Positions 1 to 64,000 of a stretch of 64,000 bases of DNA are shown piece after piece; position 1 is the stretch's first letter; each line of letters begins with the position of its first letter. The stretch covers positions 930,001 to 994,000 of the forward strand of contig NZ_CP102277.1 in the NCBI RefSeq assembly GCF_025149785.1, given 5' to 3'. Source of the stretch: Coprococcus comes ATCC 27758. GTDB taxonomy: Bacteria; Bacillota; Clostridia; Lachnospirales; Lachnospiraceae. The position numbers and the translations under genes are program-made. The notes below the pieces were generated by a model. The model made no database searches, was not told the origin of the DNA, and saw only the letters and a list, made by a program, of their open reading frames with translations.

Positions 1-2
1 AG

Positions 3-131
3 AGAAAATGTGATGGGGATAAAAGAAAATGTCATGCGAGAGATGAAATGCCGGAAGATTCCGATCCGTTTCAGGATGGAACCGTATTAAAAGAAGCATT
101 TGACAGACTGAATAAATATGTAGTAGGGTAG
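3..131 (+). CDS. C-terminal end of an unidentified protein (partial)
   Basis: An open frame enters from the left edge and stops with TAG at 129-131, seven bases before the XdhC-like gene. Its last residues read FDRLNKYVVG and its codons (aga, gat, gaa, gta, ccg) match neighbouring genes. A second frame is also open from base 1 to a TAA at 88-90, but uses rarer codons such as cga, agg and cgg. I do not recognise the protein. By position it is probably part of the same molybdenum cofactor operon. Confidence 0.35.
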   Translation, partial: RKCDGDKRKCHARDEMPEDSDPFQDGTVLKEAFDRLNKYVVG

Positions 132-138
132 ATGAGAT

Positions 139-1173
139 TTGATGGAAAATGTATTTGAGATATTAAAAGATTTACCAAAGCCGGGGGATTACGTTCTTTT
201 GACAGTGGCAAAAGGATCCGCAGCCGGAGAAAAAGCAATTTTGGCAGAGAAAAAAATAATCTGGGAAAGTAAAGAAAACGGTTTCTTTTCAGCACATTTT
301 TCAGAAGCAGGTGACTTGAAAAAATGCGGACTTTATGAAATCAGAGAGCAGCAGGTGTTTTGTGATATAATTGGAGGGCAGGAGCATCTGGTCATTTGTG
401 GCGGTGGTCACGTATCGGTGCCGGTGATCAAAATCGGGATTATGCTTGGATGGAAGGTCACGGTTCTTGAAGATCGTCCGCAGTTTGCCGATCATGCCAG
501 AAATGCGGGGGCAACGGAAGTGATCTGCCAGCCGTTTGAAGATGCCCTGGATCAGATCGAAGGAGACAAGGATACGTATTTTGTTGTACTGACCAGAGGT
601 CACAGATATGATCAGGTTTGTCTGGAGAAGATCGTTGGGAAGGAACATGCTTATATCGGAATGATCGGAAGCCGGAGAAGAAGTGCGATGGTAAAGCAGA
701 ATCTGATTGAAAAAGGATGCAGTCAGGAAGTAATCGGCGAGATAAAAAGTCCGATTGGTTTGAACATCGGTGCTGAGACACCGGAGGAGATCGGTGTGGC
801 GATCATGGCAGAGATTATCGAAGTAAAGAATCAGAACAAGAGAGTCTGCGGTTATCCGAAAGACTTGCTGGAAGCAATCTTGGATATCGTTCATCCGGGA
901 AAGAAGATGCTTGCAACGATCATTACAAGAAAGGGTTCTGCACCAAGGAATGTGGGATCCAAGATGCTGATCCTGGAAGACGGCAGCTGTGTTGGAACCA
1001 TCGGAGGCGGCTGTATGGAGGCAGAGGTTTTAAGAAAAGCGAGAGTCATGATGCATGAAAATAATACAGGACTAAAGACAGAATATGTGGATATGACCGG
1101 AGATGATGCGGAGGAAGAAGGCATGGTCTGCGGCGGTACGATCGAGGTGTTACTGGAACCACTCTGGAATTAA
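139..1173 (+). CDS. xdhC: XdhC/CoxI-family molybdenum hydroxylase accessory protein
   Basis: 344 residues. XdhC proteins mature the molybdenum cofactor (sulfuration or insertion) for xanthine dehydrogenase-type enzymes. The Rossmann part comes first: HLVICGGGHVSVPV at about residue 84 is a dinucleotide-binding motif, followed by MIGSRRR near residue 175. The conserved XdhC_CoxI segment lies at the C-terminus, with RKGSAPRNVGSKM and GTIGGGCMEAEV at about residues 265-300 and MVCGGTIEVLLEP at the end. This order is the reverse of the classical XdhC layout. moaA follows after six bases, so the genes are probably one transcript. The target hydroxylase is not in the window. Confidence 0.85.
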   Translation: MMENVFEILKDLPKPGDYVLLTVAKGSAAGEKAILAEKKIIWESKENGFFSAHFSEAGDLKKCGLYEIREQQVFCDIIGGQEHLVICGGGHVSVPVIKIGIMLGWKVTVLEDRPQFADHARNAGATEVICQPFEDALDQIEGDKDTYFVVLTRGHRYDQVCLEKIVGKEHAYIGMIGSRRRSAMVKQNLIEKGCSQEVIGEIKSPIGLNIGAETPEEIGVAIMAEIIEVKNQNKRVCGYPKDLLEAILDIVHPGKKMLATIITRKGSAPRNVGSKMLILEDGSCVGTIGGGCMEAEVLRKARVMMHENNTGLKTEYVDMTGDDAEEEGMVCGGTIEVLLEPLWN

Positions 1174-1179
1174 GAAAGG

Positions 1180-2166
1180 ATGGAAAAGGCTGTGAGAGAT
1201 TCTTATGGACGAACAATTGAATATATGAGAATTTCAATCACAGACCGCTGTAATCTGCGATGCAGGTACTGCATGCCGGATGGCGCAAAGTGGATTCCTA
1301 TGTCAGAAATCCTGACTTATGAGGAGATTGAACGAATCTGCAGGGAGGCTGTCCGGATCGGGATTACCAGGTTTAAGATTACCGGAGGGGAGCCTCTGGT
1401 CAGAAAAGGATGCGCAGATCTGATCCGGATGATCCGGCAGATTCCGGGCACAGAAGAAGTAACAATGACGACAAATGGGGTTCTTCTGGGTGAGAATCTG
1501 GAAGATCTTCTTGCAGCGGGGCTGGATGCGGTGAATATCAGTCTGGATACACTGATTCCGGAAAAATATCAGGAGATTACCGGGGCAGATGAACTGGAAA
1601 GAGTCAGAAAATCCATTTTCATGGCAGAAAAAAGCGAGATCCGGGTAAAAATCAACACGGTCCTGCAAAAAGGAGTCAATGATGAGGAATGGAAAAGTCT
1701 GGCAGAGTTGGCGAAAAAGAACAAGCTGGATGTCCGTTTTATTGAATTGATGCCGATTGGACAGGGAAGAGCAGAGAATGGCATTTCCGGTGCCTGGGTG
1801 CTTGGAAAACTGAAAGAAGCTTATGGGATAGAAGGAGAGTTTTATCCGTTAGAGGGACGATTTGGGAACGGACCTGCTGTGTATTATCAACTGCCTGGTT
1901 TTCAGGGGAAAATCGGTCTGATCAGTGCATTGCATGGAAAATTCTGTGACAGATGTAACCGGATCCGGATGACATCAACCGGAAAGTTAAAAGCGTGTCT
2001 GTGCTATGCAGATACTATCTCCGTTTTTGAGGCAGCAAGACACGGATCGGAAGAAGAAATCCGGAAATGTCTCGAACAGGCGATCCGTGGAAAACCGAAG
2101 ATGCATCATTTTGAGGAGCAGAATTTTATTACAGAACAGAAAAATATGTCACAGATCGGAGGATAA
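1180..2166 (+). CDS. moaA: GTP 3',8-cyclase MoaA
   Basis: Radical SAM enzyme for the first step of molybdopterin synthesis, GTP to 3',8-cyclo-GTP. 328 residues as given. The SAM cluster motif CNLRCRYC is at about residue 25, the second [4Fe-4S] cluster ligands are in CDRCNRIRM and CLC near residues 250-268, and the protein ends in the GG tail that MoaA needs for activity (MSQIGG). With ATG 1180 the GAAAGG ribosome site directly abuts the start. A GTG at 1192 would give MRDSYGRTIEYMRIS, closer to typical MoaA N-termini, and may be the true start. The gene sits between xdhC and the MOSC-MogA gene. Confidence 0.93.
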   Translation: MEKAVRDSYGRTIEYMRISITDRCNLRCRYCMPDGAKWIPMSEILTYEEIERICREAVRIGITRFKITGGEPLVRKGCADLIRMIRQIPGTEEVTMTTNGVLLGENLEDLLAAGLDAVNISLDTLIPEKYQEITGADELERVRKSIFMAEKSEIRVKINTVLQKGVNDEEWKSLAELAKKNKLDVRFIELMPIGQGRAENGISGAWVLGKLKEAYGIEGEFYPLEGRFGNGPAVYYQLPGFQGKIGLISALHGKFCDRCNRIRMTSTGKLKACLCYADTISVFEAARHGSEEEIRKCLEQAIRGKPKMHHFEEQNFITEQKNMSQIGG

Positions 2167-2174
2167 ACATAAAA

Positions 2175-3110
2175 ATGGGAAGACTGAAGGGAATCTGCAT
2201 CAGTGAAAAGAGAGGAACCGAAAAACATGAGGTTCGTGAAGCCATGGTCAAAATGGACTGGGGGATTGAAGGAGATGCGCACGGTGGAAAATGGCATCGT
2301 CAGATCAGTCTGCTTTCCGATGAAAAGATTCAGGAATTTCGTGCAAAAGGGGCAGAAGTCGCGTATGGTGCATTTGGTGAAAATCTGATCGTGGAGGGAT
2401 TTGATTTTCGCGCGCTTCCGGTTGGAACAAGATTTCATATCGGAGATGTGGTACTTGAGATGACACAGATTGGAAAAGAATGCCACAGTCATTGTCAGAT
2501 TTATAAGAGAATGGGTGACTGCATTATGCCAAGAGAGGGCGTTTTTGCAGAAGTCGTCACCGGAGGTCATATCAAGGTAGGAGATGAAGTTGTCATGGAA
2601 CAGGTGAAAAGTGACCGTCCATTTTCAGCGGCAGTTATTACTTTAAGTGATAAAGGCTCTGCCGGAGAACGAGAAGACAAAAGCGGACCCATGATTGTCG
2701 AAATGTTGAAAGATGCCGGATATGATATTAAAGAAACGATTTTATTACCGGATGAGCAGAAAAAACTGGAAAAAGAGCTGATCAGACTGGCTGATCAGAG
2801 ACAGCTTAATGTGATCTTCACCACCGGAGGAACAGGATTCTCCGAGCGGGACCGGACACCGGAGGCGACGGTAAATGTCTGTGACCGGATGGCAAACGGA
2901 ATAGCAGAGGCAATCCGGAATTATTCGATGACGATCACAAAGCGTGCTATGTTCAGCAGAGCTGTATCAGGTATCCGAAAAAAAACGCTGATCATCAATC
3001 TTCCGGGAAGTCCCAAAGCAGTACAGGAAGCACTGGAGTTTCTGCTTCCTGAACTTGGACATGGGCTTGGAATCCTCCGGGGAACAGAAGGCGAATGTGC
3101 CAGAAAATAA
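2175..3110 (+). CDS. MOSC domain - MogA/MoaB molybdopterin adenylyltransferase fusion
   Basis: 311 residues with two domains. Residues 1-145 form a MOSC domain ([26 protein letters not shown] with candidate sulfur-carrying cysteines, REGVFAEV). Residues 152-311 form a MogA/MoaB domain ([48 protein letters not shown]). MogA adenylates molybdopterin before molybdate insertion. MOSC domains are associated with sulfur transfer to the cofactor. Fusing them joins late cofactor steps in one chain. The gene lies between moaA and moaC, with GGAGGA 11 bases before the start. Confidence 0.9.
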
Positions 3111-3124
3111 AGAGGTTAAAAATC

Positions 3125-3598
3125 ATGAGTGGATTTACACATTTTAACGAAGATGGTAATGCAGTGATGGTAGATGTGGGGGAAAAGGCTGAGACAAAAA
3201 GAGAAGCACTTGCATCAGGGGTGATCCGCATGTCGGAAGAATGCTTTCAGAAAGTAAAGGAAGGCAGCATGAAAAAAGGAGATGTTCTTGGCGTAGCAAG
3301 AATTGCCGGGATTATGGGTGCAAAAAAGACAGCAGAACTGATTCCGCTGTGCCATCTGTTAAACCTTACCAAAGTCGAGATTGATTTTGAATATCTGGAA
3401 GAAGAGCATGGGCTCCGGGCAATCTGCCACACGGCATGTACTGGCAGGACCGGTGTGGAAATGGAAGCACTGACCGGGGTAAATACCGCTCTTCTTACAA
3501 TCTATGATATGTGCAAGGCGGTTGACCGGGGAATGGAGATCAGAGAAATCCATCTGCTTGAAAAGTCCGGTGGAAAAAGCGGGAAATGGGTACGTTAA
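3125..3598 (+). CDS. moaC: Cyclic pyranopterin monophosphate synthase MoaC
   Basis: 157 residues from ATG 3125 ([12 protein letters not shown]), chosen because AGAGG lies eight bases upstream and because homologues begin this way. A longer in-frame start at 3095 would overlap the preceding gene. MoaC converts 3',8-cyclo-GTP to cPMP, the step after MoaA. Family motifs seen are [23 protein letters not shown] and [20 protein letters not shown] with the active-site M-C-K region near residue 130. It is the last gene of the molybdenum block; moaD, moaE and moeA are not in the window. Confidence 0.94.
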
Positions 3599-3648
3599 AC
3601 GTATTTTAATTTCTGGTAAAAAAAGTAAATATCTTCAACGATTAACAG

Positions 3649-3677
3649 TTGAAAAAACACGGCTGATGGTCTATAAT
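3649..3677 (+). promoter_or_regulatory. Promoter of 6S RNA
   Basis: TTGAAA at 3649-3654, a 17-base spacer and a perfect TATAAT at 3672-3677. The expected start is about 3684, at the 5' end of the 6S-like RNA. This is the strongest housekeeping-type promoter I see in the window. Confidence 0.8.
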
Positions 3678-3683
3678 AGGCTT

Positions 3684-3868
3684 TAGAAAACCTGGAATGT
3701 TCGAGACTTCCGTATTTTTGAACCTACAATACTTTAAACGGGATTCTTATATCTCTGTAATATGTCAGGCCCTCATTGCGCAGGGGAAGGCAGAAAAGCA
3801 GATGCGGTCGCCCACCTAGCGGAGTGCTAGGAGTCAAAAAACGGAAAACGGCATTTCGGGGGACTACA
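3684..3868 (+). ncRNA. ssrS: 6S RNA (RNA polymerase regulator)
   Basis: About 185 non-coding bases form one long interrupted hairpin, the shape of 6S RNA, which mimics an open promoter and binds sigma-A RNA polymerase. The closing stem pairs GGAATGTTCG (3694-3703) with CGGCATTTCGGG, the same terminal signature as E. coli 6S (GATGTTCG ... CGGCATCTCGG). An inner arm pairs CCGTATTTTTGAAC (3710-3723) with GTCAAAAAACGG (3833-3844). Smaller hairpins (GGCCCT/AGGGG, CCTAGC/GCTAGG) lie in the apical part. It has its own promoter and an intrinsic terminator at 3880. A covariance-model search would confirm it. Confidence 0.85.
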
Positions 3869-3879
3869 AAAGATAAAGG

Positions 3880-3906
3880 ACAGTTGCGAGAGCAACTGTT
3901 TTTTTG
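3880..3906 (+). terminator. Intrinsic terminator of 6S RNA
   Basis: ACAGTTGC, loop GAGA, GCAACTGT, then a run of T. A perfect eight-pair stem directly after the 6S RNA. Confidence 0.85.
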
Positions 3907-3981
3907 GGTTTTCAAAGAAGTGAAAATGTGATAAACTATTTTGAAAAATGAAACTGCCGATAAGATAAATGGAGTTATTAT

Positions 3982-4815
3982 ATGATGAAAACGATAAACA
4001 AGATTCGGGAAATTACAGGGCAGGTGTCACAAAAGCATGTGGGAGCATACGCGGCTCAGTCTGCTTATTTTTTTGTGCTGAGTATGATCCCGATTATTTT
4101 GCTGCTTCTTGCAATCATACAATATACTCCGGTGACAAAAGCAGATGTTATGACTGCAGTGGTAAATTTGTTTCCGGAGACAAGTATGCAGGATTTTATG
4201 GTTGGCATTGTAAATGAAGTATATAACCAGTCGAAGACGGTCATTCCAATCACTGCAATCGTAGCACTGTGGTCAGCAGGCAAAGGAGTACTTGCAGTTA
4301 GTACCGGACTGAACTGTGCATATGAGCTTCGTGAAACACGAAATTATGTATTTTTAAGAATCCGGGCATCCATCTATACGATCCTGTTCATTGCAGCGAT
4401 CGTGATGGCTCTGGTACTTTCTGTGTTTGGTAACAATATCAGTATTTTTATATATCACAAGATTCCGTTTCTTGCGGAGACGACGGATATGATCATGCGT
4501 TTGAGAACGGTGATTTCATTTGTTGCTATGACTGGAATTTCACTTCTGGTATATCACTTTTTGCCGAACCGGAAGCTTCCGTTCAGGGATCTGATTCTGG
4601 GATCTATTTTCTGCTCTCTGGGATGGCTGGTGATCTCGTTTGTTTTTTCAATGTATCTGACAATCTTCAAAGGATTTTCCGGTCTGTACGGAAGTATGAC
4701 GGCGATCATTCTTGTGATGCTGTGGCTGTATTTCTGTATGTATGTGATGCTGCTGGGAGGGCTTATTAACTGTATCTGGGTAGATGCAAAGCGGGATATC
4801 CTGGAAAAGGATTAG
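3982..4815 (+). CDS. YihY/virulence factor BrkB family membrane protein
   Basis: 277 residues, polytopic inner-membrane protein of the YihY/BrkB family (once misnamed RNase BN), whose function is not settled. The conserved opening GAYAAQSAYFFVLSMIP is at residues 21-37, followed by ALWSAGKGVLAVSTGLNCAYE at about 92-112. About six hydrophobic helices follow, with GSMTAIILVMLWLYFCMYVMLLGG near the end. ATG 3982 has GGAG seven bases upstream. It appears monocistronic, lying between the 6S RNA and the pheST leader. Confidence 0.88.
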   Translation: MMKTINKIREITGQVSQKHVGAYAAQSAYFFVLSMIPIILLLLAIIQYTPVTKADVMTAVVNLFPETSMQDFMVGIVNEVYNQSKTVIPITAIVALWSAGKGVLAVSTGLNCAYELRETRNYVFLRIRASIYTILFIAAIVMALVLSVFGNNISIFIYHKIPFLAETTDMIMRLRTVISFVAMTGISLLVYHFLPNRKLPFRDLILGSIFCSLGWLVISFVFSMYLTIFKGFSGLYGSMTAIILVMLWLYFCMYVMLLGGLINCIWVDAKRDILEKD

Positions 4816-4891
4816 TTCTGCAAAAAGCAGCATCCAGGTTCCGGAATATGATTTTGCGTAGATAAACGGTGAATCTATCAGATAAAACCGC

Positions 4892-4919
4892 TTGACATAA
4901 AAAAATCATATGTTACAAT
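4892..4919 (+). promoter_or_regulatory. Promoter of the pheST T-box leader
   Basis: TTGACA at 4892-4897, a 16-base spacer and TACAAT at 4914-4919. A start near 4926 places the T-box at the 5' end of the transcript. Confidence 0.8.
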
Positions 4920-4925
4920 AATTAA

Positions 4926-5177
4926 GTATATGACATATCATAAAAGCAATGACCGTGTAAGTAGTGAACTGTTTTCCGACAGAGAAGGAGAATCCCCGGC
5001 TGTAAGTTCTCCCCGGTTCAGGCAGGAAACGAATTTCCCACGTGAGCTGCGTTTTTGAAAATAAAGTAGAAAACGACGTCCCTGCACGTTACGCAGTCCG
5101 AGTGCCTGTTATTCAAATAGCAGGAAACAGGGTGGTACCGCGATTTATCTCGTCCCTTTTTAGGGGCGATTTTTTTT
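4926..5177 (+). promoter_or_regulatory. T-box riboswitch, probably tRNA(Phe)-responsive
   Basis: Leader RNA that reads uncharged tRNA. The T-box sequence GGGTGGTACCGCG is at 5130-5142, followed by the terminator hairpin CGTCCC/GGGGCG (5151-5168) and a T run. Stem I lies at about 4940-5060, with GTAAGTAGTGAA resembling the AGTA region on its 5' side. A TTC codon at 5035-5037 on the 3' side fits a phenylalanine specifier. When tRNA(Phe) is uncharged it should stabilise the antiterminator and allow pheS and pheT transcription. The terminator is about 200 bases from pheS, farther than usual. Confidence 0.92.
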
Positions 5178-5331
5178 ATATATTAGGAAAGTGTTCTTTC
5201 CTAATATATAAAAACGCTCCGCGAGGATGTGCACTGCGGCGTATAAGGAAGATGTCACAAGCGATCGCCGCAGGTGCCAGAATGTGCCAAAGCACATTCT
5301 TTTTTCTTCCACAGGAAATTTTATTTCCTGT
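5177..5331 (+). repeat. Intergenic element with three hairpins between T-box and pheS
   Basis: Three perfect inverted repeats follow the T-box terminator: a 15-pair stem with arms 5177-5191 and 5196-5210; a 9-pair stem AGAATGTGC/GCACATTCT (5279-5300) followed by T5, which itself looks like an intrinsic terminator; and an 8-pair stem ACAGGAAA/TTTCCTGT (5311-5331). Between the first two lies GAGGATGTGCACT (5223-5235), similar to GGAGATGCGCACT downstream of the long hairpin at 56114-56158. This suggests an inserted dispersed element rather than part of the T-box. Confidence 0.6.
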
Positions 5332-5376
5332 TATAGTCGCAAATGAATAGCCAAAACAAGTTTTAAGGAGGATATC

Positions 5377-6396
5377 ATGAAAGAAAGACTTGAGAGCATC
5401 AAACAGGAAGCCATTAAGCAGATCCAGGCTTCTGATGTACCGGAGAAATTAAATGATGTACGTGTCAAATTCCTTGGTAAAAAAGGAGAACTGACAGCCG
5501 TATTAAAAGGAATGAAAGATGTAGCTCCGGAAGAACGTCCGAAGGTAGGACAGCTTGTGAATGAGACAAGAGCTGCTATCGAAGAACTTCTTGATGAGAC
5601 AAAGAAGAAAATGGATGCTGCAATCCGTGAAGAAAAATTAAAACAGGAAGTTATTGACGTAACACTTCCTTCCAAGAAAAATACAGTAGGCCATCGTCAT
5701 CCGAATACGATCGCTCTGGAAGAAGTAGAACGTATCTTCATCGGTATGGGATATGAAGTTGTGGAAGGACCGGAAGTAGAATATGACCTTTACAACTTTG
5801 AAAAACTGAATATTCCTGCAGATCATCCGGCAAAAGATGAACAGGATACATTCTATATCAACAAAGACATCGTGCTTCGTACCCAGACATCACCGGTTCA
5901 GGCACGTGTGATGGAACAGGGCAAGCTCCCGATCCGTATGATCGCACCGGGACGAGTATTCCGTTCTGACGAAGTGGATGCAACCCATTCACCATCCTTC
6001 CATCAGATCGAAGGGCTGGTAATCGATAAAAATATTTCCTTTGCTGACTTAAAGGGAACTCTGGAAGTATTTGCAAAAGAACTTTTCGGACCGGATACCA
6101 AGACAAAATTCCGTCCGCATCATTTCCCATTCACAGAGCCAAGTGCAGAAGTAGACGTATCATGCTTCAAGTGCGGCGGAAAAGGCTGTCGTTTCTGTAA
6201 AGGATCAGGATGGATTGAAATCCTCGGCTGTGGTATGGTTCACCCACACGTACTCGAAATGTGCGGAATCGATCCGGAAGAATACACTGGATTTGCATTC
6301 GGAGTAGGACTTGAAAGGATCGCCCTTCTCAAATACGAGATCGACGACATGCGCCTCCTCTACGAGAACGATATCAGATTCTTAAAGCAATTCTAG
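5377..6396 (+). CDS. pheS: Phenylalanyl-tRNA synthetase alpha subunit
   Basis: 339 residues, the catalytic subunit of the alpha2-beta2 PheRS that charges tRNA(Phe). An N-terminal coiled coil (1-90) is followed by the class II core: motif 2 [20 protein letters not shown] at about residues 195-214 and motif 3 [16 protein letters not shown] near 306-321. [14 protein letters not shown] at about 263-276 resembles a zinc-ribbon-like insert found in many PheS. AAGGAGG lies five bases before ATG 5377. Expression should be governed by the upstream T-box; pheT follows after a duplicated spacer. Confidence 0.97.
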
Positions 6397-6409
6397 TGAG
6401 CACACAATG

Positions 6410-6629
6410 AAAGGAAGCACGAGCGAAGCGAGTATTTACTTTCATGTGCGAACGGTACGACAAAATCAAAGAGCAGCGCGGAGAGCTGCGGCAGCATCGA
6501 AAGATGCTGGATTTTGGAGTCAGAATAAAAAGGAAGCACGAGCGAAGCGAGTATTTACTTTCATGTGCGAACGGTATGACAAAATCAAAGAGCAGCGCGG
6601 AGAGCTGCTGGATTTTGGAGTCTGAATAA
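6410..6629 (+). repeat. Tandem duplication of a structured spacer between pheS and pheT
   Basis: Two nearly identical direct copies, 6410-6528 (119 bases) and 6529-6629 (101 bases), fill the pheS-pheT gap. Copy 1 has 18 extra bases that create the hairpin CAGCATC-GAAA-GATGCTG. Both copies can form an outer stem CAAAATC/GATTTTG enclosing GCAGC/GCTGC. They begin with AAAGGAAGCACGAGCGAAG. Short open frames run through them, but the repeat is read in different frames in the two copies, so I treat it as non-coding. Confidence 0.85.
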
Positions 6630-6664
6630 GGGAAATTTATAAACAAATCAGAAGGAGATATAAA

Positions 6665-9085
6665 ATGGATACTTCATTATCATGGATTAAAGCGTATGTT
6701 CCGGAACTTGACGTAACAGCGCAGGAATATACAGATGCAATGACTCTTTCCGGAACAAAGGTAGAAGGTTTTACAAAGCTGGATGCTGATCTGGATAAGA
6801 TCGTAGTAGGACAGATTGAGAAAATTGAGAAACATCCGGACGCAGATAAACTGATCATCTGTCAGGTAAATGTAGGAACAGAGATCGTACAGATTGTTAC
6901 AGGTGCTCCGAACGTAAAAGAAGGAGACAAGGTACCGGTTGTTCTGGATGGCGGACGCGTTGCGGGCGGACATGAGCCTGGACAGAGAGTAGAAGGCGGA
7001 ATCAAGATCAAAAAAGGAAAACTCCGTGGAGTCGACAGCTACGGAATGATGTGTTCCATCGAAGAACTTGGTTCAGACAGAAATATGTACCCGGAAGCAC
7101 CGGAATATGGAATCTACATTTTTGATGATGACGCAGTTGTCGGAGAAAGTGCAGTAAAGGCACTCGGACTGGATGATGTCGTATTTGAATACGAGATCAC
7201 CTCCAACCGTGTAGACTGCTTCAGCGTGATTGGTATCGCAAGAGAAGTTGCAGCTACATTCCGCAAAGAATTCAAGCCACCGGTTGTAACATCAACCGGA
7301 AATGATGAAGATGTCAATGATTACATCAAAGTAAAAGTAGAAAATACAGACCTTTGCCCACGTTACTGTGCAAGAGTCGTAAAAAATATCAAGATCGGAC
7401 CTTCACCAAAATGGATGCAGAGAAGACTTTCTTCCGTAGGAATCCGTCCGATCAACAACCTTGTTGATATCACAAACTATGTAATGGAAGAATACGGACA
7501 GCCAATGCATGCTTATGATCTGGATACCATCGCAGGTCATCAGATCATCGTCCGCAATGCCCATAAAGGAGAAAAATTCGTAACACTGGATGGTCAGGAA
7601 AGAGAAATGGATGATTCTGTTCTGATGATCTGTGATGGCGAAAAAGCGGTAGGTATTGCCGGAATCATGGGTGGCGAAAATTCCATGATCACTGACAATG
7701 TACAGACCATGTTATTTGAAGCTGCATGTTTCGATGGAACCAACATCCGTAAATCCAGTAAGAAAGTCGGACTTCGTACTGATGCATCCGGTAAATTTGA
7801 AAAGGGACTGGATCCGAATAATGCAGAGGATGCAATCAACCGTGCCTGCCAGCTGATCGAAGAAATGGGAGCCGGTGAAGTTGTCGGAGGAATGGTTGAT
7901 GTATACAGCAAGAAAAAAGAACCTGTACGTGTACCATTTGATGCCGACAAGATCAATGCACTTCTCGGAACAAACATCCCGGAAGAAGATATGATCAAAT
8001 ATTTTGAAAAGATCGACCTGGAATATGATGCAGAAGCAAAAGAAGTGATCGCACCAACCTTCCGTCATGACTTATTCCGTATCGCCGATCTTGCGGAAGA
8101 AGTAGCAAGATTCTACGGATATGATAATATCCCGACTACACTGCCTACAGGTGAAGCTACAACTGGTAAGCTTTCTTTCAAGCTTCGTGTGGAAGAAGTA
8201 GCAAGAAATATTGCAGAATTCTGTGGATTCAGCCAGGGAATGACTTATTCATTTGAAAGCCCGAAGGTATTTGACAAGCTCCTCCTCGACAAGGATGATC
8301 CGATGCGTCAGGCAATCCAGATCATGAACCCGCTTGGAGAAGATTACAGTGTCATGCGTACAACATCTCTGAATGGTATGCTGACATCTCTTGCAACAAA
8401 CTACAACAGAAGAAATAAAAATGTCCGTCTGTACGAGCTTGGAAATATTTATCTTCCAAAGGCACTTCCACTGACAGAACTGCCGGACGAAAGAATGCAG
8501 TTTACACTTGGAATGTACGGAGATGGAGACTTCTTCAGTATGAAAGGTGTTGTAGAAGAGTTCTTTGAAAAAGTCGGACTTCATAAGAAAGAAACCTATG
8601 ATCCAAATGCAGGAAAGAACTTCCTTCATCCGGGACGTCAGGCAAACATCGTTTACGATGGAAAGGTTGTCGGATACATGGGTGAGGTTCATCCGGAAGT
8701 TGCTGATATCTATGGAATCGGTGAAAGAGCATACGTTGCTGTCATTGATATGCCACAGATCACAGAGCTTGCAACATTTGAAAGAAAATACGAAGGAATT
8801 GCAAAATACCCGGCAGTCAGCCGTGATATCAGTATGGTAATGCCAAAATCCATCCTGGTAGGACAGGTTGAAGAAGTGATTGAGAACAAGGGTGGCGCTT
8901 ATCTGGAAAGCTATAAGCTGTTCGATATCTATGAAGGCGCTCAGATCAAGGCAGGCTTCAAGTCTGTTGCTTACTCTATCACATTCCGTGCAAAAGATAA
9001 GACTCTGGAAGAAGCTGACATTTCAGCTGCTATGAACCGTATCTTAAAGGCACTGGAGGAAATGGGTATCGAGCTTCGTAAGTAG
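6665..9085 (+). CDS. pheT: Phenylalanyl-tRNA synthetase beta subunit
   Basis: 806 residues, usual length for bacterial PheT. Domains in order: tRNA-binding OB fold (about 40-155; [13 protein letters not shown]), B3/4 editing domain that removes mischarged tyrosine (about 210-395), B5 domain (about 410-480), catalytic-like core, and C-terminal anticodon-binding FDX-ACB domain (about 715-806; [13 protein letters not shown]). AGAAGGAG lies seven bases before the start. It is co-transcribed with pheS unless the structured spacer attenuates it. Confidence 0.97.
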
Positions 9086-9104
9086 GCGAAAAGAGGTCAA
9101 AAGA

Positions 9105-10130
9105 ATGAAACGACAGGATTTTTATTTTGATTTACCGGAAGAGCTGATCGCGCAGGATCCGCTTGAAGACAGATCCAGTTCCAGACTGCTTGTTCTTGAT
9201 AAAAAAACCGGTGCAACCAGTCATCACATTTTCCGTGAGATCAAAGATTATCTCAAACCGGGAGACTGCCTTGTGATCAATGATACCAAGGTTATCCCGG
9301 CAAGACTGATCGGTGAAAAAGAAGGAACCGGCGGAAAAGTCGAAGTTCTTCTTTTAAAACGAAAAGGAAATGATGTCTGGGAAACACTTGTAAAACCAGG
9401 AAAGAAGATGAAACCCGGAGCAAGAGTCAGCTTCGGGGACGGTCTTCTGAAAGGGGAAGTTCTGGAGGTTGTAGAGGAAGGAAACCGTCTGATCCATTTT
9501 GAATACGAAGGAATTTTTGAAGAGATTCTGGATCAGCTTGGACAGATGCCGCTTCCGCCTTACATCACCCACCAGCTGGAGGACAAGAATCGTTACCAGA
9601 CCGTGTATGCAAAGCATTCCGGATCTGCGGCTGCTCCGACGGCAGGACTGCATTTTACACCGGAGCTTCTGGAAGAAATCAAAGCAGAAGGTGTGGAGAT
9701 TGCGCATGTAACGCTTCATGTCGGACTTGGAACTTTTCGTCCGGTAAAAGCGGATGATATTCTGGATCACCATATGCATTCGGAATTCTACCGGATCGAG
9801 GCATCTGAGGCAGAAAAGATCAACCGTGCAAAAGAGAGCGGACACCGGGTGATCTGCGTCGGAACGACAAGTTGCCGGACCGTAGAATCTGCGGCTGATG
9901 AAAACGGAAAGTTAAAAGAGTGCAGTGGATGGACAGAGATTTTCATCTATCCGGGCTATAAATTCAAGGTACTGGACTGCCTGATCACGAACTTCCATTT
10001 ACCGGAGTCAACGCTGATCATGCTGGTAAGTGCGCTTGCCGGAAGAGAGCATGTGCTTGCGGCATATGAAGAAGCAGTTAAAGAGAGATATCGATTCTTC
10101 AGCTTTGGGGATGCGATGTTTATAGAATAG
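9105..10130 (+). CDS. queA: S-adenosylmethionine:tRNA ribosyltransferase-isomerase QueA
   Basis: 341 residues. QueA transfers the ribosyl part of SAM to preQ1 in tRNA, giving epoxyqueuosine. Family motifs: [20 protein letters not shown] at the N-terminus, [13 protein letters not shown] near residue 60, [15 protein letters not shown] near residue 175 and [17 protein letters not shown] near 300. The start has AGAGGT upstream, 19 bases after pheT, so it probably shares the pheST transcript. No other queuosine genes are seen here. Confidence 0.95.
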
Positions 10131-10189
10131 ACGCAGAATCTGACAAATGTGAGGTTATGTCAGGGAGCAGGAAATCATAAGATATTAAC

Positions 10190-10248
10190 CGGAGAACAGG
10201 ATTGTTCAAGTCATGTACAACTTTGAAAAATCTTGTTCTCCGTTTTTT
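10190..10248 (+). terminator. Intrinsic terminator after queA
   Basis: CGGAGAACAGGATT (10190-10203) pairs with AATCTTGTTCTCCG (10229-10242), followed by TTTTTT. The loop is long, about 25 bases. Confidence 0.8.
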
Positions 10249-10615
10249 GTATAGGTTGGAAACGATTGAGTTTAAAAATCTTATTGAATGAATGTCTATA
10301 GAGAATGTTGTTTTATCTGGCAAAGATAAACAGTACAGCTTTGTCGATTTTGCAAAAATATAGTAAGATGATGTAATCGTCAAAAGTATGAATTATATAA
10401 TAATGGAGCAATCCGGGCACATACTAAGACGAAAAAGGCTATAAAAACAAGATTGCAAAAGGAAACAGAGGATGGGCTAAGCAGAATATATCAGAGAAAG
10501 AAACGAAAAAATAACTTTGGAAAATAAAGTCAGGTGGATATTCGTAATTTGTTTTGCTGTTTGATTTGGTTAAAAAGCGGACAGAAATGCATTGAGAATT
10601 GAGGAGTAGCAGAAA
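10249..10615 (+). promoter_or_regulatory. AT-rich leader of the Crp-family regulator
   Basis: 367 bases with no convincing gene. It contains a perfect 7-base inverted repeat TTTATCT-GGCAA-AGATAAA at 10312-10330, spaced like a Crp/Fnr operator, and a TATAATAATGG stretch near 10396. The inverted repeat could be an autoregulatory site for the downstream regulator; this is inference. Confidence 0.4.
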
Positions 10616-11278
10616 ATGGGCATATTTGAGGAGGCAGCAATTTTCCGGGGCGTCACGAAGGAGGACGCCAGACAGATGCTGAACTGTCTGAATCCGGTAG
10701 AAAAGACTTATAAAAAAGATGAAATCATTTACCATGCCGGGGATGAGGTTACTTCGATGGGCGTGGTTCTTGCCGGCAGCGTGTTCATTGAGAATGATGA
10801 TATCTGGGGGAATCACAGCATTCTGGACCGGGCTGGAAGAGGTGAGATTTTTGCAGAAACATATGCAGCGATTCCGGGGCAGAAGCTGATGGTCAATGTA
10901 GTTGCGGCAGAAGAGGCAAGAATTTTGTTTCTTGATGTGGGAAGGATACTGAAAGTCTGTTCCAATTCGTGTGTGTTTCATCATACGTTAATTGAAAATC
11001 TACTGAAGCTTTCCGCAGAGAAGAATCTCCGTCTGTCGAAACGGATTTTTCATATTTCATCAAAATCAATCCGGGGAAGACTGCTGTCGTATCTGTCTTA
11101 TCAGGCTATGGAAAACGGGAAGAAAGAATTTGACATCCCGTTCAACCGGCAGCAGCTTGCAGATTATCTGAATGTAGACAGGTCCGCGATGTCAAATGAG
11201 CTTGGGAAGATGCAGAAAGACAGGCTGATCGAAGTAGACAGGAAACATTTCCGTATTCTTGACGAAACGGAAATATGA
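10616..11278 (+). CDS. Crp/Fnr family transcriptional regulator
   Basis: 220 residues. An N-terminal cyclic-nucleotide-binding-type beta-roll (about 1-120; IIYHAGDEVTSMGVVLAGSV) is joined by a long helix to a C-terminal winged helix-turn-helix (about 165-215; RQQLADYLNVDRSAMSNELG). The N-terminal four-cysteine pattern of oxygen-sensing Fnr is absent, so it is not a classical Fnr. It resembles the small Crp-like regulators common in Clostridia, whose effectors are mostly unknown. The convergent gene is a MATE exporter. Confidence 0.88.
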   Translation: MGIFEEAAIFRGVTKEDARQMLNCLNPVEKTYKKDEIIYHAGDEVTSMGVVLAGSVFIENDDIWGNHSILDRAGRGEIFAETYAAIPGQKLMVNVVAAEEARILFLDVGRILKVCSNSCVFHHTLIENLLKLSAEKNLRLSKRIFHISSKSIRGRLLSYLSYQAMENGKKEFDIPFNRQQLADYLNVDRSAMSNELGKMQKDRLIEVDRKHFRILDETEI

Positions 11279-11343
11279 ATGGATAAATAATGGAAATAAA
11301 ACGGATACAGCAGTGAGAAACTGTATGTGGGTTAGGATAAAAG

Positions 11344-11394
11344 AAAACCATTGCAGGAGAGATGTGATTTCATCAGATCCTGTAATGGTTTTTT
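11344..11394. terminator. Terminator between crp-like gene and MATE gene
   Basis: AAAACCATTGCAGGA (11344-11358) pairs with TCCTGTAATGGTTTT (11378-11392), then T and GTATAC. It has A and T tracts on opposite sides and could serve both converging transcripts. The bases just after it (11391-11424) match a dispersed element seen again at 29447 and 34353. Confidence 0.8.
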
Positions 11395-11427
11395 GTATAC
11401 GATGAGTCAAGTATAAATTTGTGGAAT

Positions 11428-12774
11428 TTATCTTTCCAGTCCGTGTATCCAGTCTGACTTTAGAAAATAAATCAGAAAAGCAATGGAACTGAGCGCCCAG
11501 GTCATCGGGTAAGCCCAGAAGATCATCTGAATGGACGGGATGAATTTTAAAATGATCACGATATAAGAAACGCGGATCAGACACCAGCATACCAGCATAA
11601 CATACATCGGGACTGTGGATTTACCGGCTCCGCGCATGATTCCTGCCATACAGTGTGAAAAAGCAAGCAGGAAGTAGAAAAAGGTATCCGTATGAGCCTG
11701 CATGGTTCCGTAGCGGATAACCTCTGCGGTGGAACTGAAAGCAGATAGAAGCTGTGGAGCGGTAAAATGCACGCAGATACCGAGCAGCTCAGAGATCGTA
11801 AGGGAACAGATCACACCGAATACAGCGCCCTTTTTAGCACGCTCATATTCTTTTGCTCCCAGATTCTGACTGATAAAAGTAGTAAGTGCCAGTGCAAAAC
11901 AGGTGATCGGAAGGAATCCAAATCCCTGGATCTTCATATAAGAACCACATCCGGCAACCGCCATTTCCCCAAACTGGTTGATATTTGCCTGGACGAATAC
12001 ATTTGCCAGAGAAATGATCGAGTTCTGGAGTCCTGCGGGCAGACCATAAGAAATGATCTGGCGGAGCATATAGGAATCCAGATTGATCCGGTTCAGATGA
12101 AGCCGAAACTCCTCCGGACTGTGAAGCAGCTGCACCATACAGAGGATAGCACTTAAAAACTGTGAAATGACAGTTGCAAAAGCGGCAGCACCTACTCCAA
12201 ATCCAAGACCTGCGATCAGTACAAGGTCAAGAATGATATTCGTTACCGAAGAAACGATTAAGTAGATCAGAGGATGGGTACTGTCACCGACGGACTGCAG
12301 AATGCCGACAAAGAAGTTGTACATGACAAAGGCAAGTGAGCCGGTAAAGTAGATCCGGAAATAAGTAATCGAGTTTGGAAGTACCGCCTCCGGTGTTCCC
12401 ATAAGCACCAGGATCTGTGGTGCGGCAATGATACCGACAATGGTAAGGATCACGCCGCAGATCAGTCCGAAGCCAACGGTTGTATGGATGGACTTCTGCA
12501 GATTCGGAATGTCTCTGGCACCGTAATATTTGGCGACGATGACACCGGATCCGATGGCGATTCCATTAAAAAGACCGACCATAAGAAAGATCAGATTACC
12601 GGAAGAGCTGACAGCGGCAAGTGCAGAGCTTCCAAGAAAATTTCCAACGATCAGAGAGTCGGCGGTGTTATATAGCTGCTGAAAAAGGTTTCCCCAGAAA
12701 AGCGGGATCGCAAAAGCAACGATACGCTTCCAGATGGAGCCTTCTGTCATCAGTTTTGCAGAATATTTTGACAT
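11428..12774 (-). CDS. MATE family efflux transporter
   Basis: 448 residues, twelve predicted membrane helices, cation-coupled multidrug/toxin export family. The N-terminus GSIWKRIVAFAIPLFWGNLFQ and the first-half motif NTADSLIVGNFLGSSALAAV are typical of the DinF/NorM-like branch in Clostridia. QSVGDSTHPLIYL near 175 and GAGKSTVPMYVMLVCWCL in the second half are the paired family motifs. Substrate cannot be predicted. A second MATE lies at 57454-58815. Confidence 0.92.
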   Translation of the reverse strand: MSKYSAKLMTEGSIWKRIVAFAIPLFWGNLFQQLYNTADSLIVGNFLGSSALAAVSSSGNLIFLMVGLFNGIAIGSGVIVAKYYGARDIPNLQKSIHTTVGFGLICGVILTIVGIIAAPQILVLMGTPEAVLPNSITYFRIYFTGSLAFVMYNFFVGILQSVGDSTHPLIYLIVSSVTNIILDLVLIAGLGFGVGAAAFATVISQFLSAILCMVQLLHSPEEFRLHLNRINLDSYMLRQIISYGLPAGLQNSIISLANVFVQANINQFGEMAVAGCGSYMKIQGFGFLPITCFALALTTFISQNLGAKEYERAKKGAVFGVICSLTISELLGICVHFTAPQLLSAFSSTAEVIRYGTMQAHTDTFFYFLLAFSHCMAGIMRGAGKSTVPMYVMLVCWCLIRVSYIVIILKFIPSIQMIFWAYPMTWALSSIAFLIYFLKSDWIHGLER

Positions 12775-13004
12775 AGAATATTTCCCCCGTTTCTTAAGTC
12801 ATTACTTTTAAGTATAAGGTGCGGCAGAGGGAAAGTCAATGAAAATGGGAAAGCAGGTGAAGTTAGGAAAAGGACAAAAAGACAATAAACAGATGTAGTG
12901 AATGCGATCTTTATAAGACACCTCAAAAACCATGCTATTGGGATAACAAAAAGTTTGCGAAAGAATGCTATCCACAAATGGAAAAATGTAATAGATAAAA
13001 TTTC

Positions 13005-13042
13005 AAGAGGACTTGTAAGACTAAAACCTTACAAGTCCTCTT
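13005..13042 (-). terminator. Terminator of the amino acid ABC operon
   Basis: A perfect 15-pair stem, AAGAGGACTTGTAAG (13005-13019) with CTTACAAGTCCTCTT (13028-13042), just beyond the stop of the ATPase gene. On the minus strand it is followed by GAAATTTTATC, a weak T tract. Confidence 0.65.
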
Positions 13043-13056
13043 CTTCATCTAACAGC

Positions 13057-13842
13057 TTATCCTTCATGAAACCGCGAAAGAAACTGTTTTGTTCTCTCTT
13101 CACTTGGATTTTCAAACACCTGACGCGGATCACCCTGTTCACCGATGCGTCCGTCGTCCATAAAGATCACATGATCGGCAACGTCGCGTGCAAATGCCAT
13201 CTCATGGGTTACAATGATCATCGTCGTATTCTGGTCGGCAAGCTCGCGGATAACTTTTAATACTTCTCCGGTCAGTTCCGGATCCAGTGCAGAAGTCGGC
13301 TCATCAAAACAGAGGATGTCCGGTTGCAGGGCAAGTGCCCTTGCAATAGCAACTCGCTGGCATTGTCCACCGGAAAGCTGATGCGGATAATTGTCCATCC
13401 GGTTATCCAACCCCATCTGTGTCAGAAGAACCTTTGCCTGTACCTCGATGGCGGTCAGAATTTCACGTTTTCTTTCTTTAAAATCCGGCTGCTCTGCGGC
13501 GAGAAGCTTTTTGGCAAGCATTACATTTTCCAGAGCGGTATACTGCGGAAACAGATTAAAGTTCTGGAACACCAGACCAAAATGCAGTCGTTTTTTACGG
13601 ATCACGGATTCCTGAGTGGTTGCCGGGACAGAGGCATCAAAAAGTGTTTCGCCATTTACCCGGATAATTCCGTTATCCGGATGTTCCAGAAAGTTCAGGC
13701 AGCGGAGAAGCGTTGTCTTTCCACTTCCGGAAGATCCGATGATGGAAACAGCCTGTCCTTTTTCTAGGTTAAATCCAACGTCTTTTAAGACAGGAGTCTT
13801 ATTAAAAGATTTACTGATATGTTCTACTTCTAAGATTGGCAT
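13057..13842 (-). CDS. Polar amino acid ABC transporter, ATPase
   Basis: 261 residues, GlnQ/HisP-type ATPase powering uptake of a polar amino acid. Walker A GSSGSGKTTLLR at about residues 36-47, signature LSGGQCQRVAIARAL near 155, Walker B ILCFDEPTSALDPE near 176 and switch histidine in VTHEMAFARDVADH. About 20 extra residues between Walker A and the Q-loop (ETLFDASVPATTQESV) are typical of this family. It is the last gene of the SBP-permease-ATPase operon, 15 bases after the permease. Confidence 0.94.
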   Translation of the reverse strand: MPILEVEHISKSFNKTPVLKDVGFNLEKGQAVSIIGSSGSGKTTLLRCLNFLEHPDNGIIRVNGETLFDASVPATTQESVIRKKRLHFGLVFQNFNLFPQYTALENVMLAKKLLAAEQPDFKERKREILTAIEVQAKVLLTQMGLDNRMDNYPHQLSGGQCQRVAIARALALQPDILCFDEPTSALDPELTGEVLKVIRELADQNTTMIIVTHEMAFARDVADHVIFMDDGRIGEQGDPRQVFENPSEERTKQFLSRFHEG

Positions 13843-13857
13843 AAATATGAATTCTCC

Positions 13858-14544
13858 TTATCTGAAATATTCCAGTTTCTTTTCAAGGCGTCCGAGAAGA
13901 ACGGTCAGGATACCATTGAAAATAAGATAATAAACAGCGGTAAAGAACAGCGGCCAGATGGCACCGGAGATGCCATGTGAGCCTTTCATAAATGCCTGTC
14001 CTGCCCAGATGATCTCCTGCAGCGCGATAATACGTGCAAGAGAAGTATCTTTTACCAGGGTGATGATCTCATTTGACATCGGTGGTACGATGCGTTTGAT
14101 CATCTGAAGGAGTGTGATCTTGAAAAAGATCTGATGCTTTGTCATGCCAAGTACAAGACCGGCTTCTTTCTGACCTTCCGGAACACCCTGGATTCCACCG
14201 CGGTAGATTTCTGAAAAATAACAGGCGTAATTGATGATAAAAGATACGGCTGCTGCAAGGAATCGTCCTGTTTCACCACCACCCCAGATCGGGTTATGTA
14301 AGACCAGCCCGGGGAAATAGTAGATGATCAGAAGCTGGATCATCAGCGGGGTACCACGGATCACCCAGACGATCAGTCTCGCAAGCCAGCTAAGAGGCTT
14401 AAAATGAGACATGGAGCCAAAGGCAATGACCAGTCCGAGAGGAAGGGCGCCGACCAGCGTCACAATAAATAATTTTAAAGTTTGTAAAAAGCCGACATTC
14501 AGTGCGGACACTACGACCGGCATTTGTTTCATAATCAGATTCAT
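13858..14544 (-). CDS. Polar amino acid ABC transporter, permease
   Basis: 228 residues, HisM/GlnP-type membrane subunit with about five helices. The N-terminal segment VVSALNVGFLQTLKLFIVTL is the family hallmark, and the ATPase-contact EAA-like loop is seen in GGIQGVPEGQKEAGLVLGMT near residue 120. RGTPLMIQLLIIYY is at about 64-77. It sits between the binding protein and ATPase genes and presumably works as a homodimer, since only one permease is present. Confidence 0.94.
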   Translation of the reverse strand: MNLIMKQMPVVVSALNVGFLQTLKLFIVTLVGALPLGLVIAFGSMSHFKPLSWLARLIVWVIRGTPLMIQLLIIYYFPGLVLHNPIWGGGETGRFLAAAVSFIINYACYFSEIYRGGIQGVPEGQKEAGLVLGMTKHQIFFKITLLQMIKRIVPPMSNEIITLVKDTSLARIIALQEIIWAGQAFMKGSHGISGAIWPLFFTAVYYLIFNGILTVLLGRLEKKLEYFR

Positions 14545-14565
14545 AAAAAGTTCCTGCCTTAAATA

Positions 14566-15387
14566 TTATTTCTGCTCAATGATGGCATCCTGAACCCCAT
14601 AGGTTTCAGCGCATTTCTTCATAGAACCATCATTGTAGCTTGTCTTGAAGAATTCGTTCAGTTTGTCTGCAAGGTCAGAACCTTTGCGGAATCCAACACC
14701 ATATTTTTCGGTAGTAAGCTCAACGGTATGAGTCAGATTTTCGTATCCGGTACCTTTTCCGACCATAGCACCGGCCATCAGAAGGTCGATGACTGCAGCA
14801 TCAGAGGTTCCGGCTGCAACTTCCATCAGGGCATCAGACTGTGAAGAAACCGCAGTGTAGTCATATCCTTCTCCGCTTACAGCTTTTTCTCCGGCACTTC
14901 CGGATTCAACTGCAAAAGAAAGATCCTTCAGACTGTCTTTGTCCTGATATTTGTCTGCTTTATCAGAAGGAACAACCACTACCTGCGCATTGTTACAGTA
15001 AGCGGAGGTGCATGCCATTGCGCTGGTTACTTCATCAGTAAGTGTCATACCATTCCATACGCAGTCGATGGTTTTTCCATCCAGCTCCATGACTTTATTG
15101 TCCCAGTCGATCTCGACAAATTCGGCATCTACGCCAAGGCTTTTTGCAAATGCTTTTGCCATGTCGGCATCAAAACCAATCCATTCATCCTTATCATTTT
15201 TGTAATCCATTGGCTCAAAATCGGTGATTCCAACTACCAGGGTTCCTTTGTCCTGAACGTATTCTACATCGCTTTTGGATGCTTTTTTTGAATCATCTGA
15301 AGTTTTTGTATCGGAAGATGAACCTCCGCATGCTGCAAGGGATAATACCATTGCTGAAGTAAGTGCAAGTGCTGTTATTTTTTTCAT
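14566..15387 (-). CDS. Polar amino acid ABC transporter, lipoprotein binding protein
   Basis: 273 residues. A lipoprotein signal (MKKITALALTSAMVLSLAAC, cysteine at 20) is followed by a short Ser/Asp/Lys linker and a family 3 solute-binding domain: GTLVVGITDFEPMDY near 50, WIGFDADMAKAFAKSLG, and CVWNGMTLTDE near 110. It captures an amino acid outside the membrane and delivers it to the adjoining permease. The GFR signature that often contacts the ligand carboxylate appears as VGFRKGSDL near 225. Ligand not predictable. Confidence 0.93.
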   Translation of the reverse strand: MKKITALALTSAMVLSLAACGGSSSDTKTSDDSKKASKSDVEYVQDKGTLVVGITDFEPMDYKNDKDEWIGFDADMAKAFAKSLGVDAEFVEIDWDNKVMELDGKTIDCVWNGMTLTDEVTSAMACTSAYCNNAQVVVVPSDKADKYQDKDSLKDLSFAVESGSAGEKAVSGEGYDYTAVSSQSDALMEVAAGTSDAAVIDLLMAGAMVGKGTGYENLTHTVELTTEKYGVGFRKGSDLADKLNEFFKTSYNDGSMKKCAETYGVQDAIIEQK

Positions 15388-15551
15388 AATAATCTCTCCT
15401 CATATAATTTCAAAAAATGTCACGTCACTATATTATCAATCTACCATACTAAAGTCAACCAAAACTTGCTATTTACTTTCTTTTTTGATAAAGATACAAT
15501 AAGAAATACAGAAATTACTGTAGAAAGAGTAAAACAGAGGAATATAAATAT

Positions 15552-17789
15552 ATGGAAACAAATGAGATTATTGTTCACCATGCGACGGAGAATAACCTGA
15601 AAAATGTATCCATCCGGATACCAAAGCATCAGATCACAGTATTTACCGGAGTATCAGGTTCTGGGAAATCTTCGCTGGTTCTGGATACTCTTGCGGCGCA
15701 GTCACGCAGGGAATTAAATGATACTTTCCCGAGTTTTGTGCAGCAATATCTTCCCAAATACGGAAGACCGCATGTAGAACGGATTGAGAATCTACCGGCA
15801 GCAATTGTAATCAATCAGAAAAAGCCGTCGCCGAATCAGCGGTCGACGGTTGGAACTTATACGGATACCTATACCCTTCTGAGGCTTTTATTTTCCAGAG
15901 TGGGACAGCCTTTTGTCGGTTATTCGGACAGCTTTTCATTCAATCATCCACAGGGATGCTGCCTGCGGTGTAACGGACTTGGAGAAGTGACAGATCTGGA
16001 TGTGCATAAGCTGGTGGATTTTGATAAATGTTTGAATGATGACGGGGTGATCCATTATGTGGCATTTGAGCCGGGGCAGTGGAGATGGATCCGCTATGCA
16101 AACAGTGGATTGTTTGATCTGAATAAGAAGATTAAAGACTATTCCGAAGAAGAATTGGAACTGTTTTTGTATTCACCGCAGATACGTCTTAAGAATCCAC
16201 CGGAAGGATGGCCGAAAACTGCGAAATACGAAGGCCTTGTGCATCGGATGTACCGCAGTGTCCTAAATTCGGAAGAAGGAAAACTTCACAGGGAGTTATT
16301 GGATCCGATCACCAGTCATGGAGTTTGTCCGGAGTGTAATGGGGCAAGATTGAATCAGAAGGTGTTGTCCTGCAAAATTGACGGGAAAAATATTGCTGAT
16401 GTAATAAAACTTCCATTATCCGAGCTGCGTGCGTGGATTGCTCAAATAGAAGATCCGCTTGCAAAAGATATTCAGGATACACTGCATACCAAACTGTCTG
16501 CACTTATAGATATCGGACTGGGATATCTGTCTCTGGACAGAGGGTTATCTACTTTATCTGGTGGAGAGATTCAGAGATGCAAGATTGCAAAATGCCTGAA
16601 TTCCTCGCTTTCTGATTTGTTGTATATTCTGGATGAACCGAGTGCAGGGCTTCATAATCATGATATTGAGCGGATGCGCCGTGCACTGGAAAAATTGAGA
16701 GATGGTGGAAATACGGTTGTTCTGGTGGAGCATCACCGGAAAATGATCGAGATGGCCGATCACATTGTGGAAATGGGTCCGGAACCGGGAATGGCCGGTG
16801 GAAGAGTTTTATTTGAAGGCAGTTATAAGGAACTTTTAAAGAGTGATACGCCGACTGGAGAAGAGATGCGGCTTACTACTTCTCTAAAAGCAAAGGCAAG
16901 GGAAGCGAAAGGAATATGGCGGATGGAGCATATCCATCTTCACAATCTGAAGGACATTACCATCGAATTTCCAATAGGAAATCTGGTTGTGATCGCTGGT
17001 GTTGCCGGATCTGGAAAAAGTTCTCTGATGGAAAGCTTTTACCGCAGTATGGGAGAGGATGTGGTGTTTGTAAGCCAGCGCGCTGCAGGTGCAAGTCTCA
17101 GATCCACTCCAGCGACCTATCTGGGAGTCGCAGATGAAATCCGGAAAATATTTGCAAAGCGGTGCGGTCAGAAGGCATCTTTGTTTTCTTTTAACGGCGC
17201 AGGAAAGTGTCCGGCATGTAAGGGAAAAGGAGTGATCGTATCGGATATGGCATTTATGGATGACATCGAGACGACCTGTGATGTGTGTAAAGGACTTCGG
17301 TATTCAAAAGAAGTTTTGCAATACGAAGTAGATGGAAAGAATATTGCGGAAGTGATGGATCTGACTGTTGCACAGGCAGGGGAATTCTTCAGGGGAACAA
17401 AGATCAGCGAAGCGCTGGAGCCTCTGGAAAAAGTAGGACTTTCTTATCTGCACCTGAATCAGGCACTTTCTACTTTATCCGGCGGAGAGTTGCAGCGAAT
17501 GAAGTTTGCTTCCTATCTCGGAAGTAAAGACCGTATTTTCATTCTTGATGAGCCGACAAACGGATTGCATATCAAGAATGTCCGGAGTCTGTTAAAGCTT
17601 CTGAACCAGATGGTGGATGAAGGAAATTCCATTTTTGTTATCGAACATAACATAGAATTTATCAAATCCGCTGATTATGTGGTAGAATTAGGACCAGAAG
17701 GAGGAGATGCCGGAGGAAGACTGCTGTTTGCCGGTACACCGTCTGAGATGAAAATGAGTGAAAAATCTGTTACGGCAGAATATTTATGA
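15552..17789 (+). CDS. UvrA-like ABC ATPase, short form
   Basis: 745 residues against about 940 for housekeeping UvrA. Two ABC modules are present: Walker A1 TGVSGSGKSSLVLDTL (about 33-48), signature LSTLSGGEIQRCKIAKCL, Walker B LLYILDEPSAGLH; then Walker A2 AGVAGSGKSSLMES (about 484), zinc site CPACKGKG ... CDVCKGL, and second signature LSTLSGGELQRMKFASYL. The shortness comes mainly from the first half, where the UvrB-binding region is reduced. This fits UvrA2/DrrC-like proteins, linked in other bacteria to resistance to DNA-intercalating compounds. It is divergent from the amino acid ABC operon. Confidence 0.88.
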   Translation: METNEIIVHHATENNLKNVSIRIPKHQITVFTGVSGSGKSSLVLDTLAAQSRRELNDTFPSFVQQYLPKYGRPHVERIENLPAAIVINQKKPSPNQRSTVGTYTDTYTLLRLLFSRVGQPFVGYSDSFSFNHPQGCCLRCNGLGEVTDLDVHKLVDFDKCLNDDGVIHYVAFEPGQWRWIRYANSGLFDLNKKIKDYSEEELELFLYSPQIRLKNPPEGWPKTAKYEGLVHRMYRSVLNSEEGKLHRELLDPITSHGVCPECNGARLNQKVLSCKIDGKNIADVIKLPLSELRAWIAQIEDPLAKDIQDTLHTKLSALIDIGLGYLSLDRGLSTLSGGEIQRCKIAKCLNSSLSDLLYILDEPSAGLHNHDIERMRRALEKLRDGGNTVVLVEHHRKMIEMADHIVEMGPEPGMAGGRVLFEGSYKELLKSDTPTGEEMRLTTSLKAKAREAKGIWRMEHIHLHNLKDITIEFPIGNLVVIAGVAGSGKSSLMESFYRSMGEDVVFVSQRAAGASLRSTPATYLGVADEIRKIFAKRCGQKASLFSFNGAGKCPACKGKGVIVSDMAFMDDIETTCDVCKGLRYSKEVLQYEVDGKNIAEVMDLTVAQAGEFFRGTKISEALEPLEKVGLSYLHLNQALSTLSGGELQRMKFASYLGSKDRIFILDEPTNGLHIKNVRSLLKLLNQMVDEGNSIFVIEHNIEFIKSADYVVELGPEGGDAGGRLLFAGTPSEMKMSEKSVTAEYL

Positions 17790-17804
17790 TGATACCAGAT
17801 TGCT
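17790..17804. repeat. 15-base sequence shared with the intergenic region at 55017
   Basis: TGATACCAGATTGCT immediately after the UvrA-like gene is identical to 55017-55031. It is followed by a small stem ATTGC-TAC-GCAAT at 17814-17826. Probably a fragment of a dispersed extragenic element. Confidence 0.45.
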
Positions 17805-17903
17805 CCATTTCCATTGCTACGCAATCCCCCTATTTATAATTATGAAAGATTTACAGAAACAGAAATATTTACCAAAAAGATAGAAGAAAAGGAGACGAAC
17901 GTT

Positions 17904-18449
17904 ATGAAACTAATGATTGCATCAGATATTCACGGATCCGCATATTATTGTCTGGAAATGCTGGATGCGATGAAAAAAGAATGTCCGGACAGACTGTTAC
18001 TTCTGGGCGACATCCTGTATCATGGACCAAGAAATGATCTTCCGCTGGAATACGAACCCAAAAAGGTAATCAAAATGTTAAATGAAGTCAAAGAGAAATT
18101 ATTCTGTGTACGCGGAAACTGTGACACAGAGGTAGACCAGATGGTACTGGATTTTCCGATCATGGCAGATTATGCAGTGATCCCGTGCGGCAACAGGATC
18201 ATTTACGCCACCCATGGACACCATCATAACGTCATGACCCCAATCCCAATGCAGCCAGGCGATATTCTCCTACACGGTCACACCCACGTACCGGCCTGGG
18301 AACCATTCGGAAACGAGAACCTCTACTTAAATCCAGGCTCCGTTTCCATCCCAAAAGAAAACAGCGCCCACAGCTACATGATCCTGGAAGACGGTCTCGC
18401 CAAATGGAAAAACCTATACGGCGAAGTTTACCACGAACTTATGCTGTAG
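17904..18449 (+). CDS. YfcE/MJ0936-family metallophosphodiesterase
   Basis: 181 residues from ATG 17904, which has AAAGGAG nine bases upstream; a longer start at 17814 adds 30 unconserved residues. Calcineurin-like dinuclear metal fold: SDIHGS (metal ligands), LLLGDILYHGPRN, VRGNCDTE, YATHGHHHNV and LLHGHTHVP in order. The YfcE family hydrolyses phosphodiesters in vitro; natural substrate unknown. The last third of the gene uses more C-ending codons (ctc, tac, ccc) than the first part. Confidence 0.9.
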   Translation: MKLMIASDIHGSAYYCLEMLDAMKKECPDRLLLLGDILYHGPRNDLPLEYEPKKVIKMLNEVKEKLFCVRGNCDTEVDQMVLDFPIMADYAVIPCGNRIIYATHGHHHNVMTPIPMQPGDILLHGHTHVPAWEPFGNENLYLNPGSVSIPKENSAHSYMILEDGLAKWKNLYGEVYHELML

Positions 18450-18567
18450 AAAAATCTACAATATTAAGAAAAAGTAGAACCGAAAAACTATCACAAATGA
18501 AAACATACAACACCTGAAAAAGTGAAAAACTTTTATTTTGGCGAAAATATTAAACAAAATAAAACCC

Positions 18568-18610
18568 CATAAATTGTCGACATTCGCCAATGTACATCCG
18601 ACAATTTATG
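18568..18610. promoter_or_regulatory. Palindromic operator candidate upstream of pepT
   Basis: A perfect 12-base inverted repeat, CATAAATTGTCG (18568-18579) and CGACAATTTATG (18599-18610), encloses a second inverted repeat ACATT-CGCC-AATGT. The left arm contains TTGTCGACATTCGCCAA (18574-18590), which matches 16 of 17 bases upstream of the peptide transporter at 22559-22575. It sits 43 bases before pepT. Most simply this is a binding site for a shared regulator of peptide use. Confidence 0.6.
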
Positions 18611-18652
18611 TAATAAAATGAAACTAAGAAAAGCAAAGGAGAACCTAACAAT

Positions 18653-19870
18653 ATGAGAGCTTACGAAAGATTTTTAAACTACGTTCCGGTATGGACAACC
18701 AGTGATGAGACAAGCGATACTGTCCCGTCAGCAGACAGAGAGCTGGTACTGGCAAGAATGCTTGTAGAAGAGATGAAAGGTCTTGGAATCGCAGATGCAA
18801 GAGTGGACGACAAGGGATATGTATATGGACACATCCCTGCAACTCCTGGATGCGAAGACAAGCCGTCGCTTGGTCTGGTTGCGCATATGGACACTGTGGC
18901 AGATGCATCAGGGGAAAATATAAAGCCACAGATCATTGAGAATTATGACGGGAAGGACGTTGTCCTGAAAGGTTCCGGAGATATTCTGAAAGTAGATGAG
19001 TTCCCGTACCTTGCAGAATTAAAGGGCAGAACTCTGATCACAACTGACGGAACCACACTTCTTGGGGCAGATGACAAGGCGGGAATCGCAGAGATTCTTA
19101 CCGTGGCAGAAGAGATCATCAAAGAAGGACTTCCGCATGGAAAGATCTGCATCGGATTTACACCGGATGAAGAGATTGCAAGAGGAGCAAAGCATTTTGA
19201 TGTGGAAGGTTTTGGTGCTGACTATGCTTACACTTTGGACGGTGATGAGGAAGGCGAGATTCAGTTCGAGAATTTCAATGCATCGACTGCATTTATCACC
19301 ATTCACGGTGTCAGCGTACATACGGGATCAGCAAAAGACGTGATGGTTAATTCACAGACCATTGCAACCGAGATCCACCAGATGCTTCCGGTAAATGAAA
19401 GACCGGAGACAACCGAAGGATATGAAGGATTCTATCATCTGGTCAGCGTGCAGGGAAATGTGACAACGACTAAGATGAAATACTTTATCCGTGATTTTGA
19501 TCGCAGATCTTTTGACGCAAGAGCACAGAAACTTCGTGATATCGCAGAAGAGATGAATAAAAAGTACGGCGAAGGAAAAGTGAAAGTTGAGATTGTAGAA
19601 TCTTATTACAACATGCGCGAAAAGATTGAACCGTGCATGCAGCTGATCGATTACGCAAAAGCAGCGATTGAGCATGCAGGTATTACACCAATCGTGTCAC
19701 CGGTCCGTGGGGGAACAGACGGTGCAAGACTCAGCTTCAAAGGACTTCCGTGTCCGAATCTTGGAACGGGCGGACATGCATTCCATGGCGTATTTGAGCA
19801 TATCACGGTAGAAGGAATGGATAAAGCAGTCCTTATTGTAAAAGACATCATTAGACAGTTTGCAGAATAA
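18653..19870 (+). CDS. pepT: Peptidase T (tripeptide aminopeptidase)
   Basis: 405 residues, M20B zinc exopeptidase removing the N-terminal residue of tripeptides in the cytoplasm. Metal-binding motifs: LGLVAHMDTVADASG (about 75-89), LLGADDKAGIAEIL (about 140-153), FTPDEEIARGAKHFD (about 170-184) and GTDGARLSFKGLPCPNLGTG near the end. ATG 18653 has AAAGGAG upstream. It lies in a peptide-use cluster with an M18 aminopeptidase and a POT transporter and has a distinctive palindrome in its leader. Confidence 0.96.
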   Translation: MRAYERFLNYVPVWTTSDETSDTVPSADRELVLARMLVEEMKGLGIADARVDDKGYVYGHIPATPGCEDKPSLGLVAHMDTVADASGENIKPQIIENYDGKDVVLKGSGDILKVDEFPYLAELKGRTLITTDGTTLLGADDKAGIAEILTVAEEIIKEGLPHGKICIGFTPDEEIARGAKHFDVEGFGADYAYTLDGDEEGEIQFENFNASTAFITIHGVSVHTGSAKDVMVNSQTIATEIHQMLPVNERPETTEGYEGFYHLVSVQGNVTTTKMKYFIRDFDRRSFDARAQKLRDIAEEMNKKYGEGKVKVEIVESYYNMREKIEPCMQLIDYAKAAIEHAGITPIVSPVRGGTDGARLSFKGLPCPNLGTGGHAFHGVFEHITVEGMDKAVLIVKDIIRQFAE

Positions 19871-19965
19871 AGGGGAATTTAGTAGAATTAAAGGAAATGT
19901 ATTGACCGGATTCCGGCAGAATACCGTTTTGTGAAAAATCAGAAGATCGCATACTTTTTTGGAGG

Positions 19966-20127
19966 ATGGTGTTTTTTGTGACACTGATCTGTTGTATAAT
20001 GGGAATGTATAACAAAAATCCATTTACCTTTGCAATGAATGTGATCACACCGGTAGTGCTGACTGCACTTGGAATTATCATGCTGAAGCTTGCCGAGTGT
20101 GAACGTGCAAAAGAATCTGGAAAATAA
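19966..20127 (+). CDS. Small membrane protein, 53 residues
   Basis: A short frame from ATG 19966 to TAA 20125-20127, ending 27 bases before the M18 peptidase. Codon use is like the neighbouring genes. It has two hydrophobic stretches, VFFVTLICCIMGMY at residues 2-15 and VITPVVLTALGIIMLKL at 26-42, and a charged tail AECERAKESGK. GGAGG touches the first ATG, so the GTG at 19969, a GTG at 19978 or an ATG further in may be the real start. I do not recognise it. It could also be the tail of a decayed larger membrane protein. Confidence 0.5.
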   Translation: MVFFVTLICCIMGMYNKNPFTFAMNVITPVVLTALGIIMLKLAECERAKESGK

Positions 20128-20154
20128 AGGGGCTGAAATGCCAGGAGGAACATT

Positions 20155-21471
20155 ATGGAGAACCAGACAATTAAAGAACTCACATCATTTATAAAGAACT
20201 CGCCGACTGCTTTTCATGCAGTAAAATCAATCCGGGATATTCTTACAAAAGAAGGATTTCAGGAGCTGAAAGAATCGGAAAAATGGAAAATAGAAAAAGG
20301 CGGAAAATATTATGTGACCCGCAACCATTCCAGCATTCTTGCATTTAAAGTCGGAAACCAACTGGATGAGTACAGCTTTCATGTAACTGCGTCCCACAGT
20401 GACTCACCGACCTTTAAGATCAAAGAGAATGCAGAGATTGAGGTGAAGAAAAAATACACGGTTCTGAATACAGAAGGCTATGGCGGAATGATCTGCTCTA
20501 CCTGGTTTGACCGTCCGTTATCGGTAGCAGGGCGCGTAATTGTAAAGACGGACAGTGGAATGGAGACCAGACTGGTCAAGGTAGAAAGAGATCTTCTGAT
20601 GATTCCAAGTCTTGCAATCCATATGGACCGCGCAGTCAATGAAGGCCGTGCGATCAACAAACAGGTAGACATGCTTCCGGTTTTTGCTGGATCGGCAAAA
20701 GAACCGGGTGAGATGAAAAAACTGATCGCAGAAGAGATTGGCGTAGAAGAAGAGAAGATTTATGGTATGGATCTGTTCCTGTATAACCGGATGGAGCCAT
20801 CTGTATGGGGAAGAGAGAATGAATTCTTATCCTGTCCACAGCTGGATGATCTGCAGTGTGCGTTTGCGTCGCTGAATGGTTTCCTTGCAGGAGAAAATGC
20901 AAAGAATATCAATGTTTTTGCCTGCTTTGACAATGAAGAGGTTGGATCAGGAACCAAGCAGGGAGCAGCATCGACACTGTTGTCGGATGTGCTTTGGCGG
21001 ATCAACAAGGCACTGGGAAAGGATGAGGAAGATTTCTATCGTGCAGTTGCCGGAAGTTTTATGCTGAGCTGTGATAATGCACATGCAGTACACCCGAATT
21101 ATCAGCAGAAGACGGATGTAAATAACTGTAACTATATGAACGAAGGAATCGTGATCAAATCTCATGCCGGTCAGAAATATACCAGTGATGCAGTAAGTAT
21201 TGCGATTTTCAAGGCAATCTGTGAAAAGGCAGGTGTACCGGTGCAGTTTTTTGCCAACCGTTCGGATGCGGCAGGTGGAAGTACACTGGGAAATATTGCA
21301 ATGGCGCAGGTATCCATGAATACCGTGGATATCGGACTTCCGCAGCTCGCAATGCATTCGGCTTATGAGACTTCCGGTGTAAAGGATACCGGTTATCTGA
21401 TCGAGGCATCCAAAGAATTTTACAGCTGTCATATCAAGGCAGCAGGCGATGGTTTGTTTGAAATTGCATAA
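20155..21471 (+). CDS. M18 family aminopeptidase
   Basis: 438 residues, zinc aminopeptidase of the aminopeptidase I/ApeB family, dodecameric in characterised members and acting on peptides with acidic or neutral N-termini. Motifs: HVTASHSDSPTFKIKEN (metal His and Asp, about 82-98), STWFDRPLSVAGRV, CPQLDDLQCAFASLNG, FDNEEVGSGTKQGA (catalytic and metal Glu) and LAMHSAYETSG near the C-terminus. AGGAGG lies seven bases upstream of the start. A terminator follows at 21482. Confidence 0.95.
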   Translation: MENQTIKELTSFIKNSPTAFHAVKSIRDILTKEGFQELKESEKWKIEKGGKYYVTRNHSSILAFKVGNQLDEYSFHVTASHSDSPTFKIKENAEIEVKKKYTVLNTEGYGGMICSTWFDRPLSVAGRVIVKTDSGMETRLVKVERDLLMIPSLAIHMDRAVNEGRAINKQVDMLPVFAGSAKEPGEMKKLIAEEIGVEEEKIYGMDLFLYNRMEPSVWGRENEFLSCPQLDDLQCAFASLNGFLAGENAKNINVFACFDNEEVGSGTKQGAASTLLSDVLWRINKALGKDEEDFYRAVAGSFMLSCDNAHAVHPNYQQKTDVNNCNYMNEGIVIKSHAGQKYTSDAVSIAIFKAICEKAGVPVQFFANRSDAAGGSTLGNIAMAQVSMNTVDIGLPQLAMHSAYETSGVKDTGYLIEASKEFYSCHIKAAGDGLFEIA

Positions 21472-21481
21472 AGAAGTATTT

Positions 21482-21516
21482 GCAGAGAGTTCCGGAAGAA
21501 CTCTCTGCAAGTTTTT
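21482..21516 (+). terminator. Intrinsic terminator after M18 peptidase
   Basis: GCAGAGAGTTC, loop CGGAA, GAACTCTCTGC, then AAGTTTTT. Perfect 11-pair stem. Confidence 0.88.
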
Positions 21517-21588
21517 CCGAATCTGGAAGAAGGCGTATTTCGAGGAACGATAGAAAAATAAAATTCAGAGTGCATTCTAATTTTTTTA

Positions 21589-21618
21589 TAGACAGGAAAG
21601 AAACTGTCCTGTTATAAT
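21589..21618 (+). promoter_or_regulatory. Promoter with overlapping dyad, GntR gene
   Basis: TAGACA (21589-21594), 18-base spacer and perfect TATAAT (21613-21618). The spacer carries ACAGG (21592-21596) and CCTGT (21608-21612) with GACAG/CTGTC inside, a dyad well placed for autorepression. Confidence 0.6.
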
Positions 21619-21677
21619 AATTATGGTGTCAGATCACCGAAATGGCAGAGAATGAGTAACAAGGTTGGGTAAAAGGA

Positions 21678-22367
21678 ATGGCAGAATTAATATATCGAAC
21701 ACTAAGAGAAAATATTGCAGATATTATCCGGAAGAGGATCATTTACCAGGAGCTGGAGCCGGGACAGAAGATTGTGGAACAGGATCTGGCAAAGGAATTT
21801 AAGACAAGCAGGGCTCCGATTCGTGAGGCACTTAGACAGCTGGAAAATGAAGGACTTATAGAATATGTAAGAAATGCAGGATGCTCTGTAAAAGAAATTA
21901 CACTGGAAGAATCATTTGAAATTTACCTTATGCGGGCGAATTACGAAACCATGGCAGTGAAGCTGATGGGAGGAAACGTTCCGGAGGATACCATTTGCCG
22001 GATGGAAGAAGTGCTGGAAAAAATGAAAAAACTGGATGAAGAGCAGTTTGACCAGGTTTTTGTCTATGATAACCAGATGCATGGACTGCTTGTAGAGATG
22101 ACTGGTATGACAAGGCTCTATAAAGCATGGAAAGAGCTGAATTATGGAAATATTGTTACGGGCTTCAGCCTGAGCACGGATAAAAAGCGTGTGTTAGAAA
22201 GACAGTATCCGATTCATAAAGAACTGGTGGATGCCTGCAGGGAAAAGAACAAGGAGAAAATCTGTCACGTTCTTTCCGAACATTACATGAGAACGATCCG
22301 AAGGCTTTTGAAAGAGCAGGGATTGTCGGAAGAGGATTCCGGATTTTCATTTGATTTTCTTGTCTAG
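21678..22367 (+). CDS. GntR family regulator with FCD domain
   Basis: 229 residues. The N-terminal winged helix (about 1-70; PGQKIVEQDLAKEFKTSRAP then IREALRQLENEGLIEY) is followed by an all-helical FadR/FCD ligand domain containing YDNQMHGLLVEMTG and EHYMRTIRRLL, where His and Asp residues usually bind a metal. Such proteins respond to small organic acids or amino acids. It lies just upstream of the POT transporter but is separated from it by a terminator. It is one candidate for the regulator that binds the TTGTCGACA site. Confidence 0.9.
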   Translation: MAELIYRTLRENIADIIRKRIIYQELEPGQKIVEQDLAKEFKTSRAPIREALRQLENEGLIEYVRNAGCSVKEITLEESFEIYLMRANYETMAVKLMGGNVPEDTICRMEEVLEKMKKLDEEQFDQVFVYDNQMHGLLVEMTGMTRLYKAWKELNYGNIVTGFSLSTDKKRVLERQYPIHKELVDACREKNKEKICHVLSEHYMRTIRRLLKEQGLSEEDSGFSFDFLV

Positions 22368-22427
22368 GATACAGAGAGAGGTTACAGTCTTTAGATAGTA
22401 GTAAATGGATAAATATTAATAATGAAG

Positions 22428-22460
22428 AGATGTGGATAGTAATATTCCACATCTTTTTTT
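22428..22460 (+). terminator. Intrinsic terminator after GntR gene
   Basis: AGATGTGGA (22428-22436) and TCCACATCT (22446-22454) followed by a run of seven T. Confidence 0.88.
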
Positions 22461-22511
22461 GCTGTGTTTTGTTGAATTATAACAAAAAAAGAGTGTAAGA
22501 CATGAGCTGTA

Positions 22512-22575
22512 TTGAAAAAGTGGTGAAGTTATGCTATATTACTTATAAAGGATGACGATTGTCGACAGTCGCCAA
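22512..22575 (+). promoter_or_regulatory. Promoter and downstream palindrome of POT transporter
   Basis: TTGAAA (22512-22517), 17-base spacer, TATATT (22535-22540). A few bases past the expected start lies CGATTGTCGACAGTCG (22556-22571), palindromic at 14 of 16 positions. TTGTCGACAGTCGCCAA (22559-22575) differs by one base from the sequence upstream of pepT. A protein bound here would block early elongation or initiation. Confidence 0.65.
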
Positions 22576-22597
22576 AACAGAAAGGAAATAAAAAGTA

Positions 22598-23989
22598 ATG
22601 GGAAAAGCACAGACTAATGAAAAACATCCAAAAGGCTTTTATGCCTGTTGTATCACATTTATGTTTGAACGCCTGGCATTTTATGGAGCAAAGCCAATCT
22701 TGCTTCTATTCCTGATCACTGCAACTTTACAGGGTGGTCTTGGTATTGAGCGAACAGATGCGGCAGTCATGGCAGCGAATCTGACAGCGTACACCTATAT
22801 GGCACCGCTGATCGGAGGAATTATCTCTGACAGATGGCTGGGAGCGAGATATGCGATCTCTCTGGGATATATTATCATGGCAATCGGATATCTGGTAGGC
22901 TGGAAGGCAACAGGTCCGGGAATGGTCAATCTGATGATCATTCTTGTATCGATTGGAACCGGTCTTTTCAAAGGAAACTTAAACGCTCTGATCGGAAGAC
23001 AATATCAGAACAAAGAGCTTCTGGATGCTGCATTTTCCATTCAGTATTCTTATGTAAATGTTGGGGCTTTCGTAGGTTCACTGCTTACCGGATTTTTGTA
23101 TCTCCACTTATTTAAAAAAGGCGATGTGCTTGGATTCCGTCAGTGCTTCTTTGTGGCATCGATCTGGTGCATCGTTGGTCTGGCATGGTTTGTGCTGAAC
23201 TGGAAAAACCTTCAGGGACAGGGTGTGAAACCATTCAAGTATCTTACGGATGAGAATGGAAATGTGATCGGGTCTAACGAAAAGAAAGAAGATGGGAAGA
23301 ACGACAAGCAGCCGCTTACAAAATTGGAAAGAAACCGTATGATAGCGATCATTCTTGTATCGGCACTCTCTGTTATCTTCTGGCTGTTCTACTATCAGCA
23401 GGATCTTGCGCTTGTCATTTATATGACCGATTATGTGAAGATGAGTATTGGCTCTTTTGACATTCCGCCGTCATGGGTTACTACTACATGGAACGGACTT
23501 TTGTGTGTCGTTCTTGGTGGTGTGATGGCAGCCATCTGGAAGAAACTTGCCGAGCGTCCGCAGGGCGATATGAATATGTTTAAGAAAGTAGCACTTGGCT
23601 TCCTTTTTGTAGGACTTGCGTTTGGAGTAATGGTTGTTTGTGAACTGGTTCGCGGAGTTGGCGCAGATGCTTCTGTAAAAGCAAGCGTTTTCTGGCCATT
23701 CCTGTTTGTAACGGTTATTACAATCGGAGAGATGTGTTTCTCACCGCTGCGTAATGCATTTGTAAGTAAGTATGCGCCGAAGAAATATCTCTCACTTTTG
23801 ATGGGGGTTATCGCAATTTCTACATTTGGCGCAAACAAGTTAAGCCCGTTTGTACAGGCATTTATTGAAAAATTTGATGTGTTCCCTGTATTTGTTGGAA
23901 TCACAGTCATTATGTTAGTATTTACAGCACTTATCTTCTTGGCTAACAAGAAGCTGAACAGCCTTGTTGAAGGGAAAGAAGAAGCTTAA
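22598..23989 (+). CDS. POT/PTR2 family proton-dependent peptide transporter
   Basis: 463 residues with 12-14 membrane helices, imports di- and tripeptides with protons. The family signature ExxERFxYYG appears as FMFERLAFYGAKPILLLFL at residues 22-40; GGIISDRWLGARYAI at about 70-84 is the loop 2-3 motif; FSIQYSYVNVGAFVGSLLTG matches PTR2 signature 1. A central cytoplasmic linker (DENGNVIGSNEKKEDGKN) separates the two bundles. It fits with pepT and the M18 peptidase, which would degrade the imported peptides. Confidence 0.94.
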   Translation: MGKAQTNEKHPKGFYACCITFMFERLAFYGAKPILLLFLITATLQGGLGIERTDAAVMAANLTAYTYMAPLIGGIISDRWLGARYAISLGYIIMAIGYLVGWKATGPGMVNLMIILVSIGTGLFKGNLNALIGRQYQNKELLDAAFSIQYSYVNVGAFVGSLLTGFLYLHLFKKGDVLGFRQCFFVASIWCIVGLAWFVLNWKNLQGQGVKPFKYLTDENGNVIGSNEKKEDGKNDKQPLTKLERNRMIAIILVSALSVIFWLFYYQQDLALVIYMTDYVKMSIGSFDIPPSWVTTTWNGLLCVVLGGVMAAIWKKLAERPQGDMNMFKKVALGFLFVGLAFGVMVVCELVRGVGADASVKASVFWPFLFVTVITIGEMCFSPLRNAFVSKYAPKKYLSLLMGVIAISTFGANKLSPFVQAFIEKFDVFPVFVGITVIMLVFTALIFLANKKLNSLVEGKEEA

Positions 23990-24019
23990 ATGATTCTGCC
24001 AAAAAGAGAAAAAAGAAGT

Positions 24020-24050
24020 CCGGTGATCGAAGGAAAGATCACCGGATTTT
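24020..24050. terminator. Shared terminator of converging genes
   Basis: CCGGTGATC (24020-24028) and GATCACCGG (24037-24045) with ATTTTCTTTT on the plus side and an A-rich tract upstream, so it can end both the POT gene and the minus-strand dehydratase-like gene. Confidence 0.8.
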
Positions 24051-24053
24051 CTT

Positions 24054-25208
24054 TTAACCGAGCATTTCGATAAATGCCCCGAGTCTTGTATTGATCTGTG
24101 CCTGGTCACCAGAAGAATAGTCTGTATTGATTGCAATATACGGAAGTCCTTTTTCTTTGGTGACAAAGGTGCGGATCGCATCGGACTCAATGGCAAAGGT
24201 ATGACATGCCTGCAGAAGGACCTCAACGACACCATCTACCTGATATTCATCAATCTGGGCATCAAGCGCCTCGAGACGTCCCGGGTTCGGACTCATGACC
24301 GAACAGTTTACACGAAGATATTTTTCGGCGATTGCAGTGATTGGATCCTTTGTCTCATCAATCGGATCTTTTTTCTCACGTGGACCGCAACAGTTCTCAA
24401 AGCCGACAACATCTGCTCCGAGTTCTTCAATCTGGCGTACAATTTTGTCGATCACGCCGGTGGTCGGACATCCGGTAATGAGAACTCTCGGACGGGATGG
24501 TTTGCCTTTATATTCCTTTTCATAAAGCTCTTTAAGCTCAGCGGTACGGTGTTCCAGGTATTTGATTTTTTCTTCCAGATCAACCGTGAATTCGTTCGAG
24601 GAAATAACCGTGTTGATCTCATAACCGGTAATCGGAGTCGGTTTTAAGCGTCCAATCTCAAAGAAGTCAAGGACGGCCTTGCGTTCCCGGTTGCGAAGAT
24701 GGATTGCTTTGCGGATCTGCTCATCTGTGATCCTTATGTGATAGAAATCCTCCAAATCTTCTTTGACGCTGATTACCTCCTGTTTCCAGAATTCCAGCGC
24801 ACCGCGGCCTATTTTTCCTGGTGGAAGCTGCATAATATGGCAGTGCTTAAGCTCAGACATCAGTTCATACATTTTCTTTTTTCCATCACAGGTTGTCTCT
24901 GCGAGTACCATGTCTGAAAAATAGAAGAATGGACAGCGGTCAGCGAGGGCGGCACCGTAGCTTGCCTTGATCAGAGGACAAAGGTTCTGTGGCAGTCTGG
25001 TCTCTGCGATCGGGATATTGTCATCTCCGATCCCGCAAAGTACAACTGCAGCTGCGTCTGCAGCTTCAATCAGTTCCCATGGGGTGTAGGTACAGAAAAC
25101 TCCGACAATTCTGCGCCCGGACTCCTTCAGCTCTTTCATTTTCAGAAAAGCATTCTTTCTTGCTTCCGGATAGGTTTCAAAATCTTCCGGTAATTTTAAA
25201 TTGGTCAT
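24054..25208 (-). CDS. Double-cubane-cluster-type anaerobic reductase (HgdB/2-hydroxyacyl-CoA dehydratase D family)
   Basis: 384 residues, member of the BadD/HgdB family that includes double-cubane cluster proteins and E. coli YjiM. Conserved cysteines are visible in VFCTYTPWELIEAA (about 38-51), LCPLIKASYG, ETTCDGKKKMYELM, ITGCPTTG, ENCCGPREKKDP and LLQACHTFAIES, matching iron-sulfur ligation in two half-sites. These enzymes accept low-potential electrons from an ATP-driven activator to reduce difficult substrates. No activator gene (HgdC type) is adjacent. Substrate unknown. Confidence 0.82.
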   Translation of the reverse strand: MTNLKLPEDFETYPEARKNAFLKMKELKESGRRIVGVFCTYTPWELIEAADAAAVVLCGIGDDNIPIAETRLPQNLCPLIKASYGAALADRCPFFYFSDMVLAETTCDGKKKMYELMSELKHCHIMQLPPGKIGRGALEFWKQEVISVKEDLEDFYHIRITDEQIRKAIHLRNRERKAVLDFFEIGRLKPTPITGYEINTVISSNEFTVDLEEKIKYLEHRTAELKELYEKEYKGKPSRPRVLITGCPTTGVIDKIVRQIEELGADVVGFENCCGPREKKDPIDETKDPITAIAEKYLRVNCSVMSPNPGRLEALDAQIDEYQVDGVVEVLLQACHTFAIESDAIRTFVTKEKGLPYIAINTDYSSGDQAQINTRLGAFIEMLG

Positions 25209-25353
25209 TTTCAGATCTCCTTTTTATAAATGATAGTTTTATCATAAGTGTTTTTAAACGAGATGTATAATTGATATTTTTTATAAAGAAGGAAATTTAA
25301 AGATGTTTTCAATGGAAATTCTTAAGAATTCATGATGCCAGGAGGATAGCATT

Positions 25354-25401
25354 GTGATTGGATTCAAAATAAGGTATATTGAAAACAGGAACGTAAAGTA
25401 G
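25354..25401 (+). CDS. Possible 15-residue leader peptide upstream of ABC ATPase
   Basis: A very strong ribosome site, AGGAGG at 25340-25345, lies eight bases before GTG 25354. The frame reads about 15 codons (GFKIRYIENRNVK at its end) and stops with TAG at 25399-25401, 24 bases before the ATPase start. No regulatory codon run is obvious. It could be chance. Confidence 0.25.
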   Translation: MIGFKIRYIENRNVK

Positions 25402-25425
25402 AGCGAAAAGAAAAGGAGAACATTT

Positions 25426-26112
25426 ATGGGGGCATTGATTCATATAGAAAATATGAAGAAAATCTACAATCCGGGTGAGAATGAAGTCCGTGCACTTGAC
25501 GGGATCGATCTGGATATCGAAAAAGGAGACCTGGTTGCGATTGTGGGACATTCAGGCTCGGGAAAATCAACGCTGATGAATATGCTCGGTTGTCTGGATA
25601 CACCGACTTCCGGCAAGTATGTTCTGGACGGGCAGGATGTGGCGAGTATGACAGATAATCAGCTTGCAGATGTGCGGAATAAAGAGATCGGTTTCATTTT
25701 CCAGGGATTCAACCTGATCAGTAATCTGGATGCAGTTGAAAACGTAGAGCTTCCGCTGGTATACCGCGGGGTGTCAAAAAATGAGAGGAAGCAACTTGCG
25801 ATGGAAGCCCTGAAAAGTGTCGGTCTGGAAGACCGGATGAAGCATAAGCCGAATGAAATGTCCGGAGGACAGCAGCAGAGAGTTGCGGTGGCAAGAGCGG
25901 TTGCCGCAAAACCGCCGATCATTCTTGCCGATGAGCCGACCGGCAATCTGGATACGAAATCAACACAGGAGATCATGGAAATCCTGAAAGAACTGCACAG
26001 GTCAGGCAGAACGGTTATTATCATCACACATGATGAAGAGATTGCCAGTCAGGCACACCGGGTGATCCGGATACTGGATGGCAGGATTGAAGAAGATTAT
26101 TGTAACAGGTAA
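25426..26112 (+). CDS. ABC transporter ATPase, MacB/LolD type
   Basis: 228 residues. Walker [16 protein letters not shown] near 41, Q-loop in [20 protein letters not shown], signature [16 protein letters not shown] near 145, Walker [16 protein letters not shown] near 165, and H-loop [15 protein letters not shown]. The DEPTGNLD sequence marks the MacB/FtsE/LolD branch, whose partners are FtsX-like permeases used in lipoprotein, peptide or antimicrobial efflux. No permease gene is adjacent, so its partner must be elsewhere. Confidence 0.9.
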
Positions 26113-26253
26113 TGCACAAAGTTAAAGTTCGTTTTGGATTTCAACTAATCTTTTAAAATGCAACATTTTCGTTTACCTTTCCAGGTAAATGCGGTAAAAT
26201 AAAAGAAAAAGGGATCTGGTATCAAAAGCCAGATAAGACAGGAGGGTTTTTGT

Positions 26254-26592
26254 ATGAAGATGATTATGGCGATCCTGCATAAGGATGATGAACTGGAGAC
26301 GATAGAGGAACTGAATATTGCCGGATACATGGTAACAAAGCTGGCTACAACCGGTGGATTTTTGAAGAAAAAGAGCACCACGATCATGGTTGTAGTGGAT
26401 GATGAGAAGGTAGCAGAGGCACTGAAGATCATCAAGAAGAATTCTGGCGAAAGAAAGACGATCACTTATGCAAACCCGGCATTGATCTCAGGACAGAGCA
26501 GCATGAGCGCAGCACCGTCCGTTCCGATCAATGTGCAGGTAGGCGGAAGTACGATTTTTGTACTGAACGTGGAGCAGATGGAGAAATACTAA
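26254..26592 (+). CDS. Cyclic di-AMP receptor PstA/DarA
   Basis: 112 residues, a PII-like trimeric signal protein that binds c-di-AMP (DUF970). MKMIMAILHKDDELETIEEL opens the fold; VTKLATTGGFLKKKSTTIMV (residues about 27-46) is the conserved nucleotide-binding region; VQVGGSTIFVLNVEQMEKY closes it. In Firmicutes PstA/DarA is usually near tmk or holB; here it lies five bases before cbiG, apparently in the same transcript. AGGAGG precedes the start. A small stem ATCTGG/CCAGAT lies in its leader. Confidence 0.92.
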   Translation: MKMIMAILHKDDELETIEELNIAGYMVTKLATTGGFLKKKSTTIMVVVDDEKVAEALKIIKKNSGERKTITYANPALISGQSSMSAAPSVPINVQVGGSTIFVLNVEQMEKY

Positions 26593-26597
26593 AGTTT

Positions 26598-27656
26598 ATG
26601 GAAATTGTAATCTTGAGTTTTACAGATGCAGGCTGTCAGATGGCCTGTAAAGTCAGAGAGAATTTCATACAAAGCGGATACCGTGTCAAAGTGTATACTT
26701 TGACACGGTTTTGCAGATTATACGGATTTCATGCTTTTCCGGAAGATAAGAAAAGCTGGATAGGCAGCCTCTGGGGAGAGAAGGCTTTGTTTTTTATCGG
26801 GGCGGCAGGAATCGCAGTGCGGATGATCGCCCCTCATGTGAAGGACAAATTTACCGATTCGCCGGTTCTGGTGATGGATGAAAAAGGAAGCTATGTGATT
26901 CCGCTCCTGTCGGGACATGTGGGCGGAGCTGTAGAGCTTGCAAAGGAAATCGCGGAGAAAATAGATGCGCAGGCAGTATTTACTACAGCAACGGATGTGG
27001 AACAAAAGTTTGCGGTAGATGTATTTGCAAAAAGCAATGGTCTGGTACTGACAGACCGGAAAAAGGCAAAGGAGATCTCAGCTGTGGTTCTGGATGGGAA
27101 AAAGATTGGATTTTACAGTGTATTTCCAGTAGAAGGAAAGCTTCCGGAAGAATTAAAGCTATGTGAAACAGAAGAGCTTCTTAGAAACTATCCATATGGA
27201 ATCCGGATTGCAGAAAGAAGTGGCGAAAGGCGGGAAGAAGAAACGATTCTGGATCTTTTGCCGAAGAACCTGGTGCTGGGAATCGGATGTCGCAAAGGGA
27301 TTTCCGAAGAAGAGATCCAAAGTGCGGTCAATGAGGTCAAAAAGATCCTTGGATTTACAGAAAAGGAAGTCAGTGAGATCGACAGTATTGATTTGAAAAA
27401 AGAAGAAGCGGGATTACTTTCTTATGCGGCAAAGTGGAAGCTTCCATTTTACACGTTTTCGGCAGAAGAGTTGGGAAAGGTTAAATGTGTCAGCTCCCAT
27501 TCGGAGTTTGTCCGGAAGGTCACAGGTGTGGACAATGTCTGTGAGCGGGCGGCGATCCTTGCAGCCGGAGAGGATGGCAGGCTTCTGATGCCGAAGCAGT
27601 GCATGAACCGGGTGACAATAGCAGTGGCAGAAAAGAAGGTAAGGATCAGAATATGA
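26598..27656 (+). CDS. cbiG: Cobalt-precorrin-5A hydrolase CbiG
   Basis: 352 residues. CbiG opens the delta-lactone of cobalt-precorrin-5A and releases acetaldehyde. The N-terminal domain has FIGAAGIAVRMIAPHVKDK (about 66-84) and PLLSGHVGGAVELAKEIAE (about 102-120); the C-terminal domain starts at LVLGIGCRKGISEEEI (about 226) and contains VNEVKKILGFTEKEVSEIDS. It overlaps cbiJ by four bases (ATGA), so they are translationally coupled. It is far from the main cobalamin operon and has no visible B12 riboswitch. Confidence 0.92.
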   Translation: MEIVILSFTDAGCQMACKVRENFIQSGYRVKVYTLTRFCRLYGFHAFPEDKKSWIGSLWGEKALFFIGAAGIAVRMIAPHVKDKFTDSPVLVMDEKGSYVIPLLSGHVGGAVELAKEIAEKIDAQAVFTTATDVEQKFAVDVFAKSNGLVLTDRKKAKEISAVVLDGKKIGFYSVFPVEGKLPEELKLCETEELLRNYPYGIRIAERSGERREEETILDLLPKNLVLGIGCRKGISEEEIQSAVNEVKKILGFTEKEVSEIDSIDLKKEEAGLLSYAAKWKLPFYTFSAEELGKVKCVSSHSEFVRKVTGVDNVCERAAILAAGEDGRLLMPKQCMNRVTIAVAEKKVRIRI

Positions 27657-28414
27657 AGCGGATTTTAATATTTTCAGGGACAACAGAGGGAAGGCGGATT
27701 ACGGAATTTCTGGATGGAAGAAATGTAAAAGTTTATGTCAGTGCCGCAACCGAATATGGAAAAGAATGTACCGGAGAGCATGAGAATGCGGAAGTCTTTT
27801 TTGGGCGTATGGATCAGAAGCAGATGGCAGAGATGATAAAGGAAAAGCAGATCGATCTGGTGATCGATGCAACTCATCCATTCGCACAGATCGTGACTGG
27901 GGAGATAAGGAGGGCCTGCGAAATCTCCGGTGTGCAGTATCTGCGTTGCCTGCGGGAGAAGATGGAAGCAGTGCCGGATGAAGCGGATAGGGTGATCTGG
28001 GCGCAGTCGGTTGAAGATGCGGTGGAATATCTGCAAAATACAGAAGGAAAGATTCTGATTACCACCGGAAGCAAGGAACTGATAAAATATACAAAGCTTA
28101 CGGAGTATAAAGAGCGCTGCTTTGCGAGAGTCCTCTCTACGGAGCAGGCGGTTATGGAGTCGGTCGCGCTTGGTTTTGAAGGAAAGCATCTCATTGCAAT
28201 GCAGGGACCATTTTCAAAGGAGATGAACGTGGCTACGATCCATCAGACAGGCGCGAAATACTTTGTGACCAAAGAATCGGGAAAAGCCGGAGGCTTTGGA
28301 GAAAAGGTACAGGCAGCAAAGGAAACAGGGGCAGTTCTTGTTGCGGTAGGAAGACCAAAAGAAACAGGGAGAACATTTTCAGAAGTCTGTAAATGGCTGG
28401 AAAAGAATCTGTAA
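27653..28414 (+). CDS. cbiJ: Cobalt-precorrin-6A reductase CbiJ/CobK
   Basis: 253 residues from ATG 27653, which overlaps the cbiG stop. Reduces cobalt-precorrin-6A to 6B using a pyridine nucleotide. Seen are ILIFSGTTEGRRITEFL at the N-terminus, LVIDATHPFAQIVTGEIRRA near 72, ILITTGSKELIKY near 140 and a conserved closing region VTKESGKAGGFGEKVQAAKE. Together with cbiG it supplies two steps absent from the 34-55 kb operon. Confidence 0.92.
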   Translation: MKRILIFSGTTEGRRITEFLDGRNVKVYVSAATEYGKECTGEHENAEVFFGRMDQKQMAEMIKEKQIDLVIDATHPFAQIVTGEIRRACEISGVQYLRCLREKMEAVPDEADRVIWAQSVEDAVEYLQNTEGKILITTGSKELIKYTKLTEYKERCFARVLSTEQAVMESVALGFEGKHLIAMQGPFSKEMNVATIHQTGAKYFVTKESGKAGGFGEKVQAAKETGAVLVAVGRPKETGRTFSEVCKWLEKNL

Positions 28415-28467
28415 TAAAAGTTCAGAAAATAGTTGTGGGGAGATAAAGTCAGAGATCAGAAAGGCAG

Positions 28468-29400
28468 ATGGGGAAGATGAATCTGACAGATTTGCATTAT
28501 GTAGTTGAAATCGATAAGAGTGGGTCAATCTCAAAGGCGGCGAAGGAACTTTATGTGGCGCAGCCAAATCTTAGTAAAGCGATCAAGCATCTGGAGCGGG
28601 AATTTGGAATTTCTATCTTTGAGCGGTCGTCAAAGGGAGTTAAGGCGACCAGAGAAGGACAGAAATTTCTGGAGTATGCCAAAAGGATCATTTACGAAAT
28701 AGAGGAAATGAAAAGGGACTGCAGTGATCTGGGGAAAGAAAATCTCTCATTTAAGATTACTGTTCCGAGGGCAAGTTACATTTCCAGTGCATTTGCAGAG
28801 TTTATCGGAATGCAGAGCAAGGAAACGGCGATCAAAGCAGAATTTCAGGAAAGCAGTTCTATGCATGCCATTGAAAATGTGTTGCAGAACGGGTATTCCA
28901 TGGGAATCATCCGGTATCTGTGCGAGAATGAACCTTATTTTCAGTCGCTTCTTGATCTGAAAGGGCTGGATGCAGAACTTCTGGCAGAGCTTCCGTATGT
29001 GATCTTAACTTCTGCGGATGGAGATCTTGCAAAGAGGGAGTTAAAGACAAGAGAAGAACTGGAAGATGGTGTGGAAATCCTGCATGGGGACTGGAAACTT
29101 CCGACCGGAGAATACACCGAGCTGAGTGAGAATGGAGAGTCGCTTCATCCACATAATAAAATTTATATTTTTGAAAGGGGAAGCCAGTTTGATATTTTGC
29201 GGGAAGTAAAAAACAGTTATATGTGGGTATCGCCAGTACCGGAAAAATTAAGGAAAAACTACAATCTGGTGCAGAAGCATGCCGGATTTTCCAGACAGAT
29301 GATCCGGGATGTGCTGATCTACAAAAAGGGTTATCAGAAAAAATTGTACGAAAGAGAATTTATTGGGCATTTAAAAGAAACAATCCGTGAAATGATGTAA
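28468..29400 (+). CDS. LysR family transcriptional regulator
   Basis: 310 residues. The N-terminal helix-turn-helix is clear: SGSISKAAKELYVAQPNLSK then AIKHLEREFGISIFERSSKG (about 15-55), followed by a LysR effector domain (about 95-300). A start at ATG 28477 (MNLTDLHYVVEIDKSG) is equally possible. It lies between cbiJ and the hydrogenase operon and ends with a strong terminator, so the hydrogenase genes have their own promoter; they are its most obvious candidate targets. Effector unknown. Confidence 0.88.
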   Translation: MGKMNLTDLHYVVEIDKSGSISKAAKELYVAQPNLSKAIKHLEREFGISIFERSSKGVKATREGQKFLEYAKRIIYEIEEMKRDCSDLGKENLSFKITVPRASYISSAFAEFIGMQSKETAIKAEFQESSSMHAIENVLQNGYSMGIIRYLCENEPYFQSLLDLKGLDAELLAELPYVILTSADGDLAKRELKTREELEDGVEILHGDWKLPTGEYTELSENGESLHPHNKIYIFERGSQFDILREVKNSYMWVSPVPEKLRKNYNLVQKHAGFSRQMIRDVLIYKKGYQKKLYEREFIGHLKETIREMM

Positions 29401-29403
29401 ATG

Positions 29404-29451
29404 AGAGCAGAATGATATATCGGACCAAGATATATCCATTCTGCTCTTTTT
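29404..29451 (+). terminator. Intrinsic terminator after LysR gene
   Basis: AGAGCAGAATG (29404-29414) pairs with CATTCTGCTCT (29437-29447), extended inward by ATATAT pairs, then TTTTTG. A copy of the dispersed GATGAG element follows at 29447-29483. Confidence 0.85.
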
Positions 29452-29584
29452 GTGTATTTGATGAGCTGGGTACACATTTATCCGTCTATTCATAAATACT
29501 AATACTTTTGATTCTTGTATTATTATATATTGGAAAATATATAGCTATCATATATGAAACGTATAAACGAAAACTATAGATATA

Positions 29585-29593
29585 TGTTATAAT
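29585..29593 (+). promoter_or_regulatory. Extended -10 promoter of the hydrogenase operon
   Basis: TGTTATAAT: TG at 29585-29586, one base, then TATAAT at 29588-29593. No good -35 box is 17 bases upstream, as expected for an extended -10. The 70 bases before it are AT-rich with palindromic TATAT stretches, suitable for LysR binding, but this is inference. An 8-codon frame (MTKEEMEC, 29634-29660) overlaps the hydC start. Confidence 0.5.
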
Positions 29594-29653
29594 GTCATAA
29601 AAATAATAGAATAATAAGAAGGAAATGTACAATATGACGAAGGAGGAAATGGA

Positions 29654-30139
29654 ATGTTAGATGCATCTTATTATCAGAAAACGGATGAGATCATTGCCAT
29701 GCATACAAGGGAGGAACGCTCATTGATACCGATCATTCAGGATATTCAGGAGGAATACCGTTATCTTCCACCGGAACTGCTTACCTATGTAGCAAAACAG
29801 ATCGGGATTACAGAGGCAAAAGCGTACAGTGTGGCAAGCTTTTATGAGAATTTTTCATTTGAACCGAAAGGAAAGTATGTGATCAAGGTCTGTGACGGAA
29901 CAGCCTGTCATGTGCGTAAATCCATTCCTATCCTGGAAGCGCTGTATAAAGAGCTGGGGTTAAATGAGCACAAGCATACATCAGACGATATGCTTTTTAC
30001 AGTAGAGACTGTATCCTGTCTTGGAGCCTGTGGACTTGCACCTGCGATCACAGTTAATGATGAAGTACATCCGAAGATGTCACCGGAGAAGGTAATCAAA
30101 CTTCTTGAAGAACTGAGAGGTGAAGAAAATGAAAATTGA
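29654..30139 (+). CDS. hydC: NuoE-like [2Fe-2S] subunit of bifurcating hydrogenase
   Basis: 161 residues, thioredoxin-like [2Fe-2S] ferredoxin of the NuoE/HydC family. Cluster ligands are CDGTACHVR (about 86 and 91) and CLGACGLAP (about 122-126). The helical N-terminus contains IPIIQDIQEEYRYLPPELLT. In the electron-bifurcating [FeFe]-hydrogenase HydABC this subunit passes electrons with the NuoF-like subunit. AGGAGG is seven bases before ATG 29654. The next gene starts within its last bases. Confidence 0.94.
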   Translation: MLDASYYQKTDEIIAMHTREERSLIPIIQDIQEEYRYLPPELLTYVAKQIGITEAKAYSVASFYENFSFEPKGKYVIKVCDGTACHVRKSIPILEALYKELGLNEHKHTSDDMLFTVETVSCLGACGLAPAITVNDEVHPKMSPEKVIKLLEELRGEENEN

Positions 30140-31997
30140 AAACAGAACGGAACTGAAGGAATATCGTATTGAATGTCAGAAAAAACAATCGGCTGACTGC
30201 AGAGTACTGGTTTGCGGGGGAACCGGATGTCTGGCAAGTGGATCAGGCAAGATTTATGAAAAGTTAAAAGAACTGACAAAAGATCATACAGGGGTAGAAG
30301 TAAAGATCGGGGAAGAAATCGCACATACAAAGGTTATGAAGAGTGGATGTCATGGCTTCTGCGAGATGGGACCTCTGGTAAGAATTGAGCCATATAATTA
30401 TTTATATATTAAAGTAAAACTGGAAGACTGCGAAGAGATTTATAACGAAACAATCCTGGGCGGCAGACCGGTAGAGCGACTTCTCTACAAGATGGATGGA
30501 GTGACCTATCCGTCACAGGAAGAGATTCCGTTCTACGCAAAGCAGACCAGACTGGTACTGAAGAATTGCGGACATATCGACGCAGAGCATATTGGGGGTG
30601 CACTTGCAGTCGGTGCTTATGCCGGAATCGAAAAGGCACTCTTTGAGATGACACCGGAAGCAGTGATCCAGACAATCTATGATTCGAATCTGCGTGGACG
30701 TGGAGGTGCTGGATTCCGCACCGGCAGAAAGTGGCAGCAGGTTGCTTCCCAGAAAGAAAAGATCCGCTATGTGGTCTGCAATGGTGATGAAGGTGATCCG
30801 GGTGCATTTATGGATCGAAGTATCATGGAAGGTGATCCGCACCGTATGATCGAGGGCATGATGATCGCAGCATATGCAGTACAGGCACAGGAAGGCTATA
30901 TCTATGTACGTGCAGAATATCCGCTTGCGATTGAAAGACTGAAGACAGCGATCAGCCAGGCAGAGGCAATCGGACTTTTAGGAGACAACATTCTTGGAAC
31001 CAATTTCAGTTTCCATTTACATATCAACCGTGGTGCAGGTGCATTCGTCTGTGGAGAAGGCAGCGCACTGACGGCATCCATTGAAGGAAAACGTGGAATG
31101 CCGAGAGTAAAACCGCCACGTACAGTAGAGCAGGGATTATGGGCAAGACCAACTGTTCTTAATAACGTAGAAACCTATGCCAATGTTCCGATGATCGTAA
31201 CAAATGGTGCAGACTGGTTCAAAGGAATCGGTACACCAGAGAGTCCCGGAACGAAAGCATTTGCACTGACCGGTAATGTAAGAAATACAGGACTGATCGA
31301 AGTACCAATGGGAATTACATTGCGCGAAGTTATTTATGACATCGGCGGTGGAATCCAGAATGACAAGAAATTCAAAGCAGTACAGATCGGTGGTCCGTCC
31401 GGTGGATGTCTGACCGAGGATCAGCTGGACAGTAAGATGGACTTTGATTCACTGGCGAAGATCGGGGCAATGATCGGTTCGGGCGGTCTGGTTATCATGG
31501 ACGAGGATACCTGTATGGTAGAGGTTGCCAGATTCTTCATGAGTTTTACACAGAGAGAAAGCTGTGGAAAATGTGTTCCTTGCCGTGAAGGTACAAAGAG
31601 AATGCTTGAAATCCTGGAGCGTATTGTAGCAGGAAACGGAAAACCGTCCGATATGGACGAGCTTCGTGAACTGGCAGATATGATTGAGAGTACGGCGCTT
31701 TGCGGACTTGGAAAGAGCGCACCGAAACCGGTTATCAGTACCATGAATGCATTTGAAGAGGAATATCTGGAACATATCAACGAGAAACGCTGTCGGACAG
31801 GTGTCTGTTCAAATCTGCGTAAATTCCAGATCGATCCGGAGATATGCAAGGGCTGCTCGAAGTGTGCAAGAAACTGTCCGGCAGGTGCAATTGAAGGCGT
31901 GCTGAAATCTCCTTATCATATCAATCAGGAGAAATGTATCAAGTGCGGAGCCTGCATGGAACAGTGTCCGTTTAAAGCAATTCATATCGAGAAATAG
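30129..31997 (+). CDS. hydB: NuoF-like flavoprotein subunit of bifurcating hydrogenase
   Basis: 622 residues from ATG 30129, with AGAGG eight bases upstream; a GTG at 30120 is also in frame. An N-terminal [2Fe-2S] thioredoxin-like domain (CGGTGCLASG ... CHGFCEMGP) precedes the NuoF core: FMN loop GRGGAGFRTGRKWQ near 190, GDEGDPGAFMDRSIMEGDPH near 222, and the 4Fe-4S site SCGKCVPCREGTKRM near 475. Two C-terminal [4Fe-4S] ferredoxin motifs follow (CKGCSKCARNCP, CIKCGACMEQCP). It binds NAD(H) and is the proposed bifurcation site. Confidence 0.95.
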   Translation: MKIENRTELKEYRIECQKKQSADCRVLVCGGTGCLASGSGKIYEKLKELTKDHTGVEVKIGEEIAHTKVMKSGCHGFCEMGPLVRIEPYNYLYIKVKLEDCEEIYNETILGGRPVERLLYKMDGVTYPSQEEIPFYAKQTRLVLKNCGHIDAEHIGGALAVGAYAGIEKALFEMTPEAVIQTIYDSNLRGRGGAGFRTGRKWQQVASQKEKIRYVVCNGDEGDPGAFMDRSIMEGDPHRMIEGMMIAAYAVQAQEGYIYVRAEYPLAIERLKTAISQAEAIGLLGDNILGTNFSFHLHINRGAGAFVCGEGSALTASIEGKRGMPRVKPPRTVEQGLWARPTVLNNVETYANVPMIVTNGADWFKGIGTPESPGTKAFALTGNVRNTGLIEVPMGITLREVIYDIGGGIQNDKKFKAVQIGGPSGGCLTEDQLDSKMDFDSLAKIGAMIGSGGLVIMDEDTCMVEVARFFMSFTQRESCGKCVPCREGTKRMLEILERIVAGNGKPSDMDELRELADMIESTALCGLGKSAPKPVISTMNAFEEEYLEHINEKRCRTGVCSNLRKFQIDPEICKGCSKCARNCPAGAIEGVLKSPYHINQEKCIKCGACMEQCPFKAIHIEK

Positions 31998-32009
31998 GAG
32001 GAATGAGTC

Positions 32010-33710
32010 ATGGGATATATGACAATAGATGGAAGGAAGGTAGAGTTTACAGATGAGCCGAATGTACTTTCTGTCATCCGTAATGCAGATATAGATATAC
32101 CGACACTCTGCTACCATTCAGAACTGTCTGTGTATGGAGCCTGTCGTTTGTGTACCGTAGAAGATGAGAGAGGAAAGACGTTTGCATCCTGTTCAGAACC
32201 GCCAAGAGATGGGATGGTCATTTACACGAATACTCCGCGTCTTATGAAATATCGTAAGATGATTCTGGAGCTTTTACTTGCTGCACATTGCAGAGACTGT
32301 ACAACCTGTATCAAGAGTGGAGAATGTCAGCTTCAGGCGCTGGCACACCGTATGGGCGTCACAACCGTCCGATTTGAAAATACAAAAGAACAGTATCCAC
32401 TGGATTTCAGTTCACCGTCAATCGTGCGTGACCCGAATAAATGTATTCTCTGTGGTGACTGTGTCCGTATGTGCGACAATGTACAGTCTGTTAATGCGAT
32501 TGATTTTGCATACCGGGGAACAAAGGCTCTGGTAACACCGGCATTTAACAAAAAGATTGCAGAGACAGACTGCGTAAACTGTGGACAGTGCAGGGTTGTC
32601 TGTCCTACAGGTGCGATCAGTATCAATACCAATATCGAAGTGATCTGGGATTTTCTTGCAGATAAGAATACAAAGGTGATCGCACAGATCGCACCGGCAG
32701 TCCGGGTCGCAGTCGGCGATCAGTTCGGCCTTCCAAGAGGGGAAAATGTGATGGGAAAACTCGTCAATGTGTTGCACCGCCTTGGATTTGATGAAGTTTA
32801 TGATACTTCTTATGGTGCAGACCTTACGGTGATCGAGGAATCTGAAGAGCTTCTTGAACGACTTGCATCCGGAGAAAATCTCCCATTATTTACATCCTGC
32901 TGTCCGGCATGGGTAAAATTCTGTGAGAACCGTTATCCGGATCTGGCAAAAAATCTGTCAACCTGCCGTTCACCGCAGCAGATGTTTGGTGCTGTGATCC
33001 GTGAATACTATAAGGATCCGGAAAAGAATGGTGGAAAGAGAATCGTTTCTGTATCGATCATGCCGTGTACTGCAAAGAAAGAAGAGATTTTAAGACCGGA
33101 ATCTTCCACGAATGGAAAACAGGATATTGATTATGTACTGACTACAACAGAGCTGATTACAATGATCCGGAAATCCGGTATCCGCTTTGAAAATCTGGAG
33201 ATCGAAGCATCCGATATGCCGTTTGGTATCGGATCTGGTGCAGGTGTGATTTTCGGAGTAACCGGTGGTGTGACAGAAGCCGTACTCAGGCGCCTTCGTG
33301 AAGGACATAACCGTGTGGAAATGGATAAGATCAAATTCAGTGGAGTTCGTGGAGAAGAAGGACTGAAAGAAGTAGAGTTTGATTACAACGGACGTACTAT
33401 CCATGCAGCTGTTGTCAGTGGACTTGGAAATGCAGATGCGCTGATGAAGAAGATCCAGAAGGGCGAGGTACATTACGACTTTGTTGAGGTTATGGCATGC
33501 AGGCGCGGATGTATCATGGGTGGCGGACAGCCAGTCCCGGCAGGTCCGAGAAGCAGGATAGCCAGAAGCAAAGGCCTGTATGATACCGATATCAATACGC
33601 AGATTAAGAAGTCGAATGAGAATCCGCTGATCCTGTCATTATATGATGAACTTCTGAAAGGAAAGACCCACGAATTACTTCATCGTAATTTTGAGGCAGC
33701 GAAAAAATAA
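32010..33710 (+). CDS. hydA: [FeFe]-hydrogenase catalytic subunit
   Basis: 566 residues. N-terminal [2Fe-2S] plant-type domain (GACRLCTVEDERGK), His-Cys3 [4Fe-4S] motif HCRDCTTCIKSGEC, two [4Fe-4S] clusters (CILCGDCVRMC, CVNCGQCRVVCP), then the H-cluster domain with L1 TSCCPAWVKF (about 296), L2 MPCTAKKEE (about 351) and L3 EVMACRRGCIMGGGQP (about 494). The gene order hydC-hydB-hydA and the domain layout fit the trimeric enzyme that makes H2 from NADH plus reduced ferredoxin. The maturases HydE, HydF and HydG are not in the window. Confidence 0.96.
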   Translation: MGYMTIDGRKVEFTDEPNVLSVIRNADIDIPTLCYHSELSVYGACRLCTVEDERGKTFASCSEPPRDGMVIYTNTPRLMKYRKMILELLLAAHCRDCTTCIKSGECQLQALAHRMGVTTVRFENTKEQYPLDFSSPSIVRDPNKCILCGDCVRMCDNVQSVNAIDFAYRGTKALVTPAFNKKIAETDCVNCGQCRVVCPTGAISINTNIEVIWDFLADKNTKVIAQIAPAVRVAVGDQFGLPRGENVMGKLVNVLHRLGFDEVYDTSYGADLTVIEESEELLERLASGENLPLFTSCCPAWVKFCENRYPDLAKNLSTCRSPQQMFGAVIREYYKDPEKNGGKRIVSVSIMPCTAKKEEILRPESSTNGKQDIDYVLTTTELITMIRKSGIRFENLEIEASDMPFGIGSGAGVIFGVTGGVTEAVLRRLREGHNRVEMDKIKFSGVRGEEGLKEVEFDYNGRTIHAAVVSGLGNADALMKKIQKGEVHYDFVEVMACRRGCIMGGGQPVPAGPRSRIARSKGLYDTDINTQIKKSNENPLILSLYDELLKGKTHELLHRNFEAAKK

Positions 33711-33728
33711 AATTGTACGAAAAAGAGT

Positions 33729-33774
33729 ATAAGACAATGCAGTCGTCGATCTGGCGGCTGCATTGTCTTATTTC
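33729..33774 (+). terminator. Intrinsic terminator after hydA
   Basis: ATAAGACAATGCAG (33729-33742) and CTGCATTGTCTTAT (33758-33771), a perfect 14-pair stem just after the hydA stop. The downstream T tract is short (TTTC). Confidence 0.8.
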
Positions 33775-33966
33775 AGAGTATTTCCATACATTCACTGGCA
33801 CTTTTTTCTCATTTCGATCCCCTTCGCTTTCTATATATAAATGAAGTAGGTCATGAAATTATGATAAACATATAGTCATTAAGGTGTCGATTTTGAAACA
33901 AAAACTTCCGGGATTTTTAATGGAGAGTTTGGAAAAAATAGGGAAATAAACCAGGAAAGATGACTC

Positions 33967-33995
33967 TTGTCAAGAAGAAACATATCTGTTATAGT
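33967..33995 (+). promoter_or_regulatory. Promoter of the cobalamin superoperon
   Basis: TTGTCA (33967-33972), 17-base spacer, TATAGT (33990-33995). The start near 34003 leaves a short 5' tail before the riboswitch. Confidence 0.7.
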
Positions 33996-34021
33996 GAGTA
34001 AGAATAAATAAAGAAACTTTT

Positions 34022-34192
34022 TCAGTGCTAGGCAGAAGAATTTCTGGTCGGCTTAAAAGGGAATCAGGTGAAAGTCCTGAGCGATCCGGTCACTGTAAAT
34101 GAGGAGCAAAGCGGCGGCAAGCCATTGCATAAAAATGTGAGAAGGTGCAGCTTTGTTAAGATCCATAAGCCAGGAGACCTGCTGAAAGAGAG
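34022..34192 (+). promoter_or_regulatory. Cobalamin riboswitch
   Basis: Adenosylcobalamin-type aptamer. The core GGGAATCAGGTGAAAGTCC (34059-34077) with GCGATCCGGTCACTGTAA downstream are the conserved J3/4 and J6/3-type sequences, and the B12 box AGCCAGGAGACCTGC is at 34168-34182. It is followed by a hairpin terminator at 34239, so ligand binding is expected to cause premature termination. It lies upstream of a secreted protein gene and the whole uptake and biosynthesis operon. Confidence 0.95.
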
Positions 34193-34238
34193 TAAATTGC
34201 TTCCGATGAAAGCGCGTTTACATACACAAAGAAATGAT

Positions 34239-34275
34239 ATCTTGCTTCATACTGAGTATGAAAGCAAGATTTTTG
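34239..34275 (+). terminator. Riboswitch expression-platform terminator
   Basis: ATCTTGCTT (34239-34247) and AAGCAAGAT (34262-34270) with inner pairs CATACT/AGTATG, then TTTTTG. Its distance from the B12 box suits a transcription-attenuating platform. Confidence 0.8.
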
Positions 34276-34326
34276 TGCTGCCATATATACGGAAAAGAGT
34301 TCCGGTGGCAGAGGATGTAGGTGAAG

Positions 34327-34360
34327 TCTGCTTTCAGGAAAAAGGAAGCAGATTTTTTTT
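34327..34360 (+). terminator. Second terminator-like hairpin downstream of the B12 riboswitch
   Basis: TCTGCTTTC (34327-34335) pairs with GGAAGCAGA (34344-34352), followed by eight T. It lies 52 bases after the first terminator and 117 bases before the first gene. A copy of the dispersed GATGAG element (34353-34392) follows directly. Confidence 0.75.
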
Positions 34361-34476
34361 GCATACGATGAGCCAAGTGCAGATTTATGCTTGCACGAGG
34401 AACTGAATTTGGCGAATGTACATCATCGAGCTGTCAAGCGACAAAAGATCAGGACATCAGGAGGAAGAGTTGGATT

Positions 34477-37323
34477 ATGAAGAGGAATTCAAAACAGTTT
34501 CTTGCACTTTTCATGGCAGTTGCAATGTCGGTTACACCGGTTTCTTATGCTTACGCTGAGGACAGTGCAGTGGCAGGAGTAGAAAATACAGAATCAGGTC
34601 AGCAGACCGTAGAAGTAACAGACGGAAAAATCGGTGCGGCAGACGTAGCAGGTCAGCCGGCTGAAGAAGTGACTGGACAGGAAGAAGAAACGACTGCCGG
34701 ACAGGGAACGGACGAGAATCAGAAGAGTCAGGAAGAGCCGAAAGCAGAAGAAAATGCGGCAACAGGGAATGTAACTGAGGCAGAGAAAAAAGAAGCGGGC
34801 GAAGACGGAAAGAGCGAAGAGAAGGCTGCAGAGGAGCAGAAGGTTAAGTCGGAAGAAACGGCGGAAAATGCCGGGGAAGTGAAGACGCAGGAAGCGAAAA
34901 ATGTTACCAGTGATTTTGCAATGTTTAAGGTTGGATCGTCTTCTGTTGTAAAAGAAAATGATCACCTGAAAGTTTCGATAGAAACAGAGAGTAAAACTTA
35001 CAATAAAATTTATATTGGAAGTAAAGCTGATACAGTTGAACGGAAAGAAGAAAAGGCGATAGTTGGAACAGGAACAGGCAACGGGTATTTATTTTCATTT
35101 GAACTTCCACTGTCAGCAGATGGAACGGATGTTGCCTTTGTACCGCATAGCCAAAAGAAAGGTTGGGTGAGTAAGAAAGAAGACGGAGATTACACGCTTC
35201 ATATTTCATCGTCAGCAGAAAATAAAAAAGACGACACAGAAAATCCTGAACAGGGGGGTAATTCAGGAGAGAGCAAACCGGAAACCGGAAGTGGCGAAAA
35301 CCAGAAACCGGGAAATGAGGACAAGAACGTACTGGATACTGGAAAGTATGTAGTAGATGTTGATGCAGCTTCAGCTAGTGGAATGTTTCGTGTAGTAAAT
35401 TGCGTGCTGACATCTGTTGGTGGCAAGATGCAGGCAGATATTACACTTAGTGGAACGGGATACGATAAGTTATATATGGGAAGTAAGGAAGCTGCGGCAA
35501 GTGCTTCGGAAGATCAACTGATTGGGTATTCTGTAAATGCAGAAGGAAAACATGTATTTACAGTGCCAGTAGAAAGTATGGATACCGGAGTCCAGATTGC
35601 AGCACATGGATTCAATAGTGGTAACTGGTATGATCGTACATTAATATTCAAGACAGAAGGAATGACCAAATATGTTCAGGTAAGTGATGGCTCTTATAAA
35701 GCAAACGTAACTTCAAGTTCATCCATGTTTAAAGTTACGGATTGCATCTTAACATCAAAAAATGGGGAGATGACTGCAAAAATTACACTCAGTGGTACAG
35801 GATATGATTATCTGTATGTAGGAACAAGTGCAGAAGCAGCACTTGCAGATAAGTCCAAGTGGATTCCTTATGTTGTGGACAAAAATGGTATGTATACCTA
35901 TACGATTCCGGTTTCTTTATTAGACACAGGAATTTCAGTGGCAGCATTTTCTCATAAAAAGCAAGTATGGTATGACCGTACCTTGACATTCGCCTCAGCA
36001 GGCATGAAGAATCTGAACAATAGCAATTCCACAAATGGAAATACTGGAAATAATGGCAACACCAACCAGGGAAATAACACCAGCCAGAACACCAACTTTG
36101 GAACCGGCACCACTTCCGGAGGCACAGGCACAAACCAGACCCCGGACAAAGAATCCAAATATGAGGCAGATTTAAATGGTGGAACTGCCCGTGTAAACAG
36201 TGCAACAACACTTGCAGACGGTGTCTATACACCGGATAAATTTTCCTGGTCAGGTGGAACCGGAAAGGTCAGTATCAGTTGTACCAAGATTACCGTGACA
36301 GGCGGTCAGGCATATGCTACCATTGTATTTAGCAGTGGTTCTTATGGCTATGTAAAGGCGAATGGAAATACCTATTATCCGACAGCAACCGGAAGTACGT
36401 CTACATTTGTCATTCCGGTAGAACTGAACAAGAACAATACGATCATCGGTATGACAACCAAGATGTCAACAGCGCATGAAATCAGCTATTCGATTTTCAT
36501 TTACCTAAGTGCTGCAGCAAAAGCAGACGGAACTACAGTAAGTGGGGAGACCAATTTAAGTGCAGATACACTGGATGAGAAAGCGCCGGAAATCATGGGA
36601 CTTTCTTATCAGTCTGAGACAAAGGTAGAGCATGCTAAGTACTTCAAGATCTATCATTATGATCAGGGAATCACTCTTTTAGAAATCGATCAGAGAAAAG
36701 ATGAGGATACAAAAGAGACCAAGACAAAGGATACAAAAGAAGATACAGATTCCGGGCTGACACCGGCACAGGAAGAACAGCTTGCGCTTTACAAAGCAAA
36801 GATCGTCCGGTATCTGATCGTCCCGGAAGACGCAGAAATTCCGGCAGGTCTGGATAAAGAAATGATCGTGATCCAGAAGCCAAAGAAGTCTGCATATGTA
36901 GGTTCAGAGGAAGTACTGGAAATCCTGGATAAGCTGAATGCAACAGACCAGATTACATCAGTAGGGGTAAAACAGAAGAACTGTAAGGTAGAAGGCATTG
37001 CAAAAGCAATGAAAGCTAAGAAGATCATTTATGCAGGAACCTATAAGAAACCGGAAAATAAAAAACTGATGAAGAGTAAGTGTGATCTTGCAATCCTTTC
37101 CAATAAAATTCTTCCGGATGAAAAGAATGAGAAGAAAATGTCGGTAGAAGATCAGCAGAAGAGATACGAAGAGCTGGCAGAAAAATTTGTTCTTCTGGAT
37201 GTTCCGATGATCGTTGACCGGTCAGCAGATGAGGAAAAGGATGATGCAAAAGCAGAGTGGAGCAAGGTTTACGAGGCAATTTTCGCGCAGACAGACAGTA
37301 CAGATTCTTCTGCAAAAAACTAG
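34477..37323 (+). CDS. Large secreted multidomain protein with half of a BtuF/TroA-like binding fold
   Basis: 948 residues from ATG 34477 (AGGAGGAAG upstream). A signal peptide ends at about AYA-27. Residues 28-145 are a Glu/Lys/Ala/Gln-rich low-complexity stalk. Four beta-type domains follow at about 146-243, 289-396, 405-510 and 562-683. The second and third are clear repeats, sharing MFRVVNCVLTS/MFKVTDCILTS, LSGTGYDKLYMGS/LSGTGYDYLYVGT and WYDRTL. An Asn/Gly/Thr-rich linker lies at 512-562. Residues 703-948 align with the N-terminal lobe of the next gene's binding protein. No LPXTG motif is seen. It is probably a surface corrinoid-capture protein, given the B12 riboswitch; this is inference. 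Confidence 0.8.
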   Translation: MKRNSKQFLALFMAVAMSVTPVSYAYAEDSAVAGVENTESGQQTVEVTDGKIGAADVAGQPAEEVTGQEEETTAGQGTDENQKSQEEPKAEENAATGNVTEAEKKEAGEDGKSEEKAAEEQKVKSEETAENAGEVKTQEAKNVTSDFAMFKVGSSSVVKENDHLKVSIETESKTYNKIYIGSKADTVERKEEKAIVGTGTGNGYLFSFELPLSADGTDVAFVPHSQKKGWVSKKEDGDYTLHISSSAENKKDDTENPEQGGNSGESKPETGSGENQKPGNEDKNVLDTGKYVVDVDAASASGMFRVVNCVLTSVGGKMQADITLSGTGYDKLYMGSKEAAASASEDQLIGYSVNAEGKHVFTVPVESMDTGVQIAAHGFNSGNWYDRTLIFKTEGMTKYVQVSDGSYKANVTSSSSMFKVTDCILTSKNGEMTAKITLSGTGYDYLYVGTSAEAALADKSKWIPYVVDKNGMYTYTIPVSLLDTGISVAAFSHKKQVWYDRTLTFASAGMKNLNNSNSTNGNTGNNGNTNQGNNTSQNTNFGTGTTSGGTGTNQTPDKESKYEADLNGGTARVNSATTLADGVYTPDKFSWSGGTGKVSISCTKITVTGGQAYATIVFSSGSYGYVKANGNTYYPTATGSTSTFVIPVELNKNNTIIGMTTKMSTAHEISYSIFIYLSAAAKADGTTVSGETNLSADTLDEKAPEIMGLSYQSETKVEHAKYFKIYHYDQGITLLEIDQRKDEDTKETKTKDTKEDTDSGLTPAQEEQLALYKAKIVRYLIVPEDAEIPAGLDKEMIVIQKPKKSAYVGSEEVLEILDKLNATDQITSVGVKQKNCKVEGIAKAMKAKKIIYAGTYKKPENKKLMKSKCDLAILSNKILPDEKNEKKMSVEDQQKRYEELAEKFVLLDVPMIVDRSADEEKDDAKAEWSKVYEAIFAQTDSTDSSAKN

Positions 37324-37354
37324 GTAGATTCTTTTTTGGATACAGAGGTAGAAA

Positions 37355-38560
37355 ATGAAAAAGAGAACGATGCGTCTGGGGTGCATTCTTTTGAGTACAG
37401 TGCTGCTTGGGACGGCAGCACTGACCGGATGCGGGCAGACGAAAAAGAATACAACAGATACAAAAAAAACAGAAAGCAGCAGTACGAAAGAAAGTGCCAA
37501 AGAAAAAAAAGGTCCGGAGATTGACGGACTCACTTATGAATCCGCGATGGATCTGGAATATGCCGAAGGTTTTCAGGTATATTACTACAAAGACGGCTAT
37601 AAGATGATCGATATCAAAGACGATGCAAAATTTCTGGTCGTCCCGGAAAATCAGGATGTGCCGGATGGAGCCGAGGAGGATTACGTGATCCTTCAGCAGC
37701 CGCTGGATCATATTTATCTTGCGGCGACATCTGCAATGGCACTTTTTAATGCGATCGATTCTCTGGATAATATCACAATGACAGGTACCCAGGCTTCCGG
37801 ATGGTATATTGAAAATGCAGTCAAAGCGATGGATGACGGGAAAATAAAATTTGCAGGGAAATACAGTGAACCGGATTATGAGATGCTGGTGGACGAAGAC
37901 TGTGATCTTGCCATCGAATCGACCATGATCCTTCACACACCGAAGGTACAGGAGATGATTGAATCTCTGGATATCCCGGTGATGATCGACCGGTCCAGCT
38001 ATGAATCGCATCCTCTAGGAAGAACTGAATGGATCAAACTTTATGCAGCAATGCTGAATAAAGAAGATGCAGCGGATGCATTTTTTGAAAAGCAGGTGGA
38101 AAATGTCGATGCGCTCAAAGATTTTAAGAATACCGAGAAGACAGTTGCATTTTTCTATGTAAGCAGTGACGGAACGGTGGTAGTAAGAAGAAGTGATGAT
38201 TATATTCCGAAAATGATCGAACTTTCCGGTGGAAGATATGTATTCGATGATCTGACTGGCGATGACAGTAATACTTCAGCAGTAAAACTTACAATGGAAG
38301 AATTTTACGCACAGGCGGCGGATGCAGATTATCTGATTTATAATTCAAGTATCGATAATCCAATCAACAGTGTAAAAGATCTGGAAGAAAAAGATGCACT
38401 TTTTTCTGATTTCAAAGCAGTCAAAGAAGGAAATGTATGGTGTACCGGTAAATATCTGTATCAGGCAACCGATATCGTTGGGGAACTGATCACGGATATG
38501 AATCTGATGCTGACAGGCGGCGATGAAAGCAAGATGACATTTTTATACCATGTAAAATAG
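37355..38560 (+). CDS. Lipoprotein substrate-binding protein, corrinoid/iron-complex type
   Basis: 401 residues. Lipobox TAALTGC with Cys 26, then a linker and a two-lobed helical-backbone binding fold (BtuF/TroA class). The N-lobe includes GLTYESAMDLEYAEGFQVYY and CDLAIESTMILHTPKVQEMI; the C-lobe includes VAFFYVSSDGTVVVRRSDDY and a closing region LEEKDALFSDFKAVKEGNVW. Its position under a B12 riboswitch and before btuC- and btuD-like genes suggests cobalamin or cobinamide as ligand. The C-terminal part of the preceding gene is a paralogue of its first lobe. Confidence 0.86.
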   Translation: MKKRTMRLGCILLSTVLLGTAALTGCGQTKKNTTDTKKTESSSTKESAKEKKGPEIDGLTYESAMDLEYAEGFQVYYYKDGYKMIDIKDDAKFLVVPENQDVPDGAEEDYVILQQPLDHIYLAATSAMALFNAIDSLDNITMTGTQASGWYIENAVKAMDDGKIKFAGKYSEPDYEMLVDEDCDLAIESTMILHTPKVQEMIESLDIPVMIDRSSYESHPLGRTEWIKLYAAMLNKEDAADAFFEKQVENVDALKDFKNTEKTVAFFYVSSDGTVVVRRSDDYIPKMIELSGGRYVFDDLTGDDSNTSAVKLTMEEFYAQAADADYLIYNSSIDNPINSVKDLEEKDALFSDFKAVKEGNVWCTGKYLYQATDIVGELITDMNLMLTGGDESKMTFLYHVK

Positions 38561-38575
38561 AAAACGGAGAAGAAA

Positions 38576-39613
38576 ATGGGACAGGCAGGAATGAAAAATA
38601 ACTGGAAAAGGAATACAAGATATATGGGAGTCTTTGCGGTGCTGGCAGCAGTTTTTTGCATGATTGTAGTGCTGAACATCAATACCGGAAATGTACAGAT
38701 CTCGGTTCCTGAGATTTTACGGATTCTGTTTCTGAAAAAAGGAACACAGGTGCAGATGAATATTATCTGGAAAATCCGTCTTCCGCGTGTCCTGATGGCA
38801 GGGATTCTGGGAGGGGCACTTGCCCTTTCCGGATTTTTATTGCAGACATTTTTTTCCAACCCGATCGCAGGACCGTATGTACTGGGGATTTCTTCGGGTG
38901 CAAAGATGATGGTCGCTCTGGCGATGATCATCTTTTTAAAATATTACACTTTGGTATCATCTTATATACTGATCATTGCAGCATTTATCGGATCTATGCT
39001 TTCAATTGGATTTATCCTGCTTCTTGCAAGAAAAATCCGGAATATGGCAACTCTTCTGGTTGGCGGAATCATGATCGGTTATATCTGCTCGGCAGTAACT
39101 GATTTTGTAGTGACTTTTGCGGAGGATTCAGATATCGTGAATCTGCATGGCTGGTCACAGGGAAGCTTTTCCGGTATGAGCTGGAGCAATGTAAAGGTAG
39201 CAGCGCTTATGGTAGGAATCACACTGATCCTTACCTTTTTCCTGTCAAAGCCGATCGGAGCGTATCAGCTGGGGGAAATGTATGCGCAGAGTATGGGGGT
39301 CAATATCCGTGTGTTCCGGGTGCTTCTGATTCTGCTTTCCAGTGTATTTTCCGCATGTGTGACCGCATTTGCAGGACCGATTTCATTCGTTGGAATCGCA
39401 GTTCCGTACTTGATCAAGCATCTTCTCGGGACGGCAAAACCGCTGGTTGTGATACCGGCAACATTCCTTGGCGGGGCGGTGTTCTGTATGGGATGTGATC
39501 TGATCGCGCGTATGGCATTTGCACCACTGGAGCTGAATATCAGTACCGTGACTTCGATCTTTGGTGCACCGATCGTAATTTTCATGATGATAAAAGGAAG
39601 AAAAGGGAAATAA
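38576..39613 (+). CDS. btuC: BtuC/FecCD-family ABC permease
   Basis: 345 residues, about ten membrane helices. Family motifs: IRLPRVLMAGILGGALALSG (about 63-82), SNPIAGPYVLGISSGAK, LLVGGIMIGYICSA and the ATPase-contact region FAGPISFVGIAVPYLIKHLL near 265. It forms the channel of the importer with the adjacent ATPase. The iron-siderophore and cobalamin members cannot be separated by sequence alone; the riboswitch and neighbours favour corrinoid. Confidence 0.9.
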   Translation: MGQAGMKNNWKRNTRYMGVFAVLAAVFCMIVVLNINTGNVQISVPEILRILFLKKGTQVQMNIIWKIRLPRVLMAGILGGALALSGFLLQTFFSNPIAGPYVLGISSGAKMMVALAMIIFLKYYTLVSSYILIIAAFIGSMLSIGFILLLARKIRNMATLLVGGIMIGYICSAVTDFVVTFAEDSDIVNLHGWSQGSFSGMSWSNVKVAALMVGITLILTFFLSKPIGAYQLGEMYAQSMGVNIRVFRVLLILLSSVFSACVTAFAGPISFVGIAVPYLIKHLLGTAKPLVVIPATFLGGAVFCMGCDLIARMAFAPLELNISTVTSIFGAPIVIFMMIKGRKGK

Positions 39614-39615
39614 AT

Positions 39616-40722
39616 ATGAGTGAGAACTATTTTCAGATGAAAGATCTTTCTGTCGGATATCATGGAAATGTACTGATCCATGATATCTGTACAGAGATTA
39701 AAAAAGGTGAGATATTGACACTGATTGGACCAAACGGTTCCGGGAAATCTACGATTTTAAAAAGTATTACCAAACAGCTTACGCTCATTGGAGGTAAGGT
39801 GACGATCGGTGAAAAGAATCTGAAAGACTTATCTTACAAAGAGCTTGCAACGAAGATGGCAGTGGTGCTGACACAGCGGGCAAAGCCGGAGCTGATGACC
39901 TGCTATGAGGTCGTAGCAGCAGGGCGGTATCCTTATACAGGACGGCTCGGGATATTAACGCGAGAAGATGAGAAAAAGACACAGGAAGCACTGGAAATTG
40001 TCCATGCAACAGAATACGCAGAAAAAAGTTTTGAGGCGATCAGTGACGGGCAGAGACAGCGGATCCTTCTGGCAAGAGCGATCTGTCAGGAACCGGAGGT
40101 ACTGATCCTGGATGAACCCACTTCTTTTCTGGATATCCGTTATAAGCTGGAGTTGCTTACTATTTTGAAAAATATGGCGAAAGAAAAGCAGATCACGGTC
40201 ATTATGTCACTTCATGAGATCGATCTGGCGCAGAAGATCTCGGATAAGATCCTTTGCGTTAAAGGAGATACGATTTTCGGTTATGGAGAGCCAGAGGCGA
40301 TTTTTAAAGAAGATTTTATCCAGAAACTTTATGAGATCGACAACGGGCATTTTGATCCTGTGTTCGGAAGTGTGGAGCTTGCAAAGGCGGAGGGAGAGGC
40401 AGAAGTATTTGTGATCTCTTCCGGAGGCAGTGGAATCCCTGTTTACCGGAACCTTCAGAAAGCAAAGATTCCATTTTCGGCAGGAATCCTGTATACTAAT
40501 GATATTGACTATCATCTGGCAGAACATCTGGCAGTCAGCGTAATCGAAGAAGAGCCATTTGAACCGGTAAGCGATCGTGCATTTGAACGGGCAAAGCAGA
40601 TGATCAGGCAGTGTAAAAAGGTGATAAATGCAGGAATTGTGATTGGGACAACCAACCGGAAGATAAAAGAACTGCTTGTATTTGCAGAAGAAATGGGAAA
40701 GCTGGAATCATATGAAAAATAG
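39616..40722 (+). CDS. btuD: Cobalamin-type ABC ATPase with C-terminal extension
   Basis: 368 residues against about 255 for FepC/BtuD. Walker A GPNGSGKSTILKS (about 35-47), signature ISDGQRQRILLARA near 138, Walker B VLILDEPTSFLDIR and H-loop MSLHEIDLAQKISD. Residues about 258-368 form an extra domain (VFVISSGGSGIPVYRNLQKA, SAGILYTNDIDYHLAEHLAV, INAGIVIGTTNRKIKEL). From memory, similar extensions occur on some archaeal cobalamin-import ATPases, which supports the corrinoid assignment. It overlaps the next gene by 11 bases. Confidence 0.9.
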   Translation: MSENYFQMKDLSVGYHGNVLIHDICTEIKKGEILTLIGPNGSGKSTILKSITKQLTLIGGKVTIGEKNLKDLSYKELATKMAVVLTQRAKPELMTCYEVVAAGRYPYTGRLGILTREDEKKTQEALEIVHATEYAEKSFEAISDGQRQRILLARAICQEPEVLILDEPTSFLDIRYKLELLTILKNMAKEKQITVIMSLHEIDLAQKISDKILCVKGDTIFGYGEPEAIFKEDFIQKLYEIDNGHFDPVFGSVELAKAEGEAEVFVISSGGSGIPVYRNLQKAKIPFSAGILYTNDIDYHLAEHLAVSVIEEEPFEPVSDRAFERAKQMIRQCKKVINAGIVIGTTNRKIKELLVFAEEMGKLESYEK

Positions 40723-41239
40723 ACTTTTGCACATTTACTGTGGAGATGGAAAAGGAAAGACGACGGCGGCAACGGGGCTTGCAGTTCGCGCAGCTGGAAG
40801 TGGTATGCGGGTTCTGTTTGCCCGTTTTTTAAAAAATGAATTTTCGGGAGAATTGAAGATCCTGGATCGGATCCCGGAGATCGAGGTACTTCATCTTGAA
40901 AAAAGCTATGGATTTTTTAAGACACTTTCCGAAAAGGAACAGGAAGAAGTCCGAGAGATGTATGGCAGGCTGTGGAATACGATCCTAGGGAAAATCAGTA
41001 CAGGGGATTATGATATGCTTGTGATTGATGAATTTATGGCGGCATACCGGTATGGACTGATCCCGAATAAAGAGGCGGTGCAGTTCTTAAAAGACAGACC
41101 GGACAATCTGGAAGTGGTTCTGACCGGACGGGATCCGTCAGATGAGCTTCTGGAGCTGGCAGATTATATTTCGGAAGTAAAGATGGTACGGCATCCTTTT
41201 GAAAAAGGAATCCGGGCAAGGAAAGGCATCGAATACTAA
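40712..41239 (+). CDS. cobA: Corrinoid adenosyltransferase, CobA/CobO type
   Basis: 175 residues from ATG 40712, overlapping the ATPase gene. It transfers the adenosyl group of ATP to cob(I)alamin or cob(I)yrinate diamide. P-loop GDGKGKTTAATGLAVRA at residues about 10-26, YDMLVIDEFMAAYRYGLIP near 98, VVLTGRDPSDELLELADYIS near 130 and the terminal FEKGIRARKGIEY are family features. It links imported corrinoids to the coenzyme form and also serves de novo synthesis. Confidence 0.94.
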   Translation: MKNRLLHIYCGDGKGKTTAATGLAVRAAGSGMRVLFARFLKNEFSGELKILDRIPEIEVLHLEKSYGFFKTLSEKEQEEVREMYGRLWNTILGKISTGDYDMLVIDEFMAAYRYGLIPNKEAVQFLKDRPDNLEVVLTGRDPSDELLELADYISEVKMVRHPFEKGIRARKGIEY

Positions 41240-41248
41240 GGAGACGAA

Positions 41249-42385
41249 ATGGAAATGGACAAGATGCAGGTCGTGTGGAAAAATCAAAAAGAACTGCGGT
41301 GTGGATACACAACAGGAAGCTGTGCTGCGGCAGCAGCAAAGGCGGCAGCGGCAATGCTCTTTTCCGGGGAGGAAATCCGCCAGGTATCTCTTATGACGCC
41401 GAAAGGGATCGAACTGTATCTGGAAGTAGAAAAGATCCAAAGAGAAAATGAATCTGTCAGCTGTGCCATTCAGAAGGACAGCGGAGATGACCCGGATGTG
41501 ACGAACGGGATCTTCGTTTACGCCAAGGTCACGAAAAAAAGGGAAAAAGGAGTGACCTTAGATGGTGGGATCGGAGTAGGGCGGTTCACCCGGAAGGTGC
41601 TGGAGCAGGAAGCCGGGGAAGCGGCGATCAATAAGGTTCCGCGGCAGATGATCCGGGAAGCGGTGCAAAGCCAGATTGAGAAATATGACTGGGATGGTGG
41701 CGCAGACGTTCTGGTCTATGTTCCGCAGGGCGTGGAGATCGCGAAGAAAACGTTTAATCCAAGACTTGGGATCGAAGGTGGGATTTCGGTACTCGGAACC
41801 TCAGGAATCGTAGAACCGATGAGTGAACAGGCACTGACGCAGACTATTTTCCTGGAAATGAAGATGCTTCGTGATGAAGGTCACCGGTATTGTTATCTGA
41901 CACCGGGAAATTATGGAAATGATTTTTTAAGGCAGACACTTGGGTACGACCAGGAGCTTGCGGTGAAATGCAGCAATTATATCGGGGATGCGATTGATGA
42001 CGGCGTGCGGCTGAAGATGGACGGACTGCTGCTTGTAGGACATATCGGAAAGCTGGTCAAGATCGCTGCAGGTGTAATGAATACTCATTCCAGACAGGCG
42101 GATGCAAGAATGGAAGTGCTTGCCGTCCATGCGGCAATGGCAGGGGCAGACCGGGAGACAGTCTGTGCTCTGATGAAGTGTTTTACGACGAAGGAAGCAT
42201 TGGATATTCTGGAAGAAAGAGGACTTTTGGAAGAGACGATGCGGACCGTGATGGAGAAGATCGAGTATCATTTGGCGAAGCGTGCCGGCGAGAAGATGAA
42301 GGTCGGGGCGCTGATGTTTTCGGATGAGCTCGGGGTTCTTGGAAAGACATCTCTTGTGGACAAACTGAGGGAAAAGATCGGATAG
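41249..42385 (+). CDS. cbiD: Cobalt-precorrin-5B C1-methyltransferase CbiD
   Basis: 378 residues, SAM-dependent C1 methylation in the anaerobic route. The hallmark LRCGYTTGSCAAAAAKAAA is at residues about 16-34, with DSGDDPDVTNG near 77, GIGVGRFTRKVLEQEAGEAA near 105, LGTSGIVEPMSE near 180 and LLVGHIGKLVKIAAGVMNTH near 260. AAGGAG is five bases before ATG 41249; a second in-frame ATG lies six bases later. It begins the biosynthetic part of the operon. Confidence 0.95.
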   Translation: MEMDKMQVVWKNQKELRCGYTTGSCAAAAAKAAAAMLFSGEEIRQVSLMTPKGIELYLEVEKIQRENESVSCAIQKDSGDDPDVTNGIFVYAKVTKKREKGVTLDGGIGVGRFTRKVLEQEAGEAAINKVPRQMIREAVQSQIEKYDWDGGADVLVYVPQGVEIAKKTFNPRLGIEGGISVLGTSGIVEPMSEQALTQTIFLEMKMLRDEGHRYCYLTPGNYGNDFLRQTLGYDQELAVKCSNYIGDAIDDGVRLKMDGLLLVGHIGKLVKIAAGVMNTHSRQADARMEVLAVHAAMAGADRETVCALMKCFTTKEALDILEERGLLEETMRTVMEKIEYHLAKRAGEKMKVGALMFSDELGVLGKTSLVDKLREKIG

Positions 42386-42405
42386 GTAGAAAGGTATGAC
42401 AAAAA

Positions 42406-43143
42406 ATGGCAGGAAGATTTGACCTTGCGGGTGTAGGTCCGGGAGATCCGGAACTGATGACGATAAAGACAATTCGTGCGATTAAAGCGTGTCAGGTATT
42501 GGTACTTCCAATTGGCAGTCCGGAGTTAAAGAAACCGGAACTGGAAGAGGGGGAAGAAGAGACATTTGCAAAAGAATGTCTGGCATATCGGATTGCGTGT
42601 GAGGCAGAGCCGGAGACGAAAAAGAAGCTGCGGCTGTATCTTCCCATGCCAATGATCAAGGAAAAAAAGCTACTGAAAGAGATACACGATGCGGGTGCAA
42701 GAAAGGCGTCAGAGCTTCTGGAGAAAGGAAAGAATCTGGTTTTTCTGACGATTGGAGATCCGACCGTGTATTCGACAGGAATTTATATTTATAAAAGACT
42801 GAAAAAGATGGGATATCAGGGGGAAATCTTTTCCGGGATTCCGTCTTTTTGTGCTGCGGCAGCAAGGCTGGAGATCTCGCTTGTGGAGAACCGGCAGGAG
42901 CTGCATGTTCTTCCGGTGTCCTATGGAATTGAAGAAAAGTTGAAGCTTCCGGGGACGAAGGTTCTTATGAAGACCGGGAAAAAGATGGCGCAGGTCAAAG
43001 CTGTTCTGAAAGAGGAAGGACAGCAGGCGAAAATGGTCATGAACTGCGGAATGGATGGAGAAAAAATTTACAAATGCACAGAAGAAATACCGGAAGATGC
43101 AGGATATTTTTCGATTGTAATAGCAAAGGAGAAAGAAAAATGA
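42406..43143 (+). CDS. cbiL: Cobalt-precorrin-2 C20-methyltransferase CbiL
   Basis: 245 residues, tetrapyrrole methylase fold. The N-terminal LAGVGPGDPELMTIKTIRAI is the SAM-binding methylase signature; FLTIGDPTVYSTGIYIYKRL (about 105-124) is the second conserved loop, followed by GIPSFCAAAARLEISLVE. CbiL methylates C20 of cobalt-precorrin-2, the first committed step of the cobalt-early route in this set. It overlaps cbiF by four bases. Confidence 0.94.
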   Translation: MAGRFDLAGVGPGDPELMTIKTIRAIKACQVLVLPIGSPELKKPELEEGEEETFAKECLAYRIACEAEPETKKKLRLYLPMPMIKEKKLLKEIHDAGARKASELLEKGKNLVFLTIGDPTVYSTGIYIYKRLKKMGYQGEIFSGIPSFCAAAARLEISLVENRQELHVLPVSYGIEEKLKLPGTKVLMKTGKKMAQVKAVLKEEGQQAKMVMNCGMDGEKIYKCTEEIPEDAGYFSIVIAKEKEK

Positions 43144-43916
43144 TTCATTTTGTTGGAGCAGGAAGCGGTGCTGTGGATCTGATCACAGTACGGGGGCAGA
43201 AGCTTTTGAAGGAAGCAGATATAGTGGTGTATGCCGGTTCACTGGTAAATCCGGAGCTTCTTAAGAATTGTCAGAAGGACTGTCAGATCTACAACAGTGC
43301 GAAGATGACGCTGGAAGAAGTGATGGAAGTGATGATTTCCGGAGAGAAGCAGGAGAAAAAAGTCGTCCGGCTGCATACGGGTGATCCGTGTCTGTATGGT
43401 GCGATCAAAGAGCAGATGGATCTGCTGGAAAAGGAGAATATTTCTTATAAAGTGTGCCCGGGAGTCAGCTCCTTTTGCGGAGCGGCATCTGCACTGAATG
43501 CAGAATATACTCTTCCTGGGATTTCACAGTCTGTGGTGATCACACGGATGGCAGGAAGAACACCGGTTCCGGAAAAAGAATCCATTGAAAGCTTCGCTGC
43601 GCACCAGGCAACAATGGTAATCTTTTTAAGTACCGGGATGCTGGAAGAACTGTCGAAGCGTCTGATCGAAGGCGGTTATCAGCCGGAGACTCCGGCAGCG
43701 ATCGTCTACAAGGCAACCTGGGAGGATGAAAAGGTGTGCAGATGTAAAGTGAAAGATCTTGCGGTGACAGCAAAGGAGAATGGAATTACAAAGACAGCAC
43801 TGATCGTGGTTGGTGAGGTGCTTGGCGGAGAGTATGAACGGTCACTTTTATATCATCCGGAGTTTACAACAGAGTTCAGGCAGGGCAAAGGAAAAGAAGG
43901 TGCAGGAAATGTGTAA
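43140..43916 (+). CDS. cbiF: Cobalt-precorrin-4 C11-methyltransferase CbiF
   Basis: 258 residues from ATG 43140, overlapping the cbiL stop (ATGA) with AAAGGAG upstream. [20 protein letters not shown] at the N-terminus, [33 protein letters not shown] near 82 and [20 protein letters not shown] near 107 identify CobM/CbiF, which methylates C11 of precorrin-4. The closing segment [20 protein letters not shown] is also typical. It overlaps cbiH by eight bases. Confidence 0.95.
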
Positions 43917-44652
43917 AATTGGAAAAGTCTATGTAATCGGTCTTGGACCGGGTGCTGAGAAAGAAATGACATACCAGGCGTCCACGGCACTGGAAAAAAG
44001 TGAGGTTATTATCGGGTATACCGTATATACGGGACTGATACGGGAAAGGTTTCCGGATAAAAAGTACCTTTCCACACCAATGCGGCAGGAAGTGATCCGC
44101 TGTGAGATGGCAATGGATGAGGCGATGAAAGGAAGAACGGTAGCTATGGTATGCAGTGGGGATGCCGGAATTTACGGAATGGCAGGTCTGCTCTATGAGA
44201 TGGGACAGGGCTACCCGGAGGTGGAGCTGGAGGTCGTGCCGGGGATCACGGCGGCAAATGGCGGTGCGGCAGTTCTTGGTGCACCTCTGATGCATGATTT
44301 TGCAGTGATCAGTCTGAGTGATCTTCTGACACCGTGGGAGAAGATTGAAAAGAGGATCCGCGGAGCTGCGATGGCGGATTTTGTGATCTGTCTGTATAAT
44401 CCGTCCAGCCGGAAACGGGCAGATTACCTGAAAAAGGCATGTGAGTATATCCTGGAGTACCAGAGCCCGGATACAGTCTGCGGTTATGTGCGGAACATCG
44501 GACGTGAAGGCGAAGATGCACATATTCTGACACTTTCTGAGCTGAAGGATACGGAGGTCGATATGTTTACAACCGTTTATATCGGCAACAGCCAGACGAG
44601 AAATGTGGATGGGAAAATGGTGACACCGAGAGGCTATCGATTGGAGGAATAA
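43909..44652 (+). CDS. cbiH: Cobalt-precorrin-3 C17-methyltransferase CbiH
   Basis: 247 residues from ATG 43909, inside the end of cbiF. Ring-contraction methylase of the CbiH/CobJ family. VIGLGPGAEKEMTYQASTAL at the N-terminus, VIIGYTVYTGLIRERFPDK, AMVCSGDAGIYGMAGLLYEM near 82 and VVPGITAANGGAAVLGAPLM near 108 are the four signature blocks. VDMFTTVYIGNSQTRNVDGK near the end is specific to this branch. Confidence 0.95.
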   Translation: MCKIGKVYVIGLGPGAEKEMTYQASTALEKSEVIIGYTVYTGLIRERFPDKKYLSTPMRQEVIRCEMAMDEAMKGRTVAMVCSGDAGIYGMAGLLYEMGQGYPEVELEVVPGITAANGGAAVLGAPLMHDFAVISLSDLLTPWEKIEKRIRGAAMADFVICLYNPSSRKRADYLKKACEYILEYQSPDTVCGYVRNIGREGEDAHILTLSELKDTEVDMFTTVYIGNSQTRNVDGKMVTPRGYRLEE

Positions 44653-44654
44653 CT

Positions 44655-45875
44655 GTGGAAAACCGAAAATGCCAGGTAAATCTTGCCGGGATCGGGATGG
44701 GAAGCAAAGGAACGCTTACGGAAGAGGTCAGAAAGATCATTGCGGAAAGTGATGTACTGATCGGAGCTACGCGGATGCTGGAAGGATTCCGGGAAAAAAA
44801 GAAATGCTGCTATGCAGAGTATCTGCCGGAAAAAATCAGAGCAATCCTGGATGAGCAGGAGGAAAAGACCAGATGTACGGTGCTGTTTTCCGGGGATACC
44901 GGATTTTACAGCGGGGCAAAAAAGCTGGCGGATATTCTGAAAAAAGACGGATATGAAGTACAGATTTTTCCGGGGATTTCATCTGTAATCTATCTTGCGG
45001 CAAAGCTTGGAAAAAGCTGGGAGGATGCAAAGATTCTCAGCATGCATGGAAGAAGTCAGAATTTTATCCATGTAGTTGCAAACCATGAAAAGACATTTCT
45101 GATCCTTGGGAAAAGTGCGGGAAAAGAGATCTGCGAAAAACTGAAATATTACCATCTGGAACAAGTAACCGTTTCGGTTGGAAATCATTTGTCTTATCCG
45201 GATGAAGAGATTGTGATCAAAAAAGGAAACGAGCTTCAGGAAGAAGATTTTGGTGATCTTACCACTATTCTGATTGAGAATCCAAAGCCGGAAAAGAGAA
45301 CAGGAATTCATCTTGCAGATGAGGAGCTGATCCGTGGAAGTGTTCCGATGACGAAGGAGGAAGTGCGGACAGTCAGCATTGCAAAATTGAAGCTTACAAA
45401 GAATGCAGTAATATATGATGTGGGGGCCGGAACCGGTTCAGTGTCTATAGAGGCTGCTCTTCAAGGAGAGAATCTCCGCGTTTATGCAATAGAGAAGAAT
45501 CCGGAGGGTGCAGAACTGATCAGGAAGAATATGCAGAAATTCCGGGCAGACCAGATTCAGGTTATAGAAGGAGTTGCACCGGAGGCACTGGAAGCACTGG
45601 AAATGCCGACCCATGCTTTTATCGGAGGCAGTACAGGACAGTTAAAAGAAATTATTCAGTGCATAAAGAAAAAAAATCCGGACGTCCGTATCGTGATCAA
45701 TGCAATTTCGCTGGAAACCGTGAAGGAAGCGATGGAGGCGATGGAGGAAGGACTGCTTGCAGATCCGGAAATCATACAACTGAATGTGGCAAAGTCAAAG
45801 AAACTTGGAAGATATCACATGATGACCGGGTTAAATCCGATTTATATTATTTCAGACGGAGGAGATATAGAATGA
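44655..45875 (+). CDS. cbiET: Fused cobalt-precorrin-7 C5-methyltransferase / C15-methyltransferase (CbiE-CbiT, CobL type)
   Basis: 406 residues from GTG 44655 with GGAGG seven bases upstream. The CbiE half (about 1-205) has the methylase signature LAGIGMGSKGTLTEEVRKII and FSGDTGFYSGAKKLADIL. The CbiT half (about 215-406) has the SAM motif VIYDVGAGTGSVSIEAAL near 252 and HAFIGGSTGQLKEIIQ near 318. Together they methylate C5 and C15 and decarboxylate the C12 acetate. It overlaps cbiA by four bases. Confidence 0.94.
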   Translation: MENRKCQVNLAGIGMGSKGTLTEEVRKIIAESDVLIGATRMLEGFREKKKCCYAEYLPEKIRAILDEQEEKTRCTVLFSGDTGFYSGAKKLADILKKDGYEVQIFPGISSVIYLAAKLGKSWEDAKILSMHGRSQNFIHVVANHEKTFLILGKSAGKEICEKLKYYHLEQVTVSVGNHLSYPDEEIVIKKGNELQEEDFGDLTTILIENPKPEKRTGIHLADEELIRGSVPMTKEEVRTVSIAKLKLTKNAVIYDVGAGTGSVSIEAALQGENLRVYAIEKNPEGAELIRKNMQKFRADQIQVIEGVAPEALEALEMPTHAFIGGSTGQLKEIIQCIKKKNPDVRIVINAISLETVKEAMEAMEEGLLADPEIIQLNVAKSKKLGRYHMMTGLNPIYIISDGGDIE

Positions 45876-47254
45876 AAATTCCCGGAATTGTAATCGCGGC
45901 ATCTGCCAGTGGGAGTGGAAAGACAGCGGTGACAATGGCAATGATGAAAGCATTTAAAAATACCGGAAAGAAGGTACGCGCCTGCAAATGCGGACCGGAT
46001 TATATTGATCCTATGTTTCACTGGGAGGTGCTGGGAATTGATTCCGAGAACCTGGATCTGTATTTTTGTGACCGGGAGCGCTTGAAAGAGCGGTTTATGC
46101 ATCATGCGGAAGGCGCGGAGCTTGTGGTGACAGAAGGTGTGATGGGGTACTATGACGGGATCAGTCTGGATTCGGATGAGGCAAGTACTTATGACGTTGC
46201 GAGAACCCTGGGACTTCCGGTAATCCTGGTTGTTCCGGCAAGAGGTATGGCATCGACAATCCTGGCAGTATTGAAGGGAATGATTGAATACCGGAATGAC
46301 AGTAATATCCGGGGAATCATTCTGAACCGGATTTCCCCGATGCTGTATCCGAAGATGAAGAAGATGATCGAAGAGGGATTGCAGACAATGGGATTCCAGG
46401 TTCAGGTGGTTGGTTATGTGCCGGAGGAGGATGCTTTTCATCTGGAGAGTCGGCATCTGGGACTGATGCTTCCGGAGGAAATAGGGAACCTGGGAAAACA
46501 GATTGACCGGGCAGCAGAGATTCTGACAGAGACACTTGATATGGAATCGGTGCTGAAAATTGCCTGGGAAGCAAAAGAAATGGAGTATCATCCGGTGAAG
46601 GCAAAACAGGAAGCAGCCGGACGAAAAGTGCGTATCGGCGTAGCGCGTGACTTGGCCTTTTGTTTCTATTACAAGGATAATATGGAGCTTTTAAAAGAGC
46701 TTGGATGTGAGATCATTCCGTTTAGTCCTTTGGAGGATACAAGGCTTCCGGAACATTTAGACGGACTTTTATTTGGTGGTGGATATCCGGAACTTTGTGC
46801 GAAACATCTGGCAGAAAACAGAGCTATGCGAAAAGATGTAAGAAAGCAGATTGAAAATGGAATTCCATGTATTGCGGAATGTGGAGGATTTCTATATTTG
46901 GCAGAAGAGCTGGAAGGGGAAGATGGAAAGCACTATCCGATGGTGGGGGTACTTCCGGGAAAAGGGATCAAAAAAGGGCGACTTACCAGATTCGGATACA
47001 TTGAGCTGACTGCGGAAATGAACGGAGTGTATATGAAAAAGGGAGAGAAGATCCGGGCGCATGAGTTCCATTATTGGGATTCTACGGAAAACGGAGAGGA
47101 TACACTTGCCGTAAAGCCGGATGGTGTGAGAAAATGGCAGGCTGTTCATATGAAGGGGAATCTGTTTGCGGGATTTCCGCATTTATACTTTTATTCCAAC
47201 CCCAAAGTGGCCAGACGCTTTGTAGAAGCGTGTAGAACCTACAGAAGCAAGTAA
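45872..47254 (+). CDS. cbiA: Cobyrinate a,c-diamide synthase CbiA
   Basis: 460 residues from ATG 45872 (GGAGGAGA upstream, ATGA overlap). Glutamine-dependent amidation of the a and c carboxylates. The N-terminal P-loop domain has VIAASASGSGKTAVTMAMM and CKCGPDYIDPMFHWEVLG; the C-terminal class I glutaminase domain has LLFGGGYPELCAKHLAENRA near 294, and catalytic cysteine in IPCIAECGGFLYLAEEL near 335. RAHEFHYWDST near 393 holds the glutaminase histidine region. Confidence 0.95.
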   Translation: MKIPGIVIAASASGSGKTAVTMAMMKAFKNTGKKVRACKCGPDYIDPMFHWEVLGIDSENLDLYFCDRERLKERFMHHAEGAELVVTEGVMGYYDGISLDSDEASTYDVARTLGLPVILVVPARGMASTILAVLKGMIEYRNDSNIRGIILNRISPMLYPKMKKMIEEGLQTMGFQVQVVGYVPEEDAFHLESRHLGLMLPEEIGNLGKQIDRAAEILTETLDMESVLKIAWEAKEMEYHPVKAKQEAAGRKVRIGVARDLAFCFYYKDNMELLKELGCEIIPFSPLEDTRLPEHLDGLLFGGGYPELCAKHLAENRAMRKDVRKQIENGIPCIAECGGFLYLAEELEGEDGKHYPMVGVLPGKGIKKGRLTRFGYIELTAEMNGVYMKKGEKIRAHEFHYWDSTENGEDTLAVKPDGVRKWQAVHMKGNLFAGFPHLYFYSNPKVARRFVEACRTYRSK

Positions 47255-47300
47255 AAAGCTGACAAAGACAAATCGAAAAGACAGGAGATTAGACTTACAG

Positions 47301-48374
47301 ATGGAAGAGACCAGATGGAAAGAGAAAATAAAACCACTTGATGAAAATGCAATGGAAGAGGCGCGGGCGCACTGGATGACGGTAGGGAAGCCGCTGTTTA
47401 GTCTGGGAAGTCTGGAGGATGCGGTGATCCAGATTGCCGGGATTAAGGGGACTTCAGATTTTGAACTGCGAAAGCGCGGGCTGATCATTATGTGCGCGGA
47501 CAACGGTGTGGTAGAAGAAGGCGTGACACAGACCGGACAGGAAGTAACGGCAATCGTGGCGGATAACTTTACAAGAGGAGAGACAAGCGTCTGCATCATG
47601 GCAGAAGAGGCAAAGGTAGATCTTTTCCCGGTGGATGTAGGAATGGCAACAGATGTGCCGTCTGTGACAAAGAAAGAATACAAAGTGATGTATGGCACAC
47701 ACAATTTTGCAAAAGAAGCGGCGATGACAAGAGAAGAGGCAGTTGCGGCGATAGAAGTTGGGATTCAGATGGTAAAGAAGTGTGCCGAAGCGGGATACGA
47801 AATTCTTGCGACAGGTGAAATGGGAATTGGAAATACAACGACCAGCAGTGCGGTTGTCTCTGTATTGCTCGGAGAGGATCCGAAGGTCATGACAGGAAAG
47901 GGGGCAGGTCTGACGAAAAAAGGTCTGCAAAAGAAGGTACAGGTCATCCGGGAAGCGGTTGAGCGGATGCAGCCGGATAAAACAGATGCGATCGATGTAC
48001 TTTCTAAGGTTGGAGGACTTGACATAGCAGGACTTGCAGGTGTATATCTCGGTGGGGCGATCTACCGGATTCCGGTGCTGATAGATGGCTTTATTTCTGC
48101 AGTGGCTGCACTTGTGGCAGTACGGCTGGTTCCGGAATGTGCAGGATATATTTTACCATCCCATTTGTCTGATGAACCTGCGTCAAGAAAGATTTTAGAT
48201 GCTTTAGAAAAAAAACCATTTCTTACATGTGGCATGTGTCTGGGGGAAGGAACAGGAGCAGTGGCAGCGATGCCGCTTCTTGAGATGGGACTTCAGGTGT
48301 ACCGTAAAATGGGAACTTTTGATGATATTCACGTAGAGCAGTATGAAGTACTGGATGGGAAGGACGAAAGATGA
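47301..48374 (+). CDS. cobT: Nicotinate-nucleotide:dimethylbenzimidazole phosphoribosyltransferase CobT
   Basis: 357 residues, activates the lower-ligand base to alpha-ribazole phosphate. MCADNGVVEEGVTQTGQEVT (about 63-82) and TGEMGIGNTTTSSAVVSVLL (about 172-191) are family motifs; the catalytic glutamate is in CLGEGTGAVAAMPLLEMGLQ near 315. The ribosome site AGGAG is 13 bases from the ATG, rather far. The last four bases overlap cobS. It starts the nucleotide-loop assembly block. Confidence 0.94.
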   Translation: MEETRWKEKIKPLDENAMEEARAHWMTVGKPLFSLGSLEDAVIQIAGIKGTSDFELRKRGLIIMCADNGVVEEGVTQTGQEVTAIVADNFTRGETSVCIMAEEAKVDLFPVDVGMATDVPSVTKKEYKVMYGTHNFAKEAAMTREEAVAAIEVGIQMVKKCAEAGYEILATGEMGIGNTTTSSAVVSVLLGEDPKVMTGKGAGLTKKGLQKKVQVIREAVERMQPDKTDAIDVLSKVGGLDIAGLAGVYLGGAIYRIPVLIDGFISAVAALVAVRLVPECAGYILPSHLSDEPASRKILDALEKKPFLTCGMCLGEGTGAVAAMPLLEMGLQVYRKMGTFDDIHVEQYEVLDGKDER

Positions 48375-49147
48375 AATTTTTAGAACCGATGATCGTTGCG
48401 TTTTCTATGTATTCAAAAATACCGATGCCGCGCATTGAGTGGAACAAGGAAAATATGAAATATACGATGTGTTTCTTTCCGCTGATCGGTGTTGTGACCG
48501 GAGTACTCATTTATCTGGCAGGAATGTTTCTTGATGGAAATATTTTTCCGAAAGTAAACAGTGGAAGACTGATGTTTGCTGCGGTTATGACATTGATACC
48601 GGTTTTTGTAAGTGGAGGGATCCATCTGGATGGATTTATGGATACGATGGATGCACTTGGATCCTGGGGAGATAAAGAAAAGAAACTGGAAATCCTGAAA
48701 GATTCGCATAACGGTGCTTTTGCGGTCATCGGAATCTGCTGTTATTTTACCGTAAGCCTTGGCGTATGGAGTGAAATCCGGACGGAGATGCTTCCGGTAG
48801 TAGCAGCAGGATATGTAATTTCAAGAGCGCTCAGTGGGATTGCTGTAGTGACATTTCCGGCAGCAAGAGGAAGCGGTCTTGTAAAGACTTTCCAGGATGG
48901 AGCACAGAAAAAGGCAGTAAGGATCACAATGATTGTATACCTGATCCTGGCGGCAGTATATTTGTATTTCTGTTCGCCGGTTGGTATGGTGGTACTTCTT
49001 ATAATTGCAGGAGTAGTATTTGGATATTATTACCGGATGAGCAGGAAACAGTTTGGAGGTGTTACCGGGGATCTGGCGGGATACTTTCTGCAGATTTGTG
49101 AGCTGGCATTATTAGTTGGGGGATTGATTGTGCAGGGAATCAAATGA
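48371..49147 (+). CDS. cobS: Adenosylcobinamide-GDP ribazoletransferase CobS
   Basis: 258 residues, integral membrane cobalamin-5'-phosphate synthase with about six helices. AFSMYSKIPMPRIEWNKENM at the N-terminus and GGIHLDGFMDTMDALGSWGD (about 78-97), carrying the metal-binding acidic residues, are the family hallmarks; DSHNGAFAVIGICCYF follows. GGVTGDLAGYFLQICELALL is the conserved C-terminal helix. The stop codon lies inside the first copy of a 19-base tandem repeat. Confidence 0.95.
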   Translation: MKFLEPMIVAFSMYSKIPMPRIEWNKENMKYTMCFFPLIGVVTGVLIYLAGMFLDGNIFPKVNSGRLMFAAVMTLIPVFVSGGIHLDGFMDTMDALGSWGDKEKKLEILKDSHNGAFAVIGICCYFTVSLGVWSEIRTEMLPVVAAGYVISRALSGIAVVTFPAARGSGLVKTFQDGAQKKAVRITMIVYLILAAVYLYFCSPVGMVVLLIIAGVVFGYYYRMSRKQFGGVTGDLAGYFLQICELALLVGGLIVQGIK

Positions 49148-49208
49148 AAAGCAGGGAATCAAATGAAAAGCAGGGAATCAAATGAAAAGCAGGGAATCAA
49201 ATGAAAAG
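49133..49208 (+). repeat. Four perfect 19-base tandem repeats across the cobS stop
   Basis: CAGGGAATCAAATGAAAAG occurs four times without mismatch at 49133, 49152, 49171 and 49190. The first copy encodes the end of CobS and its TGA stop; the others fill most of the 90-base gap to cobC. It is the longest gap inside the biosynthetic operon and looks like a recent slippage expansion. Confidence 0.97.
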
Positions 49209-49237
49209 CAGAGAAAGGAAGAGGAGATGTATAGAAG

Positions 49238-49843
49238 ATGGAAATCGAGCTGATTCGGCATTTTGCGACGGAAGGGAATTTGGAGAAGCGGTATATTGGG
49301 GTGACAGATGAAGAAATAAAGGCAGAGTTCGTTCTGGAGCATACTCTGAAAAAAGAAGAAAATGGACGTGAGGAGTGGAAGCCGGAGCTTGTGATTGTCA
49401 GTCCGCTCAGGAGGTGCAGGCAGACGGCAGAGATTCTTTTTCCGGGAGCAGAGCAGGTTGTCTGTGAGCAGATGCGGGAATGTGATTTTGGCCTTTTTGA
49501 GGGGAAGAATTATCAGGAGCTGACTGGGAATCCAAAGTATCAGAGCTGGATTGATTCTGGAGGTACAAAGGCATTTCCGGGAGGAGAAGATCCGATGGAG
49601 TTCCGGAAACGGTGTGTCTGCGGATTTGAACAGATGATGGAAAAGATGATAAAGGGAAAAAGAAAGAAGATTGCCTTTGTGGTTCATGGGGGGACGATCA
49701 TGTCGGTGATGGAAGCATTTGATCCGGAAAAGAAAGAATTTTATCACTGGCAGGTGAAAAACGGAAAAGGTTTTCATTTTCAAATTGAGGAAGAAAAATG
49801 GCAGCAGGGAAAGAGACAGTTTGAGGAGATTGAGGAAATATGA
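49238..49843 (+). CDS. cobC: Histidine phosphatase family protein, probable alpha-ribazole phosphatase
   Basis: 201 residues, phosphoglycerate-mutase-like fold. The usual RHG active-site triplet is RHF here (ELIRHFATEGNLEKRYIG, residues about 4-21), keeping the nucleophilic His. VSPLRRCRQTAEILFP near 51, CDFGLFEGKNYQELTG near 84 and FVVHGGTIMSVMEAF near 147, with the second His, complete the site. By context it removes the phosphate from alpha-ribazole phosphate or from cobalamin phosphate. It overlaps cbiB by four bases. Confidence 0.88.
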   Translation: MEIELIRHFATEGNLEKRYIGVTDEEIKAEFVLEHTLKKEENGREEWKPELVIVSPLRRCRQTAEILFPGAEQVVCEQMRECDFGLFEGKNYQELTGNPKYQSWIDSGGTKAFPGGEDPMEFRKRCVCGFEQMMEKMIKGKRKKIAFVVHGGTIMSVMEAFDPEKKEFYHWQVKNGKGFHFQIEEEKWQQGKRQFEEIEEI

Positions 49844-50802
49844 GTTCTTTGATGGCATGTATAGCAGGAATGGCGCTGGATGCGATTTTCGGGGATCCGG
49901 TATGGCTTTACCACCCGGTACGGATCATTGGAAACTGGATTTCGATACTGGAAAAGTGGCTGCGCGGATTTTGTAAAAATGATGAGAAAAAAGAAAGAAT
50001 CGCAGGATGTGTTTTATGGTTTGGTGTGGTGATCGCATCGGTCGGAATTCCGTGGGGACTTTTGTATCTTGTCGGAAAGGTCAGCTTCTGGCTTCAATTT
50101 GCACTGGAAACTTTCTGGTGTTATCAGCTTCTTGCCGGAAAATGCCTGAAAGATGAAAGCAGGAAGGTTTATGTACGGCTCGTAAACCACAATCTGGAGG
50201 GGGCAAGACATGCGGTATCGATGATCGTGGGGAGAGATACCGGAAATCTTTCTGAGGCCGGAGTGACAAAGGCAGCGGTAGAAACGGTAGCCGAAAATAC
50301 ATCGGACGGAGTGATCGCACCGCTCATTTTTATGCTGATCGGTGGGGCACCACTTGGATTTTTTTATAAGGCTGTTAATACAATGGATTCTATGGTAGGA
50401 TATAAGAATGAAAAGTATTTACATTTTGGTCGGTTTGCGGCTAAAATGGATGATGTATGGAATTATATTCCGTCCAGGATATCAGCACTTCTGATGATCG
50501 CAAGTGCATGGATTTTCCGGATGGATTATAAAAGGGCGTGGGCAGTCTGGAAAAGAGACAGGCGAAAGCATGCCAGCCCGAATTCCGCGCAGACAGAAGC
50601 GGTATGTGCAGGTGCACTTCAGGTGCAGCTTGCGGGAGATGCCTATTATTTTGGAAAATTATATCCGAAAGAGACAATCGGAGATGATGTGCGTCCTATC
50701 GAGCCGGAAGATATTTTAAGAGCCGGTAATCTAATGGACGGAACAGCACTTCTGACACTTCTTGTCTTTGGATTACTGAAATATTGTATGATACTGATGT
50801 AA
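49840..50802 (+). CDS. cbiB: Adenosylcobinamide-phosphate synthase CbiB
   Basis: 320 residues, membrane protein that attaches the aminopropanol arm to adenosylcobyrate. DAIFGDPVWLYHPVRIIGNW at residues 14-33 is the family signature; AAVETVAENTSDGVIAPLIF near 150 and AVNTMDSMVGYKNEKYLHFG near 180 follow, and the protein ends with a hydrophobic helix. ATGA overlap with cobC indicates coupled translation. Confidence 0.95.
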   Translation: MSSLMACIAGMALDAIFGDPVWLYHPVRIIGNWISILEKWLRGFCKNDEKKERIAGCVLWFGVVIASVGIPWGLLYLVGKVSFWLQFALETFWCYQLLAGKCLKDESRKVYVRLVNHNLEGARHAVSMIVGRDTGNLSEAGVTKAAVETVAENTSDGVIAPLIFMLIGGAPLGFFYKAVNTMDSMVGYKNEKYLHFGRFAAKMDDVWNYIPSRISALLMIASAWIFRMDYKRAWAVWKRDRRKHASPNSAQTEAVCAGALQVQLAGDAYYFGKLYPKETIGDDVRPIEPEDILRAGNLMDGTALLTLLVFGLLKYCMILM

Positions 50803-50817
50803 GGGGAATAAAAGGTT

Positions 50818-51873
50818 ATGGAATATGTACATGGTGGAGATATTTATACACACAAAGGAATGACAGATTTTTCTGTGAATCTGAATCCGTTCGGACCTGG
50901 AAGAGCTGTAGTGGAAGCGGCAAGAAAGTCAATAGACCAAATTGGAAATTATCCGGATGCCAGCTGCAGGAAACTGAAAAGTGCTCTGGCGAAAAGACTG
51001 GAAGTTCCGGCTGAGCATATTATCTGTGGAAATGGAGCGGCAGATCTGATTTTTACGGCAGTACTTGCGGACTGCCCAAGGAAAGCGCTGATACCGGTTC
51101 CTGCATTTGCGGAATATGAACAGGCACTGCGTGCGACCGGGTGCGAGATCTGTTATTATAAGAAAAGAGAAGCGACTGGTTTTCAACTGGAAGAAGATTT
51201 TCTGGATCTTCTGAATGAAGATATTGATATGGTATTTTTGTGTTCACCGGATAATCCGACCGGAAAGCTGATCGACCGGAGTATGCTTTGGAAGATTCTT
51301 GCAAGATGCGAGACTTACGGAATCCGGATGGTATTGGATGAATGTTTTATTGATTTCGCGGAAAATGCAGCTACGGCATCCATTCTTGCAGATACTAAGA
51401 GATGGAGAACGTTATTTATCCTCCGTTCACTGACTAAGATGCACGCGATTCCGGGAATCCGTATCGGGTATGCCGTTACTTCGGATATGGAATTTCTGGA
51501 GAAGATGGAACAGTCCAGACAGCCATGGAGCGTATCGATACCGGCACAGGCGGCAGGCATGGCATCTTTAAAAGAGCGGATGCGTGTGAAACGGACCTGT
51601 GATTTTACGAACCGTGAAAGAATCTGGATGGAAAATGAATTAGACAAGCTTGGAATTACCCATTATCCGTCAGATGCCAATTTCATTCTGATGCGAAGCG
51701 GTATAAATTTATATGAGAAACTGAAAAAACAGAAGATCCTGGTTCGGGATTGCAGCAATTACAAAGGTCTCGGAGAAGGATATTATCGTGTTTGTATGCG
51801 GCAGAGAGGAGACAACCAGAAACTGATCGATGCGCTGGGAGAAATTCTCTATGCAGGTCAGGGAGAATTTTAA
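50818..51873 (+). CDS. cobD: Threonine-phosphate decarboxylase CobD
   Basis: 351 residues, PLP enzyme of the class I/II aminotransferase fold that makes (R)-1-aminopropan-2-O-yl phosphate for CbiB. HGGDIYTHKGMTDFSVNLNP at the N-terminus is typical of CobD; the PLP lysine is in ILRSLTKMHAIPGIRIGYA near 206, and the aspartate pairing with the ring nitrogen is in LDECFIDFAE near 178. It lies between cbiB and cbiP, with one base between its stop and the next ATG. Confidence 0.92.
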   Translation: MEYVHGGDIYTHKGMTDFSVNLNPFGPGRAVVEAARKSIDQIGNYPDASCRKLKSALAKRLEVPAEHIICGNGAADLIFTAVLADCPRKALIPVPAFAEYEQALRATGCEICYYKKREATGFQLEEDFLDLLNEDIDMVFLCSPDNPTGKLIDRSMLWKILARCETYGIRMVLDECFIDFAENAATASILADTKRWRTLFILRSLTKMHAIPGIRIGYAVTSDMEFLEKMEQSRQPWSVSIPAQAAGMASLKERMRVKRTCDFTNRERIWMENELDKLGITHYPSDANFILMRSGINLYEKLKKQKILVRDCSNYKGLGEGYYRVCMRQRGDNQKLIDALGEILYAGQGEF

Positions 51874-51874
51874 T

Positions 51875-53413
51875 ATGGCAAAGTCGATTATGATTCAGGG
51901 AACCATGTCAAATGTCGGAAAGAGCCTTCTTGCGGGAGGGCTCTGTCGTGTTTTAAAGGAAGATGGAATCAAGGTTGCACCATTTAAGTCACAGAACATG
52001 GCACTCAATTCTTTTATCACGGCAGATGGTCTGGAAATGGGACGCGCACAGGTCATGCAGGCAGAAGCTGCTATGATCCGGCCGGAAGTTTATATGAACC
52101 CGATTCTTTTAAAACCGACCTCCGATGTAGGAAGTCAGGTAATTGTAAACGGAGAAGTTGCGGGAGTCATGCCGGCGATGGAATATTTCCGTAAAAAGAA
52201 AGAATATATTCCGGCTATTTTAGAAGCTTATCATAAACTGGAAGAAAAGTATGATGTGATCGTCATTGAAGGCGCGGGAAGTCCGGCAGAAATAAACCTT
52301 AAGCAGAATGATATTGTCAACATGGGACTTGCTGAGCTGGTGGATGCACCGGTTCTTCTTGCCGGAGACATTGACCGTGGTGGTGTGTTTGCGCAGATCG
52401 TCGGGACGGTTATGCTGTTGGAAGAAAAAGAGCGGGCAAGGATCAAAGGTACGGTGATCAATAAGTTCCGCGGGGATGTGAAAATTCTGGAGCCAGGTAT
52501 CAGGATGCTGGAGGAGCGGACAAAGATACCGGTATGTGGCGTGATGCCATATATTTATGCGGATATTGATGATGAGGATAGTCTGTCAGAAAGGTTTGAG
52601 CGGAAAGAAAAGGCGGCACTTCTGGATATTGCAGTGATCCGTCTGCCGCGTATTTCCAATTTCACAGATTTTGCGGTACTGGAATGCAGGGAAGAAGTTT
52701 CGCTTCGGTATGTGTCAAAGGCAGGAGATTTCGGGAATCCAGATCTGGTAATTCTGCCGGGAAGTAAAAATACGATGGAAGACCTGTTGTGGCTTCGTCA
52801 GAGCGGACTGGAAGGGAAAGTGCTGCGCCATGCCTCATCAGGGAAACCGGTATTTGGTATCTGTGGCGGTTACCAGATGCTTGGAGAAGAGATCCTTGAT
52901 CCGGAAGGGGTAGAACGTGGTGGAACCATAAAAGCAATGGGACTGCTTCCTGCAGTTACTGTATTTGAAAATACCAAGAGAAGAACCCGTGTTACCGGAA
53001 GGTTCGGAGAAGTTAACGGAATCTTAAAAGCAATGTCCGGTGCAAAGCTGGATGGATATGAGATCCATATGGGGGAAACTATTTTTTCTGATAAAGATGC
53101 TGCAGATCATAAGATGATGGTACAGATCTGTGATCAGGTGACAGGTGAGAGCCGGTGGGACGGAGCGCAGAAGAAGAATGTGTACGGCTGCTATGTACAT
53201 GGGATTTTTGATGACCGGGAAGTAGCGGATGCACTGATCGGGGCACTTCTGGAAGAAAAAGGATACGGCGAGGAAGCCATGCACTCCATGGACTACCATG
53301 CTTACAAAGAGAAGCAGTATCAGATTCTTGCAAATGCAGTTCGTGAGAATATGGATATGAAGAAAATATATGAGATTATCGAGAAGGGAAATGCAGCAGA
53401 ATGTTTCATCTGA
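51875..53413 (+). CDS. cbiP: Cobyric acid synthase CbiP/CobQ
   Basis: 512 residues from ATG 51875 with AGGGAGA eight bases upstream. Glutamine-dependent amidation of the b, d, e and g side chains. N-terminal P-loop-like domain IMIQGTMSNVGKSLLAGGLC with FKSQNMALNSFITADGLEMG, and EGAGSPAEINLKQNDIVNMG near 132; C-terminal class I glutaminase with LVILPGSKNTMEDLLWLR near 290 and nucleophile Cys in PVFGICGGYQMLGEEILDPE near 326. It overlaps cobU by 13 bases. Confidence 0.95.
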   Translation: MAKSIMIQGTMSNVGKSLLAGGLCRVLKEDGIKVAPFKSQNMALNSFITADGLEMGRAQVMQAEAAMIRPEVYMNPILLKPTSDVGSQVIVNGEVAGVMPAMEYFRKKKEYIPAILEAYHKLEEKYDVIVIEGAGSPAEINLKQNDIVNMGLAELVDAPVLLAGDIDRGGVFAQIVGTVMLLEEKERARIKGTVINKFRGDVKILEPGIRMLEERTKIPVCGVMPYIYADIDDEDSLSERFERKEKAALLDIAVIRLPRISNFTDFAVLECREEVSLRYVSKAGDFGNPDLVILPGSKNTMEDLLWLRQSGLEGKVLRHASSGKPVFGICGGYQMLGEEILDPEGVERGGTIKAMGLLPAVTVFENTKRRTRVTGRFGEVNGILKAMSGAKLDGYEIHMGETIFSDKDAADHKMMVQICDQVTGESRWDGAQKKNVYGCYVHGIFDDREVADALIGALLEEKGYGEEAMHSMDYHAYKEKQYQILANAVRENMDMKKIYEIIEKGNAAECFI

Positions 53414-53952
53414 TCACAGGTGGCAGTGGAAGTGGTAAATCCGAATATGCAGAGCAGAAGCTTATGGAATATGCCAGCCATTCAAAAAGAAACAAAAAAC
53501 GCTACTATATAGCAACTATGATACCTTTCGGGAAGGAAACGGAAGAGAAAATTGCACGTCACAGAAAACTTCGTGCGGGCAAAGGGTTTGAAACAATCGA
53601 ATGCTATACGGATCTTAAAAAAGCTGCAGAAATCCTGCAGACAAAAGAGACAGGAAGTGTTCTCCTGGAATGTATGTCCAATCTTGTGGCAAATGAAATG
53701 TACGATCCGTCAGGAGCAGGTGAAAATGCAGAAGAGTCCATTCTGGCGGGGATCCATAAGCTGCAGAAGGTCAGTGATGATCTGGTAGTTGTTACAAATG
53801 AAGTATTTTCAGACAGCATGACAGATAATCCGGAGATGGAAGAATATCTGAAGCTTCTCGGAAAGCTAAATCTTCGGATGGGAGAGAGGGCAGATCTGGT
53901 GACAGAAGTTGTGTACGGAATTCCGGTTGAAAGGAAAGATATAAAAAAATGA
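53401..53952 (+). CDS. cobU: Adenosylcobinamide kinase / guanylyltransferase CobU
   Basis: 183 residues. Phosphorylates adenosylcobinamide and adds GMP before CobS acts. P-loop LITGGSGSGKSEYAEQKLME at residues 4-23; RYYIATMIPFGKETEEKIAR near 35; RHRKLRAGKGFETIE with the family histidine near 57; VLLECMSNLVANEMY near 88; VVTNEVFSDSMTDNPEMEEY near 121. The stop overlaps the next ATG by four bases. Confidence 0.93.
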   Translation: MFHLITGGSGSGKSEYAEQKLMEYASHSKRNKKRYYIATMIPFGKETEEKIARHRKLRAGKGFETIECYTDLKKAAEILQTKETGSVLLECMSNLVANEMYDPSGAGENAEESILAGIHKLQKVSDDLVVVTNEVFSDSMTDNPEMEEYLKLLGKLNLRMGERADLVTEVVYGIPVERKDIKK

Positions 53953-54350
53953 AAATGATAATCGGCGGTGCATATCAGGGGAAGCTTGCGTATGCAAAAA
54001 AGCAGAACCCATACATTCATTGGACGGATGGGGAACTATGTGAAGGAGATAATATTTTTGAGGCAGAAGGAGTCTTTCATTTTGAAAAATATATCCAGAG
54101 CATGATAAAAAAAGAAAACTGGTCGGAAAAAGAAGCAATTGATTTCGCATCGAAACTAACAAAAAAGTGTCCGGATATTGTAATTGTGACACAGGAGATC
54201 GGCTATGGTCTGGTTCCGGTAGACGCATTTGATCGCAGATACAGGGAACTGACCGGAAGGATCTGTACCGTACTTGCGGCAAATTCAGATCAGGTAGACC
54301 GGGTAGTATGCGGGATCGGTGTGACGATCAAAGGAGGAAATATCAAGTGA
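53949..54350 (+). CDS. CobU-like protein, divergent paralogue
   Basis: 133 residues. The start MKMIIGGAYQGKLAYAKKQN has an altered P-loop (GGAYQGK), and the C-terminal half VIVTQEIGYGLVPVDAFDRR with YRELTGRICTVLAANSDQVD follows the CobU pattern (EvGxGxVP ... R.yr...G.....A..aD.V) better than the gene before it does. The middle of the family is missing. It may be an accessory or partner subunit to CobU, or a specialised kinase or guanylyltransferase. Both flanking genes overlap it by four bases. Confidence 0.75.
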   Translation: MKMIIGGAYQGKLAYAKKQNPYIHWTDGELCEGDNIFEAEGVFHFEKYIQSMIKKENWSEKEAIDFASKLTKKCPDIVIVTQEIGYGLVPVDAFDRRYRELTGRICTVLAANSDQVDRVVCGIGVTIKGGNIK

Positions 54351-54976
54351 AGATAGAACTGGAAAATGTAAAACCTGCAGAAATAGAAAAACGCAGTTTT
54401 GAGATCATAACAGAAGAACTGGGTGATACGCATCTGATCCCCGGAACAGAACCGATCGTCAAACGCTGTATCCATACAAGCGCAGATTTTGATTATGCCA
54501 AGAACCTGATGTTTTCAGAAGGTGCAGTAGAAAAAGCGCTGGATGCTATCCGAAATGGTGCAGTCATTGTAACCGATACCCAGATGGGAAAAGCAGGTAT
54601 CAACAAACGGAAGCTTGCAGAATACGGAAGCGAAGTTCTTTGCTTCATGTCCGATGAAGATGTAGCAGAAACTGCCAAAAAGAACGGAACCACGCGTGCC
54701 GTTGCAAGCATGGAAAAAGCAGCCACCCTCGATAAAAAAATCATCTTTGCCATCGGAAATGCCCCGACAGCCCTTGTAAGACTCTATGAACTGATCCAGG
54801 ATGGCAAATTAACCCCAGAACTCATCATCGGAGTTCCTGTAGGATTTGTAAATGTTGTCCAGTCTAAAGAGTTAATCCTTTCACTGAAAGACACACCATA
54901 TATCGTGGCAAGAGGCAGAAAAGGTGGCAGCAATATTGCTGCATGTATCTGCAATGCACTATTGTATATGTTGTAG
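54347..54976 (+). CDS. cbiC: Cobalt-precorrin-8 methylmutase CbiC
   Basis: 209 residues from GTG 54347 (AGGAGG nine bases upstream, GTGA overlap with the previous stop). Moves the C11 methyl to C12, giving cobyrinate. EIEKRSFEIITEELGDTHLI near the N-terminus, RCIHTSADFDYAKNLMFSEG with catalytic His (about residue 44), and IFAIGNAPTALVRLYELI near 134 are diagnostic, with RGRKGGSNIAACICNALLY at the end. Last gene of the operon. The final third uses more C-ending codons. Confidence 0.94.
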   Translation: MKIELENVKPAEIEKRSFEIITEELGDTHLIPGTEPIVKRCIHTSADFDYAKNLMFSEGAVEKALDAIRNGAVIVTDTQMGKAGINKRKLAEYGSEVLCFMSDEDVAETAKKNGTTRAVASMEKAATLDKKIIFAIGNAPTALVRLYELIQDGKLTPELIIGVPVGFVNVVQSKELILSLKDTPYIVARGRKGGSNIAACICNALLYML

Positions 54977-54990
54977 ATAGATAAGATGTT

Positions 54991-55075
54991 GGGGTCAAAA
55001 GGTATTTTGCCCCCTTTGATACCAGATTGCTACGTGCGTTTTGCATCGGTTTTCTGACCTTTTGCCCCTGGTATC
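54991..55075. repeat. Extragenic element with interlocking inverted repeats
   Basis: GGGGTCAAAAGGT (54991-55003) can pair with TTTTGCCCC right after it or with ACCTTTTGCCCC (55057-55068). GATACCAG (55018-55025) can pair with CTGGTATC (55068-55075). The two long pairings cross. TGATACCAGATTGCT (55017-55031) is identical to 17790-17804. It sits after cbiC and may act as the operon's 3' end, although no T run follows. Confidence 0.55.
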
Positions 55076-55169
55076 TATATAATAAACAACCCTTATTTAA
55101 TGAGGTTTTTGCATTCTAACTGTCTTTGCGATAATCAAAAAATTAACTATATTGTCAGAAAATAGACAC

Positions 55170-55207
55170 AATTCAGTATTGAATTCTGACCTGTACTCTG
55201 CTATTAT
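55170..55207 (+). promoter_or_regulatory. Promoter with overlapping dyad, SDR gene
   Basis: TTGAAT (55179-55184), 17-base spacer, TATTAT (55202-55207). An inverted repeat AATTCA-GTAT-TGAATT (55170-55185) overlaps the -35 box, a likely repressor site. Confidence 0.55.
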
Positions 55208-55250
55208 AATCGTATGCTAGTTGAAGGACAGCAGGAAGGAGAAATTGATT

Positions 55251-56051
55251 ATGGGATTTTTAACAGGAAAGACTGCAATTATCACAGGCGGCGGAAGAGC
55301 TGTATTAAGTGATGGAAGCTGCGGATCTATTGGATATGGAATTGCAACAGCTTACGCAAAAGAAGGAGCGAATCTGGTAATTACCGGGCGTAATGTAAAG
55401 AAACTCGAAGATGCCAAAGAAGAACTGGAGAGACTCTATGGTATCAAAGTATTACCTGTACAGGCTGATGTCAGCGCGGGGGCTGATAATGAAGCAACAG
55501 TACAGAACGTAGTAAAGCAGGCAATTGATACATTCGGAAGAATTGATGTCCTGATCAATAATGCACAGGCATCCGCATCTGGTGTTACGATCGCAGATCA
55601 TACAACAGACCAGTTCAATCTGGCAATGTATTCCGGCGTATATGCGGTATTCTATTATATGCAGGCATGTTATCCGTATCTGAAAGAGACAAAGGGATCT
55701 GTTATCAACTTTGCTTCAGGTGCCGGACTTTTCGGAAATTACGGACAGTGCGCATATGCAGCGGCAAAAGAAGGAATCCGTGGACTTTCCAGAGTAGCTG
55801 CAACAGAGTGGGGACCAGATGGAATCAATGTCAATATCGTATGCCCGCTCGCATGGACAGCACAGCTTGAGAATTTCCAGAAAGCTTATCCGGAAGCATT
55901 CAAGGCAAATGTAAAGATGCCGCCGGCTGGACATTACGGAGATGTAGAAAAAGAAATCGGACGTGCATGCGTACAGCTTGCATCACCGGATTTCAAATAT
56001 ATGAACGGAGAGACGATCACCTTAGAAGGTGGAATGGGACAGAGACCTTAA
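55251..56051 (+). CDS. Short-chain dehydrogenase/reductase
   Basis: 266 residues from ATG 55251 (AGGAG upstream); a TTG at 55221 would add ten residues. Classical SDR catalytic site: Ser in INFASGAGLFGNY, Tyr and Lys in YGQCAYAAAKEGIRGLSR (about 167-184), NNAQAS near 97 in place of the usual NNAG. The nucleotide-binding loop is unusual: GGG at residues 13-15 is separated from GYGIATAYAKEGANLVITGR by VLSDGSCGSI, about nine extra residues. ITGRN suggests NADP preference. Substrate unknown; FabI-like or hydroxysteroid-type roles cannot be excluded. Confidence 0.87.
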   Translation: MGFLTGKTAIITGGGRAVLSDGSCGSIGYGIATAYAKEGANLVITGRNVKKLEDAKEELERLYGIKVLPVQADVSAGADNEATVQNVVKQAIDTFGRIDVLINNAQASASGVTIADHTTDQFNLAMYSGVYAVFYYMQACYPYLKETKGSVINFASGAGLFGNYGQCAYAAAKEGIRGLSRVAATEWGPDGINVNIVCPLAWTAQLENFQKAYPEAFKANVKMPPAGHYGDVEKEIGRACVQLASPDFKYMNGETITLEGGMGQRP

Positions 56052-56071
56052 GAAAAATCCATAAAAGCCAA

Positions 56072-56117
56072 AGGGAGTGCCTGTGCGTTTTTTGAATCGT
56101 ACAGTCGCTCTCTTTTT
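56072..56117 (+). terminator. Terminator after SDR gene
   Basis: AGGGAGTGCCTGTGCG (56072-56087) pairs, with several G-T pairs, to CGTACAGTCGCTCTCT (56098-56113), then TTTTT. Confidence 0.65.
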
Positions 56118-56184
56118 ATTTCATAGGGAATTCCGAAGAAACTTCCTATGAAATAAAAGGCACTACGTGCCGGAGATGCGCACT
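56114..56184. repeat. Dispersed hairpin element
   Basis: A long inverted repeat, arms 56114-56130 and 56143-56158 with one bulged base, then GGCAC-TAC-GTGCC (56159-56171) and GGAGATGCGCACT. The arrangement (AT-rich hairpin, AAAA, short GC palindrome, GATGYGCACT) repeats that at 5177-5235. Confidence 0.55.
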
Positions 56185-56277
56185 CTTTTTAGCTTCTCCG
56201 TCTTGACATCTTTAAAAACGTCATTCAAAATAAGAACGGAAAGAAAATTTAAATCATTTAATCGAGGCTAAAAAGAT

Positions 56278-56949
56278 ATGAAAGCAGTTATTTTTGATAT
56301 GGACGGTGTTCTGATCAACACAGAACCATTACACTATCGTTGCTGGAAAGAAATTTTAAAAGAGAAGAACGGAATCGATCTTGACTATGAGGTTTACCTT
56401 CCGTGTATCGGTTCTACCCGTGGATTCTTCATGGATTTGATCAATGAGAATTATGGGCCGGTTTTTGATGATGTGGATAAGATGAATGCGCTCATGAAAG
56501 AGAAAAAAGCGCAGATTACAGAGGCAGAAGGATTTCCGGAGATGCCGGGAATTAAAGAAGCATTGAAGCAGTTAAAAGACGAAGGATATCTGCTTGCAGT
56601 AGCGTCTTCCTCTCCGGCTTATGCGATCAAAGATGCATTAAAGTCTCTGGATATGGAGAAATATTTTACAGTGGTCATGAGTGGAGATTATGTAGAGCAT
56701 CCAAAACCGGCACCGGATACTTTCCTTGTAACGGCAGAGAAACTGGGAATGGAGCCGGAGGACTGTCTGGTAGTAGAGGATTCGACTAACGGTGGAGGAG
56801 CTGCCAGAGCAGCCGGTATGAAATGTATCTGGTTCCACAACCCGGATTCCGGAAGGCAGGATATCCCGGATGCGGTACTGGAATTTCCGGCATGGACCAG
56901 CGAAAATGTAGAAAAAATGCTGAAAATATTAGGAAAAGAGGGAGAGTAA
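56278..56949 (+). CDS. HAD-family hydrolase, beta-phosphoglucomutase-like
   Basis: 223 residues. Motif I FDMDGVLINTEPLH (nucleophile Asp 8), helical cap (about 18-85), motif II AVASSSPAY near 104, motif III lysine in VEHPKPAPDTFLVTAEKLGM near 140, motif IV LVVEDSTNGGGAARAAGMKC near 162. This is the subclass I pattern of beta-phosphoglucomutases and sugar-phosphate phosphatases. No sugar gene is adjacent to fix the substrate. Three bases separate it from the acetyltransferase gene. Confidence 0.9.
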   Translation: MKAVIFDMDGVLINTEPLHYRCWKEILKEKNGIDLDYEVYLPCIGSTRGFFMDLINENYGPVFDDVDKMNALMKEKKAQITEAEGFPEMPGIKEALKQLKDEGYLLAVASSSPAYAIKDALKSLDMEKYFTVVMSGDYVEHPKPAPDTFLVTAEKLGMEPEDCLVVEDSTNGGGAARAAGMKCIWFHNPDSGRQDIPDAVLEFPAWTSENVEKMLKILGKEGE

Positions 56950-56951
56950 AG

Positions 56952-57452
56952 ATGAGAATAAGAACAGCAGATCTGAGTGATCTGAAAGAAATTGCCCGTG
57001 TGGAGGCAGCGTGTTTCCCGGCAGCAGAAGCGGCAACAGAAGAAGAATTTGAAAAGAGACTTACTTTTTATAAAGATCATTTCTGGCTGATGTTTGAAGA
57101 AGAGAAGTTGATCGCCTTCGTGGACGGTATGGTGACGAATCAGGAAGATCTGACAGACGAAATGTATGAAAAAGCGGAAATGCATGATGAAAAAGGTGAC
57201 TGGCAGATGATTTTTGGTGTAAATACGCTGCCGTCTTACCGGAAACATGGATATGCAGGAGAATTGATCAAAAGAGCGATTACAGATGCAAAAGAGCAGG
57301 GAAGAAAGGGACTTGTCCTTACCTGCAAGGACCGGCTGATATCTTATTATGCCAGGTTTGGATTCAAAAATGAAGGTGTCTCAGAATCAGTACATGGAAA
57401 CGTGGTCTGGAATCAGATGAGACTTACATTTGATGAAGGGCTGGGTGAATAA
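56952..57452 (+). CDS. GNAT family N-acetyltransferase
   Basis: 166 residues from ATG 56952 with GGGAG upstream. MRIRTADLSDLKEIARVEAA opens the GNAT fold and the acetyl-CoA loop is seen in GVNTLPSYRKHGYAGELIKR (about 94-113; R-x-x-G-x-A variant KHGYAG). LTCKDRLISYYARFGFKNEG near 127 is the conserved strand-helix following it, which resembles the AANAT-like branch acting on small amines. Probably in one transcript with the HAD gene before it and the MATE gene after it. Confidence 0.87.
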   Translation: MRIRTADLSDLKEIARVEAACFPAAEAATEEEFEKRLTFYKDHFWLMFEEEKLIAFVDGMVTNQEDLTDEMYEKAEMHDEKGDWQMIFGVNTLPSYRKHGYAGELIKRAITDAKEQGRKGLVLTCKDRLISYYARFGFKNEGVSESVHGNVVWNQMRLTFDEGLGE

Positions 57453-57453
57453 T

Positions 57454-58815
57454 GTGAAAAAAAATAAGTTTGAAATTGATATGTGCAACGGCTCCATCAT
57501 GGACAAGCTGATCTCTTTTTCACTGCCGCTTATGGTTTCCGGAATTCTGCAGCTTGCGTTTAATGCAGTGGATATCATCGTGGTAGGAAGATTCTCCGGG
57601 AGTCAGGCACTTGCCGCAGTCGGCTCCACAACAGCACTGATTAATGTGTTTACGAACCTGTTTATCGGAATTTCACTTGGTGCCAATGTTCTTGCAGCCA
57701 GATTTTATGCAGCGGGCAAAGACCGGGAGATGTCGGAAACAGTACATACTTCGATCACACTTGCGCTGATCAGTGGAATTATGATGGCAGTTATCGGGGT
57801 GCTTCTTGCAAAGTGGGCACTTGAAATTATGGGAACGCCGGATGATGTGATCGGGCAGTCTGCCTTATATATGCGGATCTATTTTATGGGAATGCCATTT
57901 TTTATGTTATATAACTATGGGGCGGCCATTTTAAGGGCGATTGGTGATACAAAAAGGCCATTGATCTTCCTGATCATTTCCGGAATTGCAAATGCCGCGC
58001 TGAACATGATACTGGTTATTCTTTTTCATATGGGAGTTGCCGGGGTTGCAATTGGAACAATTATTTCACAGCTGATTTCCTGTGTGCTGGTACTGACCTG
58101 TCTGTACCGGTCGGAAGGAAGTTATCAGCTTCGTTTCTCCAAACTGAAGATCAATGGTGCCTACATGGAACAGATTTTCCAGGTGGGAGTTCCGGCGGGA
58201 ATCCAGAGTACGGTCATCAATTTGTCCAATGCACTGTTGCAGTCCTCGGTTAATTCATTTGGATCGATTGCGATGGCAGGCTATACAGCAGCGAACAATA
58301 TGCTTGGGTTCCTTTATATGTCAGTGAATTCGATAACTCAGGCATGTATGAGTTTTACCAGTCAGAATTATGGTGTCGGTAAGCTGAAACGAATGGATAA
58401 GGTGCTGCGTGACTGTGCGATTCTGTCTATATCGATCGCGGTAGTGCTTGGTGGTCTTGCCTATTGCTTCGGACCGCAGATTCTGACAATTTATACTTCA
58501 GATCCAAAGGTTATCAACTGCGGAATGGAAATCCTGGCGTATACATCGATCACTTATTTCCTGTGTGGGATCATGGATTTGTTTCCGGGTGCGCTTCGTG
58601 GAATGGGATATTCAGCAGTCCCGATGGTGCTTTCAGTGATCGGAACGGTGGGAACAAGAATTGTGTGGGTATTTGGAATTTTTCCGAACCACAGATCTTT
58701 ATCCGTACTTTTTGTATCCTATCCGGTGTCATGGATCCTTACCATTGTACTTCAGGTCGTGTGCTTCTATTTTGTGAGAAAAAGGGTACATCAGAAAGAA
58801 AAAAGATTGTTATAA
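57454..58815 (+). CDS. MATE family efflux transporter (second)
   Basis: 453 residues from GTG 57454, one base past the acetyltransferase stop with GGGTG six bases upstream; ATG 57433 in the same frame is an alternative overlapping start. Twelve predicted helices. GSIMDKLISFSLPLMVSGIL near the N-terminus, NAVDIIVVGRFSGSQALAAV, RAIGDTKRPLIFLIISGIAN in the first half and ALRGMGYSAVPMVLSVIGTV in the second are MATE signatures. Coupling with an acetyltransferase hints at modification plus export, but this is speculative. Confidence 0.9.
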   Translation: MKKNKFEIDMCNGSIMDKLISFSLPLMVSGILQLAFNAVDIIVVGRFSGSQALAAVGSTTALINVFTNLFIGISLGANVLAARFYAAGKDREMSETVHTSITLALISGIMMAVIGVLLAKWALEIMGTPDDVIGQSALYMRIYFMGMPFFMLYNYGAAILRAIGDTKRPLIFLIISGIANAALNMILVILFHMGVAGVAIGTIISQLISCVLVLTCLYRSEGSYQLRFSKLKINGAYMEQIFQVGVPAGIQSTVINLSNALLQSSVNSFGSIAMAGYTAANNMLGFLYMSVNSITQACMSFTSQNYGVGKLKRMDKVLRDCAILSISIAVVLGGLAYCFGPQILTIYTSDPKVINCGMEILAYTSITYFLCGIMDLFPGALRGMGYSAVPMVLSVIGTVGTRIVWVFGIFPNHRSLSVLFVSYPVSWILTIVLQVVCFYFVRKRVHQKEKRLL

Positions 58816-58857
58816 ACAGAACGAAATTGTGAAAATCGACAGTAGGGCATTGTGAAA

Positions 58858-58886
58858 AACAGACAGATTTATCTGTCTGTTTTTGT
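58858..58886 (+). terminator. Intrinsic terminator after second MATE gene
   Basis: AACAGACAGAT (58858-58868) and ATCTGTCTGTT (58871-58881), then TTTTG. Perfect 11-pair stem with a two-base gap. Confidence 0.85.
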
Positions 58887-58985
58887 ATATATATAATAAA
58901 TGTGCTTGCAATAGAAAGACACATGTGCTTGTATCTGCTACAAAAACATGAACATGTAAAATGTTTGTGTATCACGGAAAATAGA

Positions 58986-59060
58986 TTGAAAAGAGAAGAA
59001 AAATAGGGTATCCTAAGTATAGAAAAACAAAAGTAATAAAAAGTCCGCGTTAAACGGACA
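58986..59060 (+). promoter_or_regulatory. Promoter and leader hairpin of tdh-kbl
   Basis: TTGAAA (58986-58991), 17-base spacer, TATCCT (59009-59014). The short leader contains the stem GTCCG-CGTTAAA-CGGAC (59043-59059), ending 13 bases before the ribosome site GGAGG (59073-59077). Confidence 0.6.
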
Positions 59061-59085
59061 TATGTGTCATGCGGAGGTAATGAAG

Positions 59086-60138
59086 ATGAATGATAATAAA
59101 ATGTGGGCGTTAGTAAAGGAAAAACCGGAACAGGGACTCTGGCTGAAAAGAGTACAGATTCCGGAAGTAGGACCAAATGACGTAAAGATCAAGATCCATA
59201 AAAATGCAATCTGTGGTACCGATGTACATATTTACCAGTGGAATGAATGGGCACAGCATACTATTCCGATCGGACTGACCGCAGGACATGAATATGTCGG
59301 GGAAGTTGTAGAAGTCGGTGCAGGTGTACAGGGATTCAAGGTGGGCGATCTGGTATCCGGTGAAGGACATATCACTTGTGGAAAATGCAGAAACTGTCTA
59401 GAAGGGCACAAAGAGAACTGCAAAGATGCCAAAGGCGTTGGGGTAAACCGGAACGGTGCGTTTGCAGAATATCTGGTTATTCCCGCTTCAAATGTATGGC
59501 CGTGCAATCCGGCAATTGATGAAGAATTATATGCGATCTTTGATCCATTTGGAAATGCAACCCATACTGCATTATCTTACGACATGCTTGGTGAAGATGT
59601 GCTGATCACAGGTGCAGGGCCGATTGGGATCATGGCAGCGGCGATTGCAAAATTTGCAGGAGCAAGACATGTGGTAATCACGGATATGAACCAGTACCGT
59701 CTGGATCTGGCAGCAAAAATGGGTGCGACCAGATGCGTTAATCTGACACAGGAAAAACTGACGGATGTGATGCATGAGATCGGAATGACAGAAGGCTTTG
59801 ATATCGGACTTGAAATGTCCGGAAGCCAGCCGGGACTTTCTGATATGATCCATAACATGAAACATGGTGGAAAGATCGCACTTCTCGGATTGCAGAGACA
59901 GGATGCAACCGTAGATCTTGAGACAGTGATCTTCAATGGGTTGAATATCCGCGGAATTTATGGAAGAAAAGTATGGGATACCTGGTACAAGATGTCTACG
60001 ATGATCCAGGCGGGACTTGATATTTCACCGATCATCACACACCATTTTGATATCCGCGATTATGAAAAAGGATTTGAGGCAATGATCTCAGGACAGTCAG
60101 GAAAGGTGATCCTTGACTGGGCACATATTAACGATTAG
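59086..60138 (+). CDS. tdh: L-threonine 3-dehydrogenase
   Basis: 350 residues from ATG 59086, eight bases after GGAGG; ATGs at 59062 and 59080 are less well placed. Zinc medium-chain dehydrogenase oxidising threonine to 2-amino-3-ketobutyrate with NAD+. Catalytic zinc ligands in [17 protein letters not shown] (Cys about 38) and AGHEYVGEV; structural zinc in [15 protein letters not shown]; nucleotide motif [16 protein letters not shown] near 170. TDH-specific ending [20 protein letters not shown]. Paired with kbl, 26 bases downstream. Confidence 0.94.
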
Positions 60139-60164
60139 GAAAAGCAGAAGAAGGAGAGAATAAA

Positions 60165-61361
60165 ATGGCAAGAAAAAATGATATTTTAAGTATTTATACA
60201 AAAGAAGTAGAACAGATCAAAGCAGATGGTCTTTTCAAAGGGGAAGCACCGTTCGTATCTCCGCAGGGCGCAAAGGTTGTAATGGAAGACGGAAGAGAGC
60301 TTCTTAATATGTGTGCCAATAACTATCTTGGACTTGGGGACAATCAGAGACTGATCGATGCAGCGAAGAGAACTTATGATGAAAAAGGATATGGGGTTGC
60401 TTCTGTCAGATTTATCTGCGGAACACAGGACATCCACAAAAAACTGGAAAAGAAGATTTCCGGATTTCTGGGAACAGATGATACGATTTTATATTCTTCC
60501 TGCTTTGATGCAAATGGTGGACTTTTTGAAACAATCCTGACTGCGGAGGATGCAGTGATCAGTGATGAACTGAACCATGCTTCCATCATTGACGGAGTTC
60601 GTCTCTGTAAGGCAAAAAGATACCGCTACAAAAATAACAACATGGAAGATCTGGAAGCACAGCTTCAGGCTGCAGATGCAGCAGGAGCAAGAGTCAAACT
60701 GATCGCTACAGACGGTGTATTTTCAATGGATGGAATCATCTGTAACTTAAAAGGTGTCTGTGATCTTGCTGATAAATACAACGCACTGGTTATGGTGGAT
60801 GACAGCCATGCAGTTGGATTTGTAGGAGCACACGGCAGAGGAACTTCCGAATACTGTGGCGTAGAAGGAAGAGTGGATATCATTACAGGAACACTCGGAA
60901 AAGCACTCGGTGGGGCTTCCGGTGGATATACATCCGGAAGAAAAGAGATCATCGATCTGCTTCGTCAGAGAAGTCGTCCGTACCTGTTCTCCAACTCTCT
61001 TGCACCGGCAATCGCAGGAGCAAGTATTGAGATGTTCAATATGCTGGAAGAAAGCACCGAGCTTCGTGACCATCTGGAAGAAGTAACCGCATACTACCGC
61101 AAGCAGCTGGTAGAAAATGGATTTGATATCATCGAAGGAACCCATCCATGTGTACCGGTTATGCTTTATGATGAAAGACTTGCCGGAGAATATGCAAAGA
61201 AAATGATGGAAAAAGGGGTATATGTGGTTGCATTCTCTTATCCGGTTGTACCGAAAGGAAAAGCAAGAATCCGCACACAGGTATGCGCGAGCCATACAAA
61301 AGAAGATATTGATTTCATTATCAAATGTTTTAAAGAGACTAGAGAAGAGATTGGAAAATAA
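60165..61361 (+). CDS. kbl: Glycine C-acetyltransferase (2-amino-3-ketobutyrate CoA ligase)
   Basis: 398 residues, PLP alpha-oxoamine synthase splitting 2-amino-3-ketobutyrate with CoA into glycine and acetyl-CoA. [20 protein letters not shown] near 45, [14 protein letters not shown] near 109, [20 protein letters not shown] near 206, and the PLP lysine in [20 protein letters not shown] near 243. AGAAGGAGAG precedes the ATG. With tdh it forms the two-step threonine degradation route to glycine. Confidence 0.95.
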
Positions 61362-61376
61362 ATTGCTACAGGATAG

Positions 61377-61414
61377 AAAAATGCCGGACAGTACAAAATG
61401 TTGCCCGGCATTTT
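61377..61414 (+). terminator. Intrinsic terminator after kbl
   Basis: AAAATGCCGG and CCGGCATTTT with TTGT after, stem arms about 61378-61387 and 61405-61414. Confidence 0.8.
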
Positions 61415-61549
61415 GTGATGATATAACAGAGAAATTTGACTAAAAAATGTTACAGGAAAATTTTCGGAGGCGTTAAATAAAAATAAAAGAATATTTTTGG
61501 AATGTAATCATGGTAATTATGTAAACCCTGAAAAAATGGAGAGAAAAGC

Positions 61550-61578
61550 TTGTGGGAAAGGCAGGAATACTATAAAAT
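61550..61578 (+). promoter_or_regulatory. Promoter of the cysteine desulfidase-like gene
   Basis: TTGTGG (61550-61555), 17-base spacer, TAAAAT (61573-61578). A small inverted repeat TGTCA-TC-TGACA lies at about 61609-61620, just before the ribosome site. Confidence 0.5.
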
Positions 61579-61633
61579 AAACAGGGAACAATAAAAAGAT
61601 GAATGGGGTGTCATCTGACAGAGGAGAGAAAAG

Positions 61634-62902
61634 ATGGAACAAAAAATATACAATGAATATGTGGAAATTTTAAAGGAAGAGTTGCTTCCGGCGATGGGAT
61701 GTACAGAGCCGATTGCAGTAGCTTACGCGGCAGCAGTTGCAGTTCAGGCTCTTGGGGAAAAACCGGAATCTGTAGAAGTAAATGTCAGTGCAAATATTAT
61801 TAAGAATGTAAAAAGTGTCGTTGTACCGTGCACAGGAGGACTTCGCGGAATCGGTGCAGCAGTCTGTGCAGGGATTGTAGCCGGATGTCCGGAAAAAGAA
61901 CTGGAAATTCTGGAAGAGATCACAGGGGAACAGAAAGTAGAAATGAAAAAGATGCTGGATACTATGCCGATGACAATCCGGGAATCCGATAAAGAATATA
62001 TTTTCGACATCCAGATCAAGGCATGTGCAGGCGGACACAGCGGATACGTAGAGATCGCAGGTTTTCACACCAATGTGATCTGTGTAAAGAAAGATGATGA
62101 GATCATCAGAGAAAAAGCATATGAAGAGCAGGGATCCAGCTGTGCGACGGACCGTTCTCTTCTGACTGTGGAGAAGATCATTGAATTCGCAGACTGCGTA
62201 GACGTTGCAGACGTAGAGGAAGTTCTGCAGAGACAGATTGATTATAACTGGGCAATTGCCGAAGAGGGCATGACAGGAAACTGGGGAGCTGCCATTGGAA
62301 AGACTTTGATGGAAGCATATGGAAACAGTGTACATAACCGTGCGAAAGCGATGGCAGCGGCCGGATCGGATGCAAGAATGAACGGATGTGAACTTCCGGT
62401 TGTCATCAATTCGGGAAGCGGTAACCAGGGAATGACAACTTCTCTTCCGGTGATCGTCTATGCAAAAGAGCTGAATGTCTCAAAAGAGATGATGCTCCGC
62501 GCGCTGGTTGTGTCAAATCTGATCACAATCCATATGAAGACAGGAATCGGAAGACTGTCTGCATATTGTGGCGCGATCAGTGCAGGATGTGGTGCAGGTG
62601 CAGGAATCTGTTATCTGTATGGCGGACGTGCATATGAGATTTCTCATGTAATTGTAAATGCAGTTGCCATTAACTCAGGTGTTGTGTGTGATGGAGCGAA
62701 GGCAAGCTGCGCGGCAAAAATCGCATCAGCTGTAGAAGCAGGGCTTCTGGGACTTCAGATGCAGAAAAATGGAAAGCAGTTCTATGGCGGAGACGGACTT
62801 GTAGAAAAAGGTGTAGAAAACACGATCCGTAATATTGGAGAGCTTGCAAAGAAGGGAATGCGTGAGACGGATAAAACGATCATCCAGATCATGACAAGAT
62901 AA
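61634..62902 (+). CDS. L-cysteine desulfidase family protein (CyuA/UPF0597, serine dehydratase alpha-like)
   Basis: 422 residues, iron-sulfur enzyme of the CdsB/CyuA family, which converts cysteine to pyruvate, ammonia and sulfide without PLP. LLPAMGCTEPIAVAYAAAVA at the N-terminus is the family hallmark. Candidate cluster cysteines lie in SAYCGAISAGCGAGAGICYL (about 315-334) and in GVVCDGAKASCAAKIASAVE near 355. Closely related proteins act on other amino acids, so the substrate is provisional. It is monocistronic and follows the threonine degradation genes. Confidence 0.88.
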   Translation: MEQKIYNEYVEILKEELLPAMGCTEPIAVAYAAAVAVQALGEKPESVEVNVSANIIKNVKSVVVPCTGGLRGIGAAVCAGIVAGCPEKELEILEEITGEQKVEMKKMLDTMPMTIRESDKEYIFDIQIKACAGGHSGYVEIAGFHTNVICVKKDDEIIREKAYEEQGSSCATDRSLLTVEKIIEFADCVDVADVEEVLQRQIDYNWAIAEEGMTGNWGAAIGKTLMEAYGNSVHNRAKAMAAAGSDARMNGCELPVVINSGSGNQGMTTSLPVIVYAKELNVSKEMMLRALVVSNLITIHMKTGIGRLSAYCGAISAGCGAGAGICYLYGGRAYEISHVIVNAVAINSGVVCDGAKASCAAKIASAVEAGLLGLQMQKNGKQFYGGDGLVEKGVENTIRNIGELAKKGMRETDKTIIQIMTR

Positions 62903-62977
62903 GAAAAAGAGAAAAGAACTGGTAGAAGAGGCACTTGCATTTAACGGACTTAAGAAAAATATGACTAATATTGAAAA

Positions 62978-63020
62978 AATAAAACATCTGCGGTATGCAT
63001 ATCGCAGATGTTTTATTTTT
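62978..63020. terminator. Shared terminator of converging genes
   Basis: AATAAAACATCTGCG (62978-62992) and CGCAGATGTTTTATT (63003-63017), a perfect 15-pair stem with A and T tracts on the two sides, serving both the desulfidase gene and the minus-strand peptidase. Confidence 0.88.
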
Positions 63021-63042
63021 GAACGTTAGCTATTTATACTTT

Positions 63043-64000
63043 TTATTTTTGAATATACTTCTTCAACAACAAAAGCGTATTCTTTACCCCATCCATATGG
63101 GATCTTTCATAGTTATGTGATGCATACACCCCAGGACCAACCAGACCATGGCGGATATCATATCCTGCCCGAAGAGTTGCCTCTACATCAGAACCGTAAT
63201 GCGGATACACATCGATCGCATAATCCAATCCTTCTTCTTTTGCAGTTTCGGCAAGAGCAGATGTTACGTCGTAGTTGTAAGGACCGCCGGAATCTTTTGC
63301 GCAAATAGATACCATGCGTTCGGTACATCCGAGATCGGATCCGACGCAGCCCATGTCAACAGAAATCATCTCTGTTGTATCTTCGGCAACAAAACTTCCG
63401 CCGTGTCCGACTTCTTCATATACAGTGAAAAGAAGAGAAACTTTGCGGGAAAGCGCAATAGATTCATCTTTTACGCATTTTGCCAGACCGAGAAGGATGG
63501 AAGCAGAAAGCTTGTCATCTAAGAAACGGCTTTTGATATAACCGCTCGGTGTGATCTGGGTACGCGGGTCCATGGCGATGATATCTCCAGGCTGTACGCC
63601 AAGTGAAAGAGTTCCTTCTTTAGTGTCCACATTTTCATCCAGAAGGATTTCCATATTTTCTTCTTTTGTCTCAACAGCAGAATCTGCAACATGAACAGAA
63701 GGTTCAGTATTTAGTACTACACCGGTATAAACGCGTCCGTCGCGTGTGTGGATCGTGCAGTTTTCCCCATCAGCGGTACTCCACTGGTGTCCACCGAGAG
63801 TAGTCGGACGCAGTCTTCCATTTGCTTTGACAGAACGCACCATGGCACCGAGGGTATCAACGTGTGCTGCAAGTACCAGCGGATTCCCCTCTCCGCCGAT
63901 CGTTACGAATACGTTGCCTTTGTTAGAAAGCTGTGGTTCATATCCCATATCTGATAAAGTCTTCATCAGGTATGCAGCCACATCTTTGGTATAACCGGAT
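63043..64000 (-). CDS. M42 family metallopeptidase (5' end beyond the window)
   Basis: About 319 residues are present; the frame stays open to the right edge (GYTKDVAAYLMK before an internal GTG at 63981), so the true start lies outside. M42 glutamyl aminopeptidase/endoglucanase-like family: VLAAHVDTLGAMVRSVKANG with metal His-Asp, GYIKSRFLDDKLSASILLGL, LFTVYEEVGHGGSF with catalytic and metal Glu, and a final His in GPGVYASHNYERSHMDG. These are large tetrahedral cytoplasmic aminopeptidases. A third peptidase family in the window, besides M20B and M18. Confidence 0.92.
   Translation of the reverse strand, partial: SGYTKDVAAYLMKTLSDMGYEPQLSNKGNVFVTIGGEGNPLVLAAHVDTLGAMVRSVKANGRLRPTTLGGHQWSTADGENCTIHTRDGRVYTGVVLNTEPSVHVADSAVETKEENMEILLDENVDTKEGTLSLGVQPGDIIAMDPRTQITPSGYIKSRFLDDKLSASILLGLAKCVKDESIALSRKVSLLFTVYEEVGHGGSFVAEDTTEMISVDMGCVGSDLGCTERMVSICAKDSGGPYNYDVTSALAETAKEEGLDYAIDVYPHYGSDVEATLRAGYDIRHGLVGPGVYASHNYERSHMDGVKNTLLLLKKYIQK

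Follow-up and report, generated by a model that had tools for sequence, protein, structure and literature searches.

NEAT domains are known for their association with flat porphyrins, and their signature is a Tyr-x3-Tyr motif in which a Tyr acts as axial ligand. The haem relay of the Isd system delivers its cargo to an ABC importer through that importer's lipoprotein. Corrinoids are established substrates of BtuCDF-type importers, and we know of no such importer for sirohydrochlorin. For capture of B12 outside the cell, two papers deal with BtuG and the DUF4465 beta-jellyroll domain (PMC6143338, PMC13398666), and FetB of P. gingivalis is described in a review as a metal-exchanging chelatase that acts on porphyrins (PMC13402209). 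Shelton et al. describe tetrapyrrole precursor salvagers, mostly Firmicutes, that possess the corrin and loop pathway without its early steps; a need for ALA was demonstrated in three species, the steps leading to precorrin-2 are missing from P. gingivalis, and the part of that study at hand names no uptake system for the ring precursor (PMC6461909).

Here we analyze a locus from Coprococcus comes ATCC 27758 within a stretch of 64,000 nucleotides (the window), in which all features described lie on the forward strand. In this human gut species, we consider it likely that a secreted, riboswitch-controlled relay of the NEAT superfamily carries a tetrapyrrole to a BtuCDF-type importer. That the cargo in C. 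comes is a precursor from the early part of the B12 ring pathway, either sirohydrochlorin or cobalt-sirohydrochlorin, is a proposition that we hold evenly balanced.

The gene under study follows a cobalamin riboswitch aptamer (34006-34200) that matches RF00174 with 104.7 bits (E 3.6e-25) against a gathering cut-off of 31.5 bits. Between aptamer and gene lies a terminator-like hairpin (34323-34356) with a 13-pair stem and a T run after it, a possible OFF-switch platform found by a consensus scan only, in which 7 such sites were observed in 4 kb against 3.3 expected. An AGGAGG stands upstream of the ATG at 34477. When coenzyme B12 is low, the riboswitch would permit reading of the operon. The ORF (34477-37323) encodes a 948-aa protein that begins with a putative signal peptide (34477-34557, by eye from the translation) and continues with four NEAT-like domains and half of a binding protein; neither a lipobox nor a C-terminal LPXTG is visible by eye in the translation. 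Repeats D2 (35332-35658; 110 bits to the repeat profile) and D3 (35680-36000; 126 bits) align over 101 residues at 47.5% identity (E 1.3e-34), and D1 (34873-35214; 56 bits) is a third, weaker copy with 27.6% identity to D3 (blastp E 1.7e-9). D4 (36208-36501; 102 bits), a diverged NEAT-like domain, has no blastp match to the other repeats and is tied to them by profile comparison at 99% probability, using profiles from iterated searches that were already starting to overlap. The final segment, or half-lobe (36571-37290), is a copy of a binding protein's N-lobe; residues 777-944 of the protein share 32% identity with the lipoprotein encoded next (E 6.9e-19). As measures of sequence similarity, the E-values of the repeats and the half-lobe are far from chance. 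The initial annotation of this DNA had recognized the B12 riboswitch, the signal peptide, the internal repeats and the resemblance of the C-terminal part to the first lobe of the next lipoprotein, all of which hold; the two further beta-like domains that it proposed also exist, and belong to the same superfamily as the repeats (D1 by blastp, D4 by profile).

Modeled alone with AlphaFold2, D3 reaches a pLDDT of 92.7, and Foldseek returns IsdX1 as its best match (E 1.7e-5). Ranks 1-41 contain only NEAT-type proteins of haem uptake or complexes thereof, counting Shp, which we take to be of that kind; 3 have E<=0.001, and the best matches have a probability of 1.00 and a TM of ~0.6 for a fold that is predicted, not solved. 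A model of D3, D4 and the half-lobe together gives IsdB, IsdX1 and IsdH as structural matches, and the repeat profile searched against the PDB places a NEAT protein at the top (E 0.0013). As judged from these profiles and models, the repeats are remote NEAT-superfamily domains, which bears out the NEAT-type reading first suggested. This link emerged only through relatives, profiles and models; searches with the whole window protein gave nothing useful against Pfam and NCBIfam and found nothing against the PDB with phmmer. Pfam NEAT (PF05031) has no match in the window protein at E<=1, and among the bit scores listed for relatives, the highest (31.6, L045) stays under its cut-off of 32.8 bits. 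At E<=0.01, the family matches 30 of 72 D4 domains and 19 of 76 repeat domains.

The ligand positions set these domains apart from the usual NEAT motif. Counted over domains scoring above 60 bits, which drops the window's own D1, the repeats have the second Tyr of the motif in 97/103 and a Lys at Tyr-4 in 70/102. Among D4 domains, the first-Tyr column, in a register against the repeats that is not settled, holds His in 88/102 and Tyr in 2/102, and the His occurs in 88 of the 96 domains outside the ABC-2 type and none of the six inside it. Neither class, then, shows Tyr-x3-Tyr as its rule, and the window's D4 reads His-x3-Tyr.

The genes that follow encode a BtuF-like binding lipoprotein (37355-38560; Pfam Peripla_BP_2, E 7.6e-46), a BtuC-like permease of the FecCD family (38576-39613; Pfam E 8.9e-76) and a BtuD-like ABC ATPase with a C-terminal extension (39616-40722; Pfam ABC_tran). 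The best NCBIfam matches are BtuC for the permease (195.6 bits, cut-off 334) and a corrinoid ABC transporter ATPase for the ATPase (198.7 bits, cut-off 537); both lie below cut-off, and the importer's putative specificity for corrinoids comes from context. The window also carries the corrin-ring pathway from CbiL onward. Behind the importer lie a corrinoid adenosyltransferase (40712-41239; Pfam CobA_CobO_BtuR, E 2.9e-58), CbiD (41249-42385; TIGR00312), CbiL, which acts on cobalt-factor II or precorrin-2 (42406-43143; TIGR01467, 163.4 bits against a cut-off of 163.25), CbiF (43140-43916; TIGR01465), CbiH (43909-44652; TIGR01466), a CbiE-CbiT fusion (44655-45875; TIGR02467 and TIGR02469), CbiA (CobB) (45872-47254; NF002204), CobT (47301-48374; by family match) and CobS (48371-49147; TIGR00317, 102.2 bits, below the cut-off of 110). 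Further along are CbiB (49840-50802; TIGR00380), CobD (50818-51873; TIGR01140, 274.5 bits, below the cut-off of 290.55), CbiP (51875-53413; named from its Pfam GATase_3 and CbiA domains), CobU (53401-53952; Pfam CobU) and CbiC (54308-54976; Pfam CbiC), while CbiG (26598-27656; Pfam CbiG_N and CbiG_C) and CbiJ (27653-28414; Pfam CbiJ, E 4.3e-74) precede the riboswitch. The starts of the adenosyltransferase, CbiF, CbiH, CbiA, CbiP and CbiJ were placed by eye.

The genome, a single contig, has two cobalamin riboswitches, the one described above and one ahead of a locus where an exported CbiK adjoins a lipoprotein with a lone repeat domain (REP). This CbiK scores 257 bits to PF06180 (cut-off 26.2), its export signal being read from visual inspection and a simple pattern alone, and it is the sole CbiK/CbiX match in the genome. 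Our search for early steps covered HemB, HemC, CobN, CbiK/CbiX and the precorrin-2 dehydrogenase family PF13241. It found no HemB, HemC or CobN in the genome, the same searches being positive in 11/14, 11/14 and 5/14 control genomes, respectively. PF13241 gave weak matches only (<=28.4 bits, in ORFs of 331-674 aa), compared with 106 bits for a protein beside the repeats in the relative L062.

Related loci were surveyed in 80 family regions and 20 phylum-level regions. The former were hand-picked among the matches listed, mostly one per genome, with a choice that favored REP, D4 or fused ORFs and mostly left out binding-protein-only matches; the latter come from a repeat-only search, cover 16 of 17 matching genomes (G564 was left out) and include the second locus of C. 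comes itself. In these relatives, NEAT-like domains are flanked by an exported cobaltochelatase, CbiK, and by a BtuCDF-type importer, and are sometimes fused to one or the other, with REP or D4 joined to the binding protein in 18 ORFs. Among ordinary family loci, 46/57 have CbiK directly upstream or fused, 43 of them showing a lipobox-like pattern; the same arrangement occurs in 15/19 loci from the phylum-wide repeat-only search (11 with such a pattern) and in 0/19 half-lobe loci. The exported CbiK of one relative, L044, retains in alignment both histidines, 145 and 207, given for Salmonella CbiK (PMC7689651).

A cobalamin riboswitch lies within 3 kb upstream in 59 of the 81 sampled loci and, where the upstream sequence extends to 3 kb or more, in 52 of 65; less than 3 kb was available for 7 of the 59 loci with a riboswitch and 9 of the 22 without. 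Of the 10 aptamers underlying the riboswitch model (R1), 9 come from the surveyed regions themselves. L105, whose riboswitch precedes another REP gene, is thereby counted among the 59, and a 21-bit row in L076 is not counted. In three batches covering 24 of the 80 family regions, Rfam found a cobalamin riboswitch in 7/8, 2/8 and 1/8. In the phylum set (n=20), a match above 50 bits lies within 3 kb upstream in 6, a weak one (17.9-39.9 bits) in 9, and none is in place in 5. Most of the related loci in the family sample thus have a B12 riboswitch upstream. Similarly, homologues are mostly not found away from corrinoid genes, the exceptions being six loci beside an ABC-2 transporter and L061, L135 and L136. 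In L053, the cobalamin riboswitch belongs to a different operon.

The initial annotation had the half-lobe dock on the lipoprotein or importer, and a comparison of residues weakens docking on the importer. A conserved Glu of the binding-protein lobe, presumably the permease-face residue by analogy with E. coli BtuF, is present in 70/70 binding proteins and 0/19 half-lobes of the sampled loci; the half-lobes have Lys (16) or Arg (3) at this position, and the window's copy has Lys. In hhalign, BtuF Glu72 (NLERI) pairs with the conserved Glu, at a probability of only 35%. A conserved His (69/70 against 0/19) and a conserved Trp (69/70 against 2/19) follow the same pattern, and since the half-lobe lacks the Glu, the His and mostly the Trp, we set the importer-dock reading aside. 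The half-lobe would instead be a non-transporting relic that probably keeps the secreted relay beside the lipoprotein.

How, then, might the parts work together? The repeats, most of which lack the Tyr that serves NEAT domains as ligand, and D4, with its His-x3-Tyr, would pass the ring to the binding lipoprotein, the BtuC- and BtuD-like proteins would bring it into the cell, and CbiL and the remaining corrin pathway of the window would turn it into B12, while the exported CbiK of the second riboswitch locus may insert cobalt extracellularly. We favor a precursor over a corrinoid because HemB, HemC and CobN were not found and the only CbiK is exported, yet the ring-building genes downstream of this gap are present. 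A more elaborate version, which taken whole strikes us as rather unlikely, has secreted CbiK load sirohydrochlorin with cobalt at the surface, the NEAT-like domains sort the rings, and the BtuCDF-type importer take the product. Repeats and D4 domains with Val or Ile would then handle metal-free rings and His-bearing D4 cobalt-loaded ones. In some relatives, the metal-free ring would travel through a separate ABC-2 transporter whose D4 partner has no His, and neighboring cells could thereby share a half-made vitamin.

The main rival to precursor uptake has finished or late corrinoids (cobamides, cobinamide) as the ligands of the NEAT-like domains, from which they would pass to the BtuF-like lipoprotein and so into the cell; we give it a real chance, though one well below even. 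Riboswitch control and the BtuC/BtuD-like importer would be in keeping with this, as would the window's late genes CobO, CbiP, CobU, CobS and CobT, which are partly usable for cobinamide salvage. HemC, moreover, is present in 45/73 genomes with these loci, compared with 129/299 of the family sample at large; we therefore reject the system as a mark of HemC-lacking genomes, and precursor salvage cannot be its sole role. At least two corrin-ring genes lie near the importer in 9/28 HemC-lacking and 3/44 HemC-bearing loci (Fisher p 0.008, for genomes that are kin, with kinship uncorrected and contig ends that differ). Fewer than two are nearby in 19/28 HemC-lacking loci, some on short contigs, and in 41/44 HemC-bearing loci, which again suits corrinoid capture; this count left out the window, L044, L053, L059, L061, L062, L064, L068 and L077. 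However, capture of corrinoids leaves unexplained why a sirohydrochlorin-type cobaltochelatase should accompany the relay in export or be joined to it by fusion, and what feeds the window's corrin-ring genes when HemB, HemC and a cytosolic chelatase were not found, and flat porphyrins are what NEAT domains are known for. In the C. comes genome, a finished corrinoid is less likely as cargo than a precursor; alternatively, this genome, lacking haem genes, may live on scavenged corrinoid while its corrin pathway decays.

Improbable in our judgment is a relay of haem or sirohaem by NEAT proteins of the usual sort, with the B12 riboswitch reflecting a shared tetrapyrrole regulon. NEAT proteins of haem uptake do lead the fold matches, and L044 has an exported CbiK that is close to the haem-binding protein FetB (9b86, which from its name we take to be that of P. 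gingivalis; 8.9e-44, with the 2xvx chelatase at 1.5e-35). A genome without HemB and HemC would also need external haem, if haem is used. However, each of the genome's two cobalamin riboswitches stands ahead of one of these loci, the importer is located within a corrin operon, and the first-Tyr position of the repeats is mostly Lys. A reading of the repeats as plain spacers of the Ig-like kind, or as adhesive modules, with no small-molecule ligand in either case, would fit their low identity to NEAT and a Pfam cut-off reached by neither the window protein nor L045, but their association with B12 riboswitches, with CbiK and with the importer, and the dependence of the D4 His on locus type, make this very improbable.

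Overall, under the precursor reading, the locus is a concrete candidate, with its parts named, for an uptake route for a B12 ring precursor. If true, the NEAT fold would extend from haem to the B12 family, and bacteria of this kind would have extracellular B12-type capture as a counterpart of BtuG in Bacteroides. Among the matches listed in our literature search, as judged from titles and abstract openings, no paper joins NEAT domains with cobalamin uptake.

The relay resembles the NEAT haem relays (Isd, IsdX1/IsdX2, Hbp2, Shp) in predicted fold, secretion and several domains in a row, and Isd in the proposed hand-over to an ABC-importer lipoprotein. It differs in scoring below the Pfam NEAT cut-off, in the Lys that mostly replaces the first Tyr of the repeats, in the His-x3-Tyr of D4, in its B12 riboswitch and, in relatives, in its CbiK partner. 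With BtuCDF, the locus shares a Peripla_BP_2 binding lipoprotein, a FecCD permease, an ATPase and a B12 riboswitch, but its importer is preceded by NEAT-like domains (fused in some relatives), and the proposed cargo is a precursor. Unlike FetB and 2xvx, the exported CbiK is lipoprotein-like, controlled by a B12 riboswitch and linked with NEAT-like domains, and most relatives link it with the importer as well; in C. comes, it is at the second locus. Bacteroides BtuG and other surface B12-binding lipoproteins likewise capture molecules of the B12 type extracellularly, before an importer takes over (PMC6143338, PMC13398666), whereas the fold here is NEAT-like rather than a beta-jellyroll, and the organism is Coprococcus. 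Like the salvagers of Shelton et al. (PMC6461909), C. comes has the corrin pathway with early steps missing; unlike the ALA salvagers there, it lacks both HemB and HemC, so that ALA alone would be of no help.

The riboswitch-controlled locus quite probably encodes a secreted NEAT-type relay that would hand its cargo to a BtuCDF-type importer, judging from sequence comparison and structure models, and there is perhaps an even chance that in Coprococcus comes this cargo, which we infer, is an early, possibly cobalt-loaded, ring precursor. A cobalamin riboswitch (34006-34200, + strand, 104.7 bits) and a terminator-like hairpin downstream of it (34323-34356, + strand) are followed next by the gene for a 948-residue secreted protein (34477-37323, + strand). 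From N to C terminus this protein comprises a signal peptide (recognized by eye), a charged stretch, the weak repeat D1, the repeats D2 and D3, which share 47.5% identity, a divergent fourth domain (D4) and a half-lobe, a copy of the N-lobe of the neighboring binding lipoprotein (37355-38560). The translation shows no wall anchor, nor did a Pfam search detect an anchoring domain. The gene's nearest named relative, from a search that returned two loci, is in C. comes MSK.16.63 (89% identity over the best segment). Downstream, Pfam identifies in order the Peripla_BP_2 lipoprotein, a FecCD permease, an ABC ATPase and a corrinoid adenosyltransferase, and then come CbiD, CbiL, CbiF, CbiH, CbiE-T, CbiA, CobT, CobS, CbiB, CobD, CbiP, CobU and CbiC, with CobS and CobD assigned at scores under their family cut-offs; CbiG and CbiJ lie at 26598-28414. 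The ABC ATPase, which is BtuD-like (39616-40722), has a C-terminal extension past its ABC domain, and the corrinoid-ATPase model PRK09536 spans residues 6-351 of its 368. A 133-residue partial CobU-like ORF (53949-54350) adjoins the full CobU gene, and the window also holds a 6S RNA (3686-3866) and a T-box leader (4940-5160).

The initial annotation had likened the repeats to NEAT domains and tied them to B12, and both guesses proved good. By sequence alone no domain reaches the Pfam NEAT cut-off, the closest among the scores given being D4 of one relative, L045 (31.6 bits vs 32.8), and matches at E ≤ 0.01 are found for 30/72 D4 domains and 19/76 repeats. Searched against the PDB, the repeat profile finds NEAT structures first (4h8q and 4h8p, E 0.0013), and the D4 profile matches solely IsdX1, over 48 columns (3sik, E 0.022). 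For D3 modelled alone (pLDDT 92.7), Foldseek ranks 1-41 are all NEAT-kind haem-uptake proteins or complexes thereof, where we take Shp to be NEAT-like; three fall at E ≤ 0.001, led by IsdX1 (E 1.7e-5, TM 0.63). A model of D3, D4 and the half-lobe together (mean pLDDT 86.7) matches IsdB, IsdX1 and IsdH first, with periplasmic binding proteins following. Because the Pfam cut-off is missed while profiles and models find NEAT, the window's domains are, by modelled fold, remote members of the NEAT superfamily rather than certified family members.

The first tyrosine of the NEAT Y-x3-Y motif holds the haem iron. When the repeats are aligned to NEAT5, this position is mostly Lys (70/102; Lys in D3 and Ser in D2 of the window protein), and the second Tyr is retained in 97/103 repeats. 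D4, including that of the window, carries His-x3-Tyr, with His in 88 of 102 sequences in that column and Tyr in two. This His is likely a ligand and is not a proven equivalent of the first NEAT Tyr, since hhalign places the D4 Tyr two residues off that of the repeats.

The proposal that the half-lobe docks on the importer is weakened by comparing 70 binding proteins (profile score > 400) with 19 half-lobes. The Glu of the PDYE motif is present in all 70 binding proteins and is Lys or Arg in all 19 half-lobes, and a conserved Trp (69/70 vs 2/19) and a conserved His (69/70 vs 0/19) are largely or wholly lost. The PDYE Glu pairs weakly (hhalign, 35% probability) with Glu72 of E. coli BtuF, the residue that docks on BtuC. 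Given the reversed charge and these losses, the half-lobe is unlikely to dock or carry as the original lobe would; we suggest that it may tether the secreted relay to the lipoprotein.

We compared 81 loci from 73 genomes (80 regions from same-family relatives and the window), along with a phylum set from a repeat-only search that matched 17/398 genomes (20 regions from 16 genomes, including this strain's own second locus). In 59/81 family loci a same-strand cobalamin riboswitch lies no more than 3 kb upstream, and the count is 52/65 among loci whose upstream sequence extends to 3 kb or more; in the phylum set it scores > 50 bits in 6/20, is weak (17.9-39.9 bits) in nine and is absent from five. 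The 3.37 Mb genome of C. comes has two cobalamin riboswitches, each ahead of a locus that carries these repeats. Most relatives place a CbiK with export signals between riboswitch and repeats. Among ordinary family loci, 46/57 have CbiK upstream or fused (it is fused in 11 and shows a lipobox-like pattern in 43). In the phylum set CbiK is so placed in 15/19 loci (11 show the pattern; two loci are truncated at a contig or region end), and among half-lobe loci in 0/19. The binding protein is fused to repeats or D4 in 18 ORFs. Elsewhere in 13/19 half-lobe genomes sits a CbiK resembling the exported kind (judged by resemblance); 12 of these, this strain's included, are at least 70% identical to its exported CbiK, and that of G291 is of the L044 type. 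The exported CbiK of the relative L044 (PF06180, E 2.9e-84) matches Salmonella CbiK (5.5e-48), FetB (8.9e-44) and 2xvx (1.5e-35), and conserves the residues aligned with Salmonella His145 and His207, both named in PMC7689651. Three loci, each preceded by a B12 riboswitch, encode exceptionally long secreted repeat proteins: 1821 residues with seven detected repeats in L100, 1600 with six in L102 and 1672 with four in L111, all lengths being those of stop-to-stop ORFs.

The choice of cargo follows from a gap ahead of the corrin ring. In the C. comes genome (one contig, rated 100% complete), searches for HemC, HemB and CobN found no match, and the only CbiK/CbiX matches fall in one exported 419-residue ORF (3018730-3019986). 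This ORF belongs to the second riboswitch locus (L142, G000:C1:3018176-3020326, - strand), where the exported CbiK lipoprotein is followed by a single-repeat lipoprotein. Across 14 control genomes, the HemB and HemC searches were positive in 11, CobN in five, CbiK above cut-off in two and CbiX in ten. The window carries the ring pathway from CbiL onwards. With HemB, HemC and CobN unmatched, the sole CbiK/CbiX exported and the ring genes present, the cell is equipped to convert cobalt-sirohydrochlorin to cobamide, and not to make cobalt-sirohydrochlorin inside by the known enzymes searched. The simplest source is then outside the cell, with the operon's importer the nearest candidate for bringing it in, and the cargo may lie upstream of corrinoids.

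Other results pull against a cargo tied to this gap. HemC is commoner in genomes with these loci (45/73, vs 129/299 in the family sample; Fisher p 0.0004 against the rest), and therefore the system also serves cells able to perform the HemC step. At least two corrin-ring genes lie near the importer in 9/28 HemC-lacking and 3/44 HemC-bearing loci (p 0.008, uncorrected for kinship, window excluded), so in most of both groups such genes are not seen there. In six loci (L053, L059, L062, L064, L068 and L133), repeats and D4 adjoin an ABC-2 type transporter (identified by Pfam for L053, L062 and L133 and by reading for the others) and the binding protein is lacking; the D4 His column is Val or Ile in 6/6 vs His in 88/96 elsewhere. 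These systems are possibly an export counterpart. Tetrapyrrole genes adjoin L053 and L062 (by reading, partly checked), a tetrapyrrole methylase gene adjoins L059 and, by reading, a tetrapyrrole gene adjoins L133; none was recognized beside L064 and L068. Around L061, L135 and L136, repeat-like domains in secreted proteins, no B12 gene or link was seen nearby apart from a riboswitch match of 18 bits at L135, one neighbor of which resembles an FMN-binding-type protein by eye.

Literature searches, covering few subscription journals, showed among the papers listed none that connects NEAT domains to the uptake of cobalamin and, by title and abstract start, none on sirohydrochlorin uptake in gut bacteria. 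Compared with the known NEAT relay and with BtuCDF, the proposed system would combine the two, and in relatives it would additionally be joined to an exported chelatase.
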